64,000 bases of DNA from Uliginosibacterium gangwonense DSM 18521. Its GTDB lineage: Bacteria > Pseudomonadota > Gammaproteobacteria > Burkholderiales > Rhodocyclaceae. The stretch spans positions 197 through 64,196 of the forward strand of contig NZ_KB892839.1 in assembly GCF_000373965.1 (NCBI RefSeq), written 5' to 3'. The first letter of the stretch is position 1, and the number at the start of each line of letters is the position of its first letter. Of this stretch, positions 1 to 64,000 are shown one piece after another. The notes beneath the pieces were generated by a model, which made no database searches, was not told the DNA's origin, and saw nothing but the letters and a program-made list of their open reading frames with translations. A program made the translations under genes and the position numbers.

Positions 1-71
1 CTGGACTGAGAGTTGACGAGGTTACGTTGAGCATTCAGAGATGCCACGTTGGTGTTGATGGTCATTGCCAT
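1..71 (-). CDS. fliC: Flagellin, N-terminal fragment (runs off the window start)
   Basis: Only the first 23 codons lie in the window. They read MAMTINTNVASLNAQRNL and onward, which is the conserved flagellin D0 start seen in nearly all bacterial flagellins. The protein is the filament subunit, exported by the flagellar type III apparatus. The ATG at 71 is preceded by AAAGGAG seven bases upstream. A sigma-28-like promoter lies at 194-220. The Maf glycosyltransferase and pseudaminic acid genes start just upstream on the opposite strand, so this flagellin is the likely glycosylation target. The rest of the gene lies outside the window. Confidence 0.93.
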   Translation of the reverse strand, partial: MAMTINTNVASLNAQRNLVNSQS

Positions 72-193
72 TTTAAAACTCCTTTGCGTTTCCCACTTGG
101 TGATCTTGCGAAGGTCGCCCCGTAGCGGGTGTTTCCTTCTTCGGGGCATCGCCTGTGACCTCGCAGCTCGTCAAGTTGCATGCCTTGGAACAA

Positions 194-220
194 ATAACGG
201 CGGTTTTCCCCCTTTTTTCA
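194..220 (-). promoter_or_regulatory. Sigma-28 (FliA) type promoter for flagellin
   Basis: On the minus strand the site reads TGAAAAAA, an 11-base spacer, then GCCGTTAT. The enterobacterial FliA consensus is TAAAGTTT-N11-GCCGATAA. The spacer length is exact and six of eight -10 bases agree. The -35 box is a weaker match but keeps T-AA. It points at the flagellin start 120 bases downstream, where a class III flagellar promoter is expected. The same -10 octamer recurs at 27255 and 38512. Confidence 0.7.
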
Positions 221-339
221 GGGTTACCTGAGCCTTCAGGAAAGGATATTTTTTTGCTATGTACGGAGCCAGTCTGAAAAGGCGCATCCAGCCTGGGTTT
301 ACGGGCCGGCTGCCTTGTTGCATGATGGCTCTTGTAGAC

Positions 340-367
340 TAAAGAATTAATGGTTGGGTGCCGTAAT
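340..367 (+). promoter_or_regulatory. Sigma-28-like promoter for maf-pse operon
   Basis: The plus strand reads TAAAGAAT, a 12-base spacer, then GCCGTAAT. This resembles the FliA consensus with a spacer one base longer than usual. It lies about 95 bases upstream of the preferred maf start. The extra spacer base keeps confidence moderate. The rest of the 72-464 interval shows no other gene. Confidence 0.45.
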
Positions 368-464
368 TGAGGTTATGGCGGTAATGTGCCCTCAGGGCAA
401 TAGTCCCCCATCTCCCAGCCAGATGTGTACAGTAATGCCATTTCCAGGCGGGAGACTCTCGGTG

Positions 465-3607
<3,143 letters not shown>

Positions 3608-3615
3608 AGGCCGCC

Positions 3616-4770
3616 ATGAGTTTTATTCCCTATGGACACCAGTCCATTGACGACACCGACATTGCGGCGGTTGTTGAGGTTCTGCGCTCAGACTGGCTGA
3701 CCCAGGGGCCGAGTGTGTCGCGCTTTGAGCAGGCTGTTTGCCAATTTACGGGCGCCGCCCACGCGGTTGCGATGAGCAGTGCAACCGCAGCATTGCATCT
3801 GGCATGCTTGGCACTTGGCTTGGGGCAAGGGGGGCGATTGTGGACTGTACCCAACACATTTATCGCTTCTGCCAATTGTGGCCGCTACTGTGGAGCGAGC
3901 GTAGATTTTGTCGATATCGATGCGCGTAGCTATTGTATTGATGTCGAGGCGTTGGCGGGCAAACTTGAACAGGCTGCCCGCCTTGGTACTCTACCGGATG
4001 TATTGGTCGCGGTGGATTTTGCAGGCCAGCCTTGTGACTATGCAAAAATCATTGAGCTGAAACGGCGCTATGGCTTCAAAGTGATTGAGGACGCGTCACA
4101 CGCCATTGGCTCGGAGTATGAGGGGGTAAAAGTTGGCAGTCTGGCGGGGATTGATTGCACCATATTCAGTTTTCATCCCGTCAAACTGATTACCACTGCC
4201 GAGGGCGGCATGGCACTCACGCAGGACGCTGAACTTGCTCACCGCCTTGCTATGCTACGCTCCCACGGCATTGAGCGAGATCCGACGCGCCTGAACGATA
4301 CGAGCCAAGGCGCTTGGTACTATGAACAACAGGCGCTGGGCTTCAATTATCGCCTGACGGATGTACAAGCCGCCTTGGGCTCGGCCCAGATGCAGCGTTT
4401 GCCGGCATTTCTTGCCAAGCGTCATGCCTTGGTTGCGCGCTATGACGAGCTATTGGCGGAGTTGCCGTTGGTACTGCCCTGGCAAGCGCCACATACGCTA
4501 TCAGCCCGGCATCTTTACCCGATATTGCTGGCTGATGCAGCAATGCGTCGCCATGTATTCGACCAGATGCGTGCACACAATATTGGAGTGCAGGTTCACT
4601 ATATCCCGGTGCACCTGCAACCAGACTACAAACGCCTAGGATTTGGCGAAGGGGATTTTCCTGTTGCGGAAAACTATTATCAGCGGACTTTGTCTTTGCC
4701 ACTCTACGCTGATTTGAGCATCGCGCAGCAGGACGAAGTCATCGCACGCTTGAAGGAGTTTCTCGCATGA
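3616..4770 (+). CDS. pseC: UDP-4-amino-4,6-dideoxy-N-acetyl-L-altrosamine transaminase, PseC
   Basis: DegT/DnrJ/EryC1-type PLP aminotransferase of 384 residues. It aminates C4 of the PseB product using glutamate. The PLP lysine is Lys190 in SFHPVKLITTAEGG, so this is a true transaminase, unlike the His-containing relative at 18205. The N-terminus IPYGHQSIDDTDIAAVVEVL and the segment DWLTQGPSVSRFE are typical of PseC. GAGGCCGCC precedes the ATG at 3616. The stop overlaps the pseF start by four bases. Confidence 0.92.
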   Translation: MSFIPYGHQSIDDTDIAAVVEVLRSDWLTQGPSVSRFEQAVCQFTGAAHAVAMSSATAALHLACLALGLGQGGRLWTVPNTFIASANCGRYCGASVDFVDIDARSYCIDVEALAGKLEQAARLGTLPDVLVAVDFAGQPCDYAKIIELKRRYGFKVIEDASHAIGSEYEGVKVGSLAGIDCTIFSFHPVKLITTAEGGMALTQDAELAHRLAMLRSHGIERDPTRLNDTSQGAWYYEQQALGFNYRLTDVQAALGSAQMQRLPAFLAKRHALVARYDELLAELPLVLPWQAPHTLSARHLYPILLADAAMRRHVFDQMRAHNIGVQVHYIPVHLQPDYKRLGFGEGDFPVAENYYQRTLSLPLYADLSIAQQDEVIARLKEFLA

Positions 4771-5462
4771 GGCTCTGCATTATTCCTGCCCGGGGAGGCA
4801 GTAAGCGCATTCCACGCAAGAACATCCGGCCTTTTTGCGGCAAGCCCATGATTGCATGGTCAATCCAGGCTGCGCTGGCCAGTGGCTTGTTCGACCATGT
4901 GATTGTCTCGACCGAGGATGAGGAAATCGCGGCAGTTGCGCGTGAACACGGCGCTACCACGCCCTTTATGCGTCCTCCTGAGTTAGCCGATGATCATGCT
5001 GGCACGGGTGTGGTCGTCACCCACGGCATCCGCTGGTTTATGGAGCAAGGCCAACCGGTGGAACTCGTATGCTGTCTGTATGCCACAGCTCCCTTTGTGC
5101 AGGCGCAGGACTTGATTCAGGCGAATGCAGAGCGGGAAGCAAGCGATGCGGCTTTTGTATTTACCGCCACGAGTTTTGGTTTTCCCATTCTGCGTGCCGT
5201 GACATACAATTCGCAAGGAAAGCTTGGGCCTATGTTTCCCGAGCATATCGCCAAGCGCTCCCAGGACTTGCCAGAAGCATTTCATGATGCTGGGCAGTTC
5301 TACCTGGGGGATGCCAGATATTGGCTTGAAAATGTGCCGATGTTTGGTCCCCGGTCGCGCATCTATCTTCTGCCGCGTTACCGCGTGCAGGATATCGATA
5401 CGCCGGAGGATTGGACGCGTGCCGAATGGCTTTTCAGAGCCATGCAGGAAAGCCGCACATGA
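4767..5462 (+). CDS. pseF: Pseudaminic acid cytidylyltransferase, PseF
   Basis: A 231-residue CMP-sugar synthetase that activates pseudaminic acid with CTP to CMP-pseudaminic acid, the donor used by Maf. The nucleotide-binding signature ARGGSKRIPRKNI lies at about residues 8-20, followed by GKPMIAWSI. The C-terminal RVQDIDTPEDW block is typical of this family. PseF is the last enzyme of the pathway although its gene is third. It overlaps pseC and pseG by four bases at each end, which indicates translational coupling. Confidence 0.92.
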   Translation: MRLCIIPARGGSKRIPRKNIRPFCGKPMIAWSIQAALASGLFDHVIVSTEDEEIAAVAREHGATTPFMRPPELADDHAGTGVVVTHGIRWFMEQGQPVELVCCLYATAPFVQAQDLIQANAEREASDAAFVFTATSFGFPILRAVTYNSQGKLGPMFPEHIAKRSQDLPEAFHDAGQFYLGDARYWLENVPMFGPRSRIYLLPRYRVQDIDTPEDWTRAEWLFRAMQESRT

Positions 5463-6511
5463 GAGTCGCCTTTCGCGTTGATGCCTCGCGGGAAATCGGC
5501 TCTGGCCATGTAATGCGCTGCATTGCATTGGCACACGCTTTGGCAGAGCAGGGGGCGGAGATTGTGTTTCTCTGCCAGCAATTGCCAGGGAGCATGGAAC
5601 GCCAGATTCAGGAAGCAGGATTCGTATGCTGGCTGCTTACTTCTGTCCAGGATATTGAGGATGATGCGGACCAGACCAATCGTCTGCTGGATCAGTCACC
5701 GGGCTGGGATTGGCTGATTGTCGACCATTATGCCTTGAGCGTGCGTTGGAGTCGGATTTTGCGGGCCAGAATCGAAAAGCTGATGGCGATAGATGATCTG
5801 GCCAATCGCTTGCTTGGCTGCGATGTGTTGCTTGACCAGAATCTGAATGCTAATCCTGCAAAGCGTTATAAAGGCCTGGTGCCACCAGACGCCGTATGCC
5901 TGTTTGGCCCCGAGTTTGCACTGCTCAGACCCGAGTTTGCGAAGAGCCGGAATGCGTTGAGGCCACGCTCGGGAGAAGTTGCCCGGATATTTGTGTGCTT
6001 TGGCGGAGCAGATGCCCCAAATGCCACGGGGCGCGTGCTTGAAACCCTGCTGCCGGTTTTTCCCCATGTGTATTTCGATGTGGCATTGGGGGCTGCGAAT
6101 CCGCATTGTGAGTCTTTGCAGGCGCTATGCGCACAATATTCAAATGTGACTTTGTCATATGCAAAGATGGATGTTGCTACACGTATGTTGCAGGCCGATC
6201 TCTTTATTGGCTCCGGGGGTTCGATGACCTGGGAGCGCGCCGCACTTGCTTTACCCGGTATCACCTTGTCAATTGCAGATAATCAGCAAGCGCTGTCGCG
6301 TCTGCTCGCCAGGATGGGGGAGGGTAGAGACTTGGGGATGCTTGAGGATTTCAGCGCCGCCGCGCTTGTCGATACTTTGCGCGCCCTGATTGCTTCTCCG
6401 GCTACGGTCCGTGCGATGGGGCAAGCTCTTGCCAAACGTTGTGATGGACATGGTGCAGAGCGTGTCGCACAGATTCTGTTCGATCAGACCTTGATGTCTC
6501 TGTCGTCTTAG
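5459..6511 (+). CDS. pseG: UDP-2,4-diacetamido-2,4,6-trideoxy-L-altropyranose hydrolase, PseG
   Basis: GT-B-fold hydrolase of 350 residues that removes UDP from the diacetamido trideoxy sugar, giving the free sugar used by PseI. GSGHVMRC places the expected catalytic histidine at residue 17, matching Campylobacter PseG. The C-terminal half carries GSGGSMTWERAALALP, the UDP-binding loop of the family. The start at 5459 is chosen because it forms ATGA with the pseF stop and opens with MRVAFRVDAS; the frame is open further upstream inside pseF. This ends the plus-strand pse operon, and the 61 bases to 6573 separate it from a convergent gene. Confidence 0.92.
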   Translation: MRVAFRVDASREIGSGHVMRCIALAHALAEQGAEIVFLCQQLPGSMERQIQEAGFVCWLLTSVQDIEDDADQTNRLLDQSPGWDWLIVDHYALSVRWSRILRARIEKLMAIDDLANRLLGCDVLLDQNLNANPAKRYKGLVPPDAVCLFGPEFALLRPEFAKSRNALRPRSGEVARIFVCFGGADAPNATGRVLETLLPVFPHVYFDVALGAANPHCESLQALCAQYSNVTLSYAKMDVATRMLQADLFIGSGGSMTWERAALALPGITLSIADNQQALSRLLARMGEGRDLGMLEDFSAAALVDTLRALIASPATVRAMGQALAKRCDGHGAERVAQILFDQTLMSLSS

Positions 6512-6572
6512 TTGAGGCAGTGGATCAGACGCAAGGCGAGCAACGTGGGAAGCAACACATATGAATGAGTTG

Positions 6573-7085
6573 TCACAGGATTGATCGTTCAAGTTGAACG
6601 ACTTCGAGCGCTTCCCCTCCTCGCTGGCGAGGGTAGCGCCCGCTTTCCTTGAAGCGGTAACGCAGATGCATGGAAAGCACCGCCGTATTGAAGGCAAAAA
6701 CCTCACAACATAAGGTGTTGCAGCCTAACTTATTTTTTGCGTAGTCAAGGGAGGCTTGCTCCATTCCATTCCAGGCTCGCAGGCGATCCATCCCGTCGGC
6801 AAAAGCGTCCGGGTTAAGGTAAAAGCCCCATAACCAGCAAGCTTCCCGATCCGCCATGCGGGAGAATGTCACAATACCGCATGCCAGCTCACCGTACTCG
6901 ATGATGAGCAGACGGTAATCTGGATTGTTCCGGGTATGCGGCCACCATGCAGCGTGTTCTTCCGGGCTGATGAGATGATCGGTGAACATCACCTTACGGA
7001 CTTCCGGGTGATTACGCCATGCCAGAACGGTGGCAGATTCTTCCTCGCGGGCAAGGCGCAAGCGTGTGAGTGTGGGGGTATTCAT
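6573..7085 (-). CDS. pseH: GNAT acetyltransferase, PseH-type
   Basis: A 170-residue GNAT protein with the N-terminal RLRLAREEESATVLAWRNHP block and the ISPEEHAAWW segment typical of PseH, which acetylates N4 of UDP-4-amino-4,6-dideoxy-beta-L-AltNAc. It supplies the one pathway step missing from the plus-strand pse operon. It is the last gene of the long minus-strand operon, and its start overlaps the LuxC-like gene by four bases. Function is inferred from family features and from the otherwise complete pse set; an acetyltransferase for another amino sugar in this cluster is possible. Confidence 0.75.
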   Translation of the reverse strand: MNTPTLTRLRLAREEESATVLAWRNHPEVRKVMFTDHLISPEEHAAWWPHTRNNPDYRLLIIEYGELACGIVTFSRMADREACWLWGFYLNPDAFADGMDRLRAWNGMEQASLDYAKNKLGCNTLCCEVFAFNTAVLSMHLRYRFKESGRYPRQRGGEALEVVQLERSIL

Positions 7086-8314
7086 TCGATCATAACCAGG
7101 CGGGAGAAGGCCAGAAGCAGATCGTGCCCGTCCCAGCGATCAGCAAACCTCAGCGCTTGGCCCAGCGGAACGATGCGGTCGACTGCGCGGTCCGGCAGCA
7201 TGAGTGCCCATCTGGTGAGAGCCTCGCGCTCAAAGCCCCAATAGGCCACGGTCTGATCGCAGGCTTCAAACAGGCTTATGCTGTTATCAAGTGACTCTCG
7301 TTGGATCTCGTAGATCAACCCATAGCCGCAATGTCCGTCGCGCATTGTAGCGTTGAATCGCTGTGCCGACAGGCGTAGCGGCCAGTCTGTGAGTGATCCT
7401 TCAAGTATCACGCCACCTTCCGTGGCAGCAAGGTGAGCGGCGACAAGTCTTGCTGCCAACTGGGTTGGTTCATCCTGCATGTTGCGCCGGGCGATCTCTT
7501 GCTTGACGGTAGGCCAGAAACGGGATTGCGCGGCTTGAACCTGTTCCGGTGTGCCTATCCAGAGCAAGGCGCGAGGTGAGGAGCAGGCTTGCTGGGCGAA
7601 CCAGAATGTATCGTTGTAAAACGCACCGGCCATTTGTGTGAGTGTTTCGGCGCTGGTTTGATTGACATTTTCCGCATGGATCAATGCCCATGATGCCCGA
7701 TTCGGGAAAACTAGTTCGGTGGCCAAGGGTGGTAATGGCAGGCTGCGCATATACTTGACGGTGGCATCTCCCCCCCAGACCACCCGTAGGTTGCAGCGTG
7801 CCGATAGTGCTGTGCTGATCTCATTGTCACGCTCATATGCCAACACTACATTGGCATTTGCAATGGCCGCATGTTCGGGGCGGGCCAGCAACTCGGTGAG
7901 TATTCCCAATAGCGCATCACGCTGTGGGTTTTCCCGCCGCGACAATCGCACGATATTGCGATTCCCGCATAGCAAAGACAGGAACCAGGAATAGACGAAA
8001 ACCGAATCGACGTTTGCAGGGGCAACATGAAAAGCCACTCCACGCGGGCGTAGCAGGCCCAGTTCTCCTAGGTGTTGAAAGCGTGCAAGAAGCGCCTGGA
8101 GTGCGGCGGGGCGAAACCAGTAAGCCAGCGCCATCAATTCCGGTGCCGCACGCATGGCTGGGTCACGCAATATGTGATCGGCAAACGCAGCCAAAAAGGC
8201 TTGGATTGACGCAGAAAAGGCTTGCAAAGGAGCATGCTGCAAGGCGTCTAACCGCTGCGTGATGGCCGCTTGTTCTGTGTTGCGCAAAGGGATAAGGAGT
8301 TCTATCGCGTGCAT
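7082..8314 (-). CDS. LuxC-like acyl-CoA/acyl-protein reductase
   Basis: About 410 residues of the acyl-CoA reductase family (LuxC), which reduces an activated acyl group to an aldehyde with NADPH. The signature is the cysteine in FAQQACSSPR near residue 244, in the position of the LuxC acyl-accepting cysteine. GVAFHVAPANVDSVFVYSW and GNRNIVRLS fit the aldehyde-dehydrogenase-like fold. The ATG at 8314 is used; a TTG at 8320 that overlaps the upstream stop is also possible. The partner LuxE-like gene is directly upstream. No luxAB is present, so light production is not implied; the product more likely feeds a sugar or lipid modification. Confidence 0.8.
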   Translation of the reverse strand: MHAIELLIPLRNTEQAAITQRLDALQHAPLQAFSASIQAFLAAFADHILRDPAMRAAPELMALAYWFRPAALQALLARFQHLGELGLLRPRGVAFHVAPANVDSVFVYSWFLSLLCGNRNIVRLSRRENPQRDALLGILTELLARPEHAAIANANVVLAYERDNEISTALSARCNLRVVWGGDATVKYMRSLPLPPLATELVFPNRASWALIHAENVNQTSAETLTQMAGAFYNDTFWFAQQACSSPRALLWIGTPEQVQAAQSRFWPTVKQEIARRNMQDEPTQLAARLVAAHLAATEGGVILEGSLTDWPLRLSAQRFNATMRDGHCGYGLIYEIQRESLDNSISLFEACDQTVAYWGFEREALTRWALMLPDRAVDRIVPLGQALRFADRWDGHDLLLAFSRLVMIE

Positions 8315-8316
8315 GT

Positions 8317-9402
8317 TCAAACCGCCCGTGTATCACTGCAGCCACGCAATTCCGCACGCGGCAGGCGTCCATCCACCCGCAAGGTGCGACCGAGTCGTCC
8401 GCATGGGCAATCATCTTCGCCAAGGATGGCTCCTATATCCTCGGTGAGCAGGCTGTGGCCAGGGTAGCTGCCGGGTAGCTCACTGAGAACCTGGATGATA
8501 CCGACTTGCCCTTGAGGAAGAGGGTGCAGGGTAAGCGGATCACGGACAATGGCTTCGGCATAAGCAGGCACGTGCAGGCGCCCATGCTCGCATTCCATGA
8601 AAATCGAGCCGACCTGTTCTGCCATGCCATAGTAGTCATGGACGAAATCAATGCCGAGTGCGGTGCGAATGGTTTGTTTGAAGTGCTCTTTGCTGATTTT
8701 ACGTTCCGCCAGCCGTTTCCATCCTCCACCATGAATCAAGCGGCTGCCCTTGGGAAATTGCAGGCTGCGGCCTTTTGCGGCAGCGACTTCCAGCAGGTAT
8801 TGCCAGACGACAAAGGTAAAGCCGAAAAGCAGTACCGGGCGAGCTGAATGCTGGGTAAGGAATGCTTCAATCTTCTCCCAATCAATCGACATATCTGGCC
8901 GTAACGCGTAGGTGTGTGCCCGCCCAAAGGTTGAGAAGCCAAGTACCGCAGCGCCTCTTGCGCCAAGTGCCATCTTGTTGTTGAGCAGATCGCTTTGGTC
9001 GATGATCAGCATCGGCATGCGCTCGCGGCCGATGAAATCCGTGACGATGTTTGCCAACGCACGGCTCTGGCGGGTTGCTGTGCCACGATCCAGAAAAATG
9101 CGTGAAGGTGTGCTGCCAGTGGTGCCGGAAGATCGCAACTCACGCACGATCTCTGCATCGGGTACGCTAGCCAGCTTGGCGCGTTTGAACAGCCCGACGG
9201 GAAGCCATGGCAGCGCATCCAGTGTGCGGGCTTCCTGCCAAGTTGGGTGTAATGTGTAAAGCATATTTGCATAAGGTGCACAGGCCTTCGCTTGCTCCTG
9301 GTTAAGCAACCGGAGTGCTGAAAACAGGCGTTGCGCTTTGGCTGCCTGGGGTTCGGCAAAGGGGGCTGTGAGGGTGGCGTCGTGGGCGTCCATATCTGCC
9401 AT
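8317..9402 (-). CDS. LuxE-like acyl-protein synthetase
   Basis: A 361-residue member of the LuxE acyl-protein synthetase family, an adenylating enzyme that activates a fatty acid and passes it to LuxC. The AMP-binding loop is LRSSGTTGSTPSR near residue 90. HDYYGMAEQVGSIFMECEHG near residue 260 matches the family's adenylate-binding block, and DCPCGRLGRTLRVDGR closes the protein. It sits six bases after the AMP-ligase gene and overlaps or abuts the LuxC-like gene. The pair resembles the fatty-acid reductase half of lux systems, here placed among sugar genes. The acyl substrate is unknown. Confidence 0.8.
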   Translation of the reverse strand: MADMDAHDATLTAPFAEPQAAKAQRLFSALRLLNQEQAKACAPYANMLYTLHPTWQEARTLDALPWLPVGLFKRAKLASVPDAEIVRELRSSGTTGSTPSRIFLDRGTATRQSRALANIVTDFIGRERMPMLIIDQSDLLNNKMALGARGAAVLGFSTFGRAHTYALRPDMSIDWEKIEAFLTQHSARPVLLFGFTFVVWQYLLEVAAAKGRSLQFPKGSRLIHGGGWKRLAERKISKEHFKQTIRTALGIDFVHDYYGMAEQVGSIFMECEHGRLHVPAYAEAIVRDPLTLHPLPQGQVGIIQVLSELPGSYPGHSLLTEDIGAILGEDDCPCGRLGRTLRVDGRLPRAELRGCSDTRAV

Positions 9403-9408
9403 TGTCGC

Positions 9409-10821
9409 TTAAACCTTGGTAAACAGCACACGCAGAGCCGCATAATCCTTTTTGCCGGTGCTTGTCTGTGGCAATACAGGCACAGTGCGAATCTGCAAGC
9501 CGCTGGGGTGGACGCTCAGGTGGGTGCGCAGCAATTCCATGGCAAGGTTCTGGGTCTGTATTTCGTCATTGCCAGCCGTCAGCACGACTTGCAGGCGATC
9601 ATCTCCATCCAGGGTCGCGGCCGGGCTGTGCAGAGTAGATTCAAGTAGGGCCTCGATCTCGTCAAGATTCACGCGGTTGCCGAATACCTTGGCGATACGC
9701 TTGCTACGCCCGGTGAGCCAGTAAATACCATCGGCATCAACTCTGGCTAGATCGCCTGTGCGCAGCACACCGCCCAGATCATCCCCGCGCATAAGATCGG
9801 CGCGGTTTTCCGCGTACCCTAACATCACATTTGGGCCACGGTAGATCATCTCCCCCTCTGCACTCAATGAGAGTTCTCCGCCGGGAATGGCGATGCCGAT
9901 TGCGCCGATTTTGTCTTGCAGGCGTTCCCAAGGTACGTAAGCGATTCTCGGGCTGGCTTCGGTCTGGCCGTACATCACAAAGAAACGCCAACCGCGCTCG
10001 GTACTTATTTGCGAAAAGTGTGCAATCAACTCTGGCGCCAACCGCCCTCCGGCTTGGGTCAGCGTGCGCAAACTTGGCAGGTCCATGCGTTCCAGGCGCA
10101 AGCGTTGCAGCATCTGCCACATCATCGGCACACCTGCCAGCGAAGTTACTTCCGCGCGCTTGAATAGCTCCCAAAACTGGCGGGCGGTGACGGCCTCATC
10201 GGTCAGAGCAATGGCCGCGCCACATGCCAGATGGCTGTTGAGAATCGACAAACCGTAGGAGTAGTGGATTGGCAAACTGGCAATGGCCCGCTCTGTCGCA
10301 TTGAGCCCAAGGTACTGTACGATGGACTGCGCATTGGCAGCGATGTTGGTATAAGAGAGCCTGACCATCTTCGGGTTGCCGGTGGTTCCTGAAGTGGAAA
10401 GCAACACGGCAGTATCCGGGAAGATTGCCAGACGCTTCTCAGAAACAGAGTTTTGTCGGATCAGGATGCTTTTGCCATGCCAGGGCAGGCGGGTGTAGCC
10501 TTGGATTTCTGCTTGGGGGTCTGTATGCAGCAGCCAATCAGGCGTATAACGCTCAATCAGCGTCGCCAGTGCTTGGGTAGAAAGGCGATCTGGGAGCAGG
10601 GCTACGCAGTCGTGGTTACGCAGTGCGCCCAGATAGGCTGTAACCGATGCTACATCGTTGCGGCAGAGTACAAAACCCAGACGTTTGTAGGATGCAATGG
10701 GCAAGGAGGCAATAAACTCGTCGGCACGGGTAGCGAGTGCGTGATAGTTCAGATTGTCTGCGGGCTCTGCACAGATCAGAGCCAGGGCGTTTCCAGGCGA
10801 ATCTAATTGCCAGAATTTCAT
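9409..10821 (-). CDS. AMP-dependent acyl ligase (ANL superfamily)
   Basis: A 470-residue adenylate-forming ligase. The phosphate loop LLSTSGTTGNPKMVRLS lies near residues 138-154, YGQTEASPRIAYVPWE is the A5-type motif, and RTGDLARVDADGIYWLTGR is the hinge motif. The C-terminal catalytic lysine is kept at about residue 457 in QTSTGKKDY. It probably activates a carboxylic acid and loads it onto the acyl carrier protein encoded at 26929 or onto CoA. It starts within the stop of the upstream SDR gene (ATGA overlap). The specific acid cannot be predicted here. Confidence 0.8.
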   Translation of the reverse strand: MKFWQLDSPGNALALICAEPADNLNYHALATRADEFIASLPIASYKRLGFVLCRNDVASVTAYLGALRNHDCVALLPDRLSTQALATLIERYTPDWLLHTDPQAEIQGYTRLPWHGKSILIRQNSVSEKRLAIFPDTAVLLSTSGTTGNPKMVRLSYTNIAANAQSIVQYLGLNATERAIASLPIHYSYGLSILNSHLACGAAIALTDEAVTARQFWELFKRAEVTSLAGVPMMWQMLQRLRLERMDLPSLRTLTQAGGRLAPELIAHFSQISTERGWRFFVMYGQTEASPRIAYVPWERLQDKIGAIGIAIPGGELSLSAEGEMIYRGPNVMLGYAENRADLMRGDDLGGVLRTGDLARVDADGIYWLTGRSKRIAKVFGNRVNLDEIEALLESTLHSPAATLDGDDRLQVVLTAGNDEIQTQNLAMELLRTHLSVHPSGLQIRTVPVLPQTSTGKKDYAALRVLFTKV

Positions 10822-11588
10822 AGTACCATTCCGCCATCTATGCCAATGACTTGACCCGTGATGTAGCGCGAGGCATCGCTTGCGAGAAAGGCGATTACCT
10901 CTGCTACTTCTTCGGGGGTGCCCGCACGCCCCATGCCAATGTTGGCGATGATGCGTTCGCGCTGTTCCGGTTTGTAGGCAGCGGTCAATGCAGTATCAAT
11001 GAAGCCTGGCGCCACCGCGTTGACCCGAATGCCTTTTGGAGCGAGTTCCTTGGCTGCGGATTTTGTCGCGCCGATCACAGCGGATTTGCTTGCGGCATAA
11101 AGCACCTGATTGGCGCTGCCTGTGATCCCCACAATTGAAGCTATGTTGATGATGCAACCAGCGCCTTGTCGTGTCATCAAACGTGCAGCGTACTGCATGT
11201 GGTTAAGTGTCGCTGTCAAGTTGATCTGCAAGCTCTGCTGGATAGTGGCACTACCTATCATGCCCAGTGGTGCGTCAATCATGATGCCTGCGGCATTGAT
11301 GAGCACATCCAGGCGTTTGTATTGTCGGGCAAAATCCTGCAAGGCTGCGCTGCTTGCCTTGTCGTCTTGCAGATCGTAAATGAGTGTGCCCAGCGCTGGT
11401 ATGTTGTGTGCGGCAAGCGTGGCTTGCAAGTGCGCCAGTGCGTCGCCATTCCGGCCTGCTAGCACCAACTGTGCGCCCCGCGTTGCCAAAATATGGGCGA
11501 TGGCTGCACCCAGACCGCCGGTTGCGCCTGTCAGCAAGACGATGCGGCCATCAAGATTAAGCGAAAGGGGGAGTAGACCTTGGGTCAT
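10818..11588 (-). CDS. FabG-like short-chain dehydrogenase/reductase
   Basis: A 256-residue classical SDR. The NAD(P)-binding motif [12 protein letters not shown] is near residue 19, NAAG near 98, the active-site serine is in [10 protein letters not shown], and the Tyr-Lys pair is in VLYAASK. The C-terminal [16 protein letters not shown] is typical of 3-oxoacyl-ACP reductases. With the neighbouring ligase, LuxE- and LuxC-like proteins and ACP, it may reduce a beta-keto intermediate on a carrier. A sugar ketone is an alternative substrate. It overlaps both neighbours by four bases. Confidence 0.82.
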
Positions 11589-12157
11589 TTCGTCAATGCC
11601 AAATTGGCCTGGAGATAGTCCAGCGCATCGTGCAGATGTGTAATTATCGCAGTTGCGTTGGCGGGGAGGCTAGAACAATCGCCAGACGGTGCATAGATGA
11701 GGCGCGTGCCGACCCCGGCGCGAAGAGCCGCTTCCGTGTCACTTTCGTTGTCACCAATGAGGATAGAGCAAGCCAGATCAATATTGAATTGATGCTGTGC
11801 TTTCAAAATCATACCAGGGTTGGGCTTGCGGTCGGGCGAGTCGACGCGATAGTCGCCCAGGCCATGTTCCGGGTGACTGGGGCAATAGTAAACTTCTGCC
11901 AGCGGGGTGCCGTGTGAGGTGAATTGATCCTTCATCCATGCCGTCAGTGCAAGGAATTGCTCTTCGCTGTAGTAACCCCGTCCGATACCTGCCTGATTGG
12001 TGACAACAATGAGCAGATAATCATGCTTGGTCGCTTGTTGGCAAAGCGCGAAGATCCCCTCCATGAACTCGAATTGATCTGGCCGATGGACATAGGCAAA
12101 GTCATGATTGATGACGCCATCACGATCCAGAAAAAGGGCTTTCTGCTTGGGCTTCAT
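11585..12157 (-). CDS. gmhB: Heptose-bisphosphate phosphatase, GmhB-like HAD protein
   Basis: A 190-residue HAD phosphatase with [10 protein letters not shown] at the start, [13 protein letters not shown], and [15 protein letters not shown]. Together with HddA and HddC next to it, it fits removal of the 7-phosphate from heptose-1,7-bisphosphate. The zinc site of E. coli GmhB (C-x-H, then C-x-C) is incomplete here: CPSHPEHG keeps a Cys and a His, but the later cysteine pair before RKPNPG is absent ([11 protein letters not shown]). A histidinol-phosphatase-like role is less likely given the context. It overlaps hddC and the SDR gene by four bases each. Confidence 0.8.
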
Positions 12158-12885
12158 GATGCAGAAGAGAAAAAATCTGCACCGGCAGCATAGGATTCAG
12201 GCGTGCCGATGTCGATAAATGGTTTGTCTTGCAGAAATACGCCAAGCTTGGCGCCCACGTAGCGGGGAAAGATTTCGCGCTCAAGTGAAATTGCACACTC
12301 TGTTGGTATGGATGCAAGCATTTCACGCTGCATCAGGTAGAGTCCGGCATTGATCCATGCTGGGCCGTTTCGTTGTGCAGATTTCTCGTGAAAAGCCAGA
12401 ATGTGCTGTTGTGCGTCATCAAGTTCGAGTGCGCCAAATCGACTGGCATCATTAACGTGTACGGCACACAAGGTGATCGGGCAAGCCATCGCTCGGTGAG
12501 CAGAAACAAAACCAGCCAGATCAGCATCCACAAAGGAGTCGCCATTCAGGATCAGAACCGGATTGCTTGTTGTGTGTGATAATGCCAATCGAATTGCCCC
12601 GCCTGTGCCCAGGGGCGTAGGTTCAATGGATTCGATCAGATCCATGCCGAATTCGGTGCGCCAGCGTTCGATCCAGGGGTGTGCGGATTCTGCCATGTGG
12701 CCGAGTGCGAAAATCACACGCCGAATTCCCGCGCGCTGCAATTGGATGAGCAGACGGGCCACGAAGGGTTGCTCACCCACGCTGGCGAAGGCCTTTTGCC
12801 TGTCTGCCACCACGCTACGTAGCCGCGTACCCAGCCCACCTGCCAGGATGATGGCATCTAGGCGGCTTAATTCAGGCGTGTTCAT
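12154..12885 (-). CDS. hddC: D-glycero-D-manno-heptose 1-phosphate guanylyltransferase, HddC-like
   Basis: A 244-residue sugar nucleotidyltransferase opening with [16 protein letters not shown], followed by a QKAF segment where related enzymes have PKP. Next to HddA and a GmhB-like phosphatase it most likely makes GDP-D-glycero-alpha-D-manno-heptose. The start at 12885 (or ATG 12888) puts the nucleotide-binding loop near residue 10, normal for the family. The frame is open to 13155, but that stretch lies inside hddA and is rejected. The start overlaps hddA by 14 bases. Confidence 0.8.
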
Positions 12886-13876
12886 CATCAAATGGAGCGT
12901 AGTAGACGATCTGGCTGCCTTGTGTGTCAAACCTGAACGGTACAACAAGTAAGTGAGAAAGTGCTTCACGGATGGCTGCATGGGTTTCCTGAGGCGCGAT
13001 GAAGAGCATAAAGCCACCGCCGCCTGCGCCGAGCAGTTTGCCGCCGTGTGCGCCCGCACGCATGCCGGTTTCGTAGATCTGGTCGATAGTTTGCGTGCTG
13101 ATGAGAGATGACATGCTCTTTTTGAGTTTCCATTGCTCATCAAGCAGACGACCAATTTCGGAAACGGGTGTTTGTGGGTTGATCAGGATATTGACTGCTG
13201 CATCGACCAGTTCGCCCATGCGGGAGAGTTCATGCGCCTTCTTGGGCGTGGCGCGGATCTGCTCGACAGCAATTTCAGATGCTTGGCGTTGCAAGCCGGT
13301 AAAGAACAAAAGCAAATTCTGCTGCAACTCTTCCAGGCGCGAAGCGGATAGGATCACTGGCTCGACCGAGAATTCCTGCATGCCGCCGAAGTGGATGAGG
13401 TTCAGGCCGCCAAATGCGGCAGCAGTTTGGTCTTGCGAGCCGACCTGTTCCTTGAGGATATCTTGCTCAATACGGATCGCGTTAATCGCCAGCTCACGTT
13501 TGGTCGGCATCCGGTGAGTGAGTGCATATAATGCGTGAAGCATGCCGACGGTAAAAGACGAGCTTGTTCCCAACCCTGACATAGCGGGCAGATCGCCGTG
13601 GTGCACGATGTCGATGCCACGTTCCACGCCCATGTGGCGCAGGCATTCACGGATCGAGGGATGCTTGATGTCGTCCAGGCAGTTCACCTCTTCGCGGTTG
13701 TAATAGCGAATACGATATTTGTAGTCAAAAAACGGTGGCAGGTAGCGCAGGGTGATGAAACTGTACTTGTTGATGGAGGTACTTAATACCTTGCCGCCAT
13801 GCTCACGATACCACACCGGGTAGTCTGTTCCACCTCCAAAGAGGGAGATGCGTAGCGGAGTTCGGCAAATGATCAT
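12872..13876 (-). CDS. hddA: D-glycero-D-manno-heptose 7-phosphate kinase, HddA
   Basis: A GHMP-superfamily kinase of 334 residues that phosphorylates C1 of heptose-7-phosphate. The N-terminus IICRTPLRISLFGGGTDYP, the ATP loop MSGLGTSSSFTVG near residue 100 and the C-terminal GKLLGAGGGGFMLF are diagnostic. The isomerase GmhA that feeds it is not in this window and is presumably shared with LPS core synthesis elsewhere. It follows the transketolase genes by 15 bases in the same operon. Confidence 0.87.
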   Translation of the reverse strand: MIICRTPLRISLFGGGTDYPVWYREHGGKVLSTSINKYSFITLRYLPPFFDYKYRIRYYNREEVNCLDDIKHPSIRECLRHMGVERGIDIVHHGDLPAMSGLGTSSSFTVGMLHALYALTHRMPTKRELAINAIRIEQDILKEQVGSQDQTAAAFGGLNLIHFGGMQEFSVEPVILSASRLEELQQNLLLFFTGLQRQASEIAVEQIRATPKKAHELSRMGELVDAAVNILINPQTPVSEIGRLLDEQWKLKKSMSSLISTQTIDQIYETGMRAGAHGGKLLGAGGGGFMLFIAPQETHAAIREALSHLLVVPFRFDTQGSQIVYYAPFDDEHA

Positions 13877-13891
13877 GACTATGTTCCGTGC

Positions 13892-14821
13892 TTAGAAATT
13901 GCCTAATATGGTGTCAAGAATGTGCTGGCGGCCCAGACCACAGGCTTCATGGATGGCGTCACGGCTGCCGATTTCAAATGAATAATGTGGTCGGGCGGCA
14001 ATGACTTCAAGCCGCTGTGTGTGTCCCAATCCGCTTAGCAGAGTTTGGGCGCCTGCGCTGACCAGTGCTTCTTGGATGAGAAAAATGCGTTTGCAGTTAC
14101 CCAATACGGATTGAAGTGCCTGCCCGTCTGCGCTGTTGTAAGCGACCAGATCAATCAGTGTGGGGCTCAGGCCGCGAATGGCGAGTTCTGGCAGAAGGCT
14201 GTGTGCCACATGGGTCATATAGCCGGTGCACACCAGTGCGACCTCTTTACCAGATTGAAGAACGCGAAAACCAGCCGTTAATGTCTCCACGCTATCATTA
14301 TCCGCTACGGGTAGATGGGGTTTGGCATCAAAACGCAGGTATTTGACCCCGGGCTTGTTCAAGCAATGGTCTGCAAGCAATGGGGCCTGGGTATGATCGC
14401 TGGGTGAATAGACGGCCACATTTGGTAGTGTGGACATGATGGTAAGATCTTCAATGCAATGATGAGTCGGGCCGGATACGTCGTAGCTGAACCCCGCACC
14501 CACCCCGACCAGGGTGACGTTCATGGGCCGCAGTTGCGAGAGAATGGCCAGATTCACGCGGATCTGCTCGAAGCAGCGCATGGTAATGAATGGGGCGATA
14601 GCATAGGCTACAACCCGGTAACCTTCCAATGCAAAGCCGGTGGCGAGGTTGATGAGGTTCTGCTCGGCAATTCCGGTGTTGAAGAAACGGTCAGGAAATT
14701 CAGTTCTGATCTCGTCGATGACAGGCGCACCAAAGTCGGCAGAGAGAAGTACTATGTCATCATCTTCCCGCATCTTTTGCAGCAGGCGGGTGAGGAAGGT
14801 GTCACGCATGGTTGACTTCAT
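13892..14821 (-). CDS. Transketolase-like protein, pyrimidine-binding and C-terminal part
   Basis: A 309-residue protein matching the second half of transketolase/DXS-type ThDP enzymes. The catalytic glutamate that activates ThDP is Glu53 in GIAEQN. VGVGAGFSYDVSGPTHHCIEDL is the central substrate loop and YSPSDHTQA begins the linker to the C-terminal domain. It pairs with the preceding gene (14818-15672), which carries the diphosphate-binding half, and the two overlap by four bases. Such split transketolases transfer a two-carbon ketol unit or an acyl unit. Its position beside a ColD-like gene suggests it acts on a nucleotide sugar or an aldehyde rather than in central metabolism. Confidence 0.85.
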   Translation of the reverse strand: MKSTMRDTFLTRLLQKMREDDDIVLLSADFGAPVIDEIRTEFPDRFFNTGIAEQNLINLATGFALEGYRVVAYAIAPFITMRCFEQIRVNLAILSQLRPMNVTLVGVGAGFSYDVSGPTHHCIEDLTIMSTLPNVAVYSPSDHTQAPLLADHCLNKPGVKYLRFDAKPHLPVADNDSVETLTAGFRVLQSGKEVALVCTGYMTHVAHSLLPELAIRGLSPTLIDLVAYNSADGQALQSVLGNCKRIFLIQEALVSAGAQTLLSGLGHTQRLEVIAARPHYSFEIGSRDAIHEACGLGRQHILDTILGNF

Positions 14822-15672
14822 GCCGCACCTCCATTACTGAGCAATGTGTCAATCTCGGATGAGGGGACACCCATGACATGGGCAAGCGGGCTGCTTTCCA
14901 ACGATGGCACGCCTTTACCCTTGAGTGTGTGGGCAATCAGAACCTTGGGTTTGGCACTGCTTGAAGTCAGCAGGGTTTCAAAACCTGCCTGCAATTGTGC
15001 GATATCGTGGCCGTCACGAACAACGTAGGGTTCCCAGCCGAAAGCCTCGAATTTGGTTTCCAGTGGATTGAGGTCGAGAATATCCTTGGTGTAGCCAAGC
15101 ATCGAGCGACCGTTGCAATCAACCATTGCGATCAACTTGTCCAGTTTATGATGCCCGGCGAACATGGCCGCTTCCCATACGGCCCCTTCGTTGAGTTCTC
15201 CGTCTCCGAGTAGTACAAAGGCGCGTTGCGGTTTGCGTGCGGTACGTAACGCTAAGGAAATGCCTGTGGCAACACCGAGACCGTGCCCGAGTGAGCCGTT
15301 GATGGTTTCGTAGCCAGGGATAATCGGGTCTGGAATGCCGCCGAGAAAACTGCCTGGTTTGCAGACTGTATCCAAGGCTGCGATCGGGAAAAAACCGAGG
15401 TCGGCCAGAATCGGATAGAGGCAGATCGAGCCGTGCCCTTTGCTGATGATGATGCGATCACGTTCAGGGTGTAGGGGAGACTGCGGGAAGCATTGGGCGA
15501 TTTCGCCATAATAGAGCGTGGTGAGCAACTCAATCACCGAGAGCGAAGATGCCACGCGGGTTTCTGGCGCGTGTCGGTGTATCTTGAGTGTTTGCTCGCG
15601 TACCCAGCAGGATTTTTCCGCAAGCCATGCCGTGCGGGCCTGTGGGGTTGGGGGCAAGGAAGATGTGCTCAT
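14818..15672 (-). CDS. Transketolase-like protein, ThDP diphosphate-binding part
   Basis: A 284-residue protein equal to the N-terminal third of transketolase. The ThDP/Mg motif starts GDGELNEGAVWEAAMF at residue 156 and ends at the asparagine near residue 187 (MVDCN). SKGHGSICLYPILADLG and NGSLGHGLGVATGISLA are further family blocks. It needs the following gene for a complete active site. A housekeeping transketolase is normally a single chain of about 660 residues, so this split pair is a specialised version. It lies 17 bases downstream of a radical SAM gene. Confidence 0.87.
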   Translation of the reverse strand: MSTSSLPPTPQARTAWLAEKSCWVREQTLKIHRHAPETRVASSLSVIELLTTLYYGEIAQCFPQSPLHPERDRIIISKGHGSICLYPILADLGFFPIAALDTVCKPGSFLGGIPDPIIPGYETINGSLGHGLGVATGISLALRTARKPQRAFVLLGDGELNEGAVWEAAMFAGHHKLDKLIAMVDCNGRSMLGYTKDILDLNPLETKFEAFGWEPYVVRDGHDIAQLQAGFETLLTSSSAKPKVLIAHTLKGKGVPSLESSPLAHVMGVPSSEIDTLLSNGGAA

Positions 15673-15689
15673 GAATAGCGTTTCTTTCG

Positions 15690-17180
15690 TTAAGCCGGGG
15701 CCGTCGTTTCAAGTAACTTGCGCGGCAGCTTGATGGCAAGCACTTCATTCAGATGATCCACCACATTCTGACCAAATTTGCTACGCACCATGTCTTGGTA
15801 ACGTGGCGATTCAAAATAGGTATTGAAGGCATTGTCACGGAAAGCGAGGATTTCCGCTGCACTCAAGTTCGCGTTTGCCAGTGGCAGGGTATCCCAGGCA
15901 TGTTGCGAATAGGCGCCCCAATGTTCGGGTAGGGCGATGCCTTGTTGCTGGGCGTAGGTGTAGAGTTGCGACCCAGGGTAGGCCATGGCTGAATAAAAGT
16001 TGGCGAATTCACAATTGAGTTCCTGCGCCAGATCAAGCGTGGCTTGCATGGAAGCGTGGGTGTCATCCGGCAGGCCGAAGATGTAGTTTCCCATCACGCG
16101 GATGTCATTGGCCTGGATTTTCTGGACAATTTCCGTGATATCTTCAGTGCTGAAAGATTTCTCTGCGCCGTCACGGACGTGTTCGCTGCCACTTTCGATT
16201 CCAAGGCACAACCAGTTGAACCCAGCCGCCCGGAGCTTGGCAAGCATATCATCCTTGACGGTGTCGACACGCGCATAGGCCCAGATGTTCAGGTTGTGAC
16301 CGCGTGCGATGAGCAGGTCGCAGATGTCCAGCACATGACGCCGGTTGAGTACAAACATCTCGTCGACGAACTTGATGTTTTTCACTCCATGGCGTTCGAC
16401 AAGATAATCGATCTCACGCACGACCGATTCTGCACTCCACATGCGATAGGCATTCTTGCCGTAAGGGGCGTTGATGCAACAGAAATTGCATTTGAATGGG
16501 CAGCCCAGGCTGGTATGGATCGAGGCGTAAGGTGAGCGCTCTTCAATATGGTCGAAGCAGTGCCAGTTGTGCGCGCGGTAACGGCTCATGTCAAGCAGAT
16601 CCCAGGCGATGCCAGGCATTTCGCCATCCAGATCGGTAATCAGCGGTTCGGTTGATTGTGGCGCCATGATGAGTGTGCCACGCCTCCACCACAGCGATGG
16701 AATAGCGCTGAAATCCGTCGTGCCTGCGTCTAGTGCATCAAGCGTTTTGAGGATGGTAGCGGGGCCTTCCAGGCTGCAGACAAAGTCTGTCTTTTCTTCT
16801 CGCATGGTGCGGTCGGGCAGAGCGGCAGGATGGGTGCCGGTCATCATGATCGGCACATCGCTGCATTCCTTGATCAGTCGAGCAATCTTTCCCGCCGAAG
16901 GCATGTTCTGCGTGGATGCCGAAGGCTGGAGGCCGTATACCACGAGTACCACAAGCTTTGGAGCGTACGCGGAAAGCATTTCCTCAACAGCCTTCTCTGC
17001 GCTCAGGCGTGTTGCGGGCACATCCAGAATTGCGACTCGTTTGCCCTTGCGTTGCAGATAGGTGGCAAACAACCCTGCGAATACCGGCGGCTCAATGGCT
17101 GCAATGGTAGCCCCCAATGCCTGATAGGTGCCGCGATGGTCACCGGGATTGATCAGCAGTACATCTAGTTTTTCGGCCAC
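15690..17180 (-). CDS. B12-binding-domain radical SAM protein
   Basis: A 496-residue protein with an N-terminal cobalamin-binding-like Rossmann domain (VLLINPGDHRGTYQALGA at the start, LVVLVVYGL near residue 75). The radical SAM core has the cluster motif CPFKCNFC near residue 230. The classic DxHxxG cobalamin loop is not seen, as is common in this class. Family members catalyse methylations, ring rearrangements or other C-H chemistry; the reaction here cannot be named. It lies between the epimerase and the split transketolase, so a sugar or acyl intermediate is a plausible substrate. Confidence 0.82.
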   Translation of the reverse strand: MAEKLDVLLINPGDHRGTYQALGATIAAIEPPVFAGLFATYLQRKGKRVAILDVPATRLSAEKAVEEMLSAYAPKLVVLVVYGLQPSASTQNMPSAGKIARLIKECSDVPIMMTGTHPAALPDRTMREEKTDFVCSLEGPATILKTLDALDAGTTDFSAIPSLWWRRGTLIMAPQSTEPLITDLDGEMPGIAWDLLDMSRYRAHNWHCFDHIEERSPYASIHTSLGCPFKCNFCCINAPYGKNAYRMWSAESVVREIDYLVERHGVKNIKFVDEMFVLNRRHVLDICDLLIARGHNLNIWAYARVDTVKDDMLAKLRAAGFNWLCLGIESGSEHVRDGAEKSFSTEDITEIVQKIQANDIRVMGNYIFGLPDDTHASMQATLDLAQELNCEFANFYSAMAYPGSQLYTYAQQQGIALPEHWGAYSQHAWDTLPLANANLSAAEILAFRDNAFNTYFESPRYQDMVRSKFGQNVVDHLNEVLAIKLPRKLLETTAPA

Positions 17181-17204
17181 ATCAGGCTCCTTGCCCGGCC
17201 ACGA

Positions 17205-18137
17205 TCAAACGTTGCCGTAGCTGTTGTTGCGCAGCATGGTAAAGCCTTTGATCAGCTCGCGAATGCCATCTTCAAGCCTGTAAGCAGTACGGTAGCCGGT
17301 TGCCTCGATCTTGGCATTGGAAACGACGTAGTTGCGCTGATCGGGGTCCTTGCCAAGCGGGGCTTCCAGGAAGGTGAAGTCTGGTACTTGCTGGGCGATG
17401 CGCTGGCAGAGTTCAAGCTTGGATATATTTGCGCTGGATAGACCCACATTGTAGATCTGGTTACGCATGGCTTCGAAATTTGCCAGCCCGTGGAGAAATG
17501 CACGGCACACATCGCGCACATGGATGTAGTTACGCTTGAAGTGAGCTTCGAAGAGCACGATGAAGCGATCATTGACCGCACGGTAGGTGAAGTCATTGAC
17601 CAGCAGGTCGATGCGCATGCGTGGCGACATGCCGAATACAGTGGCCAGCCGGAAGCTGATGGCATTGGGGTGCTCCATCAGGCGTTGCTCAACTTTGACC
17701 TTCTCAATGGCGTAGAGCGATATCGGCCGCAGGGGCGAATTTTCGTCGCAGTAGTTCTTTTCATCGCCTGTGCCATACGCACTGTTGGTGGTGGGCATCA
17801 GGATGCGCTGTTCGGGCGACACATGCTGCATCATCATCTCGATGGCATCATGATTGGTGGTGGTGGCACCAATTGGGTCGCGTGCACATAAAGGTGCGCC
17901 CACATAGGCTGCGAGCGGGATGATGACATCGGCCGCAGCAATCAATGGCTTCATTACCGCTTCAATACGTACATCACCACGCACAAGCTTGAAATTGGGA
18001 TCGGCACAGACGTGGTTGAGGCTTGCCTGGCGGTACATGAAGTTGTCTACCACGGTGACTTCATGGCCAGCGGCCAGCAACTCTGGCACCAATACTGAAC
18101 CGATATAGCCGGCGCCGCCGGTTACAAGAATTTTCAT
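17205..18137 (-). CDS. NAD-dependent sugar epimerase/dehydratase (extended SDR)
   Basis: A 310-residue extended SDR with ILVTGGAGYIGSVLVPELL at the N-terminus and Tyr-x3-Lys in SLYAIEKVKVEQ near residue 142. TTNSAYGTGD supplies the active-site Ser/Thr. The C-terminal half ends with a Rossmann-type substrate region (NYIHVRDVCRAF). It is not close to GDP-mannose 4,6-dehydratase in its signatures, so it is more likely an epimerase, reductase or specialised dehydratase acting on a nucleotide sugar. It sits 67 bases downstream of the ColD-like gene. Confidence 0.8.
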   Translation of the reverse strand: MKILVTGGAGYIGSVLVPELLAAGHEVTVVDNFMYRQASLNHVCADPNFKLVRGDVRIEAVMKPLIAAADVIIPLAAYVGAPLCARDPIGATTTNHDAIEMMMQHVSPEQRILMPTTNSAYGTGDEKNYCDENSPLRPISLYAIEKVKVEQRLMEHPNAISFRLATVFGMSPRMRIDLLVNDFTYRAVNDRFIVLFEAHFKRNYIHVRDVCRAFLHGLANFEAMRNQIYNVGLSSANISKLELCQRIAQQVPDFTFLEAPLGKDPDQRNYVVSNAKIEATGYRTAYRLEDGIRELIKGFTMLRNNSYGNV

Positions 18138-18204
18138 GGCGTTTCCTTTGTTTATGTTGTTTCCGCTCGGGGGAGTGTGTCACTTCCGAGTGGCTTATGG
18201 TGCT

Positions 18205-19374
18205 TTATCGGGTCGCTTCGTCCAGAACTTGATACAAGGTGTCGATACGGTCACGCAGGTCGAAGGGGTGATTGCCCACAAAGAAGCCATGGTCATGCGC
18301 AATGTTGGCATTGATGATCGGGCCGACACAGTCGTAGTCGAAGTGCTTGATCACGTCGTGGCGCAGGAAATTCCCCCCTGTGATGATGCGATAGCCGATA
18401 TCCGCAGCTTTCAGGCTCTGCATGACACGCTTGCGGTCCAGCTTCATGTTCGGGTTCAGGATGAAGGTGAAGGAGAACCAGCTTGATTCGCCGTTTTCAC
18501 GCTGGATGATGAAACGGGGATCAGCCGCAAAGCGTTGTGTGAAGTAGGTGCCATTGGCGCGGCGCACGGCGGTAAATCCATCCAGCTTTTTGAGCTGCTC
18601 GACGCCAACCGCGCCAGAAAGCTCCAAAGGACGAACGTTGTAGCCGGGCAGGATAAAGCGGTAGGCCTCAAAGAAATCATCCTCACTGCGCTCGAACAAC
18701 ATGCTATCGGCGGGCTGATCGCGGGTCCAGCCGTGGTTCCTCATCGCCCGGCACAGTTGATAGAGTTCATCATTGTCGGTGAGAATCATCCCACCTTCCA
18801 TGGTGGAGATGTGGTGTGAGAAGAACAGGCTGAAGGTGTTGAGGTCGCCATAAGTTCCTGTTGGTTTGCCGTTGAGTGTGGCGCCCATGGATTCGCAGTT
18901 GTCTTCAAACATGATGAGGTCATGCTTGTCGCAGAAGGCCCGAACAACGTCCAGTGCTGCTGGGTTGCCCAAGATGCTGACTACCGCCACCGCACGGGTT
19001 CGTGGTGTGAGGGCTGCCTCAAGCTTGGAGACATCCATATTGAGCGTATCCAGCTCCACATCCAGGAAACGCAGCTTCAAACCATACTGTTGAAATGGGT
19101 AGAAGGTGGTGGACCAGGATATCGCCGGTACAATCACCTCGTCGCTACGTTGTAGGGGTTTTTCACGCTTGTAGGCAAGCGCAGCCACTGCAACAAGGTT
19201 GGCCGACGAGCCGGAATTGACCATCACACCGTGTTTGACGCCAAATTTGGCGGCGAACGCCTGCTCAAATCGGCGAACATTTTCACCCATGGTGAACATA
19301 TTGCTGTCGATCACACGATGCAGGGCTTCCACTTCTTCTGGCCCCCAGGTGCTGGCGGCAAGTTCGTAGTACAT
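18205..19374 (-). CDS. ColD-like PLP-dependent nucleotide-sugar 3-dehydratase
   Basis: A 389-residue member of the DegT/aspartate-aminotransferase fold in which the PLP lysine is replaced by histidine: FFSHHISTMEGG puts His188 exactly where GDP-4-keto-6-deoxymannose 3-dehydratase ColD has its catalytic histidine. Other ColD-like blocks are VNSGSSANL (residues 52-60), PAISWSTTFYP, FEDNCESMGA, RNHGWTRD, PGYNVRPLE and DHGFFVGNH near the C-terminus. By family knowledge it should remove the 3-hydroxyl of a 4-keto-6-deoxy sugar. It is therefore not a transaminase. The GDP-4-keto substrate would need a GDP-mannose 4,6-dehydratase, which is not seen in this window. Confidence 0.85.
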   Translation of the reverse strand: MYYELAASTWGPEEVEALHRVIDSNMFTMGENVRRFEQAFAAKFGVKHGVMVNSGSSANLVAVAALAYKREKPLQRSDEVIVPAISWSTTFYPFQQYGLKLRFLDVELDTLNMDVSKLEAALTPRTRAVAVVSILGNPAALDVVRAFCDKHDLIMFEDNCESMGATLNGKPTGTYGDLNTFSLFFSHHISTMEGGMILTDNDELYQLCRAMRNHGWTRDQPADSMLFERSEDDFFEAYRFILPGYNVRPLELSGAVGVEQLKKLDGFTAVRRANGTYFTQRFAADPRFIIQRENGESSWFSFTFILNPNMKLDRKRVMQSLKAADIGYRIITGGNFLRHDVIKHFDYDCVGPIINANIAHDHGFFVGNHPFDLRDRIDTLYQVLDEATR

Positions 19375-19387
19375 ATCAATACCTCTG

Positions 19388-20365
19388 TCAGTTCGTTGAT
19401 GCTGTGTCCGTTGTGAAACGGGCTAGATAATCCTGAATCGCCAAACGTAATCCTTCCGCATAGCTTGTGCGGGCTTGCCAGCCGAGTGCTGCCAGCCGAC
19501 CATTATCGAGCAATTTGCGTGGCACGCCATCGGGCTTACTAGGGTCGGTGACGATCTTGCCTGTATATCCAACTGCTGCCGCAACATCCTGGGCAATTTG
19601 CAAGATGCTGCGTTCTGTACCGCCTCCGATGTTGATAACAGGGTAGCGTTGTGCCTGGAGGATCGCGTCAAACTGCTCATCCGGCAAGCCTGCAAGGAAC
19701 AGGCATGCATCGGCGCAGTCATCCACGTAAAGCAGCTCACGCAAAGGAGTGCCAGTGCCCCAGATCGTCTCAACAGGGCTGTTACTGGCTTTGGCAGCAA
19801 CAAAACGGCGAATCATTGCAGCCATGACGTGGGAATTTTTCGGATCAAAATTGTCGCCAGGGCCATACAGGCTGGTAGGCATGACCGCCAGATAACGTGT
19901 GCCATACTGTTGATTATAGGCACGGCACAGCTCAATGGCGGCCAGTTTGGCCATGGCGAAAGCGGAATTCGTCGGCTCTACCGGGCCGTTGAGTAGCTCA
20001 CTCTCGGGAATGGGTTGAGGCGCGTTACGTGGATAGCTGCAATTCGAGCCTACGAAAATCAGGCGCTTCACCTCAGCCTGGTAAGCGGAGTGGATGACAT
20101 TGCTATAGATTGCCAAGTTGTCCGCCAGGAATTCGACGGGCTGTGTCGAGTTGGCGTGAATTCCACCTACCTTTGCTGCAGCAAGGATCACCAGATCAGG
20201 TTTGTGTTTGGCAAAGAACGGATCTGTGGTGCTAGTGTTGCGCAGATCCAGGTGGCAGCTATCGAGTACCGTATAGCGGGCAGGCTCCGCCTTGCGTGTC
20301 AAGGCCGAGCCGAGCAGGCCCCGATGCCCTGCAACATACAGACGTTGTTTGTTGTCACTGTTCAT
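19388..20365 (-). CDS. GDP-L-fucose synthase-like (FCL/ColC family) reductase with Tyr to Phe change
   Basis: A 325-residue extended SDR of the GDP-fucose synthase family. Residue numbers match the E. coli enzyme: Ser107 and Cys109 in GSNCSYP, Lys140 in FAMAK, His179 in NSHV and Arg187 are all kept. The catalytic Tyr136 is replaced by Phe (TTC codon read directly), in EPTNSAFAMAK. GDP-fucose synthase epimerises C3/C5 and reduces the 4-ketone, and Tyr136 donates the proton in reduction. Here it may only epimerise, or reduce a different ketone. ColC, which acts after ColD in colitose synthesis, is in the same family. Confidence 0.83.
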   Translation of the reverse strand: MNSDNKQRLYVAGHRGLLGSALTRKAEPARYTVLDSCHLDLRNTSTTDPFFAKHKPDLVILAAAKVGGIHANSTQPVEFLADNLAIYSNVIHSAYQAEVKRLIFVGSNCSYPRNAPQPIPESELLNGPVEPTNSAFAMAKLAAIELCRAYNQQYGTRYLAVMPTSLYGPGDNFDPKNSHVMAAMIRRFVAAKASNSPVETIWGTGTPLRELLYVDDCADACLFLAGLPDEQFDAILQAQRYPVINIGGGTERSILQIAQDVAAAVGYTGKIVTDPSKPDGVPRKLLDNGRLAALGWQARTSYAEGLRLAIQDYLARFTTDTASTN

Positions 20366-20395
20366 GAGTGGCCTCCAAATACTGATGCAAGCCCC

Positions 20396-22147
20396 TCATC
20401 CAAAGTGATCTGAGGTGCCCAACCGGGTAATGGGTGGAGATTGTACCAAGGCTCCATTATTTCTCGCTGGCGGTATGACCGTGTTGTCACCGTGTTCTGC
20501 ATCGTCAGCCAATGGCTGTACGGGAATCGCCAAGCCGTGGTCGCGAGTAACGGGGATGTTCACGTTCACCCGCTTGTGACAGTGCGGGCAACCGGTGAGA
20601 ATTCGGTGGCCTTGAGTACGAACGGATGCCTCGTCAACGAGTTCTGGGTAAGTGTATTCCTTTCCACAGAAGGGACAGCGGATTTGCAGGCGCCACAGTG
20701 ACTTGCGCCCTTCTTCTGTGATGGTTTTACCCGCGACGGATTCATCGCGGAATATCGCGGAGATATTGACGCAGCGTACTAACGCAAAGGTGCCTAGGGC
20801 GGGAATGATCCGGCGCAGCCAGTGGTTCCAGTCCTTGTCTGGCATGGTGGTCATATTGAAATCCGCCTTGTCTATTGTCTCATAATATTTGAGTTTGTCT
20901 GTGATGATGCCATTGGCAATGCATTCACTGAATAAGCGGCTTCCTGGATAAGGGCGGATTTGGCCGAGGTAGACATGGCTTTCGGTACAGTGCTGACGAT
21001 AGAAGGTCAATGTCTCCGAGATCGTTTCAGGGGTCTCCGCTGGGTCCCCGAATATGAAATTCCCACCAAACCCGATCTCGGCCTGTTTAGCAAGTTCGAT
21101 AGCAGTAGCCAGTTGTTCCGGGCGGGTTTTTTTGTTCATGCTGGCGAGCACGCGAGGGCTCGCACTTTCCATGCCATAGCTGAAGAAGAAACAACCAGCC
21201 TCTTTAGCCATTTTGAGTGCGGGGAGATCCAGGGCCGCGCTTGCATGGGTCTGAAATGTCCAAACGAAATCCCAGCCATAACGCTTCCGTCCGTCATTGA
21301 TGGCGGCGCAAAATTCGCGAAGTCTGGCCTTGTTTACAGCAAATAGTTCGTCAAGCATGATCAGGATGTTGAAGTGGCTGCGATCAAAGTTGACGCGAAT
21401 TTCCTCAATTACATTTGCGACCGAACGCGCCCGATAGCGCCGATTTACCTTGGCGTGGGTGCAAAACGTACAGCTGAAAGGACAGCTTCGTGCCGCAACC
21501 AGCGTCATCAAGCGAGGTTTGCTCTTCGGATAGCGGTAAAGGTATCGAGCGGCGAGAGCGAAATCGTCCATCATTTCTTCGAGACCGAACGGCGAGTAGT
21601 CCGGGAAGGGGAGCTTATCGATGTCGATATATTCTTTTCTTTCTTCAGTAAAAACTGGATTAGCGTTGTCCCAGTAGCCTATTCCAGGTATATCTGAAAC
21701 CGGCAGTCCTGAAGAAATTCGGTTGGCCAAAGCAACGATTGCCTCTTCTCCTTCTCCTATGATGCAGTAATCCGGAATCAGTGTTTCGAATATGAATTTA
21801 GCATCATAGGTGACGATTCCCCCTCCCAGTACGATCGGAATGCTCTTATCGAATTCCCTGATGATCGAGATGGCGTCCCGTAAGAACGCAAAATCGGTAC
21901 ATAACCCGCCCAGTCCGATGAAGTCGGGTTGATGAGTCTTGAGCCCCTCAATGATGAGTGTACGCGCCATCTGCTCAGCAGACGTGTAGCCGATGCGATT
22001 GTTAGGGTTGACTCCTGCCACCTCATGGCCGGCCTCTTTGAGTGCAGCCGTCAGATAAGCGAAACCGGCAGGAAAGTCGGTGTTCGATAAAAAAGTCGGG
22101 TAGGCTGTTGTATAGGAGAGGGTCGGGACGATGAGCAGTATTTTCAT
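20396..22147 (-). CDS. B12-binding radical SAM protein with C-terminal zinc ribbon
   Basis: A 583-residue protein. The first 140 residues form a cobalamin-binding-like domain (KILLIVPTLSYTTAYPTFLS, LGGGIVTYDAKFIFE). The radical SAM domain has the cluster motif CPFSCTFC near residue 220. The C-terminus adds a four-cysteine zinc-ribbon-like module, CPFCGKEY then CPHCHKRV, near residues 500-545, which is unusual for the family. It differs from the other radical SAM protein at 15690, so the two likely catalyse separate steps. Base composition looks more AT-rich than its neighbours, which may reflect separate acquisition. Substrate unknown. Confidence 0.8.
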   Translation of the reverse strand: MKILLIVPTLSYTTAYPTFLSNTDFPAGFAYLTAALKEAGHEVAGVNPNNRIGYTSAEQMARTLIIEGLKTHQPDFIGLGGLCTDFAFLRDAISIIREFDKSIPIVLGGGIVTYDAKFIFETLIPDYCIIGEGEEAIVALANRISSGLPVSDIPGIGYWDNANPVFTEERKEYIDIDKLPFPDYSPFGLEEMMDDFALAARYLYRYPKSKPRLMTLVAARSCPFSCTFCTHAKVNRRYRARSVANVIEEIRVNFDRSHFNILIMLDELFAVNKARLREFCAAINDGRKRYGWDFVWTFQTHASAALDLPALKMAKEAGCFFFSYGMESASPRVLASMNKKTRPEQLATAIELAKQAEIGFGGNFIFGDPAETPETISETLTFYRQHCTESHVYLGQIRPYPGSRLFSECIANGIITDKLKYYETIDKADFNMTTMPDKDWNHWLRRIIPALGTFALVRCVNISAIFRDESVAGKTITEEGRKSLWRLQIRCPFCGKEYTYPELVDEASVRTQGHRILTGCPHCHKRVNVNIPVTRDHGLAIPVQPLADDAEHGDNTVIPPARNNGALVQSPPITRLGTSDHFG

Positions 22148-22217
22148 GATCTATGCCGTATTTAATAGCAAGTTATTACGAAGTCATGCAAGGCTCCGTG
22201 CGAGACCCGCGGGCGAT

Positions 22218-24008
22218 TCAGGAGTGAGGCTGGGATCCAGGTTGGTGCACATATTTATGTTGAAAGAGCCAGACCTGATAGATATCCAGCAGGAAGGCGC
22301 GCTGCAGATCCAGCGGCGTACAACCTGCCTCACGAAAATGGGCTTCAACCTGGGCTTCGGTCAGCCAGTCTTCGGTGGGTTGTGGGGGAGTGCCAAACTT
22401 TTCGCTCCATTGCGGATAGATATCCATCCGTGGCGTAGTAATGATCAGATGTCCGCCAGGTTTGACCAGACCGACCAGATTGGTGACAAAAGCGGCCTTT
22501 TCTGCATAGGGCAGGTGCTCAATGACCTCTGAACAAACCAGGAGATCAAAGAAGCCGCCAAATCCCAAGAAGTGCAGGAGATCGGCGTTCCCGGTGAGGA
22601 ACTGGAGATTCGGAAACAGGGCTTGGGCGTGATGGATCACGTCTCCCACGGGTTCTACCCCGAGTACAGCGCCATACTGACTGCATAGATTGCTCATCCA
22701 ACCACGTCCGCAGCCGATTTCTACCATGCTCAAAGGTGCATTCTCGGTGGCTCGGATCCGCTCGATCATCGCCTGGATTTTTTCCCAGCGGGCACGTTCG
22801 TCGCCGTTCGGGGTGGGAAGCGACCAATGCTTGTCCTCAGCAAAGAAATGCTTGTAATACAGGCTTTCTTCTACTGTGGGCTTGTAACCGATGTCGCCAA
22901 AGAAATCGGGGGAGATGCCCTGATCTAGCCAGTTGGTGTATTGGCGCAGGCGAATGCGGGTGGTGTGCCGATTCAATAAGGTGTTGCGTGCAGCGATGAC
23001 TTGCCGGTTGCGGCGTTCGCTATCAGTTGCCAGTGCTGTGAGATGCGCCTGCAATTCGGTGGGCGAAGAGAATAGCTCGATTTCTTCGCCTGCCTTGAAA
23101 AGCTTTGCGCAAGCAGGCCGATCCGGAGGGAGCCAGCTTACCGCGGGCGTGGCTGCTGCCATGGATTCGGTTACGCGTCCAGCGTAAGCCTTGAGCATGG
23201 ATGGTAGATTGACATTGGCAAACCCCATGCGGATGCCATCCAGATGCAAGCGGAAAAGCGCCTCACGCACCAGCTTCATCATGAGGGTGGATTGCTGAAG
23301 CATCGCCAGATCGGGTTTGCCCGCGAGGAGTTTAGCCCGGATGTCCTGATGGATGGCGTCAAAGCGCTGCGGTCGATCAGTGTCGCGTTCCGGCAGGTGC
23401 GGGCGGTAGAGCAAATCGCCAAGCGCTGCGTCTTCCAGATAAGGAACGCGTTCGCCATATTTGTTGCCAATGAAGGCGGCCCTGGGATGCTCGGGGGCTG
23501 CATCAAAGCGCACGAAACGCTCTGGCACCATCACCACGTTCCAGGTTGCGGGAATCCCCAGGCGATTTTGCACCAGCGTTGTGTCCGCTTCATCGGCCAC
23601 AATGGCGTGAGTACAATGGCTGAGTTGCTCCAGCACTTCATCCTGGCGTTTGGCAAAATGTGGGAATTCCACCGCCTCTTGTGGGGCGACTGATAAGGAT
23701 TCCATGGTGATGCCAATGCGACGCGGTGCCACACGCTTGAGCCATTGCCAGAATTTGGCATCGTATTGCGTATGGACGCACCACACCCAGGCCTCATCAA
23801 AATGGGTGTCACCCAATATGCTTTCGGCGTGATGGATGAAACTGTCGGCTGCGTCTGGCGCGCGTCCCCAGATGGCAGGCAAAACCGTGCAGCGGTGGCC
23901 GTTTTCTTCCAGCCCATCCTGAAAGGCCCATGCACCGGTGTAAGACCAGGCACGTGCCTGCTGCCAGTTGTCAAACTCCAGCATTACCAGCAGAATATTT
24001 TTGCTCAT
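22218..24008 (-). CDS. CgeB-like glycosyltransferase fused to SAM methyltransferase
   Basis: A 596-residue two-domain protein. The first part (about residues 1-390) resembles CgeB/GT1-type glycosyltransferases: VPERFVRFDAAPEHPRAAFI, LPSMLKAYAGRVTESMAA and a trailing NTLLNRHT helix. The second part carries a class I methyltransferase with the SAM loop MVEIGCGRGWMSNL near residue 435, then CSEVIEHLPY and LVKPGGHLIITTPR. It may add a sugar and O-methylate it. The start at 24008 is chosen for its ATGA overlap with the upstream glycosyltransferase; the frame is open to 24173. Confidence 0.8.
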   Translation of the reverse strand: MSKNILLVMLEFDNWQQARAWSYTGAWAFQDGLEENGHRCTVLPAIWGRAPDAADSFIHHAESILGDTHFDEAWVWCVHTQYDAKFWQWLKRVAPRRIGITMESLSVAPQEAVEFPHFAKRQDEVLEQLSHCTHAIVADEADTTLVQNRLGIPATWNVVMVPERFVRFDAAPEHPRAAFIGNKYGERVPYLEDAALGDLLYRPHLPERDTDRPQRFDAIHQDIRAKLLAGKPDLAMLQQSTLMMKLVREALFRLHLDGIRMGFANVNLPSMLKAYAGRVTESMAAATPAVSWLPPDRPACAKLFKAGEEIELFSSPTELQAHLTALATDSERRNRQVIAARNTLLNRHTTRIRLRQYTNWLDQGISPDFFGDIGYKPTVEESLYYKHFFAEDKHWSLPTPNGDERARWEKIQAMIERIRATENAPLSMVEIGCGRGWMSNLCSQYGAVLGVEPVGDVIHHAQALFPNLQFLTGNADLLHFLGFGGFFDLLVCSEVIEHLPYAEKAAFVTNLVGLVKPGGHLIITTPRMDIYPQWSEKFGTPPQPTEDWLTEAQVEAHFREAGCTPLDLQRAFLLDIYQVWLFQHKYVHQPGSQPHS

Positions 24009-25555
24009 CGGGCTTGCTCCGAATTGATTTGTGTTGTTTCTGCGGCCAGTGCCAGGATTTCTGCCCGACGCTGTGCCTGCTCGTGCGCGGGGCGGTTTTT
24101 TACAAAGTGCTCTGCAAGGCGCAAGAGTAGGCGCCGCAGGGCATTGTCGGTGCCTGGCAGGGTTCTGGCCCAAGCAATGTACGCGCCTACGTAGGTGGCA
24201 TCTTTGGTGAGAATCATTTCTGCCAGTCGGGCGACTTCATCATCACGGGCGCTACGTGCGGCTTCTTCCATGCGGAAGAATAGATCACGGGCGGACAGGG
24301 TATTTGGGTCATGCTGCGCTGTGCCCGTTCTGCCAAGATGTTGCAGAATAGCGCGTTCGGTACGCATGTCAATAGCATGATTCCAAGCGGCGTGGAAAGT
24401 GGCCAAGGCAGCTTGTGTGGCGGTATCCAGCGCACCTGCCCATTTCACACGCAGCAGATAGGGCTCCGCATAGTGGGGCATCAATTCCTGCGCGCGATTC
24501 AGTAGTGTTTGGCGTGCGGCAGCATTCTTGCTTTGTTTGGCCCGCATCACCAGGAAAGGTGCAAAATCATCGACATTGTTCACTAGCGCATCCGCATCCA
24601 TGTCTGGCGTGCCGTAGGCTTGGGCAAAACCCGTGTGTTGAGCACACAGGTATTCCGCAAGTCCGGTCTGCATGGAGTGCTCAGTCAGCGTTTGCATCAG
24701 CGCGTGGATTTCCTGTCCGCTGCTGGCGGCGTGCTGGCTGGAGAGGAAATGCTCTGCGCATTGCATGAGTGCGGCGTGATGTGAGGCGGGCAGCGGGTGC
24801 AGGATGGCGCGACAGATCAGGTTGAAATCGAAGGCTACATCCGGGTGCAGCCGCATCAGTATGCCCCGAGAATGTCCTGCGCCGACGTGGTCGCGGCAGT
24901 AGGTGGCAAGATCCAATTGCTTATGGTGGGCGCCATGTACGCTGGGCCAGTAGACCAGGCGCCCGCCTTGGCGGAAGAAACGGTAGCCGAATTCCACGTC
25001 TTCACAGCCGTAGCGGGTGAAGCTCTCATCGAAGCTGATCCCTTGCAGTGCGTCAGCCTTGAAGCTGGTGAATCCACCCATGAAGTTGGAGAGCGGCTGC
25101 CCTGCCGTAGCGGTATGGAAGACACTCCAGTTGCCAAGCGTTTCAAACCATTCTGTCAAGGAATTGGCATAGGGCGTGTTTCGCCAGCTTACACACCCCA
25201 TCAGCATGGTGAGTGGGTCTGTGTGATGATTGTGGAAGGCAATCACATCATCGGCAAAACCTTCGCGCGGGATGATGTCATCGTCAATGAACATCCCTAG
25301 CGCTGTGGGCAGGTCTTTGGCCCCGGTGTTACGCGCTGCGGAAAGCCCTCTGTTATGGGTGTGTTCGATGATCTCTACCTGCCGGGCCATGCCCAGGATG
25401 GTTTGCCGGATTTCGTCGGTGAGTGGATTTCGACCATCCCATACGATGCGCAATGCGAGGTCTGCCGCATCCACGCGTGCGGCGACTTGCTGCAGCAGCG
25501 CCAGATCGCGTCCAAGCGTTGGAACGATGACAGTCAGGTCATGTTTGCTATACAT
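24005..25555 (-). CDS. Family 2 glycosyltransferase
   Basis: A 516-residue GT-A protein with LTVIVPTLGR at the N-terminus, NRGLSAARNTGA and the metal-binding FIDDDII near residue 92. YGCEDVEFGYRFFRQGG near residue 182 is the GT2/GT7-type ED acceptor motif. The C-terminal 250 residues are helical and may be TPR-like (RAQELMPHYAEPYLL, NRPAHEQAQRRAEIL). It lies between two other glycosyltransferases with overlaps of four and eight bases. The sugar and acceptor are unknown. Confidence 0.85.
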   Translation of the reverse strand: MYSKHDLTVIVPTLGRDLALLQQVAARVDAADLALRIVWDGRNPLTDEIRQTILGMARQVEIIEHTHNRGLSAARNTGAKDLPTALGMFIDDDIIPREGFADDVIAFHNHHTDPLTMLMGCVSWRNTPYANSLTEWFETLGNWSVFHTATAGQPLSNFMGGFTSFKADALQGISFDESFTRYGCEDVEFGYRFFRQGGRLVYWPSVHGAHHKQLDLATYCRDHVGAGHSRGILMRLHPDVAFDFNLICRAILHPLPASHHAALMQCAEHFLSSQHAASSGQEIHALMQTLTEHSMQTGLAEYLCAQHTGFAQAYGTPDMDADALVNNVDDFAPFLVMRAKQSKNAAARQTLLNRAQELMPHYAEPYLLRVKWAGALDTATQAALATFHAAWNHAIDMRTERAILQHLGRTGTAQHDPNTLSARDLFFRMEEAARSARDDEVARLAEMILTKDATYVGAYIAWARTLPGTDNALRRLLLRLAEHFVKNRPAHEQAQRRAEILALAAETTQINSEQAR

Positions 25556-26921
25556 GACGCAAGCCCAGGGTTTGGGGTGAGGCGAGGTTCAACTGTTGAA
25601 GAATGGTTTGCGTCCACCGTGCAGGGGAGTAGTCCTCTGCCCATACCTGCTGACCTTTGGCAATCACTGCTTGGTAATCGGTGGGTGTCGCCAGATAGTG
25701 GTCAATCAGTCTGAATAGTTCATCTGCATTGCGGAAATAGCGTAACCCCTCACCATCGCAGAGAATGCAGCGGGTTTCCGGGTTATCCTCTTCCAGTAGT
25801 AGCGTTCCGCAAGCCAGTGCTTCGCGTACTTTGCCCTTGCATTGGTTGCGGAATGGGTAGGTTTGGGTGTTGATGCAGATACGGGTGCGACGCAGTGCTT
25901 GGGCGTATTCCGCAATCGGTAACGGTGGGCGGTCTTTTTCATATACGCCGCCAAGGTGATGGAAGCGTTCGCCATAACGTGCCTTGAGTAGATCAATCCA
26001 TTCGCGCCGACGCCCCACGGAACTGCCAAACAGTGCAATATCATACAGTGGTGCTTGGTCAGGTTCCGGGTAGAAAAGGGCTGGGTCGAAAATGGTGGGG
26101 TGGAATATCACTTTGTCTGTGTCTTGATGCTGCTCGTATGGGCTGATGCCTTGGCGCATGCGCTCCAGGCGCGTGACGTTGGAGTTTTCAATGACTAGAT
26201 CGGCCCAGCGTAGTGTTTCACGTTCGTAATCCAGATAGCTGCCTTGGTGCGCTGCTTCGTCATAGTCCCACCACAGGGTAAGACACTGCATGTCAGGGTG
26301 GAGGCGGCGCAGATCAAGGAAGAAACTTGCAGAGAGATTCTCGTGTGGATGTACCGGTGTGTGCACCAGCAGATCGGGGCGGAAATCCGCGACCGTGTTA
26401 CGGATTAAGCCTTCCCATTGTTGGCGTAGTTCGCCATCCGGGTTACGACCATAAAGGGGGTGGATACGCACGTTGGAACCGAACGCAACCTGTAGGTCCT
26501 TGGCAATCCCTTCCTCATAGGCCCGGCTGGAAATGATGACGTGCCGGGCATGTGCCGGGATTTGCGCTGGGGCGATTACAGGGTGCCCCAGAACGGTAGT
26601 GCCCCAAAGGCTTTCGTCACGGTCTGCGATGGCAACGACACGGGCTTTGCCCAGTTGCGGGTAGAACTGCCGGGTATGCGCGCCTGCGCCATAGATGACA
26701 ACCGGATCGGTTCCACTCTGCGCCAGGATGTCCGCCATGCGTGCTTCAATCAGGCTGATGTAGTCTGCAGTGTCTCGCCCCAGGCTGATGAGGCGATGTT
26801 CGCCCAGCAGGCCGGAGGCCAACATGGGGCGCATGACTTCGACCACGCCCGCCGAGTCCTCCAGCGACTTGGTGTCGAAGCGATGGACGAGGAACAGGGT
26901 GCGCGGCTTGGCGGCTGTCAT
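25548..26921 (-). CDS. CgeB-like glycosyltransferase with N-terminal Rossmann domain
   Basis: A 457-residue protein. The first 150 residues contain VVIYGAGAHTRQFYPQL and WGTTVLGHPVIAP, similar to the nucleotide-binding front part of PglD-type or hexapeptide acetyltransferases but without the hexapeptide repeats. The rest resembles CgeB/GT1-type enzymes: PDLLVHTPVHPHENLSASFF, ALFGSSVGRRREW, KGKVREALACGTLLL. The start at 26921 gives MTAAKPRTLFLVHRFD; no strong ribosome site is visible and an upstream ATG inside the ACP gene is possible. It follows the ACP gene by seven bases. Confidence 0.78.
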   Translation of the reverse strand: MTAAKPRTLFLVHRFDTKSLEDSAGVVEVMRPMLASGLLGEHRLISLGRDTADYISLIEARMADILAQSGTDPVVIYGAGAHTRQFYPQLGKARVVAIADRDESLWGTTVLGHPVIAPAQIPAHARHVIISSRAYEEGIAKDLQVAFGSNVRIHPLYGRNPDGELRQQWEGLIRNTVADFRPDLLVHTPVHPHENLSASFFLDLRRLHPDMQCLTLWWDYDEAAHQGSYLDYERETLRWADLVIENSNVTRLERMRQGISPYEQHQDTDKVIFHPTIFDPALFYPEPDQAPLYDIALFGSSVGRRREWIDLLKARYGERFHHLGGVYEKDRPPLPIAEYAQALRRTRICINTQTYPFRNQCKGKVREALACGTLLLEEDNPETRCILCDGEGLRYFRNADELFRLIDHYLATPTDYQAVIAKGQQVWAEDYSPARWTQTILQQLNLASPQTLGLRHV

Positions 26922-26928
26922 GGTGTGT

Positions 26929-27171
26929 TCAGAGGACGACACCATATTTGGCCAATATCTCGCACGCCTTGCCAACGCTGGACATGTCGATCACGTCTTC
27001 GGTATCCATCATGATGTCGAAGGCTGACTCAATGGCGGCAATCAGCGCCATGTGGGCTACCGAGTCCCATTCCGGGATGCTGGCGTAGCGCAGATCGTCA
27101 GTCACGCGGCCAATATCAATGGCAAGCGATTCGGCAAATACTTGGCACAGTTTCTCTTTGTTTTGACTCAT
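26929..27171 (-). CDS. Acyl carrier protein
   Basis: An 80-residue acidic carrier protein. The phosphopantetheine attachment serine is Ser37 in EWDSVAHMAL, matching the usual DSL/DSV motif. It is the first gene of the minus-strand operon and lies 84 bases from a sigma-28-like promoter. It is not the housekeeping AcpP, which would sit among fab genes. The likely partners are the AMP ligase, FabG-like SDR, LuxE and LuxC homologues at the far end of the same operon. Specialised ACPs also occur in the flagellin modification loci of Campylobacter and Pseudomonas. Confidence 0.88.
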   Translation of the reverse strand: MSQNKEKLCQVFAESLAIDIGRVTDDLRYASIPEWDSVAHMALIAAIESAFDIMMDTEDVIDMSSVGKACEILAKYGVVL

Positions 27172-27254
27172 TTGAGTGTCTCGGGTGGCTTATGAGTGCC
27201 TTGTTACATATGTTCGCCTGATTATAGGCTTGTGGGCAATTACCCTTAAGTCCA

Positions 27255-27282
27255 ATAACGGCAGGCTTTGCCCTTTTATTTA
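27255..27282 (-). promoter_or_regulatory. Sigma-28-like promoter for the 19-gene operon
   Basis: On the minus strand a TAAA -35 core at 27279-27282 is followed after 16 bases by GCCGTTAT at 27255-27262. The -10 octamer is identical to those of the flagellin and chemoreceptor promoters. The spacer is one base longer than the canonical 15 between TAAA and GCCG. It points at the acyl carrier protein gene. The rest of 27172-27365 shows no other gene. Confidence 0.5.
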
Positions 27283-27365
27283 GGTGTTTTGGCGACATGG
27301 TTTCCAGCCCCCAGCCTGCTAGACTATTGGTGAGCCAAAGTGTTGGCGTCTTTTGCGAGGGCAGC

Positions 27366-28412
27366 ATGGTGCAGATTGGAGACCGTTTCGTTGGGCGCGA
27401 GCACGCGCCGTTTGTGATTGCGGAGATGAGTGGCAATCACAACGGCTCCTTGGAGCGCGCGCTGGAGATCGTAGATGCGATTGCGGCTACCGGGGCGCAT
27501 GCACTCAAGCTGCAAACCTATACGGCTGACACGATGACGCTTGACTGCGATCACCCGGATTTTGTGATTGGCGAGGCTGACAGCTTATGGCATGGCCGCA
27601 AGCTCTACGATCTATACGATGAAGCACATACTCCATGGGATTGGCACAGACCAATTTTTGAACGTGCGAAAAGCCACGGCATGCTGGCCTTCTCCACCCC
27701 GTTTGACGATACCGCCGTGGATTTCCTGGATGAACTCGGGGTACCGTGTTTCAAGATCGCCAGCTTCGAGAATGCCGATCTGCCCTTGATCCGCAAGGCG
27801 GCCTCCAAGGGCAAGCCCTTGATCATCTCCACCGGAATGGCCACGTTGGCTGCGATGGGTGAGGCGGTGGAGGTGGCTCGTAGTGCCGGGGCGGCGGATG
27901 TGATTCTGCTCAAATGTACCAGCACCTATCCTGCTTCACCGGCGGATAGCCATCTGCTCACCATCCCGCATATGCGTGAAGCGTTTGGCTGCGAGGTGGG
28001 GATCTCTGATCACACTCTGGGGATTGGCGCGGCAATCGCAGCGGTGTCCTTGGGTGGAACGGTGATTGAGAAGCATGTGACCCTGCAGCGTGCTGATGGA
28101 GGCGTCGACAGTGCTTTTTCGCTGGAACCGCCAGAACTCAAGATGCTGGTGGAAGAGAGCGAGCGTGCCCGCCAGTCCTTGGGTCGGGTGCATTATGGGC
28201 CAAGCAACAAGGAGAAGGCCGCGCTCAAATACCGCCGTTCCTTGTATGTGGTGGCGGACATCAAGGCGGGGGAGCAATTCTCCGCGCAGAATGTGCGGGC
28301 GATCCGCCCTGGCTTCGGGCTGGCGCCCAAGCACTACGACGCGGTGATCGGGCGCCGCGCCGCACGGGATATTGCGCGTGGCACCGCCCTGAGCTGGGAT
28401 CTGCTGGCCTGA
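27366..28412 (+). CDS. pseI: Pseudaminic acid synthase, PseI
   Basis: A 348-residue NeuB-family enzyme that condenses 2,4-diacetamido-2,4,6-trideoxy-L-altrose with phosphoenolpyruvate to give pseudaminic acid. Family blocks include FVIAEMSGNHNGSLERA at the N-terminus, HALKLQTYTADTMTL, FKIASFE, LIISTGMA and the C-terminal SAF-type antifreeze-like domain (about residues 285-348). The ATG at 27366 is chosen for GAGGG seven bases upstream; the frame is open to 27297. The gene is divergent from the ACP operon and separated from the other pse genes by about 21 kb. Confidence 0.93.
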   Translation: MVQIGDRFVGREHAPFVIAEMSGNHNGSLERALEIVDAIAATGAHALKLQTYTADTMTLDCDHPDFVIGEADSLWHGRKLYDLYDEAHTPWDWHRPIFERAKSHGMLAFSTPFDDTAVDFLDELGVPCFKIASFENADLPLIRKAASKGKPLIISTGMATLAAMGEAVEVARSAGAADVILLKCTSTYPASPADSHLLTIPHMREAFGCEVGISDHTLGIGAAIAAVSLGGTVIEKHVTLQRADGGVDSAFSLEPPELKMLVEESERARQSLGRVHYGPSNKEKAALKYRRSLYVVADIKAGEQFSAQNVRAIRPGFGLAPKHYDAVIGRRAARDIARGTALSWDLLA

Positions 28413-28415
28413 TCT

Positions 28416-29870
28416 TCAGCCTGCCTCCAGCGCGTGTCTGAGCTGTTGCAAGGCAGGTGCCCACCCCAGAACCGGGTCGCGCCAAAAAGGGCGCACGCCA
28501 GGGTAGAGCGTGCAGGTGGCTGAACCTGCACGGCCCCAGCGCCAATCTGTGCCGGGGAGCAGCAGCCATGTGGGTTTGCCAAGTGCCCCCGCAAGGTGGG
28601 CAAGTGCCGTATCCACCGCAATCACCAAGTCCAACTCCGCAACCAAGGCCGCTGTGTCGGTAAAGTCATGCAGCTTGTTACCGAGCGGAATGATGCCAGC
28701 CTGGCGCTGCTGATCCAGCACATCCTTGGCCTGTTCGCCAACTTGCAGGCTGAAAAAACGATGACGCTCGCCCAGTCCCTGGACCAGCGTCAGAACGTCA
28801 TCCAGCCTGATCGAACGTAGTGCATCCACGCTGTTGCCTGTGGCGCCAGACCACACCAGCCCAATCTTGCGTTGGGAAGATGTTGCCCAGCCACCCAGTA
28901 GGTTCCGCCAATGCTCACGTTTGCCTGTGTCGGCAGAGAGATAGGGAGCCTGCCCGCAGGCTCTACCATCCATGCAGCCCAGGTGCAGAGGGAGGCTGAG
29001 TAGAGGGGTCCAGAAATCGTAAGTTGGGACGACTGGCAGCGCCCCCATGCAGGCATGCACGCCAGGGGCGCTGGCCAGCAGGCCTGCCAGCACGGGTTTG
29101 CACAGCAGATCGACTTCAACCCCTTGTTTTGCAAGGTATTGGATGAAGCGGGCGAAATGGATCTGGTCGCCGAATCCTTGTTCGCCCATTACCAGAATGC
29201 GCTGACCAGTAAGACTTTCGCCTTGCCACTGTGGGCAGGGCGGCGCTTGAAAGCGGACCGCATCCGTGGCGCTGAGGGCCGGGTCGTAACGGCTTTCATA
29301 TAAGGGCCACGCTTCTGCAAAACGCGACTGCGCAAGCAAAGCCAGGGCAAGGTTGGAGCGGGCGCGAGGCGTATTTGCAAGGCTTTGGGCTTTGCGATAG
29401 CAAAGCTCGGCCTCCTCTGGTGACTGCTGAAAGAGGCGGGCGTTGCCCAGCGTCAACCACAGCTCGGCCTTGCCAGGTTGAGCGATGCAAGCCTCTTGCG
29501 CAATGGCCTGCCCCGCAGCGGGCTGGCCTTTACTCACGAGCATCTGAGCGTATTCGCCTTCTAGCTCTGCACCCAAGCGATTGGCCTCCACATAATGGCT
29601 GCCGGCTTCATCAATTTGCTCCAGTGACGCGAGCGCACGGGCTAGATTGATCCGTGCAGGCAGAAAATCGGGGCGCACAGCCAGCGCCTGCCGGTAGAAA
29701 CTGAGGGCGTCTTCTTTGTTTCCCACCCGGAAAGCCAACGCGCCAAGATTGTTGAGCGCCTCCACGCAAGCCGGGTCCGCAGCCAGCAAAGCGCTGTAAT
29801 GCGCCACCGCGCTGCCGAGGTCGCCCGCAGCCTCGGCCTGGATGGCAGCTTGCAGTAGAGACGGGTTCAT
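28416..29870 (-). CDS. TPR-containing GT9-like glycosyltransferase
   Basis: A 484-residue protein. The first 200 residues hold about five tetratricopeptide-like repeats (ALNNLGALAFRVGNKEDALSFY-type spacing, LALALLAQSRFAEAWPLYE). The C-terminal part resembles ADP-heptose heptosyltransferases (GT9): GEQGFGDQIHFARFIQYL, KIGLVWSGATGN and the donor-binding VDTALAHLAGALGKPTW. TPR-GT fusions of this sort often sit near flagellin loci and may glycosylate proteins. It converges on pseI with a three-base gap and its start follows immediately after the stop of the next gene upstream. The sugar donor is unknown. Confidence 0.8.
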   Translation of the reverse strand: MNPSLLQAAIQAEAAGDLGSAVAHYSALLAADPACVEALNNLGALAFRVGNKEDALSFYRQALAVRPDFLPARINLARALASLEQIDEAGSHYVEANRLGAELEGEYAQMLVSKGQPAAGQAIAQEACIAQPGKAELWLTLGNARLFQQSPEEAELCYRKAQSLANTPRARSNLALALLAQSRFAEAWPLYESRYDPALSATDAVRFQAPPCPQWQGESLTGQRILVMGEQGFGDQIHFARFIQYLAKQGVEVDLLCKPVLAGLLASAPGVHACMGALPVVPTYDFWTPLLSLPLHLGCMDGRACGQAPYLSADTGKREHWRNLLGGWATSSQRKIGLVWSGATGNSVDALRSIRLDDVLTLVQGLGERHRFFSLQVGEQAKDVLDQQRQAGIIPLGNKLHDFTDTAALVAELDLVIAVDTALAHLAGALGKPTWLLLPGTDWRWGRAGSATCTLYPGVRPFWRDPVLGWAPALQQLRHALEAG

Positions 29871-30227
29871 TTATCGTTTGGCGCCGGATTTTTCATTCAA
29901 GGCGATATTCACGCACCATGTCAGGATGCTGTAGAGCAGCGCCCCCCACATTGCCGACCAGAACCCCGGCACATAAAACCCCTGCACCATCTCGGATACC
30001 AGCCAGAAGAGAAAGGCGTTGATGACCAAGGCGAAAAACCCCAGGGTCAGCACCGTTACCGGCAGCGTGAACAGCAACAGCACCGGGCGGATCAGTGCAT
30101 TCATCAGGCCAATCAACAATGCTGCCACCAATGCGGCGGTATAGCTACGAACCTGGATCGAAGTGACCACCTCTGGAATCAGCATCAAGGCAAGCGCATT
30201 CAGCGCCCAACGCAACAAAGTCTGCAC
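29871..30227 (-). CDS. Small membrane protein, phage holin superfamily IV (4-TMS)
   Basis: A 118-residue, very hydrophobic protein with four predicted membrane segments (around residues 4-22, 28-50, 55-80 and 88-110). LLIGLMNALIRPVLLLFTLPVTVLTLGFFALVIN is read in two adjoining pieces here: LMNALIRPVLLLF and LPVTVLTLGFFALVIN. These are the hallmark of this widespread family of unknown role. It is not evidence for a prophage. The start is GTG at 30227 with AAGGAGG six bases upstream. It is directly coupled to the TPR-glycosyltransferase gene. Confidence 0.8.
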   Translation of the reverse strand: MQTLLRWALNALALMLIPEVVTSIQVRSYTAALVAALLIGLMNALIRPVLLLFTLPVTVLTLGFFALVINAFLFWLVSEMVQGFYVPGFWSAMWGALLYSILTWCVNIALNEKSGAKR

Positions 30228-30470
30228 AACCGCCTCCTTACATGAGAATGCAACAGCTTTCGTGATCTTACTGCGAAGGGGGGCATTGTTGCTTGGGGGG
30301 GCTTAAATGGCAAGCCATGCTTGGTAGTTGTCTTTTGGCGGCGCTAACTGACAAAAATTGAGCTCATTGAGGTCAATGGCTTTTTTACCCATTTGGATTA
30401 GTGTCGTGTTGAAATGCGTACTTGAATGGAGACGAAGGGCAAAATAACTTCTGGCTTAAGTTAAGCCGCT

Positions 30471-31088
30471 TTAATGAGTTCGTTTGTGGCACAGTTCAAA
30501 ATGTAGACTGTGCTGAAGTTGCTTTGGGCAAAATTGATTTTTTTTGTCAACGGCAGCAAACAGCTTGTTCCATGCGCTTCGGCCAAGCAACGTGACGCTA
30601 TCAAAAGCAATTAATAAAACAGTTCCTGTAGAGTAGGATATTTTTATTTTCTTTTGGAAGCGTTCGGCAATGCCCGCCGCTGTCTTGTTGATTTCGTCAT
30701 CATAGTCAACTACGACAGGTGTTGCGATGATGGCTCTGGATTGTTTGCTACGCGCTATGGGGCCAGCGCCTGGTGCTATGCCTTGGCTCTGTAAAAGTTC
30801 TCGGCGCAACGCCTCTTCGTAATCATCGACAAAAGTGACCTGAATATCAAAAATTCGTTCTCGAAAACCTTTTTGCGTGATGCGCCCATCGGCGACACCA
30901 TCATCTCCAAATGCCTGAACTTCTATATGAAGCCCTGGTTGTTTCAGGTGTAGAGCTAAGCGTGAGATTGGATACCATTCTTCAAGTAGCAGTTTGCTGC
31001 GGCCTCTTCGTTTGTGGTAATCCTCATTTGAAAGGGCTTCTATTTGGTGTTCGACTTCGGCTGCAAAACTTAGTGCTGAACCATGCAT
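30471..31088 (-). CDS. Hypothetical protein, family not recognised
   Basis: A 205-residue soluble-looking protein with no motif I recognise. It is rich in charged residues (HKRRGRSKLLLEEWYPISR near residue 30) with a middle segment IATPVVVDYDDEINKTAAG and a C-terminal VLLIAFDSVTLLGRSAWNK stretch. GGAG lies eight bases before the ATG at 31088, supporting a real gene. The surrounding 30.3-31.7 kb stretch is AT-rich compared with neighbouring operons, which suggests recent acquisition. The 240-base gap from 30228 to 30470 shows nothing else. Confidence 0.6.
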   Translation of the reverse strand: MHGSALSFAAEVEHQIEALSNEDYHKRRGRSKLLLEEWYPISRLALHLKQPGLHIEVQAFGDDGVADGRITQKGFRERIFDIQVTFVDDYEEALRRELLQSQGIAPGAGPIARSKQSRAIIATPVVVDYDDEINKTAAGIAERFQKKIKISYSTGTVLLIAFDSVTLLGRSAWNKLFAAVDKKNQFCPKQLQHSLHFELCHKRTH

Positions 31089-31164
31089 GATGTCTCTCCT
31101 CGTATGTCAAAATGCATGTAAGTAGAGCTATTTGTGTAGCTGGCGTTTTTGTTTGGAGGTTAAA

Positions 31165-31506
31165 TTATGCATTTGCAATATAAATAAGCCATGAAATCAA
31201 TGAGGATATTTGAATCCAATGGGCGATAAACAACCAGCTTCCCCAGGCAAGTGATTTTGGGCAGTCTTTTAGTTCGCTCCTGTACTTGCGAAATAGAATT
31301 AGCCTCGAAAAAGGTACAAAAAGCATCCTTCCAAATATGTTTGGGGATGTTGCCGAAACACCTAGCGATTTGTATAGACTTGGAGCCTCTAGCTTTACCG
31401 CATCGATAAAAGGTTGGCAAAGTACGGAAAAAACCAAACTTGAAATGATTAGAAAGTAGAAAGGTAGTTCAGTCATAACCCCAAAAAATTTCTGAATGAA
31501 AACCAT
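31165..31506 (-). CDS. Hypothetical membrane protein
   Basis: About 113 residues, mostly hydrophobic at both ends: PFYFLIISSLVFSVLCQPF near residue 16 and WGSWLFIAHWIQISSLISW near the C-terminus, suggesting two or three membrane segments with a basic loop (RLILFRKYRSELKDC) between. No family is recognised. The ATG at 31506 is used; a TTG at 31527 is also in frame. No clear ribosome site was seen, so the call is weak. It lies in the same AT-rich patch as the gene at 30471. Confidence 0.42.
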   Translation of the reverse strand: MVFIQKFFGVMTELPFYFLIISSLVFSVLCQPFIDAVKLEAPSLYKSLGVSATSPNIFGRMLFVPFSRLILFRKYRSELKDCPKSLAWGSWLFIAHWIQISSLISWLIYIANA

Positions 31507-31784
31507 AGCTGACGAGATAAAACGCAACCAAACTTAAGAAAATTAGCTGAGTCTCCTGGTCTGGCGAACAAAGTGCTTCTCAATTGGTTTGAGGACGGCT
31601 GGTCATGTTGTGGACTGTCAGTTCATAACGATTTGACAAGGGCCCTCTAAATTTTTTTAAAATGCTTTCGGTATTCTACTCTTTTGTGGCAGTTCGCGGT
31701 GTGTAGCATCAAAGACGCACTCACTGGACGACAGGGTAGGTCAAGCAAAGTCTTGCCGGTGATAGAGTGGGCAGCGCTGTGGCT

Positions 31785-32125
31785 TGGTGGAGGAGCGTGC
31801 GGGCCGAGATGCTCGCCGCGCAGCCCGGATTGCGTGTGGATGCGGGGGGAAGGATACCCCGGTCAATTTGCAGAAGCTGATTGTTGGACGTGGCCGGTTC
31901 ATTTTGCAAAACGATTTTGCCTTGGATGATGAGATCAAGCGGGACAAGTTGGGTGACAAGATAAAGATCCTGCCTGCCAAGTTCGACAAGGAGGGGGCCG
32001 AGCGTTATATGGTTGTTTCCAAGAAGGCCGCGCCGCAGATCAAGGAAAAGCTTCGTGCTGCACTGGATAAGCTCAACCGTAGCGGTGAGCTGGGCAAACT
32101 GTTTCGCCCCTATGCGCCGATGTGA
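31785..32125 (+). pseudogene. Remnant of a family 3 solute-binding protein (frameshifted, truncated)
   Basis: The last 85 residues in one frame (VNLQKLIVGRGRFILQNDFA through LGKLFRPYAPM) look like the C-terminus of a periplasmic solute-binding protein of bacterial family 3. The preceding 20 residues, VRAEMLAAQPGLRVDAGG, lie in a different frame (785-based), and the frames meet at a run of Gs near 31843-31853. No N-terminal domain or signal peptide precedes it. It is read as a decayed or interrupted gene; a sequencing error at the G run would not restore the missing front. It sits just upstream of sbp but is unrelated to it. Confidence 0.6.
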
Positions 32126-32252
32126 TGTTGAGCCGTTTATTGGCAAGCTCATGTTGCTTATTTTGTTTTGATCTAAGGAAATAGTTTTTTTGCAGAAAAT
32201 GTAGATAAAGACTCTGGGACAATCGGCTCCATTCCCCAAGGAGATTGTCACC

Positions 32253-33257
32253 ATGAAAAAAATCCTGCGTAATGTGCTGTTTGCTGGCGCTGTGAGCTTG
32301 TCCCTGCAAGGCGTGGCTTCGGCTGACACCACGCTTTTGAATGTGTCTTACGACGTGGCGCGGGACGTATTCAAGGACTACAACCCGCGCTTCATTGCGG
32401 CCTGGAAGGCCAAGTCTGGCGAGACTGTGGAGGTCAAGCAATCTCATGGTGGCTCCTCAAAGCAGGTGCGGGCAGTGGCTGACGGGTTGGAGGCGGATGT
32501 GGTGACGATGAACCAGCCTACCGACGTGAGTTTCCTGGCCGAGAAGGGGCTGGTGGCGACGGATTGGGCCAAGAAATTTCCCAACAACGCATCTCCCTAT
32601 ACCTCCACGATGGTGTTTATCGTCCGTAAAGGAAGCCCGAAGGGTTTCAAGGATTGGAGTGATCTGATCAAACCAGGGGTGGCGATCACCATTCCGCACC
32701 CCAAGAATACCGGCAATGGCCGCAATACCTATCTGGCGGCTTGGGGTTGGGCATTGCGCCAGCCGGGCGGCAATGAGAAAAGCGCTGCCGCATTTGTGAG
32801 TGCTTTCCTTAAGAATGTGCCCGCTTTTGCTCCGGGCGGACGTGACGCGACAACCAACTTTATCCAGCGTGGGCAAGGCGATGTGCTGATCACCTTTGAA
32901 AGCGAAGCCGAGCTGATTGCCCGTGAATTTGGGCGTGGCAATTTCGATGTGGTGTACCCGAGCCAATCCTTGCTGACTGAATTCCCGGTCGCTATCGTGG
33001 AAAAGGTGGTCGACAAGCACAACACCCGCAAGCAGGCTCGTGCTTACCTGGAGTATCTGTGGAGCAAGGATGGGCAGGAGAATGCAGCGCAGAATTACCT
33101 GCGCCCGCATGACCCGGAAGTGTTCAAGAAATATGCAGCACAGTTCCCCGCGATCAAGACCTTTACAGTGGATGAAGTGTTCGGCAGTTGGGATAAGGCC
33201 TTTGCAGCACACTTCAAAGACGGTGGCAGTTTTGACCGCCTCTTTCAGGCCAAGTAA
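32253..33257 (+). CDS. sbp: Sulfate/thiosulfate-binding periplasmic protein
   Basis: A 334-residue periplasmic binding protein with a clear signal peptide (MKKILRNVLFAGAVSLSLQG, cleavage near VASA). VSYDVARDVFKDYNPRF, VKQSHGGSSKQVRAVADGLE and GNGRNTYLAAWGWALR are hallmarks of Sbp/CysP. It captures sulfate or thiosulfate and delivers it to CysTWA. AAGGAG precedes the ATG by nine bases. It heads the importer operon and is followed by a terminator-like hairpin that probably keeps this protein more abundant than the membrane parts. Confidence 0.92.
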   Translation: MKKILRNVLFAGAVSLSLQGVASADTTLLNVSYDVARDVFKDYNPRFIAAWKAKSGETVEVKQSHGGSSKQVRAVADGLEADVVTMNQPTDVSFLAEKGLVATDWAKKFPNNASPYTSTMVFIVRKGSPKGFKDWSDLIKPGVAITIPHPKNTGNGRNTYLAAWGWALRQPGGNEKSAAAFVSAFLKNVPAFAPGGRDATTNFIQRGQGDVLITFESEAELIAREFGRGNFDVVYPSQSLLTEFPVAIVEKVVDKHNTRKQARAYLEYLWSKDGQENAAQNYLRPHDPEVFKKYAAQFPAIKTFTVDEVFGSWDKAFAAHFKDGGSFDRLFQAK

Positions 33258-33278
33258 TTCATCGACCCTTCTGGATGA

Positions 33279-33302
33279 GGCCGGGCTTGTTCCGGCCTTT
33301 TT
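33279..33302 (+). terminator. Intercistronic terminator/attenuator hairpin after sbp
   Basis: A perfect six-base stem GGCCGG/CCGGCC with a seven-base loop is followed by five Ts. It lies between sbp and cysT, seven bases before cysT. Partial termination here would give more binding protein than permease. Confidence 0.6.
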
Positions 33303-33308
33303 ACTGTT

Positions 33309-34166
33309 ATGTTAAATGCATCGCGCCATAACGTATTGCCCGGCTTCAGCCTTTCGCTAGGCTATGTGCTGGTTTATCTTTCCCTGCTCGTGCTGATCCC
33401 GCTGGGTGGGCTTGTTGCCCGTAGCATGCAGATGTCTTTCTCTGATGTGTGGGCGATTGCCACCTCGCCACGTGCCTTGGCAGCCTATAAGGTGAGCTTC
33501 GGCTGTGCCTTGCTGGCGGCCATCGTGAATGCCTTCTTTGGCCTGATCGTGGCCTGGGTGCTGGTGCGCTATGACTTCTGGGGGCGCAAGCTGATCGATT
33601 CCTTTGTGGATCTGCCTTTCTCATTGCCGACAGCGGTGGCTGGCATTACCTTGACTTCCCTGTATGCCAATACGGGGTGGGTAGGGCAATATCTGGAACC
33701 CCTAGGTATCAAGGTGGCATTTACGCCGCTGGGCATTGTGGTGGCACTGATCTTTATTGGCATCCCGTTCGTGGTGCGAACCGTGCAGCCGGTGATTGAA
33801 GATATTGAAGCCGACGTGGAAGAGGCTGCCGCCACCTTGGGCGCGACGCGCTGGCAGACCTTCAGCAAGGTGCTGTTTCCTGCACTGGCGCCCGCATTGC
33901 TGACGGGTTTTACCTTGTCGTTTGCGCGTGCGGTGGGGGAGTATGGTTCTGTGATCTTCATCGCAGGAAATATGCCAATGGTGTCAGAAATCACGCCCTT
34001 GCTGATCATTTCAAAACTTGAGCAGTATGACTTGCCGGGAGCCATTGTGTTGGCGGTGGTGATGTTGGTGATCTCTTTTGTGTTGCTCTTGGCGATCAAT
34101 CTGCTGCAATGGTGGTCAGCCAACCGGCATAGCGGCAGGCATGTGGATGGAGGGGTACAGGCATGA
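33309..34166 (+). CDS. cysT: Sulfate/thiosulfate ABC transporter permease CysT
   Basis: A 285-residue inner-membrane permease with about six membrane spans. The cytoplasmic EAA loop that docks onto CysA reads [21 protein letters not shown] near residue 175-195. [19 protein letters not shown] and [19 protein letters not shown] are typical of CysT/CysU. It overlaps cysW by four bases. The ATG at 33309 lies just after the terminator-like hairpin. Confidence 0.92.
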
Positions 34167-35035
34167 GCCGGATTCGTCGTGTCAATACCGAGCCGTTTGC
34201 CATCCGTTGCGTGTTGATTGCGCTGGCACTGGGGTTCTTGTTTTTCTTTCTGGGGCTGCCGTTGCTGGCGGTGTTTTCCGAAGCCTTCAAACAGGGCTTT
34301 GGCCCCTATTGGGATGCCTTGGCGGAGCCTGATGCACGCTCGGCGATCAAGTTGACGATTCTGGTGGCGCTGCTGGTGCTCCCGCTCAATATCCTGTTTG
34401 GTCTGGCGGCAGCGTGGGTGATTGCCAAATTCGATTTCAGGGGCAAGAGCCTGTTGCTGACCTTGATTGATCTGCCGTTTGCAGTCAGCCCGGTGGTGGC
34501 AGGGCTCCTGTTCATCCTGATTTTCGGGCGTCAGGGCTGGTTTGGCCCTTGGTTGTCTGACCATGACATCAAGATTATTTTCGCCATCCCCGGCATGGTG
34601 ATTGCCACCATGTTCATTACCGTACCGTACATCGCGCGGGAGTTGATCCCCTTGATGCAGTCCCAAGGTAAGGACGAAGAGGAAGCGGCGGTATCGCTGG
34701 GAGCTTCGGGGCTGCAGATGTTCTGGCGTGTCACCGTGCCAAATATCAAATGGGGGCTGCTTTATGGCGTCATTCTCGCCAATGCGCGGGCAATGGGGGA
34801 ATTTGGCGCGGTCAGCGTGGTCAGCGGCCATATCCGTGGAGAGACCAACACTTTGCCTCTGCATGTAGAGATTCTCTATAACGAATACAACTCGGTTGGC
34901 GCATTTGCGGCTGCCTCAGTGTTGGCCTTGCTGGCATTGGTGACGCTGGTGGCTAAGACCTTTGTGGAATGGCGTATGAAACAGGAAACAGCCATGCTCA
35001 ATGCGGAGCTGCCGGCTGAGAGGGTGCAAAAATGA
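34163..35035 (+). CDS. cysW: Sulfate/thiosulfate ABC transporter permease CysW
   Basis: A 290-residue permease that pairs with CysT. Its EAA loop reads [20 protein letters not shown] near residue 173. [20 protein letters not shown] and [21 protein letters not shown] are CysW-type blocks. About six membrane segments are predicted from hydrophobic runs. It overlaps both cysT and cysA by four bases. Confidence 0.92.
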
Positions 35036-36105
35036 GTATCGAGGTTCGTAATATCACCAAGCGTTTCGGCAATTTCGTGGCGTTGGATAATGTTTCTTTG
35101 CAAATTCCCACGGGTGAGTTGGTCGCCTTGTTGGGGCCATCGGGCTGCGGCAAAACGACCTTGCTGCGCATTATTGCGGGTATGGAGAGTGCTGACGCGG
35201 GTAGCGTGTCATTTCACGGTGAGGATGCAACCCATGTGCATACCCGCGAACGCAAGGTGGGGTTCGTCTTCCAGCACTATGCCTTGTTCCGCCACATGAG
35301 TGTGTTCGATAACGTGGCGTTTGGACTCCGCGTGAAGCCCCGCAACGAGCGGCCCAGTGAAGCTCAGATCCGCGAACGGGTGATGACACTGCTCTCACTG
35401 GTGCAACTGGATTGGCTGGCCGACCGGTTCCCTGCTCAGCTCTCCGGTGGGCAACGCCAGCGTATTGCCTTGGCCCGCGCTTTGGCTGTGGAGCCCAAGG
35501 TGTTGCTGCTTGATGAGCCTTTTGGTGCACTTGATACTCAGGTTCGCAAGGAATTGCGTCGCTGGTTACGCCGTTTGCATGATGAAATGCACATTGCCTC
35601 GGTTTTCGTGACTCACGACCAGGAAGAAGCGCTGGAAGTGGCCGACCGCGTGGTGGTGATGAACAAGGGGCATGTTGAGCAGGTGGGGACGCCCGATGAG
35701 GTGTACTCTGCGCCAGCTTCACCGTTTGTCTATCGCTTCCTGGGTAATGTGAATGTCTTCCATAGCCGTATGCACGGGGAATGGGCCGAGGTGGGCCGTG
35801 GGGGACCCAAAACTCAGGATGAGAGCCTGGCCTTTGTGCGCCCACATGACATCGAAATTCAGCGCGAATCTACGGCGGGTTCTTTGTCTGCCCGTGTGCT
35901 GCATATACAGGCGATTGGCCCCCTGGTGCGCGTGGAGGTTGAGCACCAGGGTGAAATATTTGAGGTGGAATTGACGCGTGAGCGCCATGCCCAACTTGCC
36001 CTGCAGGAAAACGAGGTGGTATGGCTCAAGCCGCGTTCAATGCGCATCTTCCAAGGCGACCAACTGACGCAGGCGCATACCTTTGATCTTGGAGGCGGTA
36101 TCTGA
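35032..36105 (+). CDS. cysA: Sulfate/thiosulfate ABC transporter ATPase CysA
   Basis: A 357-residue ATPase. Walker [10 protein letters not shown] is near residue 34, the Q loop [12 protein letters not shown] near 80, the signature [15 protein letters not shown] near 135 and Walker [13 protein letters not shown] near 155. The C-terminal TOBE-like part begins around residue 240. CysA drives sulfate or thiosulfate uptake. It ends the plus-strand operon and converges with the DUF2726 gene 20 bases away. Confidence 0.93.
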
Positions 36106-36125
36106 GAACCAACTGCTTCACAACT

Positions 36126-36731
36126 TCAGGCCGAGGCACTGGCCTTGGATTTGAAGATCTGCTGCCGCATCGTTTCGCGGTCGGGCACGGCGTTGGCCTC
36201 CCAGTGCAGCAAACGGATGCGGCTCTGCTTGAGTAGCTGGGCTGCACGTTCTCGTAGTGGGTCGCTTGCGCCATGTTCAAGAAAGATGGCTACAACGGGG
36301 GTGAAATCCTTGCGGCAGACCACAAAATCGGCATGTACCCGGGGAGAGGCGCTCTGCGTACCCGGCAGCAGCCGTGCGATATCGACGCCGACCAGTAGCG
36401 GGTATTCGCCCACACAGCTCTTCAGTTGCAGGTAGATCAGTGAGCCCGCTTGGTCAAGCAAGGCCGCAGGGCGTTCGGCGCTTTTCTTGAGATCTGGCAT
36501 GGGCGCCACCACTGCGGCAGGATTGACTATCGTAGCCGCCGGGTCTCTGGCAGGCGCTGCTTTGGGTGAGGCGTTGGGAGATAGGTCCGCCTGCGCCTGG
36601 ACAACGAAAGCCATCTCCCGAGCGTCGTACTCCATCGTCCGGCCACCAAAGCGGCTTCGCCAGATATACCACACCCATATTACGCCCCCGACCAGGGCGG
36701 CGAAGAACAGAAAAATCAAAAAACCGGCCAA
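36126..36731 (-). CDS. DUF2726-like protein with one membrane segment
   Basis: A 201-residue protein: one N-terminal membrane helix (LIFLFFAALVGGVIWVWYIW), a linker rich in Ala and Pro, then a C-terminal domain resembling DUF2726, a nuclease-like fold of unknown role (PLLVGVDIARLLPG, RVHADFVVCRKDFTPVVAIF, LHWEANAVPD). The start is TTG at 36731 with AGGAGG about eight bases upstream. It faces the end of cysA and lies 116 bases downstream of the chemoreceptor gene, so it is probably independent of sulfate uptake. Confidence 0.7.
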   Translation of the reverse strand: MAGFLIFLFFAALVGGVIWVWYIWRSRFGGRTMEYDAREMAFVVQAQADLSPNASPKAAPARDPAATIVNPAAVVAPMPDLKKSAERPAALLDQAGSLIYLQLKSCVGEYPLLVGVDIARLLPGTQSASPRVHADFVVCRKDFTPVVAIFLEHGASDPLRERAAQLLKQSRIRLLHWEANAVPDRETMRQQIFKSKASASA

Positions 36732-36847
36732 AATAATCTCCTCCTGGCCGGATTTTAGCCTTATGGCATGGAGTCTGAATACCCTTGTGGCCTGCCTTCC
36801 GTCCGCTGGTGATCTTTTGCGGCAGTTGGCAGGGTTATTGGGATGGC

Positions 36848-38476
36848 TCAGATCTTGAAGCGGCTGACAATTTCCTTGAGGTTGTGGGCGATCTGTTCAA
36901 TGCCTTCGGCTGTTTCTGCCGTATGGGTGATGGAACTGCTGGTTTCCTCCGCCATCTGCGAGATGTCTTCCACCTGTACCGCAATGCTAGTGCTGGCCGT
37001 ACTTTGTTCCCGTGTGGCAGAGGCCACATCGGCCAAGCGGGTCAGCGTGGTTTCGGCACCCTGATGGATTTGGTTGAGCAGGGATGCAATTTCGTAGGTG
37101 ATGTTGACCCCACGGTCTACCTGTGGGATGGCTTCATTCATCACGCGTACCACGTCCTGGGTTTCCTGCTGCACGGCAGCGAGCATTTTCTCGATGTCTA
37201 CCGTAGCGGTAGCGGTGCGCTCGGCGAGTTTGCGTACTTCGTCGGCCACCACGGCAAAGCCGCGTCCTTGTTCCCCGGCACGTGCCGCTTCGATGGCCGC
37301 ATTGAGTGCGAGGAGGTTGGTTTGCCCGGCAATATCCTTGATCACCGCTGCAATGTTTGAGATTTGCCGGGCGGCGTCATCCAGGTGGATGATTTGCTGG
37401 CTGGCTTGCGACACGCTTGTGCTGATCTGTTCTATTGAGGCACTGGCCTCACCGACCCGCTTGACTCCACTCTTTGATAAATCTGCCGCTTGGCGGGAAG
37501 CGCTCTCGGTGCTTGAGGAACTGTCGGAAATATGGGTAATACTGACGGTGAGTTCTTCCATGGCAGCCGCCATGGAAGTTGTTGCGTCGGCCTGACGGCT
37601 GGCGGCGGCAGAAATCTGTTGGCTTGATGTGGTGATCAATGCCGTCTGGCTGTTCAGGGTGGAGGCGTCTGTGGCGATCTCAGAAATCATGCTGCGCAAT
37701 GAACCCACCATCTTGCCTAAGGTGGCGAGCATGCTGCCTGCTGGCGCATGGCTAATATTGACCAGCAGATCGCCTTCGGCAACGCGTTCCATGATGACGA
37801 TGCCTTCATGTGGCTCGCCACCCAATTGACGCAGTACGCTGGCTGCTATCAACCAGGAAACACCTAGCAGTGCGATGGCCAGTACGACCAGTTCGCTCAG
37901 TAGCCAGGTTGCTTTTGACCAGAAAGCTTGGTTGAGGTCATCAATATAGACGCCTGTGCCGATTACCCAATTCCAGTCTGGAATGAGGGCGGCATATGAT
38001 AGTTTGGGTTCCGGCGTGTCAGAGCCTGCCTTGGGAAACCAGTAATCAACAAATCCACCTCCATCGGCCGCCGCCTTGTTCATGGCTACCAGGATCAATT
38101 TGCCGTTGGCATCTTTTAGGTCAGCAAAGCGCTTGCCTTCACGCTCCGGCTTGGGGTCCAGCAATTGGTAGACGTAATCCGTGTTGAAAATGAAGAAGTA
38201 TTCGGTGGTGTCAAAGCGAACTTTGCGCAGTGCTTCAATGGCTGCCTTGCGCGCGTCGGCATCGGGCATCTGACCTGCCTTGGCAAGGTCTCGATAGTGG
38301 AGGATGACGCCGCTGGCGGTTTCAATCTGGGTTTTGATCTTGCTCTTGCGATCTTCCAGCATGCTGCTGCGCAGATCCTTGAGGCTCAAGGCGTTCATGA
38401 CGCCCATACCCAAAATGGCGGCCAGGCACATGAGAAACAGGCGTGTGCGAACCCGATAGTTCATAAACCAGTTCAT
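36848..38476 (-). CDS. Methyl-accepting chemotaxis protein with single Cache sensor
   Basis: A 542-residue chemoreceptor. A first membrane helix near residues 10-28 is followed by a periplasmic sCache_2-like sensor ([47 protein letters not shown]), a second helix near 190, a HAMP-like region and the cytoplasmic signalling hairpin. The hairpin tip reads [19 protein letters not shown] and [13 protein letters not shown]. No CheR-binding pentapeptide is present at the C-terminus. The ATG at 38476 has GGAGG upstream; the frame is open to 38554. A strong sigma-28-type promoter lies at 38512-38538. Confidence 0.92.
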
Positions 38477-38511
38477 TACCGTGCCTCCATTCAGAAGTGT
38501 GCTACCTCTTG

Positions 38512-38538
38512 ATAACGGCGGAGGGGGCAAAATCCTTA
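38512..38538 (-). promoter_or_regulatory. Sigma-28 (FliA) type promoter for the chemoreceptor
   Basis: The minus strand reads TAAGGATT, exactly 11 bases, then GCCGTTAT. Six of eight -35 bases and six of eight -10 bases match the FliA consensus, with the canonical spacer. It lies 36 bases upstream of the start codon. This is the best sigma-28 match in the window. Confidence 0.75.
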
Positions 38539-38589
38539 AGGGGGATAGGGGCATGCATCAACAAGTCTTATATCATGCCAAAAGCCTTG

Positions 38590-39555
38590 CTACTCCTGCC
38601 ATCGGCTGGGTTCTTGCGCAGAAGCCTTTGTGACAAGTTGTGGCGGGATCAGTGCTATAGCATGGGGAAGAGGGCGCTTCTTGATCAAGGCGTAACCGTA
38701 TTCCACGGCTTTTTCTGCTTGCAAATCGGGTTGCTGGGCCAGCGTGGCGATGATCAGTGAGCCCACATCGCGCATCCTGGCACGGGTTTTCGGTGCCCCA
38801 TCGACGCCAACGATAAAAAATTCCGAGCGCCCGGCCTGTCGGGCTGCTTCCTCCGCTCCCATGGCTGTGGGGTCGTTGATAGCGAAAACTGCATCAATAT
38901 GCGGGTAAAGCGTGAGCAGATCGGTCATCTTAGCGAATCCTCCTTCTGCGCTGCCGCCCCCATCACGGTCGGCAGATAACATCTGTATGCTAGGGTAGGA
39001 TTTGAGTTTGGCGAGGCACCCGGCCACCCGGTCGATGGTTGCAGAGACACGCGGGCCGTTTATGATGACGAGCTTGCCGTGGCCCTTGAGTTGCTGGGCG
39101 ATGTATTCGCAGGCCAAGGTGCCGACAAGAACGTTGTCGGTGGTAATGGTGGCGTCCGCCCCTGCTGCGCGCACGTCTACAGCGATCACAGGGATGCCTG
39201 CGGCCTGGGCTTTGCGTACAGCAGGCTCAATGGCGACGGGGTCGGCTGCGGTAATGACAATCAGATCGACCTTCTTTTTGATGAATGAGTCAATCTGCAT
39301 AGCTTGTCGTGGCAGATCATAGGCGCTGGATGCGACAAATACCTGTACGTTCGGGCCAATCATGCGCCGGGCTGCTACCTCCACCCCATGGGCGATGCGC
39401 ACAAAGAAGGGGTTGCCCAGGTCGGTGACGGAGACGCCAATGCGGTGTAGTTCTCCTGCTTGGCAGGGGATGCCGCACACAATCAGAAAGATACCTGCTA
39501 GCCAGTGCATCCAGAATCGGTAGTATGAAAATACTTTTGGCATATAAAAATCCAT
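38590..39555 (-). CDS. Periplasmic sugar-binding sensor protein of a three-component system
   Basis: About 322 residues of the RbsB-like (Peripl_BP_4) family with a signal peptide (WLAGIFLIVCGIPCQA). It is clearly paralogous to the transporter SBP at 43320: both share IGVSV-DL-NPFFV, NDPTA-GAE, DRVAGC and VDGAP blocks. Its gene directly follows the hybrid kinase gene and is not next to transporter genes, so it probably binds the sugar and presents it to the kinase. The start at 39555 is four bases from the kinase stop; ATG 39543 is an alternative. Confidence 0.83.
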   Translation of the reverse strand: MDFYMPKVFSYYRFWMHWLAGIFLIVCGIPCQAGELHRIGVSVTDLGNPFFVRIAHGVEVAARRMIGPNVQVFVASSAYDLPRQAMQIDSFIKKKVDLIVITAADPVAIEPAVRKAQAAGIPVIAVDVRAAGADATITTDNVLVGTLACEYIAQQLKGHGKLVIINGPRVSATIDRVAGCLAKLKSYPSIQMLSADRDGGGSAEGGFAKMTDLLTLYPHIDAVFAINDPTAMGAEEAARQAGRSEFFIVGVDGAPKTRARMRDVGSLIIATLAQQPDLQAEKAVEYGYALIKKRPLPHAIALIPPQLVTKASAQEPSRWQE

Positions 39556-39559
39556 CACG

Positions 39560-42157
39560 CTAGTTTTGAAACAGCGCCATTGCTTCACGGATGGCGGTAT
39601 CGAGTTGCTGGATGGTGAAGGGTTTAGGCAGTAGTGGGTAGTGCGGCTCCAGCCCAAAGCGTGAAATCAATATTTCTGCAGGCAGACCCGACATGAGGAT
39701 GCGCGGCAGCGAAGGGTAATCCTGCGCGATCTGCCGCATCAGATCCACACCGTGGGTTTTGCCGCCAAAATCCACGTCCGAGATGACCAGGGTTTGATGG
39801 GTATGCCGGAGTAATTCTAGCGCTTCGCCCACGCTGCTGGCTTCTGTCACGGTATGGCCTGTTGCCCGCAGGAGATCTGATAGTGCTTGGCGAACGTCCG
39901 GGTCATCCTCAACGAGCAGGATGGTTTGTTCCCCTGTGTGTGCCACTTCGGCTTGTGGCAAATCTTCTGCGGCAGGGCAATAGGGTTTGGCAGGCAGGCG
40001 CAGTACGAAAACCGAGCCTTCGCCCACGTGGCTTTTCAACTCGATTTCACCCCCGGATTGTTTGACGAAGCCATACACGATGCTTAAGCCCAACCCGCTA
40101 CCTGAGCCGCCCTTGGTGGTGAAGAAGGGTTCAAAAACGCGCTCACGGGTCTCGTCATCCATGCCTTGCCCGCTGTCAGCCACTTCGATGCATACCATCT
40201 CCGCCTCGCTTTCCTGGTGGGTCCGCAGCGTCAGCGTTCCTCCCGTGGGCATGGCATCGCGGGCGTTGATGGCGAGATTGAGCAGCGCATTTTCCATCTG
40301 CCCACGGTCCACCCAGGCACACGCAGGGCTGGCTTGAAGCTCCAGGTCCAGGCGCACGCCTTGGCCGATGCTGTATTCGATCAGGTCAGCCAGATCGCGG
40401 ATGAAGACATCGATATCCACCGCTGTAGGTGAAAGCGGCTGGCGCCTTGCAAAGGCTAGCAGCCGGCGGGTGAGGGTGGCCCCGCGTTCAGCGGCAGAAC
40501 GGGCACGCCCTGCGAAACGTTGGCCAAGCGACGAGAGTTCTCCGCTCTCCTCCAGCAGATACAGGTTGCCGGTAATCGCGGCGAGCAGGTTGTTGAAGTC
40601 ATGTGCCACGCCACCGGTGAGTTGGCCCAGTACTTCCATCTTCTGGGCTTGGCGCAGTTGTGCTTCGACTGCCCGGCGTTCAGTCAGGTCACTGTAGAGG
40701 GTTACAAAGCCACCGCCGGGCATCGGGTTGCTGCGGAACTCCACCACCCGCCCACCGGGGAAGCCCAGTTCAAAGCGGTATGCCATATTCTGCCGGGCGA
40801 AATTCAATTCGCCCAGCACAGTGGGTGCGTTGCCGTGTTCGTTGATATGCTCAGGCAATAATTGCTGGATTTGTTCCAGCGTCATGCCATGCACAATGGC
40901 ATCACTGGGGAGGCGGAGCAGTGCTGGGTATTGGCGATTCCAGGTGATGAGCCGTCCTTCACGGTCGAATACCGACAGGCCGTCTTTCATGCTTTCCACC
41001 ACGGTGGCGAGCAGATTGGTTTGCTCCAGCATGTCGCTTGCCAGCCGCCGCACGGCCCGGGCATTGTCGCGGAAGACCTCGAAAGCGCGGGCGAGTGCGC
41101 CGAGTTCGTCGCGGCGCGTGGTCTCCAGCGTGGTTTGCTCGGTATCCCCTTGTGCCAGGCGGCTCATGATCTGGGTGATGCCGCCCAGGCTGCTGACCAT
41201 GCGGACAACCACGCGCATCCCCAACCCAGCAACCGCGATGCAGACCAGGGTGAGCAGGCCGATCCCCAGAATCCCCGAATTGACTGCGCGGTTGATCGAA
41301 GCACTCTGTTTGTCGACCGACTGACGGGCACTACGCACGTAGGCATCCACGCGCTCGCCCAAGCGTTCGGCCTCGGCGCGGGTACGGGCAACCAGAAAGG
41401 TTTTACGCTCACGCAATTGGGATTGACGAGCCCGGAGGATGAACACGTTATCCGGGCCTTCCAGGTTGTCGCTGATCAGGTTGGCAACCTGTGCTGCTTC
41501 TAGGCTGTTGCGGTCGATCCGGGCAATCTGCTGCTTGACCTGCTCGTGAAGCATTTTGAGTACGCGGGGGTCATTGACCTCGATTGCTAGAGCCGAGTCG
41601 CGCAGCAAGGCATCAATTTTGTCGACCGCAGGTGTTTTGGCGCTCAGGTTGTTGCGTGCGCGTTCCAGTCGATAGAGGTATTCGCGCAGGTCTTCTTGCA
41701 GAAACAGATCGCTGCGGGTGACTTCAATCAACTCGTCAATGCTGGATTTGAGTGCCAGCAGTGCTGGTTGCACATCCAGCTGATTGTTCTTGTTGCGGGG
41801 CAGCGTGATAGCGAGCTTCTCAGCTTCTGCCAGGCGCATGCGTAAGGCATTGGCCTCTGCTTGAAGCTGGAAGGGGCGATTGCTTTCCGCCACGTAGGGC
41901 GCCATGGCGGCAATCGCGGCGGTGCGCTGCGACAATTCCAGTGAGCGTGCAACATCAGGCAGGACGTGGGATTGGAAGTCTTTCAATGCGTCGCGGGTAT
42001 CGCGCATGCCCAGCCAGCCAACCAATGCCAGGATCATGACCGACAGAAACAGCACGGCAAAAGCCAGCAGCAGCCGACTGCGTACAGAGAGTGGCAACCA
42101 GCTTGGCGCCTGGGGCTGATCGGTTGCGGATTCGGATATAAGATCCGGCTCAGCCAT
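39560..42157 (-). CDS. Hybrid sensor histidine kinase
   Basis: An 865-residue membrane kinase. Helix one spans residues 28-50, then a long helical periplasmic domain, helix two near 295-320, HAMP, a PAS domain near 380-495 ([18 protein letters not shown]), the phospho-acceptor His519 in [11 protein letters not shown], an ATPase domain with [19 protein letters not shown] and [18 protein letters not shown], and a C-terminal receiver ([19 protein letters not shown]). The adjacent periplasmic SBP is its likely ligand carrier. Its start overlaps the response-regulator stop by one base (TAATG). Confidence 0.9.
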
Positions 42158-42891
42158 TATTCATGCTCGACCGGCGCTGTGAAAATATAACCCATGCCGC
42201 GCTCTGTGCGGATGAAGCCAGGATGCTCCGGGTTGGGTTCGATTTTGCGGCGCAGGCGCAGGATCAATACATCAATGGTGCGGTCGAACACCTCGGTATG
42301 CTCACCGCGCATGTGTTCGAGCAACTGGTCTCGCGTCAATACCCTATTGGCATTCTTGACCAGAGTTTCCAACAGGGAAAACTCGCTGGGTGTGAGCGTG
42401 CAATGCTGGTGTTGCGCATCCTGCAAGACCCTGGTGGTGAAATCCAGGGTCCAGCCACCAAAGTGGGCTACCTCATGAGGCGTGGTGGGTTTCCTGGCAC
42501 TGGTGCCGGGAGCCAGTTCGCCTGCACGGCGGAGCAGGGCGCGTACCCGCGCCAGCAACTCACGCGGGTTGAAAGGTTTCATCAGATAATCATCGGCAGC
42601 CAGTTCAAGGCCCAGGATACGATCTGTTTCATCCCCCTTGCCGGTCAGGATCATGATGGGGATACTGGAGTGTTGGCGCACGGCGCGGGCCAGAGTCAGC
42701 CCATCCTCGCGGCGCAGCCGCAGGTCCAGGATCAGCAGAGAATATTCTCCGCCAGCCAGCTCATGGCGCATGCCCGCCCCATCTTCAACCGCGAAGGCAT
42801 GCAGACCGGCGGACTCGATCAGATCGCACAGTAGCTCACGCATATCCTGTTCGTCATCGACGATCAGGACGCGAGGCTCGGTTGAATTCAT
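42157..42891 (-). CDS. OmpR-family response regulator
   Basis: A 244-residue regulator. The receiver domain has LIVDDEQDMREL, phospho-acceptor Asp56 in LLILDLRLR and DDYLMKPFNPRELLARV. The C-terminal winged helix has LTPSEFSLLETLVKNANRVLTRDQLL and TIDVLILRLRRKIEPNP. It is divergent from the sugar ABC operon, and tandem repeats in the gap are candidate binding sites. It most likely activates that operon when the sensor SBP binds sugar. Confidence 0.92.
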   Translation of the reverse strand: MNSTEPRVLIVDDEQDMRELLCDLIESAGLHAFAVEDGAGMRHELAGGEYSLLILDLRLRREDGLTLARAVRQHSSIPIMILTGKGDETDRILGLELAADDYLMKPFNPRELLARVRALLRRAGELAPGTSARKPTTPHEVAHFGGWTLDFTTRVLQDAQHQHCTLTPSEFSLLETLVKNANRVLTRDQLLEHMRGEHTEVFDRTIDVLILRLRRKIEPNPEHPGFIRTERGMGYIFTAPVEHE

Positions 42892-43032
42892 ACGTTCTCC
42901 AATAAGACTGACGGTACTTCCATCAGGGCTTGCGCAGGATGGTACCTGAGCGCCCGCTGCACGGTTATTGGTGTTATTCCCTGGCTGGGTGGGGGAGACG
43001 CACGCGGATTTTAACTAGCGGCCCGCAGCGCG

Positions 43033-43056
43033 AATGTTTCAAATGTTTCAAACATG
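43033..43056. promoter_or_regulatory. Tandem direct repeat, candidate response-regulator site
   Basis: The nine-base unit AATGTTTCA occurs twice head to tail at 43033-43041 and 43042-43050, followed by AACATG. OmpR-family regulators typically bind tandem direct repeats of about this length. It lies in the 428-base gap between the divergent regulator and sugar transporter genes. Confidence 0.45.
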
Positions 43057-43063
43057 AGCTTTA

Positions 43064-43091
43064 TGTGACAGTAGGCGACATGCTTGTCACA
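43064..43091. promoter_or_regulatory. Inverted repeat TGTGACA-N14-TGTCACA
   Basis: Exact seven-base arms at 43064-43070 and 43085-43091 with a 14-base spacer. The arms resemble a CRP half-site (TGTGA), but the spacing is wrong for standard CRP, so the protein is unknown. It is eight bases beyond the tandem repeat, in the same regulatory gap. Confidence 0.35.
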
Positions 43092-43319
43092 AGAAGGCGG
43101 GCGGATGAAATTCGCCATTCATTTTTCTGCTCTTCAATACGCCTCAATCGCTGCGCAGGATTGAGGCAGCGGCAGCTACCCGATCAAAAAATCCACGGGC
43201 GCTGCATGCAGGACGCAGGTATCGCCTGGCGCTACCGTGCTGTTACCGGTGTTGATCCGTCGAGCCGACAGGCAGGCGGCGGCCGGTTGGAGTGTTGTCC
43301 AATCAAGGAGGAGGGATTC

Positions 43320-44261
43320 ATGAAACAACGCATTATTCCGCTGTTGCTTGCTTCGCTGTCTGTACTGGCTGTAACGTCCGCTTCGGCGGCAGACAAACCC
43401 CTGAAGTCGATCGGCGTGTCGGTCGGTGATCTGGCCAACCCGTTTTTCGTGGCCATCGGCAAGGGAGCTGAAGAAGCCGCCAAGAAGATCAACCCGAATG
43501 TGAAGGTCACAACGCTTTCGACCAAGTATGACCTGAATACCCAGGTCAGCCAGATCGAAAACTTCATCGCCAACAAGACCGATCTGCTGCTGGTCAATGC
43601 GGTTGATCCCAAGGCGATCGCGCCGACGCTGAAGAAAGCACGTGAGGCCGGGATGGTGGTGATCGCCATCGACGTGGCTGCTGAGGGCGCCGACTACACC
43701 GTGATGTCCGACAATGTGGCCGCAGGTGCCAACGCCTGCGAATACATCGCCAAGAAGCTCAACGGCAAGGGCAAGGTCGTGATCGTCAATGGTCCCCCGG
43801 TTTCTGCCGTGATCGACCGCGTGGCGGGCTGCAAGAAGACATTTGCCAAGAACCCCGGCATCAAGGTCCTCTCTGACAACCAGGATGCTAAGGGTAGCCG
43901 TGATGGTGGCATGGCCGTGATGCAGGATCTGCTCACCGCCAATCCTAAGATTGATGCAGTGTTCGCAATCAATGACCCGACCGCCATCGGCGCTGAGTTG
44001 GCCATCAAGCAAGCCAAGCGCGAAGGCATCTTCATCACCGCCGTGGATGGTGCGCCTGATGCAGTGGTTGCGCTGAACGATCCGAAGAGCCTGCTCGAAG
44101 GCAGCTCCGCCCAGAACCCCTACGCAATGGCTACCGAAGGCGTGAAGATCGGCTACGAGATGCTCAACGGCAAGAAGCCCGCTTCCAAGGTCAAGCTGCT
44201 GCCCGTGCCGCTGATTACCAAGGCCAATGTGAAGACCTACCCCGGTTGGGTGAAGGAATAA
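43320..44261 (+). CDS. Sugar ABC transporter substrate-binding protein (RbsB-like)
   Basis: A 313-residue periplasmic binding protein with a signal peptide (MKQRIIPLLLASLSVLAVTS, cleavage after SASA). IGVSVGDLANPFFVAIGKG, LLVNAVDPKAIAPTLKKA, ANACEYIAKKLNGKGKVVIV and AINDPTAIGAELAIKQA are family blocks. The ATG at 43320 has AAGGAGGAGG upstream; the open frame to 42930 is non-coding. It heads the transporter operon. The bound sugar cannot be fixed; ribose-, fructose- and xylulose-type sugars are all possible. Confidence 0.9.
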   Translation: MKQRIIPLLLASLSVLAVTSASAADKPLKSIGVSVGDLANPFFVAIGKGAEEAAKKINPNVKVTTLSTKYDLNTQVSQIENFIANKTDLLLVNAVDPKAIAPTLKKAREAGMVVIAIDVAAEGADYTVMSDNVAAGANACEYIAKKLNGKGKVVIVNGPPVSAVIDRVAGCKKTFAKNPGIKVLSDNQDAKGSRDGGMAVMQDLLTANPKIDAVFAINDPTAIGAELAIKQAKREGIFITAVDGAPDAVVALNDPKSLLEGSSAQNPYAMATEGVKIGYEMLNGKKPASKVKLLPVPLITKANVKTYPGWVKE

Positions 44262-44303
44262 GCCTGACGATGTCCCGGCCCGGTCTGTCTTGATCGGGCT
44301 TGT

Positions 44304-44334
44304 TGCATGGTGCTTCCTTGTGAAGTTCCATGCA
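44304..44334 (+). other. Intercistronic hairpin after the SBP gene
   Basis: TGCATGG and CCATGCA form a seven-base outer stem, with an inner GCTTC/GAAG pairing. There is no T run, so it is more likely an mRNA-stabilising structure protecting the abundant SBP message than a terminator. Confidence 0.4.
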
Positions 44335-44368
44335 CTTGACATTTGTTCTTTGCGCGGGAGTCGCCAGG

Positions 44369-45871
44369 ATGAGTCAAATCGTTCTTCAGATGCAGGGCAT
44401 CAGCAAGCGTTTCGGGGCCACCCAGGCGCTTAATAATGTTCAATTGACTGTTCATAGTCATGAAATCCACGCCTTGATGGGTGAAAACGGTGCAGGTAAA
44501 AGCACCTTGATGAAGGTGCTCTCCGGTGTCTACCAGCCTGATGCCGGGACGATCAGTGTCGCGGGCAACCCGGTTGTCATCAACCGCACGACCGACGCGC
44601 GTAACGTCGGCATCAATCTGATCTACCAGGAATTGTCAGTTGCCACCAATTTGACGGTGGCCGAAAACGTATTTCTCGGCAGCGAACTGCGTACCCGCTG
44701 GGGCACTGCCGATACCACACAGATGGTGGCGCGTACCAACGAGGTATTGCGCAGCCTGGATGCGCCGTTCGATGCCACCACCCCGGCGCGCAAACTCTCG
44801 ATTGCCCAGCAGCAACAAGTGGAGATCGCCCGCGCCCTGATCCACCGTGGGCGCATCCTGATCATGGATGAGCCCACCGCTGCGCTTTCTGACCGTGAAA
44901 CCGAGGCGCTTTTCCAGATTGTGCGCAAGCTGCGCAATGAAGGTATCGCCATCATCTACATCAGCCACCGCATGGCCGAAGTCGATGCGCTGGCAGACCG
45001 TGTCACGGTGCTGCGCGATGGCGGCTATGTGGGCGAACTGAATCGGGAAGAATTGGAGCCGGGCCGCATCGTGCAGATGATGGTGGGGCGTCCGCTGGGG
45101 GATTTCTACCAGCATAAGACCGGTCGTGTGCCAGGGCGGGTGATGCTAGAGGTGGAAAATGTGGCGGGCGGTAAGGTTAAGCCCGCCTCCTTTAAGGTGC
45201 ACGCGGGTGAGGTGCTGGGTTTGGCCGGGTTGGTCGGAGCCGGGCGTACCGAGCTGGCGCGGCTGATCTTTGGGGCCGATGCCAAGGCGTCTGGCCGTGT
45301 ATTGCTTGATGGCAAAGAGGTCAATATCCGTGAGCCGCTCAATGCGATTCGCTTAGGGATCGGCTATCTGCCGGAAGACCGCAAGGGGCAGGGCTTGTTC
45401 CTGCAACTGTCCGCGCTCTCGAATACCTCGATGAATGTACTCAGCCTGCATAGCCGGGCAGGGGTGGTGAATCACCCCGCATTGCGCAAACTGACGCAGG
45501 AAGCGATTGCACGCCTGAACATCAAGGTGCCAGGGCCCGATGGCATTGTCGGGGGGCTTTCCGGTGGCAACCAGCAGAAAGTGCTGCTGGCCCGCTGGCT
45601 TGAGATCTGCCCCAAAGTGCTGATTCTGGATGAGCCGACGCGGGGCGTGGACGTGGGCGCCAAATCTGAGATCTACCGCATCATCAATGATCTGGCTGCA
45701 AGCGGGGTTGCCATCGTGGTGATTTCCAGCGAATTGCCCGAGGTGATCGGCATCTGTGACCGCATCGTGGTGATGCGTGAAGGCGTGATCACTGGCGAAT
45801 GCCAGGGGGCGCAGATCACGCAGGAGAACATCATGACGCTGGCGACCCACGCGACATCGGCTGCTGCCTGA
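44369..45871 (+). CDS. Sugar ABC transporter ATPase (RbsA/XylG-like)
   Basis: A 500-residue protein with two fused ATPase domains, typical of the CUT2 class. The first has Walker [17 protein letters not shown] near residue 40 and Walker [16 protein letters not shown]. The second has a degenerate Walker A ([16 protein letters not shown]) and an intact [16 protein letters not shown] with [11 protein letters not shown]. One nucleotide site is thus expected to be inactive, as usual for this class. The ATG at 44369 follows CGGGAG; it is 107 bases after the SBP gene. Confidence 0.92.
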
Positions 45872-45923
45872 CGTAGTTCCCGGATAAAGAATAAAACCGG
45901 ATGACATATTATAAGGAGGAGAT

Positions 45924-46937
45924 ATGAGCACAACACTGAGCCTGGGTTCCAAGGCGGGCGGTGGCCGATCAATGGGCCACCGTGTCTTCGAGCGCCTGGG
46001 CATGCTGCCCGTACTGATCGTGATGTATCTGCTGTTCTACGCACTCACGGTGTATTTCAGTGACGATGGCGTCTCGAATTTCATGACGCTGAACAACACG
46101 ATGAACATTCTGCGGCAGGTGGCCATCAATCTGGTGCTGGCTGCCGGGATGACCTTCGTGATCCTGACCGGGGGGATTGATCTTTCAGTAGGCTCCATTC
46201 TTGCCGTGTCTGCGGTGCTGGGGATGCTCACGTCCTTGCCAGACGCCATGCCAGCCATGTCCTTGCCAGTTTTTATTCTTTCCGGCTTGGTTATCGGGGT
46301 ATTCAATGGTGCCCTGGTGGCCTATCTGAACATCAATCCCTTCGTGGTCACGCTGGGAACGATGACTGCTTTGCGTGGCGCCGCCTATCTATTTGCCAGT
46401 GGTACCACTGTGCTTAACAACAATATTCCCAGCTTTGAATGGCTGGGCAATGGGGAATTCCTCCATGTGCCCTGGCTGATTTGGGTAGCTGCGATGGTGG
46501 CGGTGGTCTCCTGGTTTATCTTGCGCAAGACGATTCTTGGCCTGCATATCTACGCAGTTGGCGGTAATATGCAGGCAGCACGGCTGACCGGGATCAAGGT
46601 TTCGACCATCCTGTTATTTGTGTATGCCATGAATGGCTTGTGCTCAGGCTTAGGTGGCGCGATGTCCGCCAGCCGTCTGTACGGCGCCAACGGTAACTGG
46701 GGTGTGGGCTACGAGCTTGATGCCATCGCTGCCGTGGTGTTGGGCGGCACAAGCCTGAACGGCGGGGTCGGCTCAATCTGGGGAACCGTGGTGGGGGCGC
46801 TGATCATCGGTGTGATGAACAACGGCTTGACGATTCTCGGCCTGTCTTCCTTCTGGCAGTATGTAGCCAAGGGCGCGGTGATTGTGATTGCTGTGGTGCT
46901 CGACAAGTGGCGCCAGAAGCAGAGCATGGCGAATTGA
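45924..46937 (+). CDS. Sugar ABC transporter permease (RbsC-like)
   Basis: A 337-residue inner-membrane protein with eight or more hydrophobic segments. VLAAGMTFVILTGGIDLSVG near residue 75 is the CUT2 permease signature, followed by NPFVVTLGTMTALRGAAYL and AVGGNMQAARLTGIKV. It forms the pore of the importer. AAGGAGG lies seven bases before the ATG. A strong terminator follows at 46952. Confidence 0.92.
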   Translation: MSTTLSLGSKAGGGRSMGHRVFERLGMLPVLIVMYLLFYALTVYFSDDGVSNFMTLNNTMNILRQVAINLVLAAGMTFVILTGGIDLSVGSILAVSAVLGMLTSLPDAMPAMSLPVFILSGLVIGVFNGALVAYLNINPFVVTLGTMTALRGAAYLFASGTTVLNNNIPSFEWLGNGEFLHVPWLIWVAAMVAVVSWFILRKTILGLHIYAVGGNMQAARLTGIKVSTILLFVYAMNGLCSGLGGAMSASRLYGANGNWGVGYELDAIAAVVLGGTSLNGGVGSIWGTVVGALIIGVMNNGLTILGLSSFWQYVAKGAVIVIAVVLDKWRQKQSMAN

Positions 46938-46951
46938 TCCAGCTCTTGGAC

Positions 46952-46988
46952 GGCACACGGAGGCTCCTTTCTCTGTGTGCCCTTTTTT
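46952..46988 (+). terminator. Rho-independent terminator after the permease gene
   Basis: GGCACAC and GTGTGCC form a seven-base stem around a GGAGGCTCC-containing loop, followed by TTTTTT at 46983-46988. The kinase gene begins 27 bases later, so it may have its own promoter or be expressed by readthrough. Confidence 0.7.
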
Positions 46989-47015
46989 GTTTGTGTTCTG
47001 ATGGATGACAAATAG

Positions 47016-48443
47016 ATGTATCTGGGTCTGGATATCGGTACCGGTTCTGCCAAGGCCTTGTTGCTGGATGAAACAGGAGCCACGGTATATGAAGCCAGCG
47101 CGGCGTATCAGCCACTCAGCCCGAACGCAGGGTGGAGCGAGATTGATCCGGGGCTGTGGTGGCAGGCCTTATGTGATTGCTTGAGCCGCTTCCCCGCAAA
47201 TGCACGGGCTGCCATCAAGGGGATCGGCCTCTCCGGGCAGATGCATGGTGTTGTATTGTCTGATGCCGATGGCAACGCCTTGCGCCCGGCCATCCTCTGG
47301 CTGGATACGCGGGCAAGGGCACAACTTGCGCGTTATCCCATCGATAGCCTGCAACGCCTTGGCAATGCACCTTCACCGGGGATGGCCGGGCCTATCCTGG
47401 TGTGGTTGGCCGAACATGAACCTTTGAGCATGCAGGCTGCGCGCTGGGCCTTGCAACCCAAGGATTGGCTGCGTCTGAAGCTGACAGGGTACGCCAATGC
47501 CGAGGATTCAGATGCCACCGGCACTTTGCTCGCAGACCGACATGGCGCATGGGATCGCAAATTGCTGGCCCAGCTTGGCCTGCCAGAAAGCCTGTTTGCA
47601 CCCACGGCTTCATCTGCCAAGGTGACGGGTTGCCTGACCACACAGGCCGCTGCCGTATTGGACTTGCCTGCAGGTATCCCTGTGGCGGGCGGCGGTGGCG
47701 ATACGCCGGTCGCCGCATTCGGCAGTGGTTTGATACAAGACGGCGCAGCCCAGCTTACAACAGGCAGTGGTGCGCAGATTGTGGTGATCCAAAAATCTAT
47801 GCCTGCGGCTTCACCCGTTCTGAACTGTTATCGCACAGTCGGGCCTGAGAATCTGCCACGTTGGTATCTGATGGCGGCTATGCAGAATGCCGGTGTGGCC
47901 TTGGAATGGGTCAGGCATACCCTGGGGCTGGATTGGCAAGAGGCTTATGCCAAAGCATTTTCGGCTACTGTAAATGATAATGTGTTTTTCCTGCCCTATC
48001 TGAGTGGTGAGCGTACGCCCTGGATGGATTCCCGCGTGCGCGGCGCCTGGATCGGCGTGGGGCCGGATAGTGATGCAGGCGCTCTGATGCGTTCGGCATT
48101 CTTCGGGGTTGCCTTTGCCATTCGTGCGGGGCTGGATGCCTTGCTGGATCACGGCGTCAGCATTACCGGCCTGCGTCTGGCAGGCGGTGGCTCTGTGTAC
48201 CGGCCCTGGCAACAACTGTTGATGGATGTATTGCAACAGCCCTTGAGCGCAGTGGCCTGCCCAAATGCATCTGCACGCGGGGCAGCCATCCTGGGTGGAA
48301 TGGCTGCCGGGCATTGGCAGGCATCGGATCTGGCTGCCCTGGCGCCCACGTGCGAACCGCTGGGCGCTCCTGAACAAACGTATGAGGACGCCTACCAGCG
48401 GTTTCGTGACCTGTATGGGCGCCTTGCTGGCTGGTTCATCTGA
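47016..48443 (+). CDS. xylB: FGGY-family carbohydrate kinase, xylulokinase-like
   Basis: A 475-residue sugar kinase. The ATP/phosphate loop LGLDIGTGSAKALLLDETG is at the N-terminus. The catalytic aspartate region is EDSDATGTL near residue 163-168, with GLSGQMHG earlier and LRLAGGGSVYRPWQQLLMDV near 385-405. The family phosphorylates xylulose and related ketoses. No xylose isomerase is present in the window, so the imported sugar may already be a ketose or polyol product. It lies downstream of the ABC importer and is probably co-regulated. Confidence 0.8.
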   Translation: MYLGLDIGTGSAKALLLDETGATVYEASAAYQPLSPNAGWSEIDPGLWWQALCDCLSRFPANARAAIKGIGLSGQMHGVVLSDADGNALRPAILWLDTRARAQLARYPIDSLQRLGNAPSPGMAGPILVWLAEHEPLSMQAARWALQPKDWLRLKLTGYANAEDSDATGTLLADRHGAWDRKLLAQLGLPESLFAPTASSAKVTGCLTTQAAAVLDLPAGIPVAGGGGDTPVAAFGSGLIQDGAAQLTTGSGAQIVVIQKSMPAASPVLNCYRTVGPENLPRWYLMAAMQNAGVALEWVRHTLGLDWQEAYAKAFSATVNDNVFFLPYLSGERTPWMDSRVRGAWIGVGPDSDAGALMRSAFFGVAFAIRAGLDALLDHGVSITGLRLAGGGSVYRPWQQLLMDVLQQPLSAVACPNASARGAAILGGMAAGHWQASDLAALAPTCEPLGAPEQTYEDAYQRFRDLYGRLAGWFI

Positions 48444-48447
48444 GGAT

Positions 48448-48579
48448 CTACTCGTGACGCCCACTCCAGCACTTGAGGAGTAGGGTGTTGCCGACCACGC
48501 TGACACTTGAGAATATCATCGCCGCTCTAGAAATCACCGGGTTGAGTATGCCCGCAACAGCCAGTGGTATGCCGATCAG
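48448..48579 (-). pseudogene. copA 3'-end remnant
   Basis: 132 bases that match the last 43 codons and stop of the intact copA at 51176-51307 without a gap, about four in five bases identical by eye. Its frame is open and reads LIGIPLAVAGILNPV and then FSSVSVVG, ending in TAG. Homology stops abruptly at 48580, so only the C-terminus of a P-type ATPase is left. It begins five bases after the xylB stop. Together with the intact copy it brackets the polygalacturonase segment as diverged direct repeats. Confidence 0.75.
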
Positions 48580-48646
48580 CCGTGTAGGGCGAGTTAGGCG
48601 AAGCCGTAACCTGTGCTACAAGGCTGGTCGAAGCGATAAGCACCTG

Positions 48647-48678
48647 AAAAAAATGCCCATGCAGTCGCATGGGCATTT
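48647..48678 (-). terminator. Terminator for the polygalacturonase gene
   Basis: AAATGCCCATG and CATGGGCATTT form an 11-base perfect stem with a six-base loop. Read on the minus strand it is followed by TTTTTTT. It lies 36 bases after the stop at 48714. Confidence 0.75.
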
Positions 48679-48713
48679 AAATCTGTACAAATAAAACAAT
48701 CTAAACGCAGTGT

Positions 48714-50036
48714 TTAAAACGAGGAGCTTGAGCAGGCCGGCACGGTGCCAGACAGGGTAAAGTCTTTGGGCGTGCTCACATTAGTACCCGATGCCGTCAC
48801 GCCCGTCACGTTGTACTCATGAATGGTGGCGAATTGATCGGATGAGTTGCCGCCCACTGCTGAATCCAAACTGACGTTAGCCAGATAGGCTTCCAAAATG
48901 TGGCTGGCATCACGTCCGTCGAACAGAGTATAAGCACTGCCCAAGGAACTGATCGAGGTTGCGCCATTGACGACGACCCCGGTCACGGTCGGCGTACCAC
49001 TGGGCGAGCCGGTTTTGCACGCTGCGTAGTTGGTGTCAAACATGATGACATGTTTGACACCCTTCATGCAGGTATTCAGGAAGCTCACATTCTTCACGGT
49101 CAGGGCACAGCTTGGGCCAGTCTTGATGTCCATCCCATTCGGGTTAGACGTCACGTTGCCCAGCAAATCAGTACCCGATACCCAGTTGGAGTCAAACAGG
49201 ATGTTGGAAACGTTGTTGGCATAAATGCTGCCCACTGACAGACCGTGTGTGCCGTAGAAGTGGGAGTTCTTTACCGTTACATTAGATATATCACCGGTGT
49301 TGGTCTTGATCGCAACGCCATCATCCCCGGCTTCAACTGAAGAGTTGATAACTGAAGCATTGGTCAAACTATCAATATCAATACCATCAGCATTCTTGCG
49401 AGTCGCGGGGGTGCGAATTGTCACTCCCCAGGCGGTGAAGCCACTGCCACCTTCCACATAAAGGTTGGGGAAGATGGATTCTTTCAATGTGACGTTATAA
49501 ACAATGAAATTGCTGATGTTTTTGGCTTGAACCAAGCGTGAAGTGCTGCTGCCAGCCAGGATATCACCGCGACCGTCAATGGTTCCCTGATCGGAACCTG
49601 CAGTGCCCAACCCCATCAGGAAGGAATTCGAACCACTGAAAGTAATCAACGGAGCATTGGCCGTGGCATAACTTTGCAAACCATACACAGTCACCCCTTT
49701 GCCAATCACAAGACCTGCACCACTAGCGGTCAAATTGCCAACGTAAAATGCATTATTTGAACCCGATGCCACCAAACAAATAGCTTTGCCAGTACCTGCA
49801 ACGCCAGTCAGTGCGTTCTGCACACGTGTGGTGTCATCACCAGTGGGGCTGGCACGGTTATTGGACGAGAATTGTGCGCTCAAGGTTTGTGCAGCAGCAC
49901 AGCTTGGTACGCTAGGTTGCGACACGGTACGAGAATCCCCTGTCGCTATAGTAGGAGTTGCTGCAAATGCAACTTGAGCAGCCAAGGCAGACAGAACGGC
50001 CAGCGTGCTGGCGGACAACAGAAACTTGGTCTCCAC
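48714..50036 (-). CDS. Secreted glycoside hydrolase family 28 polygalacturonase
   Basis: A 440-residue parallel beta-helix enzyme that cleaves polygalacturonic acid in pectin. A signal peptide (residues 1-25, ending AFA) sends it out of the cytoplasm. GH28 motifs occur in order: NADGIDI at 215-221, AGDDGVAIK with the Asp pair at 238-239, THGLSVGS with the catalytic His at 264, and MDIKTG at 302-307. The start is GTG at 50036 with GGAGAAAG upstream. It stands alone between a copA remnant and a non-coding region. It implies plant-material use or association. Confidence 0.9.
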   Translation of the reverse strand: METKFLLSASTLAVLSALAAQVAFAATPTIATGDSRTVSQPSVPSCAAAQTLSAQFSSNNRASPTGDDTTRVQNALTGVAGTGKAICLVASGSNNAFYVGNLTASGAGLVIGKGVTVYGLQSYATANAPLITFSGSNSFLMGLGTAGSDQGTIDGRGDILAGSSTSRLVQAKNISNFIVYNVTLKESIFPNLYVEGGSGFTAWGVTIRTPATRKNADGIDIDSLTNASVINSSVEAGDDGVAIKTNTGDISNVTVKNSHFYGTHGLSVGSIYANNVSNILFDSNWVSGTDLLGNVTSNPNGMDIKTGPSCALTVKNVSFLNTCMKGVKHVIMFDTNYAACKTGSPSGTPTVTGVVVNGATSISSLGSAYTLFDGRDASHILEAYLANVSLDSAVGGNSSDQFATIHEYNVTGVTASGTNVSTPKDFTLSGTVPACSSSSF

Positions 50037-50226
50037 ATCTTTCTCCAGTCTTGATTTTTTATCAAATTAACACCGATGCAATCTCATTTGCACATAAGCA
50101 CTTTCAAAAAGCCAATAATCATGAACGGTCATGTTGACTAGCCTATTAATGCTGATTAAGTAGCAAATGCCTCACAGCTGTATCCAGATCGCGTTAGCAG
50201 CCTAGCAAATGATTCTGGAGAATTCA

Positions 50227-50466
50227 ATGTCAGACAAATTCTTAAAATATGTCAAAAAAGAAATTTTTGCGCCTCTTTGTTCTCCCGTTTCTCTCCTTTT
50301 AGCTTTGCAAAAATATGTCATTAACAAGCCTGCGAATATCTCAAGAGCCAAGTCACACAACAGTCTTGAGACCGGTATCAAGACTAGAGGCAGCACGGAG
50401 CATCTCGGAGATTTCTCCTTTTCTTGTAGCAAAAAGTCTGACAAAAAATTTCTTATATATCAATAA
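50227..50466 (+). CDS. Possible small hypothetical protein
   Basis: A 79-codon frame starting at ATG 50227 with CTGGAG six bases upstream. The product is basic and Ser/Lys-rich (SDKFLKYVKKEIFAPLC at the start, CSKKSDKKFLIYQ at the end) with no recognised family. The opposite strand has an equally long frame across the same bases, so coding is uncertain. It lies in an AT-rich stretch of the 50037-51175 intergenic region. Confidence 0.25.
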   Translation: MSDKFLKYVKKEIFAPLCSPVSLLLALQKYVINKPANISRAKSHNSLETGIKTRGSTEHLGDFSFSCSKKSDKKFLIYQ

Positions 50467-50673
50467 AATAATATTGTTAATAAGTGTAACGAAATTTTCT
50501 ACAAACTGATTGAAGCTGAGCCAAAGCTTACAAAAACATCTTCAATACATTGATATATATGGATATTATTGAAACTCTGAAAGTCTGGCTATGCAGAAAA
50601 GAATATTTACAAAAGTGGTAGGTGTTTACCCTTGTCTCTGGCTTTCTTGGTGGAGCTGGAATGAAGACTTGAG

Positions 50674-50689
50674 TTGTAATCGCTTACAA
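50674..50689. promoter_or_regulatory. LacI-family-type operator palindrome
   Basis: TTGTAATCGCTTACAA is a near-perfect palindrome (one mismatched pair) that fits the LacI/GalR operator pattern with a central CG. It lies in the 1.1-kb region between copA and the polygalacturonase gene, about 640 bases upstream of the latter. No LacI-family regulator gene is in the window, so it may act on a lost or distant gene. Confidence 0.4.
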
Positions 50690-50986
50690 GCAAACCGGTA
50701 GATAATGACCCTGAACGCGGCCTAAGCCAGATTTGCCAATTTTTGCATTTTCAATTTGTTACAACTCACTCGAAAAACTACAAGAACTGTGACTGTGGCG
50801 AATAACAAAGGGGTAAGAACTTTATCGTTTGACACGTGAGCGATTGCAAATAAATATACGTAATAAATAATTCAAAACATGATACAAACGAGTGGGTAAA
50901 ATTATTCTCATCTGCTAAGGAGCATCCAGGAAAAAATCAGAAGACACCGCGTATGGCGCACACTGGATAATCCGGCACGACTTGTA

Positions 50987-51084
50987 GGGCGCCAATGAGC
51001 GCAGCGAATTGCGCCGTATGAAGGAGCGTTCTGGGATCACCCCATCCGGCGCAATTCGCTTCGCTTCATTGTCTCCTTCGGCGC
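50987..51084. repeat. Imperfect inverted repeat element
   Basis: Arms of 23-24 bases (50993-51015 and 51046-51069) pair almost completely around a 30-base loop. The inner ten-base core AATTGCGCCG pairs perfectly, and the outer ends are bounded by GGCGCC copies at 50987-50992 and 51079-51084. It resembles a small dispersed repeat (REP- or MITE-like) rather than a terminator, as no T run follows. It lies about 90 bases past the copA stop. The remaining 50467-50986 region shows no gene. Confidence 0.55.
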
Positions 51085-51175
51085 CTTACTAATGCCCGCT
51101 TTCGACACGTGGCGCGACCGTTCGTTCATGGCCGAACTCAGTGAAAGGCTGGTGTATTGCACTAGCCTTGCATAG

Positions 51176-53533
51176 TTACTCGTGATGTCCGCGCCAGCGT
51201 TTGAGGAGCAGGGCGTTGCTAACTACGCTGACGCTTGAGAATGCCATGGCCGCCCCGGCGATCACAGGGTTGAGCATGCCTGCTGCGGCCAGCGGTATGC
51301 CAATCAGGTTGTAGATGAAGGCCCAGAACAGGTTCTGATGGATCTTGCGAGTCGTTTGCCGGGAGATATCGATGGCATCCATGACCAGACGCGGGTCGGC
51401 GCGCATCAGGGTAATGCCTGCGGCATGCATGGCGACGTCGGTGCCGCTTCCCATGGCGAACCCGACATCTGCTGCGGCAAGTGCCGGGGCGTCGTTGATG
51501 CCATCACCGATCATGGCGACAGCCCCGTATTGCTGACGCAGGGCTTCGATGATGCGGGCCTTGTCGGCGGGCAATACTTCTGCGCGGACTTCTTCCACAC
51601 CGAGTGTTTTGGCAATGGCTGCCGCGCTGATGGCGTGGTCGCCTGTGAGCAACACGCTGCGGATGCCAGCGGATTTGAGATGGGCAATGGCTTGTGCGGA
51701 TTCCACGCGGGGGGCATCGCCAAAAGCGAATAGCGCGAGTAGCTGTGGTGGTGTGCTTAACTCGACCAGCCAGGAGACGGTATGCCCTTGTTCTTGGTGG
51801 GGGGCTGCCTGGGTTGCCAAGGTTTCGGCGTGCAGGCCGAGTTCGCTCATCCATTTCAGGCTGCCCAGGGCATAGGTATGGCCGTCAATCACGCCCTGGA
51901 TGCCTCGCCCAGCGACTGCTTTCACATCGCTTGCGGCAGGTGTGGCGCCCTGGGCTGCGTTGCGCAGGGCGTGGGCAAGGGGGTGTTCGCTGCCTGCCTG
52001 CAAAGCGGCCGCCAGTGCCAGGGTATGCGATGCGCCTGCGGGAGACACGTTTTCGTGGGCCATCAGGATCGGTTTGCCCTGGGTCAGCGTGCCGGTCTTG
52101 TCGAAGGCCACTACGCGTACGCGGTGGGCAATTTCCAGCGCTTCTGCATCGCGGATCAGGATGCCGTGGCGAGCCGCTACGCCGCTACCCACCATCATTG
52201 CGGTGGGCGTAGCCAAGCCCAGCGCACAGGGGCAGGCGATCACCAGTACCGCAACGGCGTTGAGCAGGGCCTGTTGCCAGTCGCCTTGCCAGATGCCCCA
52301 GCCAAGCAGGGTCAGCGCGGCGATGCCCATCACGATGGGGACGAAGACTGCGGCCACGCGGTCTACCTGATGCTGGATGGGGGCTTTTTTTGCCTGGGCG
52401 CTTTCAACCAGTTCGATGATGCGGGCCAGCGCGGTTTGTGCGCCGACTGCCGTGGTACGCAAGGCGATGAGGCCTTCCCCGTTGACCGAGCCACCAATCA
52501 GCACGGCCCCTTGGGTTTTGGCTACAGGCAGGCTTTCACCCGTGATGAGCGCTTCATCCACTTGGCTTTCGCCTTCGATCAACATGCCGTCTACCGGGAT
52601 GCGTTCGCCGGGCCGTACGACGACAATGTCGCCGAGTGCGACACGCCCGATGGCGACCTCTTCCTCGCCAGCAGCGGTGCGGATACGTGCGGTTTCCGGG
52701 CGCAAGGCCTGCAGGGCGCGAATGGCTGCTGTGGTCTGGCGTTTGGCACGGCCTTCCAGCCATTTACCCAGCAGCACCAGGGTAATGACGACGGCGGAGG
52801 CCTCAAAATACAGGTGGGCACCCGGTTTGGCAAAGAGCAGATACAGGCTGAGCCCGTAGGCCGCGCTGGTGCCCAAGGCCACCAGGAGATCCATGTTGCC
52901 ACTGCCGGCACGCAGGGATTTCCAGCCAGCACGATAGAAACGGGCGCCAAACACAAACTGTACCGGGCTTGCCAGCAGGCATTGCAGCCAACCAGCCAAC
53001 ATCCAATGGACACCGAACAATTCGCCTGCCATGGGGAGAACCAGCGGTAGGCTCAATAGGGCGCTGAGAATCAGCGGCAGGGCCTGTGCCTTGCGGTTTT
53101 CCTCGGCCTTCTGGGAGTGCGCTTCGCGGAGATTACCCTCAAATCCAGCGCCTTCCAGGGCTTGAATAAGCGGGGCAACATCTGCATCCAGGCGGGTTTG
53201 GATGCGCGCCATTTCTGTGGCGAGATTGACTTCCACCTCGGTGACGCCGGGGACGCGGCCCAGTGCTTTTTCCACGCGGGCCACGCAACTGGCGCAGGTC
53301 ATGCCGCGTACTTCAAGATCGATTTTGTGTACCGGCACATCGAATCCGGCGCGCTGGATCGCTTGCAACACCGCATCCAGACTGGCTTCGCCACGGACGC
53401 TGGCACGTTCGCTTGCCAGATTGACACTGGCCTCATGTACCCCCTGCACAGCACGCAGGTTTCTTTCCAGGCGGGCAGAGCAGGAGGCGCAAGTCATGCC
53501 TTCAATGGGAAGGCTGAAGTGATTGTCGGGCAT
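51176..53533 (-). CDS. copA: Copper-exporting P-type ATPase CopA
   Basis: A 785-residue P1B-1 ATPase that pumps Cu(I) out of the cytoplasm. Two N-terminal metal-binding domains carry GMTCASC (residues 12-18 and about 77-83). TGES is near 332, the membrane metal site CPC at 434-436, the phosphorylated Asp478 in DKTGT and [16 protein letters not shown] near 690. The last helices carry FIYNLIGIP and [11 protein letters not shown], the P1B-1 copper signature. The start at 53533 is preferred for domain spacing; the ribosome site is weak. It is downstream of the periplasmic copper chaperone gene. Confidence 0.93.
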
Positions 53534-53623
53534 GAGTGATCTAATTATTGGGGGAGGGGAATAAGACGTATTCTCCCTCATCCCCCGGTGCTTGCCCATC
53601 CCTACATCTACAGGTAGAAACTG

Positions 53624-54100
53624 TCAGTGGTGCATGGGGGCTGCGCCCACGGCCTCTACCTGGACTTCAACATCGATTTCGCCTGCCTTCTCGAACTTCA
53701 GATGGAGCGGGAATTTGCTGCCTTCCTTGAGTGGAGCCTTCAGTTCGATGAACATGATGTGCAGGTTTCCCGGCTTGAGTTCCACGGTTTGCCCGGCAGG
53801 CAGTTCGATACCGTTATCGAGCTTGCGCATGCGCATGACTTCACCGTCCATGCTCATCGAATGAAGCTCGACGGCCTTGGATACGTCAGCCTCTGCCGAG
53901 ATCAGGCGATCTGCTTCGCCACTGTTGTCTATACGCAAAAAGCCGCCGCCAGAGGGTTGTCCGGCTACGGTAGCGCGCGCCCAGGGGTGATGGATCTTGA
54001 GTTTGCCAAGCGTGTAGCCGTGGGCCTGGGCATTGAAAGAGGCGAACGAGAACAGCGCCAGCAGCGCTATCCACAGCGTGCGCGAGAAGATTGATTTCAT
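53624..54100 (-). CDS. Periplasmic copper chaperone PCu(A)C
   Basis: A 158-residue PCu(A)C-family protein with a signal peptide (LWIALLALFSFASFNAQA). It binds Cu(I) through His80, Met82, His114 and Met116 in the pattern HSMSM then NLHIM. It delivers copper to cytochrome oxidase or holds it in the periplasm. A C-terminal PMHH tail may add binding. It sits between DUF2946 and copA, all on the minus strand, forming a copper-handling set. Confidence 0.9.
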   Translation of the reverse strand: MKSIFSRTLWIALLALFSFASFNAQAHGYTLGKLKIHHPWARATVAGQPSGGGFLRIDNSGEADRLISAEADVSKAVELHSMSMDGEVMRMRKLDNGIELPAGQTVELKPGNLHIMFIELKAPLKEGSKFPLHLKFEKAGEIDVEVQVEAVGAAPMHH

Positions 54101-54138
54101 TGCAGTATCCTATCTGTTTGGGTGATGAAAATAAGGGT

Positions 54139-54546
54139 TCAGACAGATGCTGCGGGTGGGGCGCGAGGGGATTGCAGGTTCCAACGTGGTTTATTGTCAG
54201 GAGTAGGTGTGACAGCAGCATGGAGAATATGGCCGTAAGCAGTTGCGAGCGGGCCATCGCTGTTGGGTAGGGCATTCAGTGCCAGATGGGCACCGGCCAG
54301 GCAGAGCGGGCAGCGTAAGGGTGAGTTTGGGGCGGGTGAGCCCGGGGCGGGCGATTTTTTGCTACTGTCATCATCCAGGCTGACAAGAATCTGCCGGGCA
54401 CCACTTGCCGAGCATAGGGTACTCAGAACCCCGCTTGGGATGGGGAACGCCATCCATAGTGGCATCAGGCCATGGCAGAAGACCGCCAGTATGGCAAGCC
54501 AGATAATCTGGCGAGGACACGCACGGATAGGCTGGAACTTGGGCAT
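54139..54546 (-). CDS. DUF2946 membrane-anchored protein
   Basis: A 135-residue protein with one hydrophobic N-terminal segment (IIWLAILAVFCHGLMPLWMA) and the DUF2946 hallmark CPLCLAG near residue 80. The family is of unknown role but often sits with copper genes, and the CxxC pair suggests metal binding. It is 38 bases upstream of the PCu(A)C gene, so it likely shares its transcript. Confidence 0.75.
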   Translation of the reverse strand: MPKFQPIRACPRQIIWLAILAVFCHGLMPLWMAFPIPSGVLSTLCSASGARQILVSLDDDSSKKSPAPGSPAPNSPLRCPLCLAGAHLALNALPNSDGPLATAYGHILHAAVTPTPDNKPRWNLQSPRAPPAASV

Positions 54547-54669
54547 CCAGTGTGGCAGGCTCTATTGGGTGACGATGATTGCCTGAGTCATGCCCAAGCA
54601 AATTCTATTTTGCTGACATGGTAAATGGAGCGGCTGCCTTTTGCCAAGTAAGGGGAGGGGGACGAGATA

Positions 54670-54699
54670 AAAAATGCCAGTCTGGTGACTGGCATTTTT
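54670..54699. terminator. Bidirectional terminator between fliN and DUF2946
   Basis: A perfect 13-base stem, AAAAATGCCAGTC and GACTGGCATTTTT, with a four-base loop. Both strands end in a T run. It closes the fliLMN transcript 22 bases after the fliN stop. Confidence 0.8.
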
Positions 54700-54720
54700 G
54701 GGGAACAGCAACGGGTTCTT

Positions 54721-55146
54721 TCAGTGCCTGAGCTTTCTGACCCGCTCTGAAGGCGTGATGATGTCTGTGAGCCGGATACCGAATTTGTCGTTGACGACCA
54801 CCACCTCACCCTGAGCGATCAGGGTGCCGTTGACCAGCACATCCATCGGCTCGCCTGCCAGCGCATCCAGTTCCACGACTGAGCCGTGTGCCAGTTGCAG
54901 AAGGTTGCGGATCGAAATTTTGGTGCGGCCCAGCTCCACGGTCAGGGCAACTGGGATGTCCAGAATCAGCTCGTAGTCATTCATCGAGCCTGGGCCGGTC
55001 GATGTGCCGTCAAAACTCGGGAAGAGGCCCCCTGCCGGTTGAACCTGGGGTTCAGCCATTGCCGCATCGGCAACAGCCTGTTCTTGCATGGCGGCAGCCC
55101 AATCGTCTTCAGAGATCTGGTCGTCTGGGGTGTCTGTATCAGCCAT
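54721..55146 (-). CDS. fliN: Flagellar motor switch protein FliN
   Basis: A 141-residue protein. The N-terminal 60 residues are acidic and variable. The C-terminal SpoA-type domain reads LILDIPVALTVELGRTKISI, LLQLAHGSVVELD and VVVNDKFGIRLTDIITPSERV. With FliM and FliG it forms the C-ring that switches rotation direction and helps dock export cargo. It overlaps fliM by eight bases. fliO, P, Q and R do not follow; a terminator does. Confidence 0.94.
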   Translation of the reverse strand: MADTDTPDDQISEDDWAAAMQEQAVADAAMAEPQVQPAGGLFPSFDGTSTGPGSMNDYELILDIPVALTVELGRTKISIRNLLQLAHGSVVELDALAGEPMDVLVNGTLIAQGEVVVVNDKFGIRLTDIITPSERVRKLRH

Positions 55147-56170
55147 GGTTTTGTCCTCCTTGTACGCCCAGCTTGGTGGCGATCAGGTTGATCTCGGTGT
55201 CCTCGGGGCGGATGAAACGCTCCACCCGCAAGGCATAGTGCCCTGCCTGGGTTCCGTATTTGCATTCAAGCACTTTAACGCCATCTACATGCGCCTCAAT
55301 CAGCTCTGGCACTTCCATCGGAATGATGTCACCTACCTTGAGATTGGCAACCTCACGCAGGCTGATTTTGGCGGTGCCCAAGTTGGCGATCAGATTGATG
55401 TCCACGCCGTTGATCTGCTTGGACATCAGGCTGACCCAACGCTTGTCTTGCGTGATGTGGTCAGACTGCATGGTGCTGTAGAGAATATCGCGTATCGGCT
55501 CCACCATCGAGTAGGGGAAGCAGATGTGCATGTCTGCCTGCGCTCCTCCGAACTCAAGGGTGAAAGACGTTGCCACCACGATTTCAGAAGGGGTGGCAAT
55601 GTTGGCAAACTGCGAGTTCATTTCGCTGCGGATGTATTCGAACTGTAGCTGGAATACCGGGGACCATGCACGTTCATACTCGGCAAACACCACGCGCAGC
55701 AGCCCCTGGATGATGCGTTGCTCGGTAGGGGTGAAGTCCCGCCCCTCCACCCGAGTGTGGAAGCGACCGTCGCCGCCGAACATGTTGTCGACCACCAGGA
55801 ACACGAGGTTGGGGTCGAACACGATCAGCCCCGTGCCACGCAGTGGCTTGGCCATCACCAGGTTGAGGTTGGTGGGTACGACCAGATTGCGCACAAATTC
55901 GCTGTACTTCTGTACCCGGATGGGGCCCACCGAAACTTCCGAGTTCCGGTGCATGTAGTTGAAGAGCCCGATCCGCAGGTAACGGGCGTAGCGCTCGTGG
56001 ATGAGTTCGAGCGTAGGCATCCGCCCACGCACGATCCGCTCTTGCGTGGCGAGGTTGTACGGACGTATACCAGAGCCGTCGTCGCTTGACTGCTCCGGTT
56101 CATCCAGCTCCCCGGTAACGCCCTTAAGTAGTGCGTCTACCTCTTCCTGGGAGAGAAAGTCCTGACCCAT
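55139..56170 (-). CDS. fliM: Flagellar motor switch protein FliM
   Basis: A 343-residue C-ring protein. The N-terminal CheY-P binding peptide DFLSQEEVDALLKGV is intact (residues 4-18), and the middle domain has GPIRVQKYSEFVRNLVVPTN and the GGDGR motif (NMFGGDGR). The C-terminal part is FliN-like. It binds phosphorylated CheY and relays the switch to FliG. fliL lies 26 bases upstream and fliN overlaps its end. Confidence 0.95.
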   Translation of the reverse strand: MGQDFLSQEEVDALLKGVTGELDEPEQSSDDGSGIRPYNLATQERIVRGRMPTLELIHERYARYLRIGLFNYMHRNSEVSVGPIRVQKYSEFVRNLVVPTNLNLVMAKPLRGTGLIVFDPNLVFLVVDNMFGGDGRFHTRVEGRDFTPTEQRIIQGLLRVVFAEYERAWSPVFQLQFEYIRSEMNSQFANIATPSEIVVATSFTLEFGGAQADMHICFPYSMVEPIRDILYSTMQSDHITQDKRWVSLMSKQINGVDINLIANLGTAKISLREVANLKVGDIIPMEVPELIEAHVDGVKVLECKYGTQAGHYALRVERFIRPEDTEINLIATKLGVQGGQNHG

Positions 56171-56196
56171 GATCGGCCTCGCTTCCTGCCGTTTGC

Positions 56197-56778
56197 CTAC
56201 TGCACAATAAACTGAGTGAAGAATACGCCAACGACGGGAGCGCCATCATCGCCAGCCTCCCCATCATCTACGCTTTTCTTCTTTTTCTTGGGGGGTGTCC
56301 ACCCCAGTACATTGTTCACGATATCCCGGATGTCCTTGGCGAGTTCCTTGCGTCCATCAGGTGTGGTGACCTCTGAGGCCTTTTTGCCTGATAACAGCGA
56401 GAGTACCTCATGACGAACCTGGGGCATGAACACCTTCACCTCTTCTCCAATCTTGTCGTTCTGAACACGCAAGGTGGCAACCACCTGGAGGAACTGTTCG
56501 CCGTTTTCCGGTTGGAGATTGACGGTAAAAGGTTCCATGGCCACAAAGACGGGCGGCTTGTGCGGGTCAAATGCTGCAGCCTCATGTGTTTGCTCTGCAG
56601 TAGCTTCTTCACCGTCTGCCGCTTTGCTCTTTTTCTTGAGCATCAAGACTGCGCCTACTCCTGCTACGGCCAATACCAGCACCAAGATAAGAACCATCAC
56701 AATAATCTTCTTCATGTTGCTTTTGCCTGCTGGTACTGGTGCAGGTGCTTCTTCTTTCTTTGGCGCTTCTTTGGCCAT
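56197..56778 (-). CDS. fliL: Flagellar basal-body-associated protein FliL
   Basis: A 193-residue single-pass membrane protein: a short cytoplasmic KEAPKKEEAPAPVP segment, the membrane helix IIVMVLILVLVLAVAGVGAV, and a periplasmic domain ending VVGVFFTQFIVQ. FliL surrounds the stator and supports torque under load. The ATG at 56778 has AGGA nine bases upstream; a GTG at 56784 is also in frame. It heads fliLMN, 146 bases downstream of fliK. Confidence 0.92.
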   Translation of the reverse strand: MAKEAPKKEEAPAPVPAGKSNMKKIIVMVLILVLVLAVAGVGAVLMLKKKSKAADGEEATAEQTHEAAAFDPHKPPVFVAMEPFTVNLQPENGEQFLQVVATLRVQNDKIGEEVKVFMPQVRHEVLSLLSGKKASEVTTPDGRKELAKDIRDIVNNVLGWTPPKKKKKSVDDGEAGDDGAPVVGVFFTQFIVQ

Positions 56779-56924
56779 GATCACAAATCCTATATCTCGT
56801 TATCTTGGTGACAGAATGGAGTACACCACAGTCTGAATAACGGTTGATCCCAGCCTGAAATGAAGGGCGTTGCCCCCTGTTTTTTACTTCAGCCTTGCAA
56901 ATGTTCAGGCAAGGCTTTCATTTT

Positions 56925-58136
56925 TCAGGCAAAAAGGTCTACCAGACCATTGCCTCTTGTCGTTCTGCCGTGTGTATCTGCCAGTGATGGCAGGCCGTCT
57001 ACGTCGGCGCTGCCGCCTGTGAGCCAGCGTTGAGATTGCGATGAGTTTCGCGCTGCATATTGATCGGCTTGTGCTTGCCCGCTGTTGCCCGCACTCACGT
57101 TGGCCTGCCCCAATTGGATGCCTGCGTCGGCCAGCACTTCGCGCAAGCGTGGCATAGCGTCCTGAATGGCATCCCGCGTGGCTTGGTTGGCGGCCGTGAA
57201 GGAGGCCGATGCCTGATCGCCATTAAGGTTGATGCTCACTTCGATCTTGCCCATATGCGGTGGATTCAGGATCAATTCAGCCCGGCCATTATCCTTGTTG
57301 GCGACCCAGCTCAGGCGTTGCCCCACCTCGTCAGCCCAGTTGTGGGCGGTGACGGGGGTGCTGATGGTGTGCTGGGTGATGATCTGTGGTGAGTCTGCAC
57401 GCGTTTCCGGTTTTACGCCGAATGCCATCTGGGCGTTGTTCAGCTCGGTGGCGAAACTGCTGGTATGCGAGGTCGTGGCTTCACGGGGGAGATCCTTCCC
57501 CTTGAGGTCTTCTGCGACCAGGGCAGGCGCGTTCTTGTCGGTGACAACCTTGGTCGCAAGGCTGAGCAATTCCTTGCTGTCTTTTGTGTCAAGCGCGTCC
57601 GGCGTTGATTTGCTTGGGACCAGAGGATCGGTGGGCAAGGTGGCGGAAGTTGATGCCGCCTGCTCCTTATTGTTTGCCGCAGGCACGGCAATGTTTGCCG
57701 TGGGCGCCTGGGTAAATGCCACGGCCTGCTGGGCTGCCAAGGCCAGAGTCGTATCGTCTGGCGTGGTGTCATCAGGGGCGGTGCTGTTTTGTGCCGTCGG
57801 TGTAACAGTGGTTTGGCTCAGCATGGATTGAAGGGCGCTCAGTGCCAGTGTGGCAGGCGAAACAGGGGCTTGGCGTGCGGGGTCGGCAGCTTCCGGCTCC
57901 GAAGCGTCCGCCGCTGTGGCGGCGGGTTGATTGGCCTCTGCTGCCTTGTTTGCCGGGTTATTGCCTGAGCTGGCTGTGTTCTCTATGCGGCTATTGGCTG
58001 ACTTCAAGGCCTGTGAGAATGAGGATGGGCCTTGGTCCGGTGCGCCTTGTGTGGTGGCGGGTGCGGCTGTATTTTGCGGCACGCGGGCGGCAGGGGGCGC
58101 TTGTAGCGGGATGTTCAGGGTGCTTTGCTCATTCAT
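56925..58136 (-). CDS. fliK: Flagellar hook-length control protein FliK
   Basis: A 403-residue protein. The first 250 residues are Ala, Thr and Gln rich, expected for the ruler part. The conserved C-terminal domain reads ELILNPPHMGKIEVSINLNG near residue 285-304, then LREVLADAGIQLGQANVSAG. It measures the hook and switches export to filament substrates. The ATG at 58136 is preferred because AAGGA lies six bases upstream; ATG 58142 is too close. A hairpin at 56891-56916 follows it without a T run on this strand. Confidence 0.9.
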   Translation of the reverse strand: MNEQSTLNIPLQAPPAARVPQNTAAPATTQGAPDQGPSSFSQALKSANSRIENTASSGNNPANKAAEANQPAATAADASEPEAADPARQAPVSPATLALSALQSMLSQTTVTPTAQNSTAPDDTTPDDTTLALAAQQAVAFTQAPTANIAVPAANNKEQAASTSATLPTDPLVPSKSTPDALDTKDSKELLSLATKVVTDKNAPALVAEDLKGKDLPREATTSHTSSFATELNNAQMAFGVKPETRADSPQIITQHTISTPVTAHNWADEVGQRLSWVANKDNGRAELILNPPHMGKIEVSINLNGDQASASFTAANQATRDAIQDAMPRLREVLADAGIQLGQANVSAGNSGQAQADQYAARNSSQSQRWLTGGSADVDGLPSLADTHGRTTRGNGLVDLFA

Positions 58137-58203
58137 GGCCATTCCTTAATGCCCGACAGGGTTTTCTGTCCATCATTCAGCAAGCACTGTGCCAAGCCAG
58201 ATC

Positions 58204-58650
58204 TTACTCATCCGGCTGAGCCTGATGATGCTTGGCGGCATGCTCATCGCTCAGGCGTTGCTCCTGCTTGGCTTCACGTTGGAGTTCCTGGAGATGCTGG
58301 CGATGGGACAGCGTGTCGAAGGCCTTGGCCCGGTTACGCTCGTGCGTCCAATGTTTTTGCCCGGTAGCCGTTGCGTGTTTGGAGTGGTCAACGATGCGCT
58401 CCTGCTGGGTGATGGCCTCATCCAGTTGCAGCAGGAAGGACGAGTAATTGCGCCAGGCATTGGGGTCGATCCCCCCCTTGGCGGTGGAGAGGAAACGGGC
58501 CCGGTATTCCTCACGATACTGGCGGAGCATTTGCAGCTTGTCTTCGCAAGCCCGTTCACTGGCAATGAGTTCGCCCAACTTGCGAGTGGCATCATCCACG
58601 CGAGTCTTGGCCAGATCCTGAAGCGTTTGCAGTGGGGTTTTGTGTGGCAT
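58204..58650 (-). CDS. fliJ: Flagellar export chaperone FliJ
   Basis: A 148-residue, highly charged protein with heptad-like coiled-coil character throughout (QDLAKTRVDDATRKLGELIA, QYREEYRARF). FliJ is the central stalk of the FliI ATPase ring in the export apparatus. It follows fliI by 27 bases and precedes fliK. Identification rests on size, coiled-coil nature and operon position, since FliJ sequences vary widely. Confidence 0.88.
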   Translation of the reverse strand: MPHKTPLQTLQDLAKTRVDDATRKLGELIASERACEDKLQMLRQYREEYRARFLSTAKGGIDPNAWRNYSSFLLQLDEAITQQERIVDHSKHATATGQKHWTHERNRAKAFDTLSHRQHLQELQREAKQEQRLSDEHAAKHHQAQPDE

Positions 58651-58677
58651 TGTCTTATTACTTTAGACCTTGTACGG

Positions 58678-60084
58678 CTAAAAGATGCTGGTACCAAACA
58701 GTTGTTGCAATTGATTTAGACTGTCTTCGTGGTCAGCGCGCTCTTCAATGGCTTGCTGCAGGAATTTCTCCAGCATCGGGTACATGCGCACGGATTCATC
58801 AAGCAAAGGATCGCCGCCCGGTTGATAGGCGCCTACTGCAATCAGGTCCCGAGAACGCTGATAGCGTGAGAAGAGCTGTTTGAATTTGCGGACCAGTTCG
58901 AAATGGCTGGGGCGGATCAAACCGTGCATGGCACGCGAGATGGATTGTTCGATGTCGATGGCAGGGTAGTGTCCTTGGTCCGCCAGTGTGCGGGAGAGCA
59001 CGAAGTGGCCGTCCAGAATGGCCCGGGCCGAATCGGCAATCGGGTCTTGCTGGTCGTCTCCTTCGGTCAGCACCGTGTAGAAGGCAGTGATGGAGCCGCC
59101 ATCTTCCGGGCCATTCCCTGCACGTTCCACCAATACCGGCATGCGGGCAAACACCGATGGCGGGTAGCCACGGGTGACGGGGGGTTCGCCAATGGCCAAT
59201 GCGATTTCACGTTGGGCCATGGCGTAGCGGGTGAGGGAATCCATGATCAGCAACACCTGCTTGCCCTGATCGCGGAAGTACTCGGCAATCGAGGTGGCGT
59301 AGGACGCTGCCTGCAAGCGCATCAGTGGGCTGGTGTCGGCGGGGGCAGCCACCACCACAGAGCGCGCCAGCCCATAGCTGCCGAGGTTCTGCTCAATGAA
59401 TTCCTTGACTTCACGGCCCCGCTCACCGATCAGCCCGACCACCACGACTTCTGCCGAAGTGTAGCGGGCCATCATCCCGATCAGCACAGATTTACCCACC
59501 CCCGAACCTGCAAACAGACCAACGCGCTGCCCGCGTCCGACGGTGAGCAGTGCATTGATGGCGCGAATCCCTACGTCCAACGTATGGGTGATCGGCGCAC
59601 GCGCCAGTGGGTTGATCGGGCGACTCTGTAGAGAGCGGGTATGAGTGGTATTGAGGTTGCCCAAGGCATCAAGGGGACGCCCGGCGCCATCGACAACCCG
59701 CCCGAGCAATTCGTCGCCCACTGGCAAGTGTTTGGCGCGGTCAGAGGCACGCCGCCGGGGTTCAATCCGCTCGCTGGTGTTCGGCATAGGCTGTGCAGGT
59801 TCGTTGGGGAGAACCTGTGCGCCGGGGGCCAGCCCGAAGACATCGTCAGTGGGCATCATGAAGAGTTTCTCGCCAGAGAAACCCACCACTTCGGCTTCCA
59901 CTGCGCCGCCACCGGGAACCAAGACCCGGCAGCCCGACCCCAGCGGGAGTTTCAGCCCCGCTGCTTCCATGACAAGGCCGTTGATACGGGTGAGCCGCCC
60001 CATGACCTGATAAGGCGTACTGGAGTGGACCACCTTCTGGCAGTCTTCCAGATAGCTACGCCAGGTTGGGCCAAAGTGCGGCAT
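58678..60084 (-). CDS. fliI: Flagellum-specific export ATPase FliI
   Basis: A 468-residue F1-type ATPase. Walker [14 protein letters not shown] is near residue 190, [15 protein letters not shown] near 218, Walker [21 protein letters not shown] near 275 and the arginine-finger region near 365. The [20 protein letters not shown] loop is typical of FliI. It energises and orders substrate entry into the flagellar export gate. It sits between fliH and fliJ. Confidence 0.95.
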
Positions 60085-60101
60085 CTGTGTCTCCCTTTGG
60101 C

Positions 60102-60776
60102 CTATTCATCCAGGTATTTTGCGGCGGGTTTGGCGAGGTTTTCCACCACACGCCGCCAGCGGGTGTGAATCTGGGCGTCAATCATGGCACCTGCTGATTC
60201 GATCAGACATCCTCCTGGGGCAACGCTACTGTCTTCGGCAATCCGATGATGGATGTTGTCGTAATGTTCGCCCAGATAACGGCGGAGCATGTCTGCGTCG
60301 GCCGGATTGACGTGAATGCTGGCCGATTGCTGGGGCAGTTGAAGCAGTGCTTCGCGCACGACCGCTAATACAGCCTCCGGCTGGGTTTGCAGGGTGTCGC
60401 GCACCACTTGGCGAGCGATCTCGATAGCCAGCGCCTGGATTTCTTCAGCCACCTGCTGGTCGAAGTTGCTCATGGCCTTGTCCAGCTCTTCTACCATCTG
60501 ATGCAATTCGGCTGCTTCAATGCGGCCCCGGGCGCTGCCTTCTTCATATCCGGCGGCATAGCCTTCGCGGCGGGCATCTTCCTGGAAGCGTTCGAGGTCT
60601 TCCAAGGTGGGTAGCTGCACGCCTGGGGCGATTTCCAGCGGCCCTTCCGGCTCGACAGCTTCCGCGCCAGTGGGCTGTTCGGCCTCAGTAGGCGGAGGCG
60701 GTGCAGCATCGAACTGGTCGAATTCCAGGCGCTGATAGGCGTTGGAGGCTTGGTTGCGGGAGATGACCTGATTCAT
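60102..60776 (-). CDS. fliH: Flagellar export regulator FliH
   Basis: A 224-residue protein with an acidic Pro/Glu-rich N-terminus, glycine-spaced helices ([20 protein letters not shown]) typical of FliH, and a C-terminal globular part ([38 protein letters not shown]). It binds FliI and anchors it to FliN at the C-ring. It lies between fliG and fliI with gaps of 12 and 17 bases. Confidence 0.93.
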
Positions 60777-60788
60777 GATCGGTTACGC

Positions 60789-61796
60789 CTAAACGAATGC
60801 ATCTTCGCCGCCCTTGCCGCCGAGCATGATCTGCCCTTCTTCCGATAGGCGACGGGCAATCTTGAGGATTTCCTTCTGCGAAGCCTCTACTTCCGACAGG
60901 CGCACAGGGCCTTTCGATTCCAAATCTTCCTTGAGCATTTCCGCCGCACGGGATGACATGTTCTTGAAGACTTTCTCGCGCATTTCCGGGGCGGCACCTT
61001 TCAACGCAATGACCAGTTGGTCGCTTTGCACCTCGCGCAAAATGACCTGGATGCCCCGGTCATCAACATCCAGCAGGTTCTCGAAGACGAACATTTCATC
61101 GAGGATGCGTTGGGCCAGATCGGGGTCGTATTCGCGCACGTTGTCCAGAATGGCTGTTTCGGCTGCCGAACCGACAAAGTTGAGGATTTCCGCCGCGTGG
61201 CGCGTGCCGCCCATGGCGGTCTTCTTGGTTTGGGCCGAGCCAGACAACACCCGTGTCAGCGCCTCATTCAATTCCTTCAATGCGGTGGGCTGCACACCGT
61301 CCAGCGTGGCAATACGTAACAGAACGTCGTTGCGTTGGCGCTCAGTGAAATGGCGCAGGATTTCACCCGCGTGGTCAAACTCAAGGTGCACGAGAATGGT
61401 GGCGATGATCTGCGGGTGCTCGTTCTTGATGAGATCGGCGGCCGTAGCCGCATCCAGCCACTTGAGCGACTCTATCCCTGCAGTGTCGGAGCCCTGCAGC
61501 ACGCGGGAGATCAGGTTGGCTGCGCGCTCGTCCCCCAAAGCCTTGGTCAGCATGATGCGGATGGACTCTTCATCCGGCTCGATGTGTGAGCCACGAGCAG
61601 CATGCATCTGCAATTCTTCAAGCATTTTCTCGACGCGGTCGCGCGGCTGTGGTGTCATGCGCGCCATCGCCGTTCCCAGCTTTTGGACCTCGCGCGGCGA
61701 CAGATGCTTGAGCACCTCAGCGGATTCATTCGCGCCCAATGTAAGTAGGAGCAGGGCGCTCTTTTCCAGTCCTTCGTTAACGTCCTTCTGGGCCAC
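60789..61796 (-). CDS. fliG: Flagellar motor switch protein FliG
   Basis: A 335-residue rotor protein. KSALLLLTLGANESAEVLKH opens the FliF-binding domain, NEHPQIIATILVHLEFDHAG the middle domain (with EHPQ), and the C-terminal charged torque helix includes LIALKGAAPEMREKVFKNMS. The GTG at 61796 is preferred since GGAGG lies five bases upstream; the frame also opens at TTG 61808. The start overlaps the end of fliF by 20 bases. Confidence 0.94.
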   Translation of the reverse strand: MAQKDVNEGLEKSALLLLTLGANESAEVLKHLSPREVQKLGTAMARMTPQPRDRVEKMLEELQMHAARGSHIEPDEESIRIMLTKALGDERAANLISRVLQGSDTAGIESLKWLDAATAADLIKNEHPQIIATILVHLEFDHAGEILRHFTERQRNDVLLRIATLDGVQPTALKELNEALTRVLSGSAQTKKTAMGGTRHAAEILNFVGSAAETAILDNVREYDPDLAQRILDEMFVFENLLDVDDRGIQVILREVQSDQLVIALKGAAPEMREKVFKNMSSRAAEMLKEDLESKGPVRLSEVEASQKEILKIARRLSEEGQIMLGGKGGEDAFV

Positions 61797-63492
61797 CGCT
61801 GCCTCCAATCCATTCTTTGATCAGTTGTGCCACCATCCTTGGATCTTTTGCCGCCACCTCTCGAGCGCGAGCGAGTTTCTTCTCGTAGCTCATCTTCGCA
61901 AGTTCGAGTTCGAGCAACTCTGGTGACATTTCCTCTTCTTCCATCCTTTCCAGGCGTTCTTCCATGGTGGCAGAAGCCAATTCTGCGGCTTCCTCTTCTG
62001 CCTTGGCCGCTTCTTCTGCCGTTTTGGACGGCGCTACTGCACGCAGCAGCGGCTTGATGACACCAAAGATCAGGAAGGCCACCGCAGCGATCACAGCTAG
62101 CCAACGGGCGATTTCCTTGAGCATCGCCAGATTGTCCGGGTCCTTGAGGAAGGGCAGCGGCGGGACTTCTTCCTTCACGCCTTCAGTGAAAGCTGTGTTG
62201 GTGACGTTGAGCGTGTCCCCCCGCTTCTCATCATAACCAACTGCTTCACGCACCAGATCATTGATCTTTTTGAGTTCTGCGTCGGTGAGCGGAACCGGCT
62301 TCAACTGGCCTTTTGCGTCTTTCTCTGCACGGTTGTTGACCACGAGTGCAACCGAGAGGCGCTTGACCTGCCCCAGTGAGCGTTTGACGTGCTGGATGGT
62401 CTTGTCGAGTTCGTAATTGGTGGTTGAGTTCCGGGCAGAATTCAGTGGCGTAGCTGTCGTGGTAGCGGATTGTGTGGTGCCCGGCACGGCAGGTGTGGTG
62501 ACGGGCGCTGTTGCCGGTACGGGCGGCTGATTGGACAGTGCCCCCGGCACACCTTGCGGGCCGGGTTGGTTGGTTTGATTGTCGCTGAGTTGCTGGCTGC
62601 GGATGGCTGTATTGGGCGGTGGATTGGGCTTATAGGTTTCCGAAGTCTGCTCGGTGGCGTCAAAGTCAATATCGGCGGCGACCTGGGCGCGGAAGTTGCC
62701 GATGCCTACGACGGGTTCAAGAATGGTCTGGATGCGTTGGATATAGCTATCTTCCACATTGCGGATGTATTCAAGCTGGGTATCATCCAGCGCGGGGCCA
62801 TCTTGTGAGCGTTGGCGGGCAAGGAGATTGCCGTTCTGGTCAATCAGGCTGACTTGGTTGGCAGCCAGTTCCGGCACACTGGAGGAAACCAGATGCACGA
62901 TCCCGGCAATCTGTGCTTGATCCAGCTTGCGCCCTGGGCGAAGGTTGACGACAACTGATGCGGTGGGTTTTTGCTCATTGCGCAGAAAGGCGGTCTGCTT
63001 GGGGATTGCCAGATGGACCCGTGCGCCTGCAACGGAGGAAATGGACAGGATGGTACGGGCCAGTTCGCCTTCCAGGGCGCGCTGGTAATTGATCTGCTCG
63101 TGAAATTGAGAGAGCCCCAGCTTGCTGGCGTCTAGCAACTCGAAACCCACCATGCCGCCCTTGGGAAGCCCTTGGGATGCGAGTGTCAGGCGCAATTCAT
63201 TGGCCCGGTTGGCCGGTACCAGGATGGTGCCCCCACCACTTTCAACCTTGTACGGGATGTTGCCTTGTTGCAGGGCGGTGACAATGGCACCGCCATCTTT
63301 CTCGTCGATATTGGAAAACAGCACCGAATACTGTGGCTGCTGACTCCACAGCCATACCCCTACCACTAGGGCGATTGCCATGGCCAATACAACCGCACCC
63401 GCCATTTTTTGCTTGGGCGTGAGGCGATTGAAATTCTCCACTATCACCTGGATGGGAGAGGGGTTCGGTGCTGCAACTGCTTCTTCTGCCAT
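61777..63492 (-). CDS. fliF: Flagellar MS-ring protein FliF
   Basis: A 571-residue membrane protein. The first helix is MAGAVVLAMAIALVVGVWL (near residues 30-48), the periplasmic ring-building motifs include SNIDEKDGGAIVTALQQGN and SVVVNLRPGRKL, and the second helix AVIAAVAFLIFGVIKPLL lies near residue 468. The C-terminal tail binds FliG. It heads the fliFGHIJK block; fliE is not immediately upstream. AAGGAG precedes the ATG at 63492 by eight bases. Confidence 0.95.
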   Translation of the reverse strand: MAEEAVAAPNPSPIQVIVENFNRLTPKQKMAGAVVLAMAIALVVGVWLWSQQPQYSVLFSNIDEKDGGAIVTALQQGNIPYKVESGGGTILVPANRANELRLTLASQGLPKGGMVGFELLDASKLGLSQFHEQINYQRALEGELARTILSISSVAGARVHLAIPKQTAFLRNEQKPTASVVVNLRPGRKLDQAQIAGIVHLVSSSVPELAANQVSLIDQNGNLLARQRSQDGPALDDTQLEYIRNVEDSYIQRIQTILEPVVGIGNFRAQVAADIDFDATEQTSETYKPNPPPNTAIRSQQLSDNQTNQPGPQGVPGALSNQPPVPATAPVTTPAVPGTTQSATTTATPLNSARNSTTNYELDKTIQHVKRSLGQVKRLSVALVVNNRAEKDAKGQLKPVPLTDAELKKINDLVREAVGYDEKRGDTLNVTNTAFTEGVKEEVPPLPFLKDPDNLAMLKEIARWLAVIAAVAFLIFGVIKPLLRAVAPSKTAEEAAKAEEEAAELASATMEERLERMEEEEMSPELLELELAKMSYEKKLARAREVAAKDPRMVAQLIKEWIGGSGGPEGR

Positions 63493-63681
63493 GGTCGGAC
63501 TCCTTGGGGGGATGAAGCATTAGCTCCCCCATTTCTCATGTCAGCATTGTGCGCGGGTTTCTGCAAGCTAAAGTAGAGAATAAGCGGCAGTTTTTGCCGG
63601 TTAATCCGGTGCTTGCCGCCTGTTGTTTGCCGCTATATTGGCAAGCATCCCGATTCAGGTTGGCTTTTGCCGAGGATTGCC

Positions 63682-64000
63682 ATGAACCAAGCGCCGCCGA
63701 TGGATGCAGCAAGTCTCGCCCAGGCTTTTGAAGCCTTTGCGCGTGCATCGGATGAACTCACCCAGGCTTACAACGGCTTGCAAAGTCAGGTCAGCACCTT
63801 GACCGAACGCTTGAGCCTGCTGCTTGCAGCCTTGCCTGCCGGGGTTGTTGTGCTGGATGGTTTGGGGCGGGTTGAGCAGATCAACACTGCCGCTGGCAGC
63901 ATGCTGGGGGATGTGACGGGGCGGGAGTGGCGCACAGTCGCCCAGGTTCTTGAGCCGACCGAAACCCCCGGCGAATTTGCCTTGGCCCGTGCAGAGGGCG
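63682..64000 (+). CDS. FlrB/FleS-like flagellar sensor kinase, N-terminal fragment
   Basis: The first 106 residues of a protein that runs off the window end. A helical start (ASLAQAFEAFARASDELTQA) leads into a PAS domain: LLLAALPAGVVVLDGLGRVE and NTAAGSMLGDVTGREWRTV. This matches the front of FlrB/FleS kinases, which with FlrC/FleR and sigma-54 switch on middle flagellar genes. The divergent arrangement with fliF fits. GAGGA precedes the ATG by six bases. The catalytic part is outside the window. Confidence 0.75.
   Translation, partial: MNQAPPMDAASLAQAFEAFARASDELTQAYNGLQSQVSTLTERLSLLLAALPAGVVVLDGLGRVEQINTAAGSMLGDVTGREWRTVAQVLEPTETPGEFALARAEG

Follow-up and report, generated by a model that had tools for sequence, protein, structure and literature searches.

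In Vibrio cholerae O1, the rfb genes provide 3-deoxy-L-glycero-tetronate for the N-acylation of perosamine in the O-antigen. The available sections of two reports describe rfbK-L-M-N-O as an acyl carrier protein (ACP), an AMP ligase, a dehydrogenase, LuxE and LuxC parts and then an acyltransferase (PMC9201469, PMC12208996), with VC0249-VC0252 annotated as RfbL, an iron-containing alcohol dehydrogenase, the acyl protein synthase/acyl-CoA reductase RfbN and an acetyltransferase (PMC9201469), and RfbL assigned to 2,4-dihydroxybutanoic acid with RfbK as its carrier (PMC12208996). LuxE, LuxC, FadD/CaiC, FabG and Acp are found in the flagellin islands of Enterobacteriaceae and Dickeya zeae (PMC4875605, PMC7575072), and Aeromonas Group II flagellin islands, with orf1-3, luxE and luxC downstream of pseH, have the same five gene types in the same order beside pseH as the locus studied here (PMC7874193). 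In the parts of these papers at hand, the cassette of Aeromonas, Enterobacteriaceae and Dickeya is read as fatty-acid or "liposugar" machinery.

The window, a stretch of 64,000 nucleotides from Uliginosibacterium gangwonense DSM 18521, carries a cassette of this kind in an uninterrupted run of 19 minus-strand genes from ACP to PseH, with intergenic gaps of -47 to +70 bp and 4-bp overlaps between LuxE and LuxC and between LuxC and PseH:

6573..7085, minus strand: PseH-type GNAT, the proposed user of acyl-ACP (TIGR03585, 97.3 against a cut-off of 93.1)
7082..8320, minus strand: LuxC-like acyl-thioester reductase (PF05893, 76 bits against a cut-off of 21; nucleophile C246)
8317..9402, minus strand: LuxE-like acyl-protein synthetase (PF04443, 182 bits; proposed acyl-carrying C355 of 361)
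9409..10821, minus strand: AMP-forming acid ligase (PF00501, 138 bits; K457)
10818..11588, minus strand: FabG-like SDR, the proposed aldehyde/keto reductase of the cassette (PF13561, 195 bits)
26929..27171, minus strand: ACP, at the 5' end of the same strand run (PF00550, 23.8 bits against a cut-off of 20.8; Ser37 in WDS(V)AHM)

The first-pass annotation had described LuxC- and LuxE-like genes without luxAB, an AMP ligase with its catalytic lysine, a FabG-like SDR and an ACP at the far end of the same operon, and all of these assignments were confirmed. The luciferase model PF00296 had no match among the 19 operon proteins, the SDR reached 232 bits against the FabG model TIGR01830 (under its cut-off of 298), and the ACP, at the end of the unbroken run, belongs to the same system. 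Catalytic residues were kept across the aligned rows: C246 of LuxC (motif QQACSS in the window) in 98 of 98, C355 of LuxE (with SSGTTG) in 95 of 95, K457 of the ligase (with TSGTTG) in 91 of 92, and S151, Y164 and K168 of the SDR (YxxxK) in 83 of 83; the DSV motif of the ACP was conserved across a 75-row alignment of cassette ACPs. LuxE could be aligned to the solved LuxE 7xc6_E up to and including the C-terminal GCS. Activation of an acid and its reduction to an aldehyde, also proposed at first pass, is supported as what LuxE and LuxC, with these residues, are equipped for.

The surroundings bear out the flagellin glycosylation setting that had been assigned to the locus:

354-2564: Maf-type protein
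2561..6511, plus strand: PseB, PseC, PseF and PseG, the pathway around the PseH step (all above equivalog cut-offs)
27297..28412, plus strand: PseI pseudaminic acid synthase, divergent from ACP (TIGR03586, 499 against 340)

PseB, C, F, G and I exceeded their curated cut-offs by at least 98 bits, and PseH only just exceeded its own.

Homology of the ACP, ligase, LuxE and LuxC to the RfbKLMN type was measured on operons of two genomes of the window's class (L183, L184), the V. cholerae set being matched by annotated layout. These operons hold an ACP, a 473-aa ligase, a 374-aa iron-containing alcohol dehydrogenase (PF00465) and an 825-aa LuxE-LuxC fusion; L183 also has an extra SDR-like ORF upstream of the ACP. 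Cassette profiles scored them at 55-57 bits for ACP, 158-163 for the ligase, 310-313 for LuxE and 129-132 for LuxC, whereas the LuxE and LuxC of a true lux operon with confirmed luciferase subunits (L189) reached only 101 and 71 bits. The window proteins fell far under the lux equivalog cut-offs (LuxC, 24.8 against 750; LuxE, 70.9 against 550). In the LuxE tree, 26 cassette rows, a cassette-like fusion (L187) and two RfbN-type rows formed a group of 29 (98/97) with bioluminescent LuxE outside it, in a tree whose bootstrap had not settled and whose outside rows stood on very long branches. By sequence, the LuxE and LuxC of the cassette are much closer to RfbN-type sugar proteins than to bioluminescence proteins, although they share with luxCDABE the two families and the catalytic cysteine of each, and the window operon is without luciferase. 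The cassette differs from the V. cholerae rfb operon in its separate LuxE and LuxC, in its GNAT acyltransferase PseH, and in serving flagellin pseudaminic acid (Pse) rather than O-antigen perosamine. No iron-containing alcohol dehydrogenase was found among the 19 operon proteins, an SDR standing in its place, and we therefore regard the cassette as a probable variant of the RfbKLMN-type hydroxyacyl-ACP pathway that would work like it, not as a plain member.

Across 103 loci found by LuxC, among which at least two genomes appear twice (L022/L045, L026/L064) and several contigs are short, the order ACP-SDR-ligase-LuxE-LuxC on one strand was seen in 59, or 64 when five with an extra ligase upstream are counted, and LuxE lay near LuxC on the same strand in 98. 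The cassette was spread over Pseudomonadota, Bacillota, Actinomycetota, Acidobacteria, Bacteroidetes, Deinococcus and others; LuxC matched 15 plasmid records, four of which were examined, and viral contigs yielded no relative. Among the 103 loci, which hold ligase, LuxE and LuxC, 11 had no same-strand SDR nearby, explained in at least three by a contig start within the cassette. The idea that a different alcohol dehydrogenase takes over from the SDR in such loci was rejected: the neighbours of four SDR-less cassettes (L029, L033, L081, L102) included no iron-containing alcohol dehydrogenase, an enzyme seen only in RfbN-type operons. Neighbours of the SDR-less cassettes included FabA-like and GMC oxidoreductase genes (L029), LicD (L033) and a polysaccharide deacetylase (L081).

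An N-acyltransferase-type ORF lay within 3 kb of the cassette in 53 of 86 loci (L022, L040 and loci with less than 3 kb of flank left out), at 0.114 per kb compared with 0.010 further out, an 11-fold ratio biased upward by profiles built from families noticed near cassettes. Aminotransferase genes, present in 51 of the 86, were not denser near the cassette (0.048 versus 0.040 per kb). The other 33 loci had no recognised N-acyltransferase within this distance; at L033 a Maf gene pushes PseH past the limit, and four of the 33 (L058, L068, L076, L102) hold a neighbour family, c30, that occurs at five loci and folds like WecD, an amino-sugar acetyltransferase; two members scanned against Pfam gave no match.

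We consider it moderately probable that LuxC, LuxE, ligase, SDR and ACP form an acyl-donor cassette for amino-sugar N-acylation, in which hydroxyacyl-ACP serves PseH and thereby flagellin Pse. LuxE would convert a carboxylic acid to acyl-AMP and carry the acyl group on its C-terminal cysteine; LuxC would take it on C246 and reduce it to an aldehyde, which is probably an intermediate, not the end product; the SDR would reduce the aldehyde to an alcohol, yielding a short hydroxy-acid; and the AMP ligase would load this on the dedicated ACP. PseH would then place the hydroxyacyl group, instead of acetyl, on the 4-amino group of the precursor of pseudaminic acid, so that flagellin Pse would be hydroxyacylated at N7. 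The best candidate for this group is a C4 dihydroxybutanoyl (3-deoxytetronyl), possibly malate-derived. We infer the order of the steps, the action of the SDR on the aldehyde, the identity of the acid and the use of acyl-ACP by PseH. Solved relatives of the ligase range from oxalyl- and malonyl- up to long-chain ligases and do not fix the acid. An amino acid substrate was judged unlikely on sequence inspection, as the A-domain aspartate that holds the amino group of such substrates was not evident. The 33 loci with no recognised N-acyltransferase nearby, the even spread of aminotransferase genes, the SDR-less loci and the SDR-like ORF of L183 weigh against the proposal, as do further points: two adenylating enzymes for one acid are more than strictly needed, FabG-like sequences usually reduce 3-oxoacyl-ACP, and the route of a DegT aminotransferase (18205-19374), a second amino-sugar route in the same strand run, could be the acceptor instead. 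The literature found, in the portions accessible, contained neither biochemistry of the cassette nor the reading proposed here, and no report linking tetronate or dihydroxybutyrate with pseudaminic acid, or transketolase with LuxE, was found.

The CoA loop of PseH is consistent with a changed donor. The AlphaFold model of the window PseH had H. pylori PseH (4ri1) as its first match by E-value, and the protein reads A-D-G-M-D-R-L at the position of the G-x-G pyrophosphate loop for CoA. Both glycines were present in 15 of 18 cassette-free PseH from Pse loci and in none of 34 cassette-linked PseH-type GNATs, in a test that treats related sequences as independent; looser criteria passed 5 of the 34 (aligned columns, Ala allowed) or 4 (loose pattern). 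The 18 come from 25 cassette-free PseH-like matches in L196-L230, with L232-L253 outside the analysis; L202, L206, L211, L212, L217, L222 and L224 were left out because the stretch retrieved had no Pse genes or no ORF could be called. L206 itself has the G-x-G loop.

In bioluminescence, LuxE and LuxC act on tetradecanoyl groups, and a long-chain aldehyde made by LuxE-LuxC, or a fatty acyl on the ACP, might decorate the flagellin glycan. This is the fatty-acid/liposugar proposal published for Enterobacteriaceae (PMC4875605) and Aeromonas (PMC7874193), to go by the accessible text of both papers, and we consider it unlikely: the cassette LuxE and LuxC are nearer the RfbN type than lux, and no ketosynthase domain was found among the 19 operon proteins. 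That the nearest relatives are RfbN-type and not bioluminescence proteins, and that the overlapping next gene is the amino-sugar N-acyltransferase PseH, makes a short hydroxyacyl more likely than the long-chain or alkyl product suggested by the first-pass annotation. An equally unlikely reading takes the SDR, whose best scores are with FabG models, as a true 3-oxoacyl-ACP reductase: the ligase would load acetoacetate or a similar acid, 3-hydroxyacyl-ACP would serve PseH, and LuxE-LuxC would be a side step. Bacterial amino sugars are commonly N-acylated with 3-hydroxybutyryl; however, the presence of LuxE with LuxC in 98 of the 103 LuxC-found loci is hard to square with a side role, and the ACP-ligase-dehydrogenase-LuxEC string of L183/L184 includes an iron alcohol dehydrogenase but not a FabG. 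That the cassette acylates the other amino sugar of the locus (DegT/heptose branch, 15690-20365), and not Pse, is distinctly improbable. The DegT gene lies in the same strand run, and at many other loci that lack Pse genes the cassette is accompanied by DegT, at some of them also by an acyltransferase of PglD or WecD type. Within the 19 genes, however, PseH was the only acyltransferase recognised, and it overlaps luxC and has the altered loop.

Masses reported for Aeromonas flagellin also bear on the hydroxyacyl-ACP proposal. The glycan of A. piscicola AH-3 contains, in the text available, a pseudaminic-acid mass of 376.14, its Pse identity called putative, and an unknown of 102 Da (PMC7874193). 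In Group II islands the ACP is adjacent to the cassette, whereas it stands at the far operon end here, and the accessible text makes no mention of transketolase, its authors reading fatty-acid synthesis (PMC7874193). Computed values for Pse5Ac7(C4H7O3) (376.148) and C4H6O3 (102.03) agree with the AH-3 masses, in an organism other than that of the window and with 376.14 also matched within 0.02 by other formulae; in contrast, Pse with C12 or C14 acyl (456 or 484 Da) or 3-hydroxybutyryl (360.15) does not fit 376.14. Tentatively, and with less assurance than for the window, a trans-phylum system may exist in which PseH, and by extension enzymes of the WecD and PglD types, switched from acetyl-CoA to acyl-ACP supplied by a lux-like reductase cassette, placing deoxytetronyl on nonulosonic acids. 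If so, both unassigned moieties (376 and 102 Da) of the published Aeromonas glycan would gain a candidate identity, and a CoA-to-ACP donor switch would have occurred within a GNAT family. Flagellin islands and other sugar loci often carry the cassette, for which the printed explanation is a vague "liposugar"; were it to make hydroxyacyl-ACP for PseH, flagellin and surface-sugar chemistry would become predictable from gene content.

Between the cassette and the DegT gene lies a heptose sub-cluster:

11585..12157, minus strand: GmhB-type phosphatase, heptose sub-cluster and not cassette (TIGR00213, 166 bits)
12154..13155, minus strand: HddC-like nucleotidyltransferase (NF049965, 135 bits, below the cut-off of 300)
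12872..13876, minus strand: HddA-like GHMP kinase (NF049969, 147 bits, below the cut-off of 600)
13892..14821, minus strand: transketolase C-terminal subunit, heptose-linked (PF02779/PF02780)
14818..15672, minus strand: transketolase N-terminal subunit (TktN), heptose-linked (PF00456; tree)

The suggestion that this split transketolase uses the LuxC aldehyde as acceptor, linking a chain to a sugar, is highly improbable: six other loci (L025, L029, L030, L035, L044, L066) do have split transketolases in or near the cassette that form one clade (99/99), but TktN falls outside it, grouping at 100/100 with the transketolase of L145, and three heptose-type genes separate the window transketolase from the cassette. 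The L145 gene is accompanied by HddA-, HddC-, radical SAM- and epimerase-like genes but not by LuxC/LuxE, and passage of the aldehyde to the transketolase was rejected for the window on the TktN tree and on such heptose/transketolase loci, free of LuxC/LuxE in the stretch examined. Heptose-linked G678, G765 and G787 were likewise not among the seven LuxC matches in a sample of 274 genomes that we take to include them. Dickeya zeae, as far as the accessible text goes, has tktA/tktB within the cassette (PMC7575072); this is the L030/Rhizobium-type arrangement, and the transketolase of L030, unlike that of the window, is of the cassette clade. From its start candidates, the HddC-like gene probably has its true start near 12885.

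Domain searches of the window bore out the gene content proposed in the first-pass annotation, which had read four adjacent genes and a distant ACP gene as a module converting an acid to an aldehyde. The features concerned are:

7082-11588, minus strand: LuxC-like, LuxE-like, AMP ligase and FabG-like SDR genes
26929-27171, minus strand: ACP gene
11585-22147: GDP-heptose-like sub-cluster (HddA, HddC, GmhB, split transketolase, two epimerases, DegT, two B12-binding radical SAM enzymes)
28416-29870, after PseI and on the opposite strand: TPR protein with a weak C-terminal match to glycosyltransferase family 9

From the ACP gene to PseH, the GNAT-type N-acyltransferase of the pseudaminic acid (Pse) pathway, 19 genes run on the minus strand, spaced -47 to +70 bp apart, and LuxC overlaps both PseH and LuxE by 4 bp. 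Plus-strand genes flank the run, Maf and PseB, C, F and G beyond its PseH end and PseI beyond its ACP end, and the whole genome (5.02 Mb) contains one LuxC match. The set of ACP, SDR, ligase, LuxE and LuxC (the cassette) has been published from flagellin islands, where the accounts interpret it as fatty-acid synthesis or liposugar (PMC7874193, PMC4875605, PMC7575072). New here are its status as a trans-phylum cassette, its kinship to the RfbKLMN-type pathway, the altered loop of PseH and a fitting mass.

The cassette is not a product of chance and works as a set. LuxC relatives (E up to 1e-10) were present in 6 of 150 genomes of the window's family and 15 of 398 genomes of its phylum, its own genome being included in both counts. 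The 103 loci examined comprised the 80 best of 128 LuxC relatives in the named genome collection, 4 plasmid records and 19 loci from further genomes. The order ACP-SDR-ligase-LuxE-LuxC on one strand was found in 59 of these, with five more carrying an additional ligase ahead, and LuxE lay near LuxC on the same strand in 98. Hosts include Pseudomonadota, Bacillota, Actinomycetota, Acidobacteria, Bacteroidetes, Ignavibacteria, Chloroflexi, Omnitrophota, and one Deinococcus plasmid. The closest relatives, such as Niveibacterium (L045; LuxC 59% identical), retain an SDR-ligase-LuxE-LuxC-PseH block with heptose-type genes upstream. In alignments excluding rows under a length limit, active-site residues were conserved in LuxC (C246, 98/98 rows), LuxE (C355, 95/95), the ligase (K457, 91/92), and the SDR (S151/Y164/K168, 83/83); the alignment of the window's LuxE with a solved LuxE (7xc6_E) extends through the C-terminal Cys. 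A phosphopantetheinyl transferase adjoins the cassette in one locus (L098) and same-family members adjoin it in two others (L041, L123), an association to be expected of a functional carrier ACP.

Some loci depart from this arrangement. Cassettes of Bacteroidetes and Ignavibacteria (L084, L085, L088, L103, L105, L109, L118, L121) have several additional AMP ligases and/or c22-family GNATs, hinting at a different, multi-acyl product. On one contig (L187:2524-13916), a cassette in which LuxE and LuxC are separate is followed after about 6 kb by a cassette-type LuxE-LuxC fusion (773 aa). In another lux-like set (L185:8007-12843, L186:987-5808), a LuxE-like protein precedes a fusion of LuxC and an AMP-binding domain (811 aa in L185); the set also includes a 419-aa protein without a Pfam match.

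A LuxC search of 394 genomes from one order in the window's class gave 67 with a match, including LuxE-LuxC fusions of 825 aa. Ahead of this fusion in two RfbKLMN-type operons (L183, L184) lie an ACP, an AMP ligase (473 aa), and an iron-containing alcohol dehydrogenase (374 aa), a layout equal to that annotated for V. cholerae VC0249-VC0252. The annotation reproduced in PMC9201469 gives RfbL (VC0249), an iron-containing alcohol dehydrogenase (VC0250), RfbN (VC0251; acyl protein synthase/acyl-CoA reductase), and an acetyltransferase (VC0252), and a Vibrio vulnificus list places a 4-amino-6-deoxyhexosamine acetyltransferase, an ACP and RfbN at neighbouring gene numbers (PMC11264103). The top model for the L183 dehydrogenase was bifunctional acetaldehyde/alcohol dehydrogenase (195 bits), with lactaldehyde reductase (152 bits) and 4-hydroxybutyrate dehydrogenase (126 bits) among further models, all three below cut-off. 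An SDR-like ORF lies upstream of the ACP in L183, and domain scans of the L183 ORFs identified no acyltransferase. Cassette-row profiles matched both operons (ACP, 55-57 bits; ligase, 158-163; LuxE, 310-313; LuxC, 129-132), whereas the LuxE and LuxC encoded by a genuine lux operon (L189, both luciferase subunits verified) scored lower, at 101 and 71 bits. A group of 29 in the LuxE tree (98/97) united 26 cassette rows with a cassette-like fusion and two RfbN-type rows; the bioluminescent row fell outside on a very long branch, its placement being unsure and the bootstrap not settled.

An amino-sugar N-acyltransferase often lies beside the cassette. A GNAT was found within 3 kb in 24 of the 27 cassette loci having PseI or PseG; some other cassette loci have a PglD-type hexapeptide protein (one representative scanned) or another GNAT. 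Among 86 loci with enough flank, 53 had an N-acyltransferase-type ORF within 3 kb (family c30 not counted), and in 33 none was recognised by the profiles used. The density of such ORFs was 0.114 per kb near the cassette versus 0.010 further out, a contrast biased upward because the profiles were chosen from families noticed near cassettes; Pse loci are also compact in any case. Aminotransferases, present in 51 of the 86 loci, were not denser near the cassette (0.048 versus 0.040 per kb). Members of c30 adjoin the cassette (L068:11158-11937, L058, L072, L076, L102) in Mitsuaria, Paenibacillus, Stenotrophomonas, Luteimonas, and Magnetomicrobium loci; the two members scanned had no Pfam match, and the closest Foldseek match of an AlphaFold model (mean pLDDT 85) was WecD, TDP-fucosamine acetyltransferase.

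The PseH loop offers a sharper test than these neighbourhood counts. GNATs grip the pyrophosphate of CoA by a Gly-x-Gly/Ala loop, which is visible in the alignment in C. jejuni PseH (4xpk). Both glycines were present in 15 of 18 PseH proteins from cassette-free Pse loci, whereas none of 34 different cassette-linked GNATs had both. Under looser criteria, allowing Ala in the second aligned column let 5 of the 34 pass and a loose pattern search let 4 pass, and the loose version of the contrast gave a Fisher p of 5e-7 with related sequences counted as independent. Three of four aligned c30 members, judged by eye, were without Gly-x-Gly/Ala in this loop region, and the fourth (L102) had Gly-x-Ala. 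The window's PseH was barely above its model (97.3 against 93.1), whereas the other Pse enzymes were at least 98 bits above theirs; the first match of its AlphaFold model (pLDDT 92.9) by E-value was H. pylori PseH. We infer that an acyl-ACP donor, having no CoA nucleotide part, would relax this loop.

The acid made by the V. cholerae Rfb pathway N-acylates perosamine. Judging from the protein families and the comparison with the RfbN-type set, the most likely order of action is LuxE, LuxC, SDR, ligase/ACP, and PseH. LuxE would adenylate an acid and hold it as a thioester, and LuxC would take over the acyl group and reduce it to an aldehyde. The SDR would convert the aldehyde to an alcohol, the role of the iron alcohol dehydrogenase in the RfbN-type set, after which the ligase would load the hydroxy-acid onto the ACP and PseH would move the hydroxyacyl group to the Pse precursor, so that the five cassette proteins and PseH would each have one job. 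Malate and 2,4-dihydroxybutanoate would be the simplest acid pair, with 3,4-dihydroxy- or other short hydroxy-acids also possible.

The glycosylation island of A. piscicola AH-3 is described with the cassette's five genes downstream of pseH, and the same account gives a linking sugar of 376.14 Da, a putative Pse derivative retained in a mutant without the glycosyltransferase Fgi-1, and a further 102-Da moiety listed as unassigned (PMC7874193). Exchanging one acetyl of Pse5Ac7Ac for C4H7O3 (dihydroxybutanoyl) gives a computed 376.148, although other formulae also fit 376.14 +/- 0.02 and O-methylglyceroyl has the identical formula. The acyl unit C4H6O3 was computed as 102.032, and subtracting the other units (Pse at 376.148) from the published 1491.5 leaves 102.04, 1491.5 being too coarse to rule out C5H10O2 for this unit. 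The dihydroxybutanoyl match may serve as an independent hint, from an organism other than the window's.

The earlier suggestion that the LuxC aldehyde is the acceptor for the transketolase does not hold for the window. Its transketolase N-terminal subunit (TktN), with four close-relative rows, joined that of the lux-free locus L145 (100/100), outside a separate clade (99/99) of six loci with a transketolase in or near the cassette (L025, L029, L030, L035, L044, L066). The window's split transketolase neighbours HddA/HddC/GmhB-like proteins, B12 radical SAM proteins and epimerases; L145 has HddA-, HddC-, rSAM1-, epimerase-, and transketolase-like genes, L150 and L153 have overlapping sets, and no LuxC or LuxE match occurred within the stretch read of these three. 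The transketolase of L142, about 7 kb from its cassette, grouped with lux-free L151. The suggestion may be right for L030 (Dickeya-like order) and the Rhizobium type, and all six loci of the separate clade are realistic candidates for an aldehyde-plus-transketolase reaction. In L029 and L044, a FabA/FabZ-type dehydratase and a GMC oxidoreductase accompany the transketolase and the lux-like cassette.
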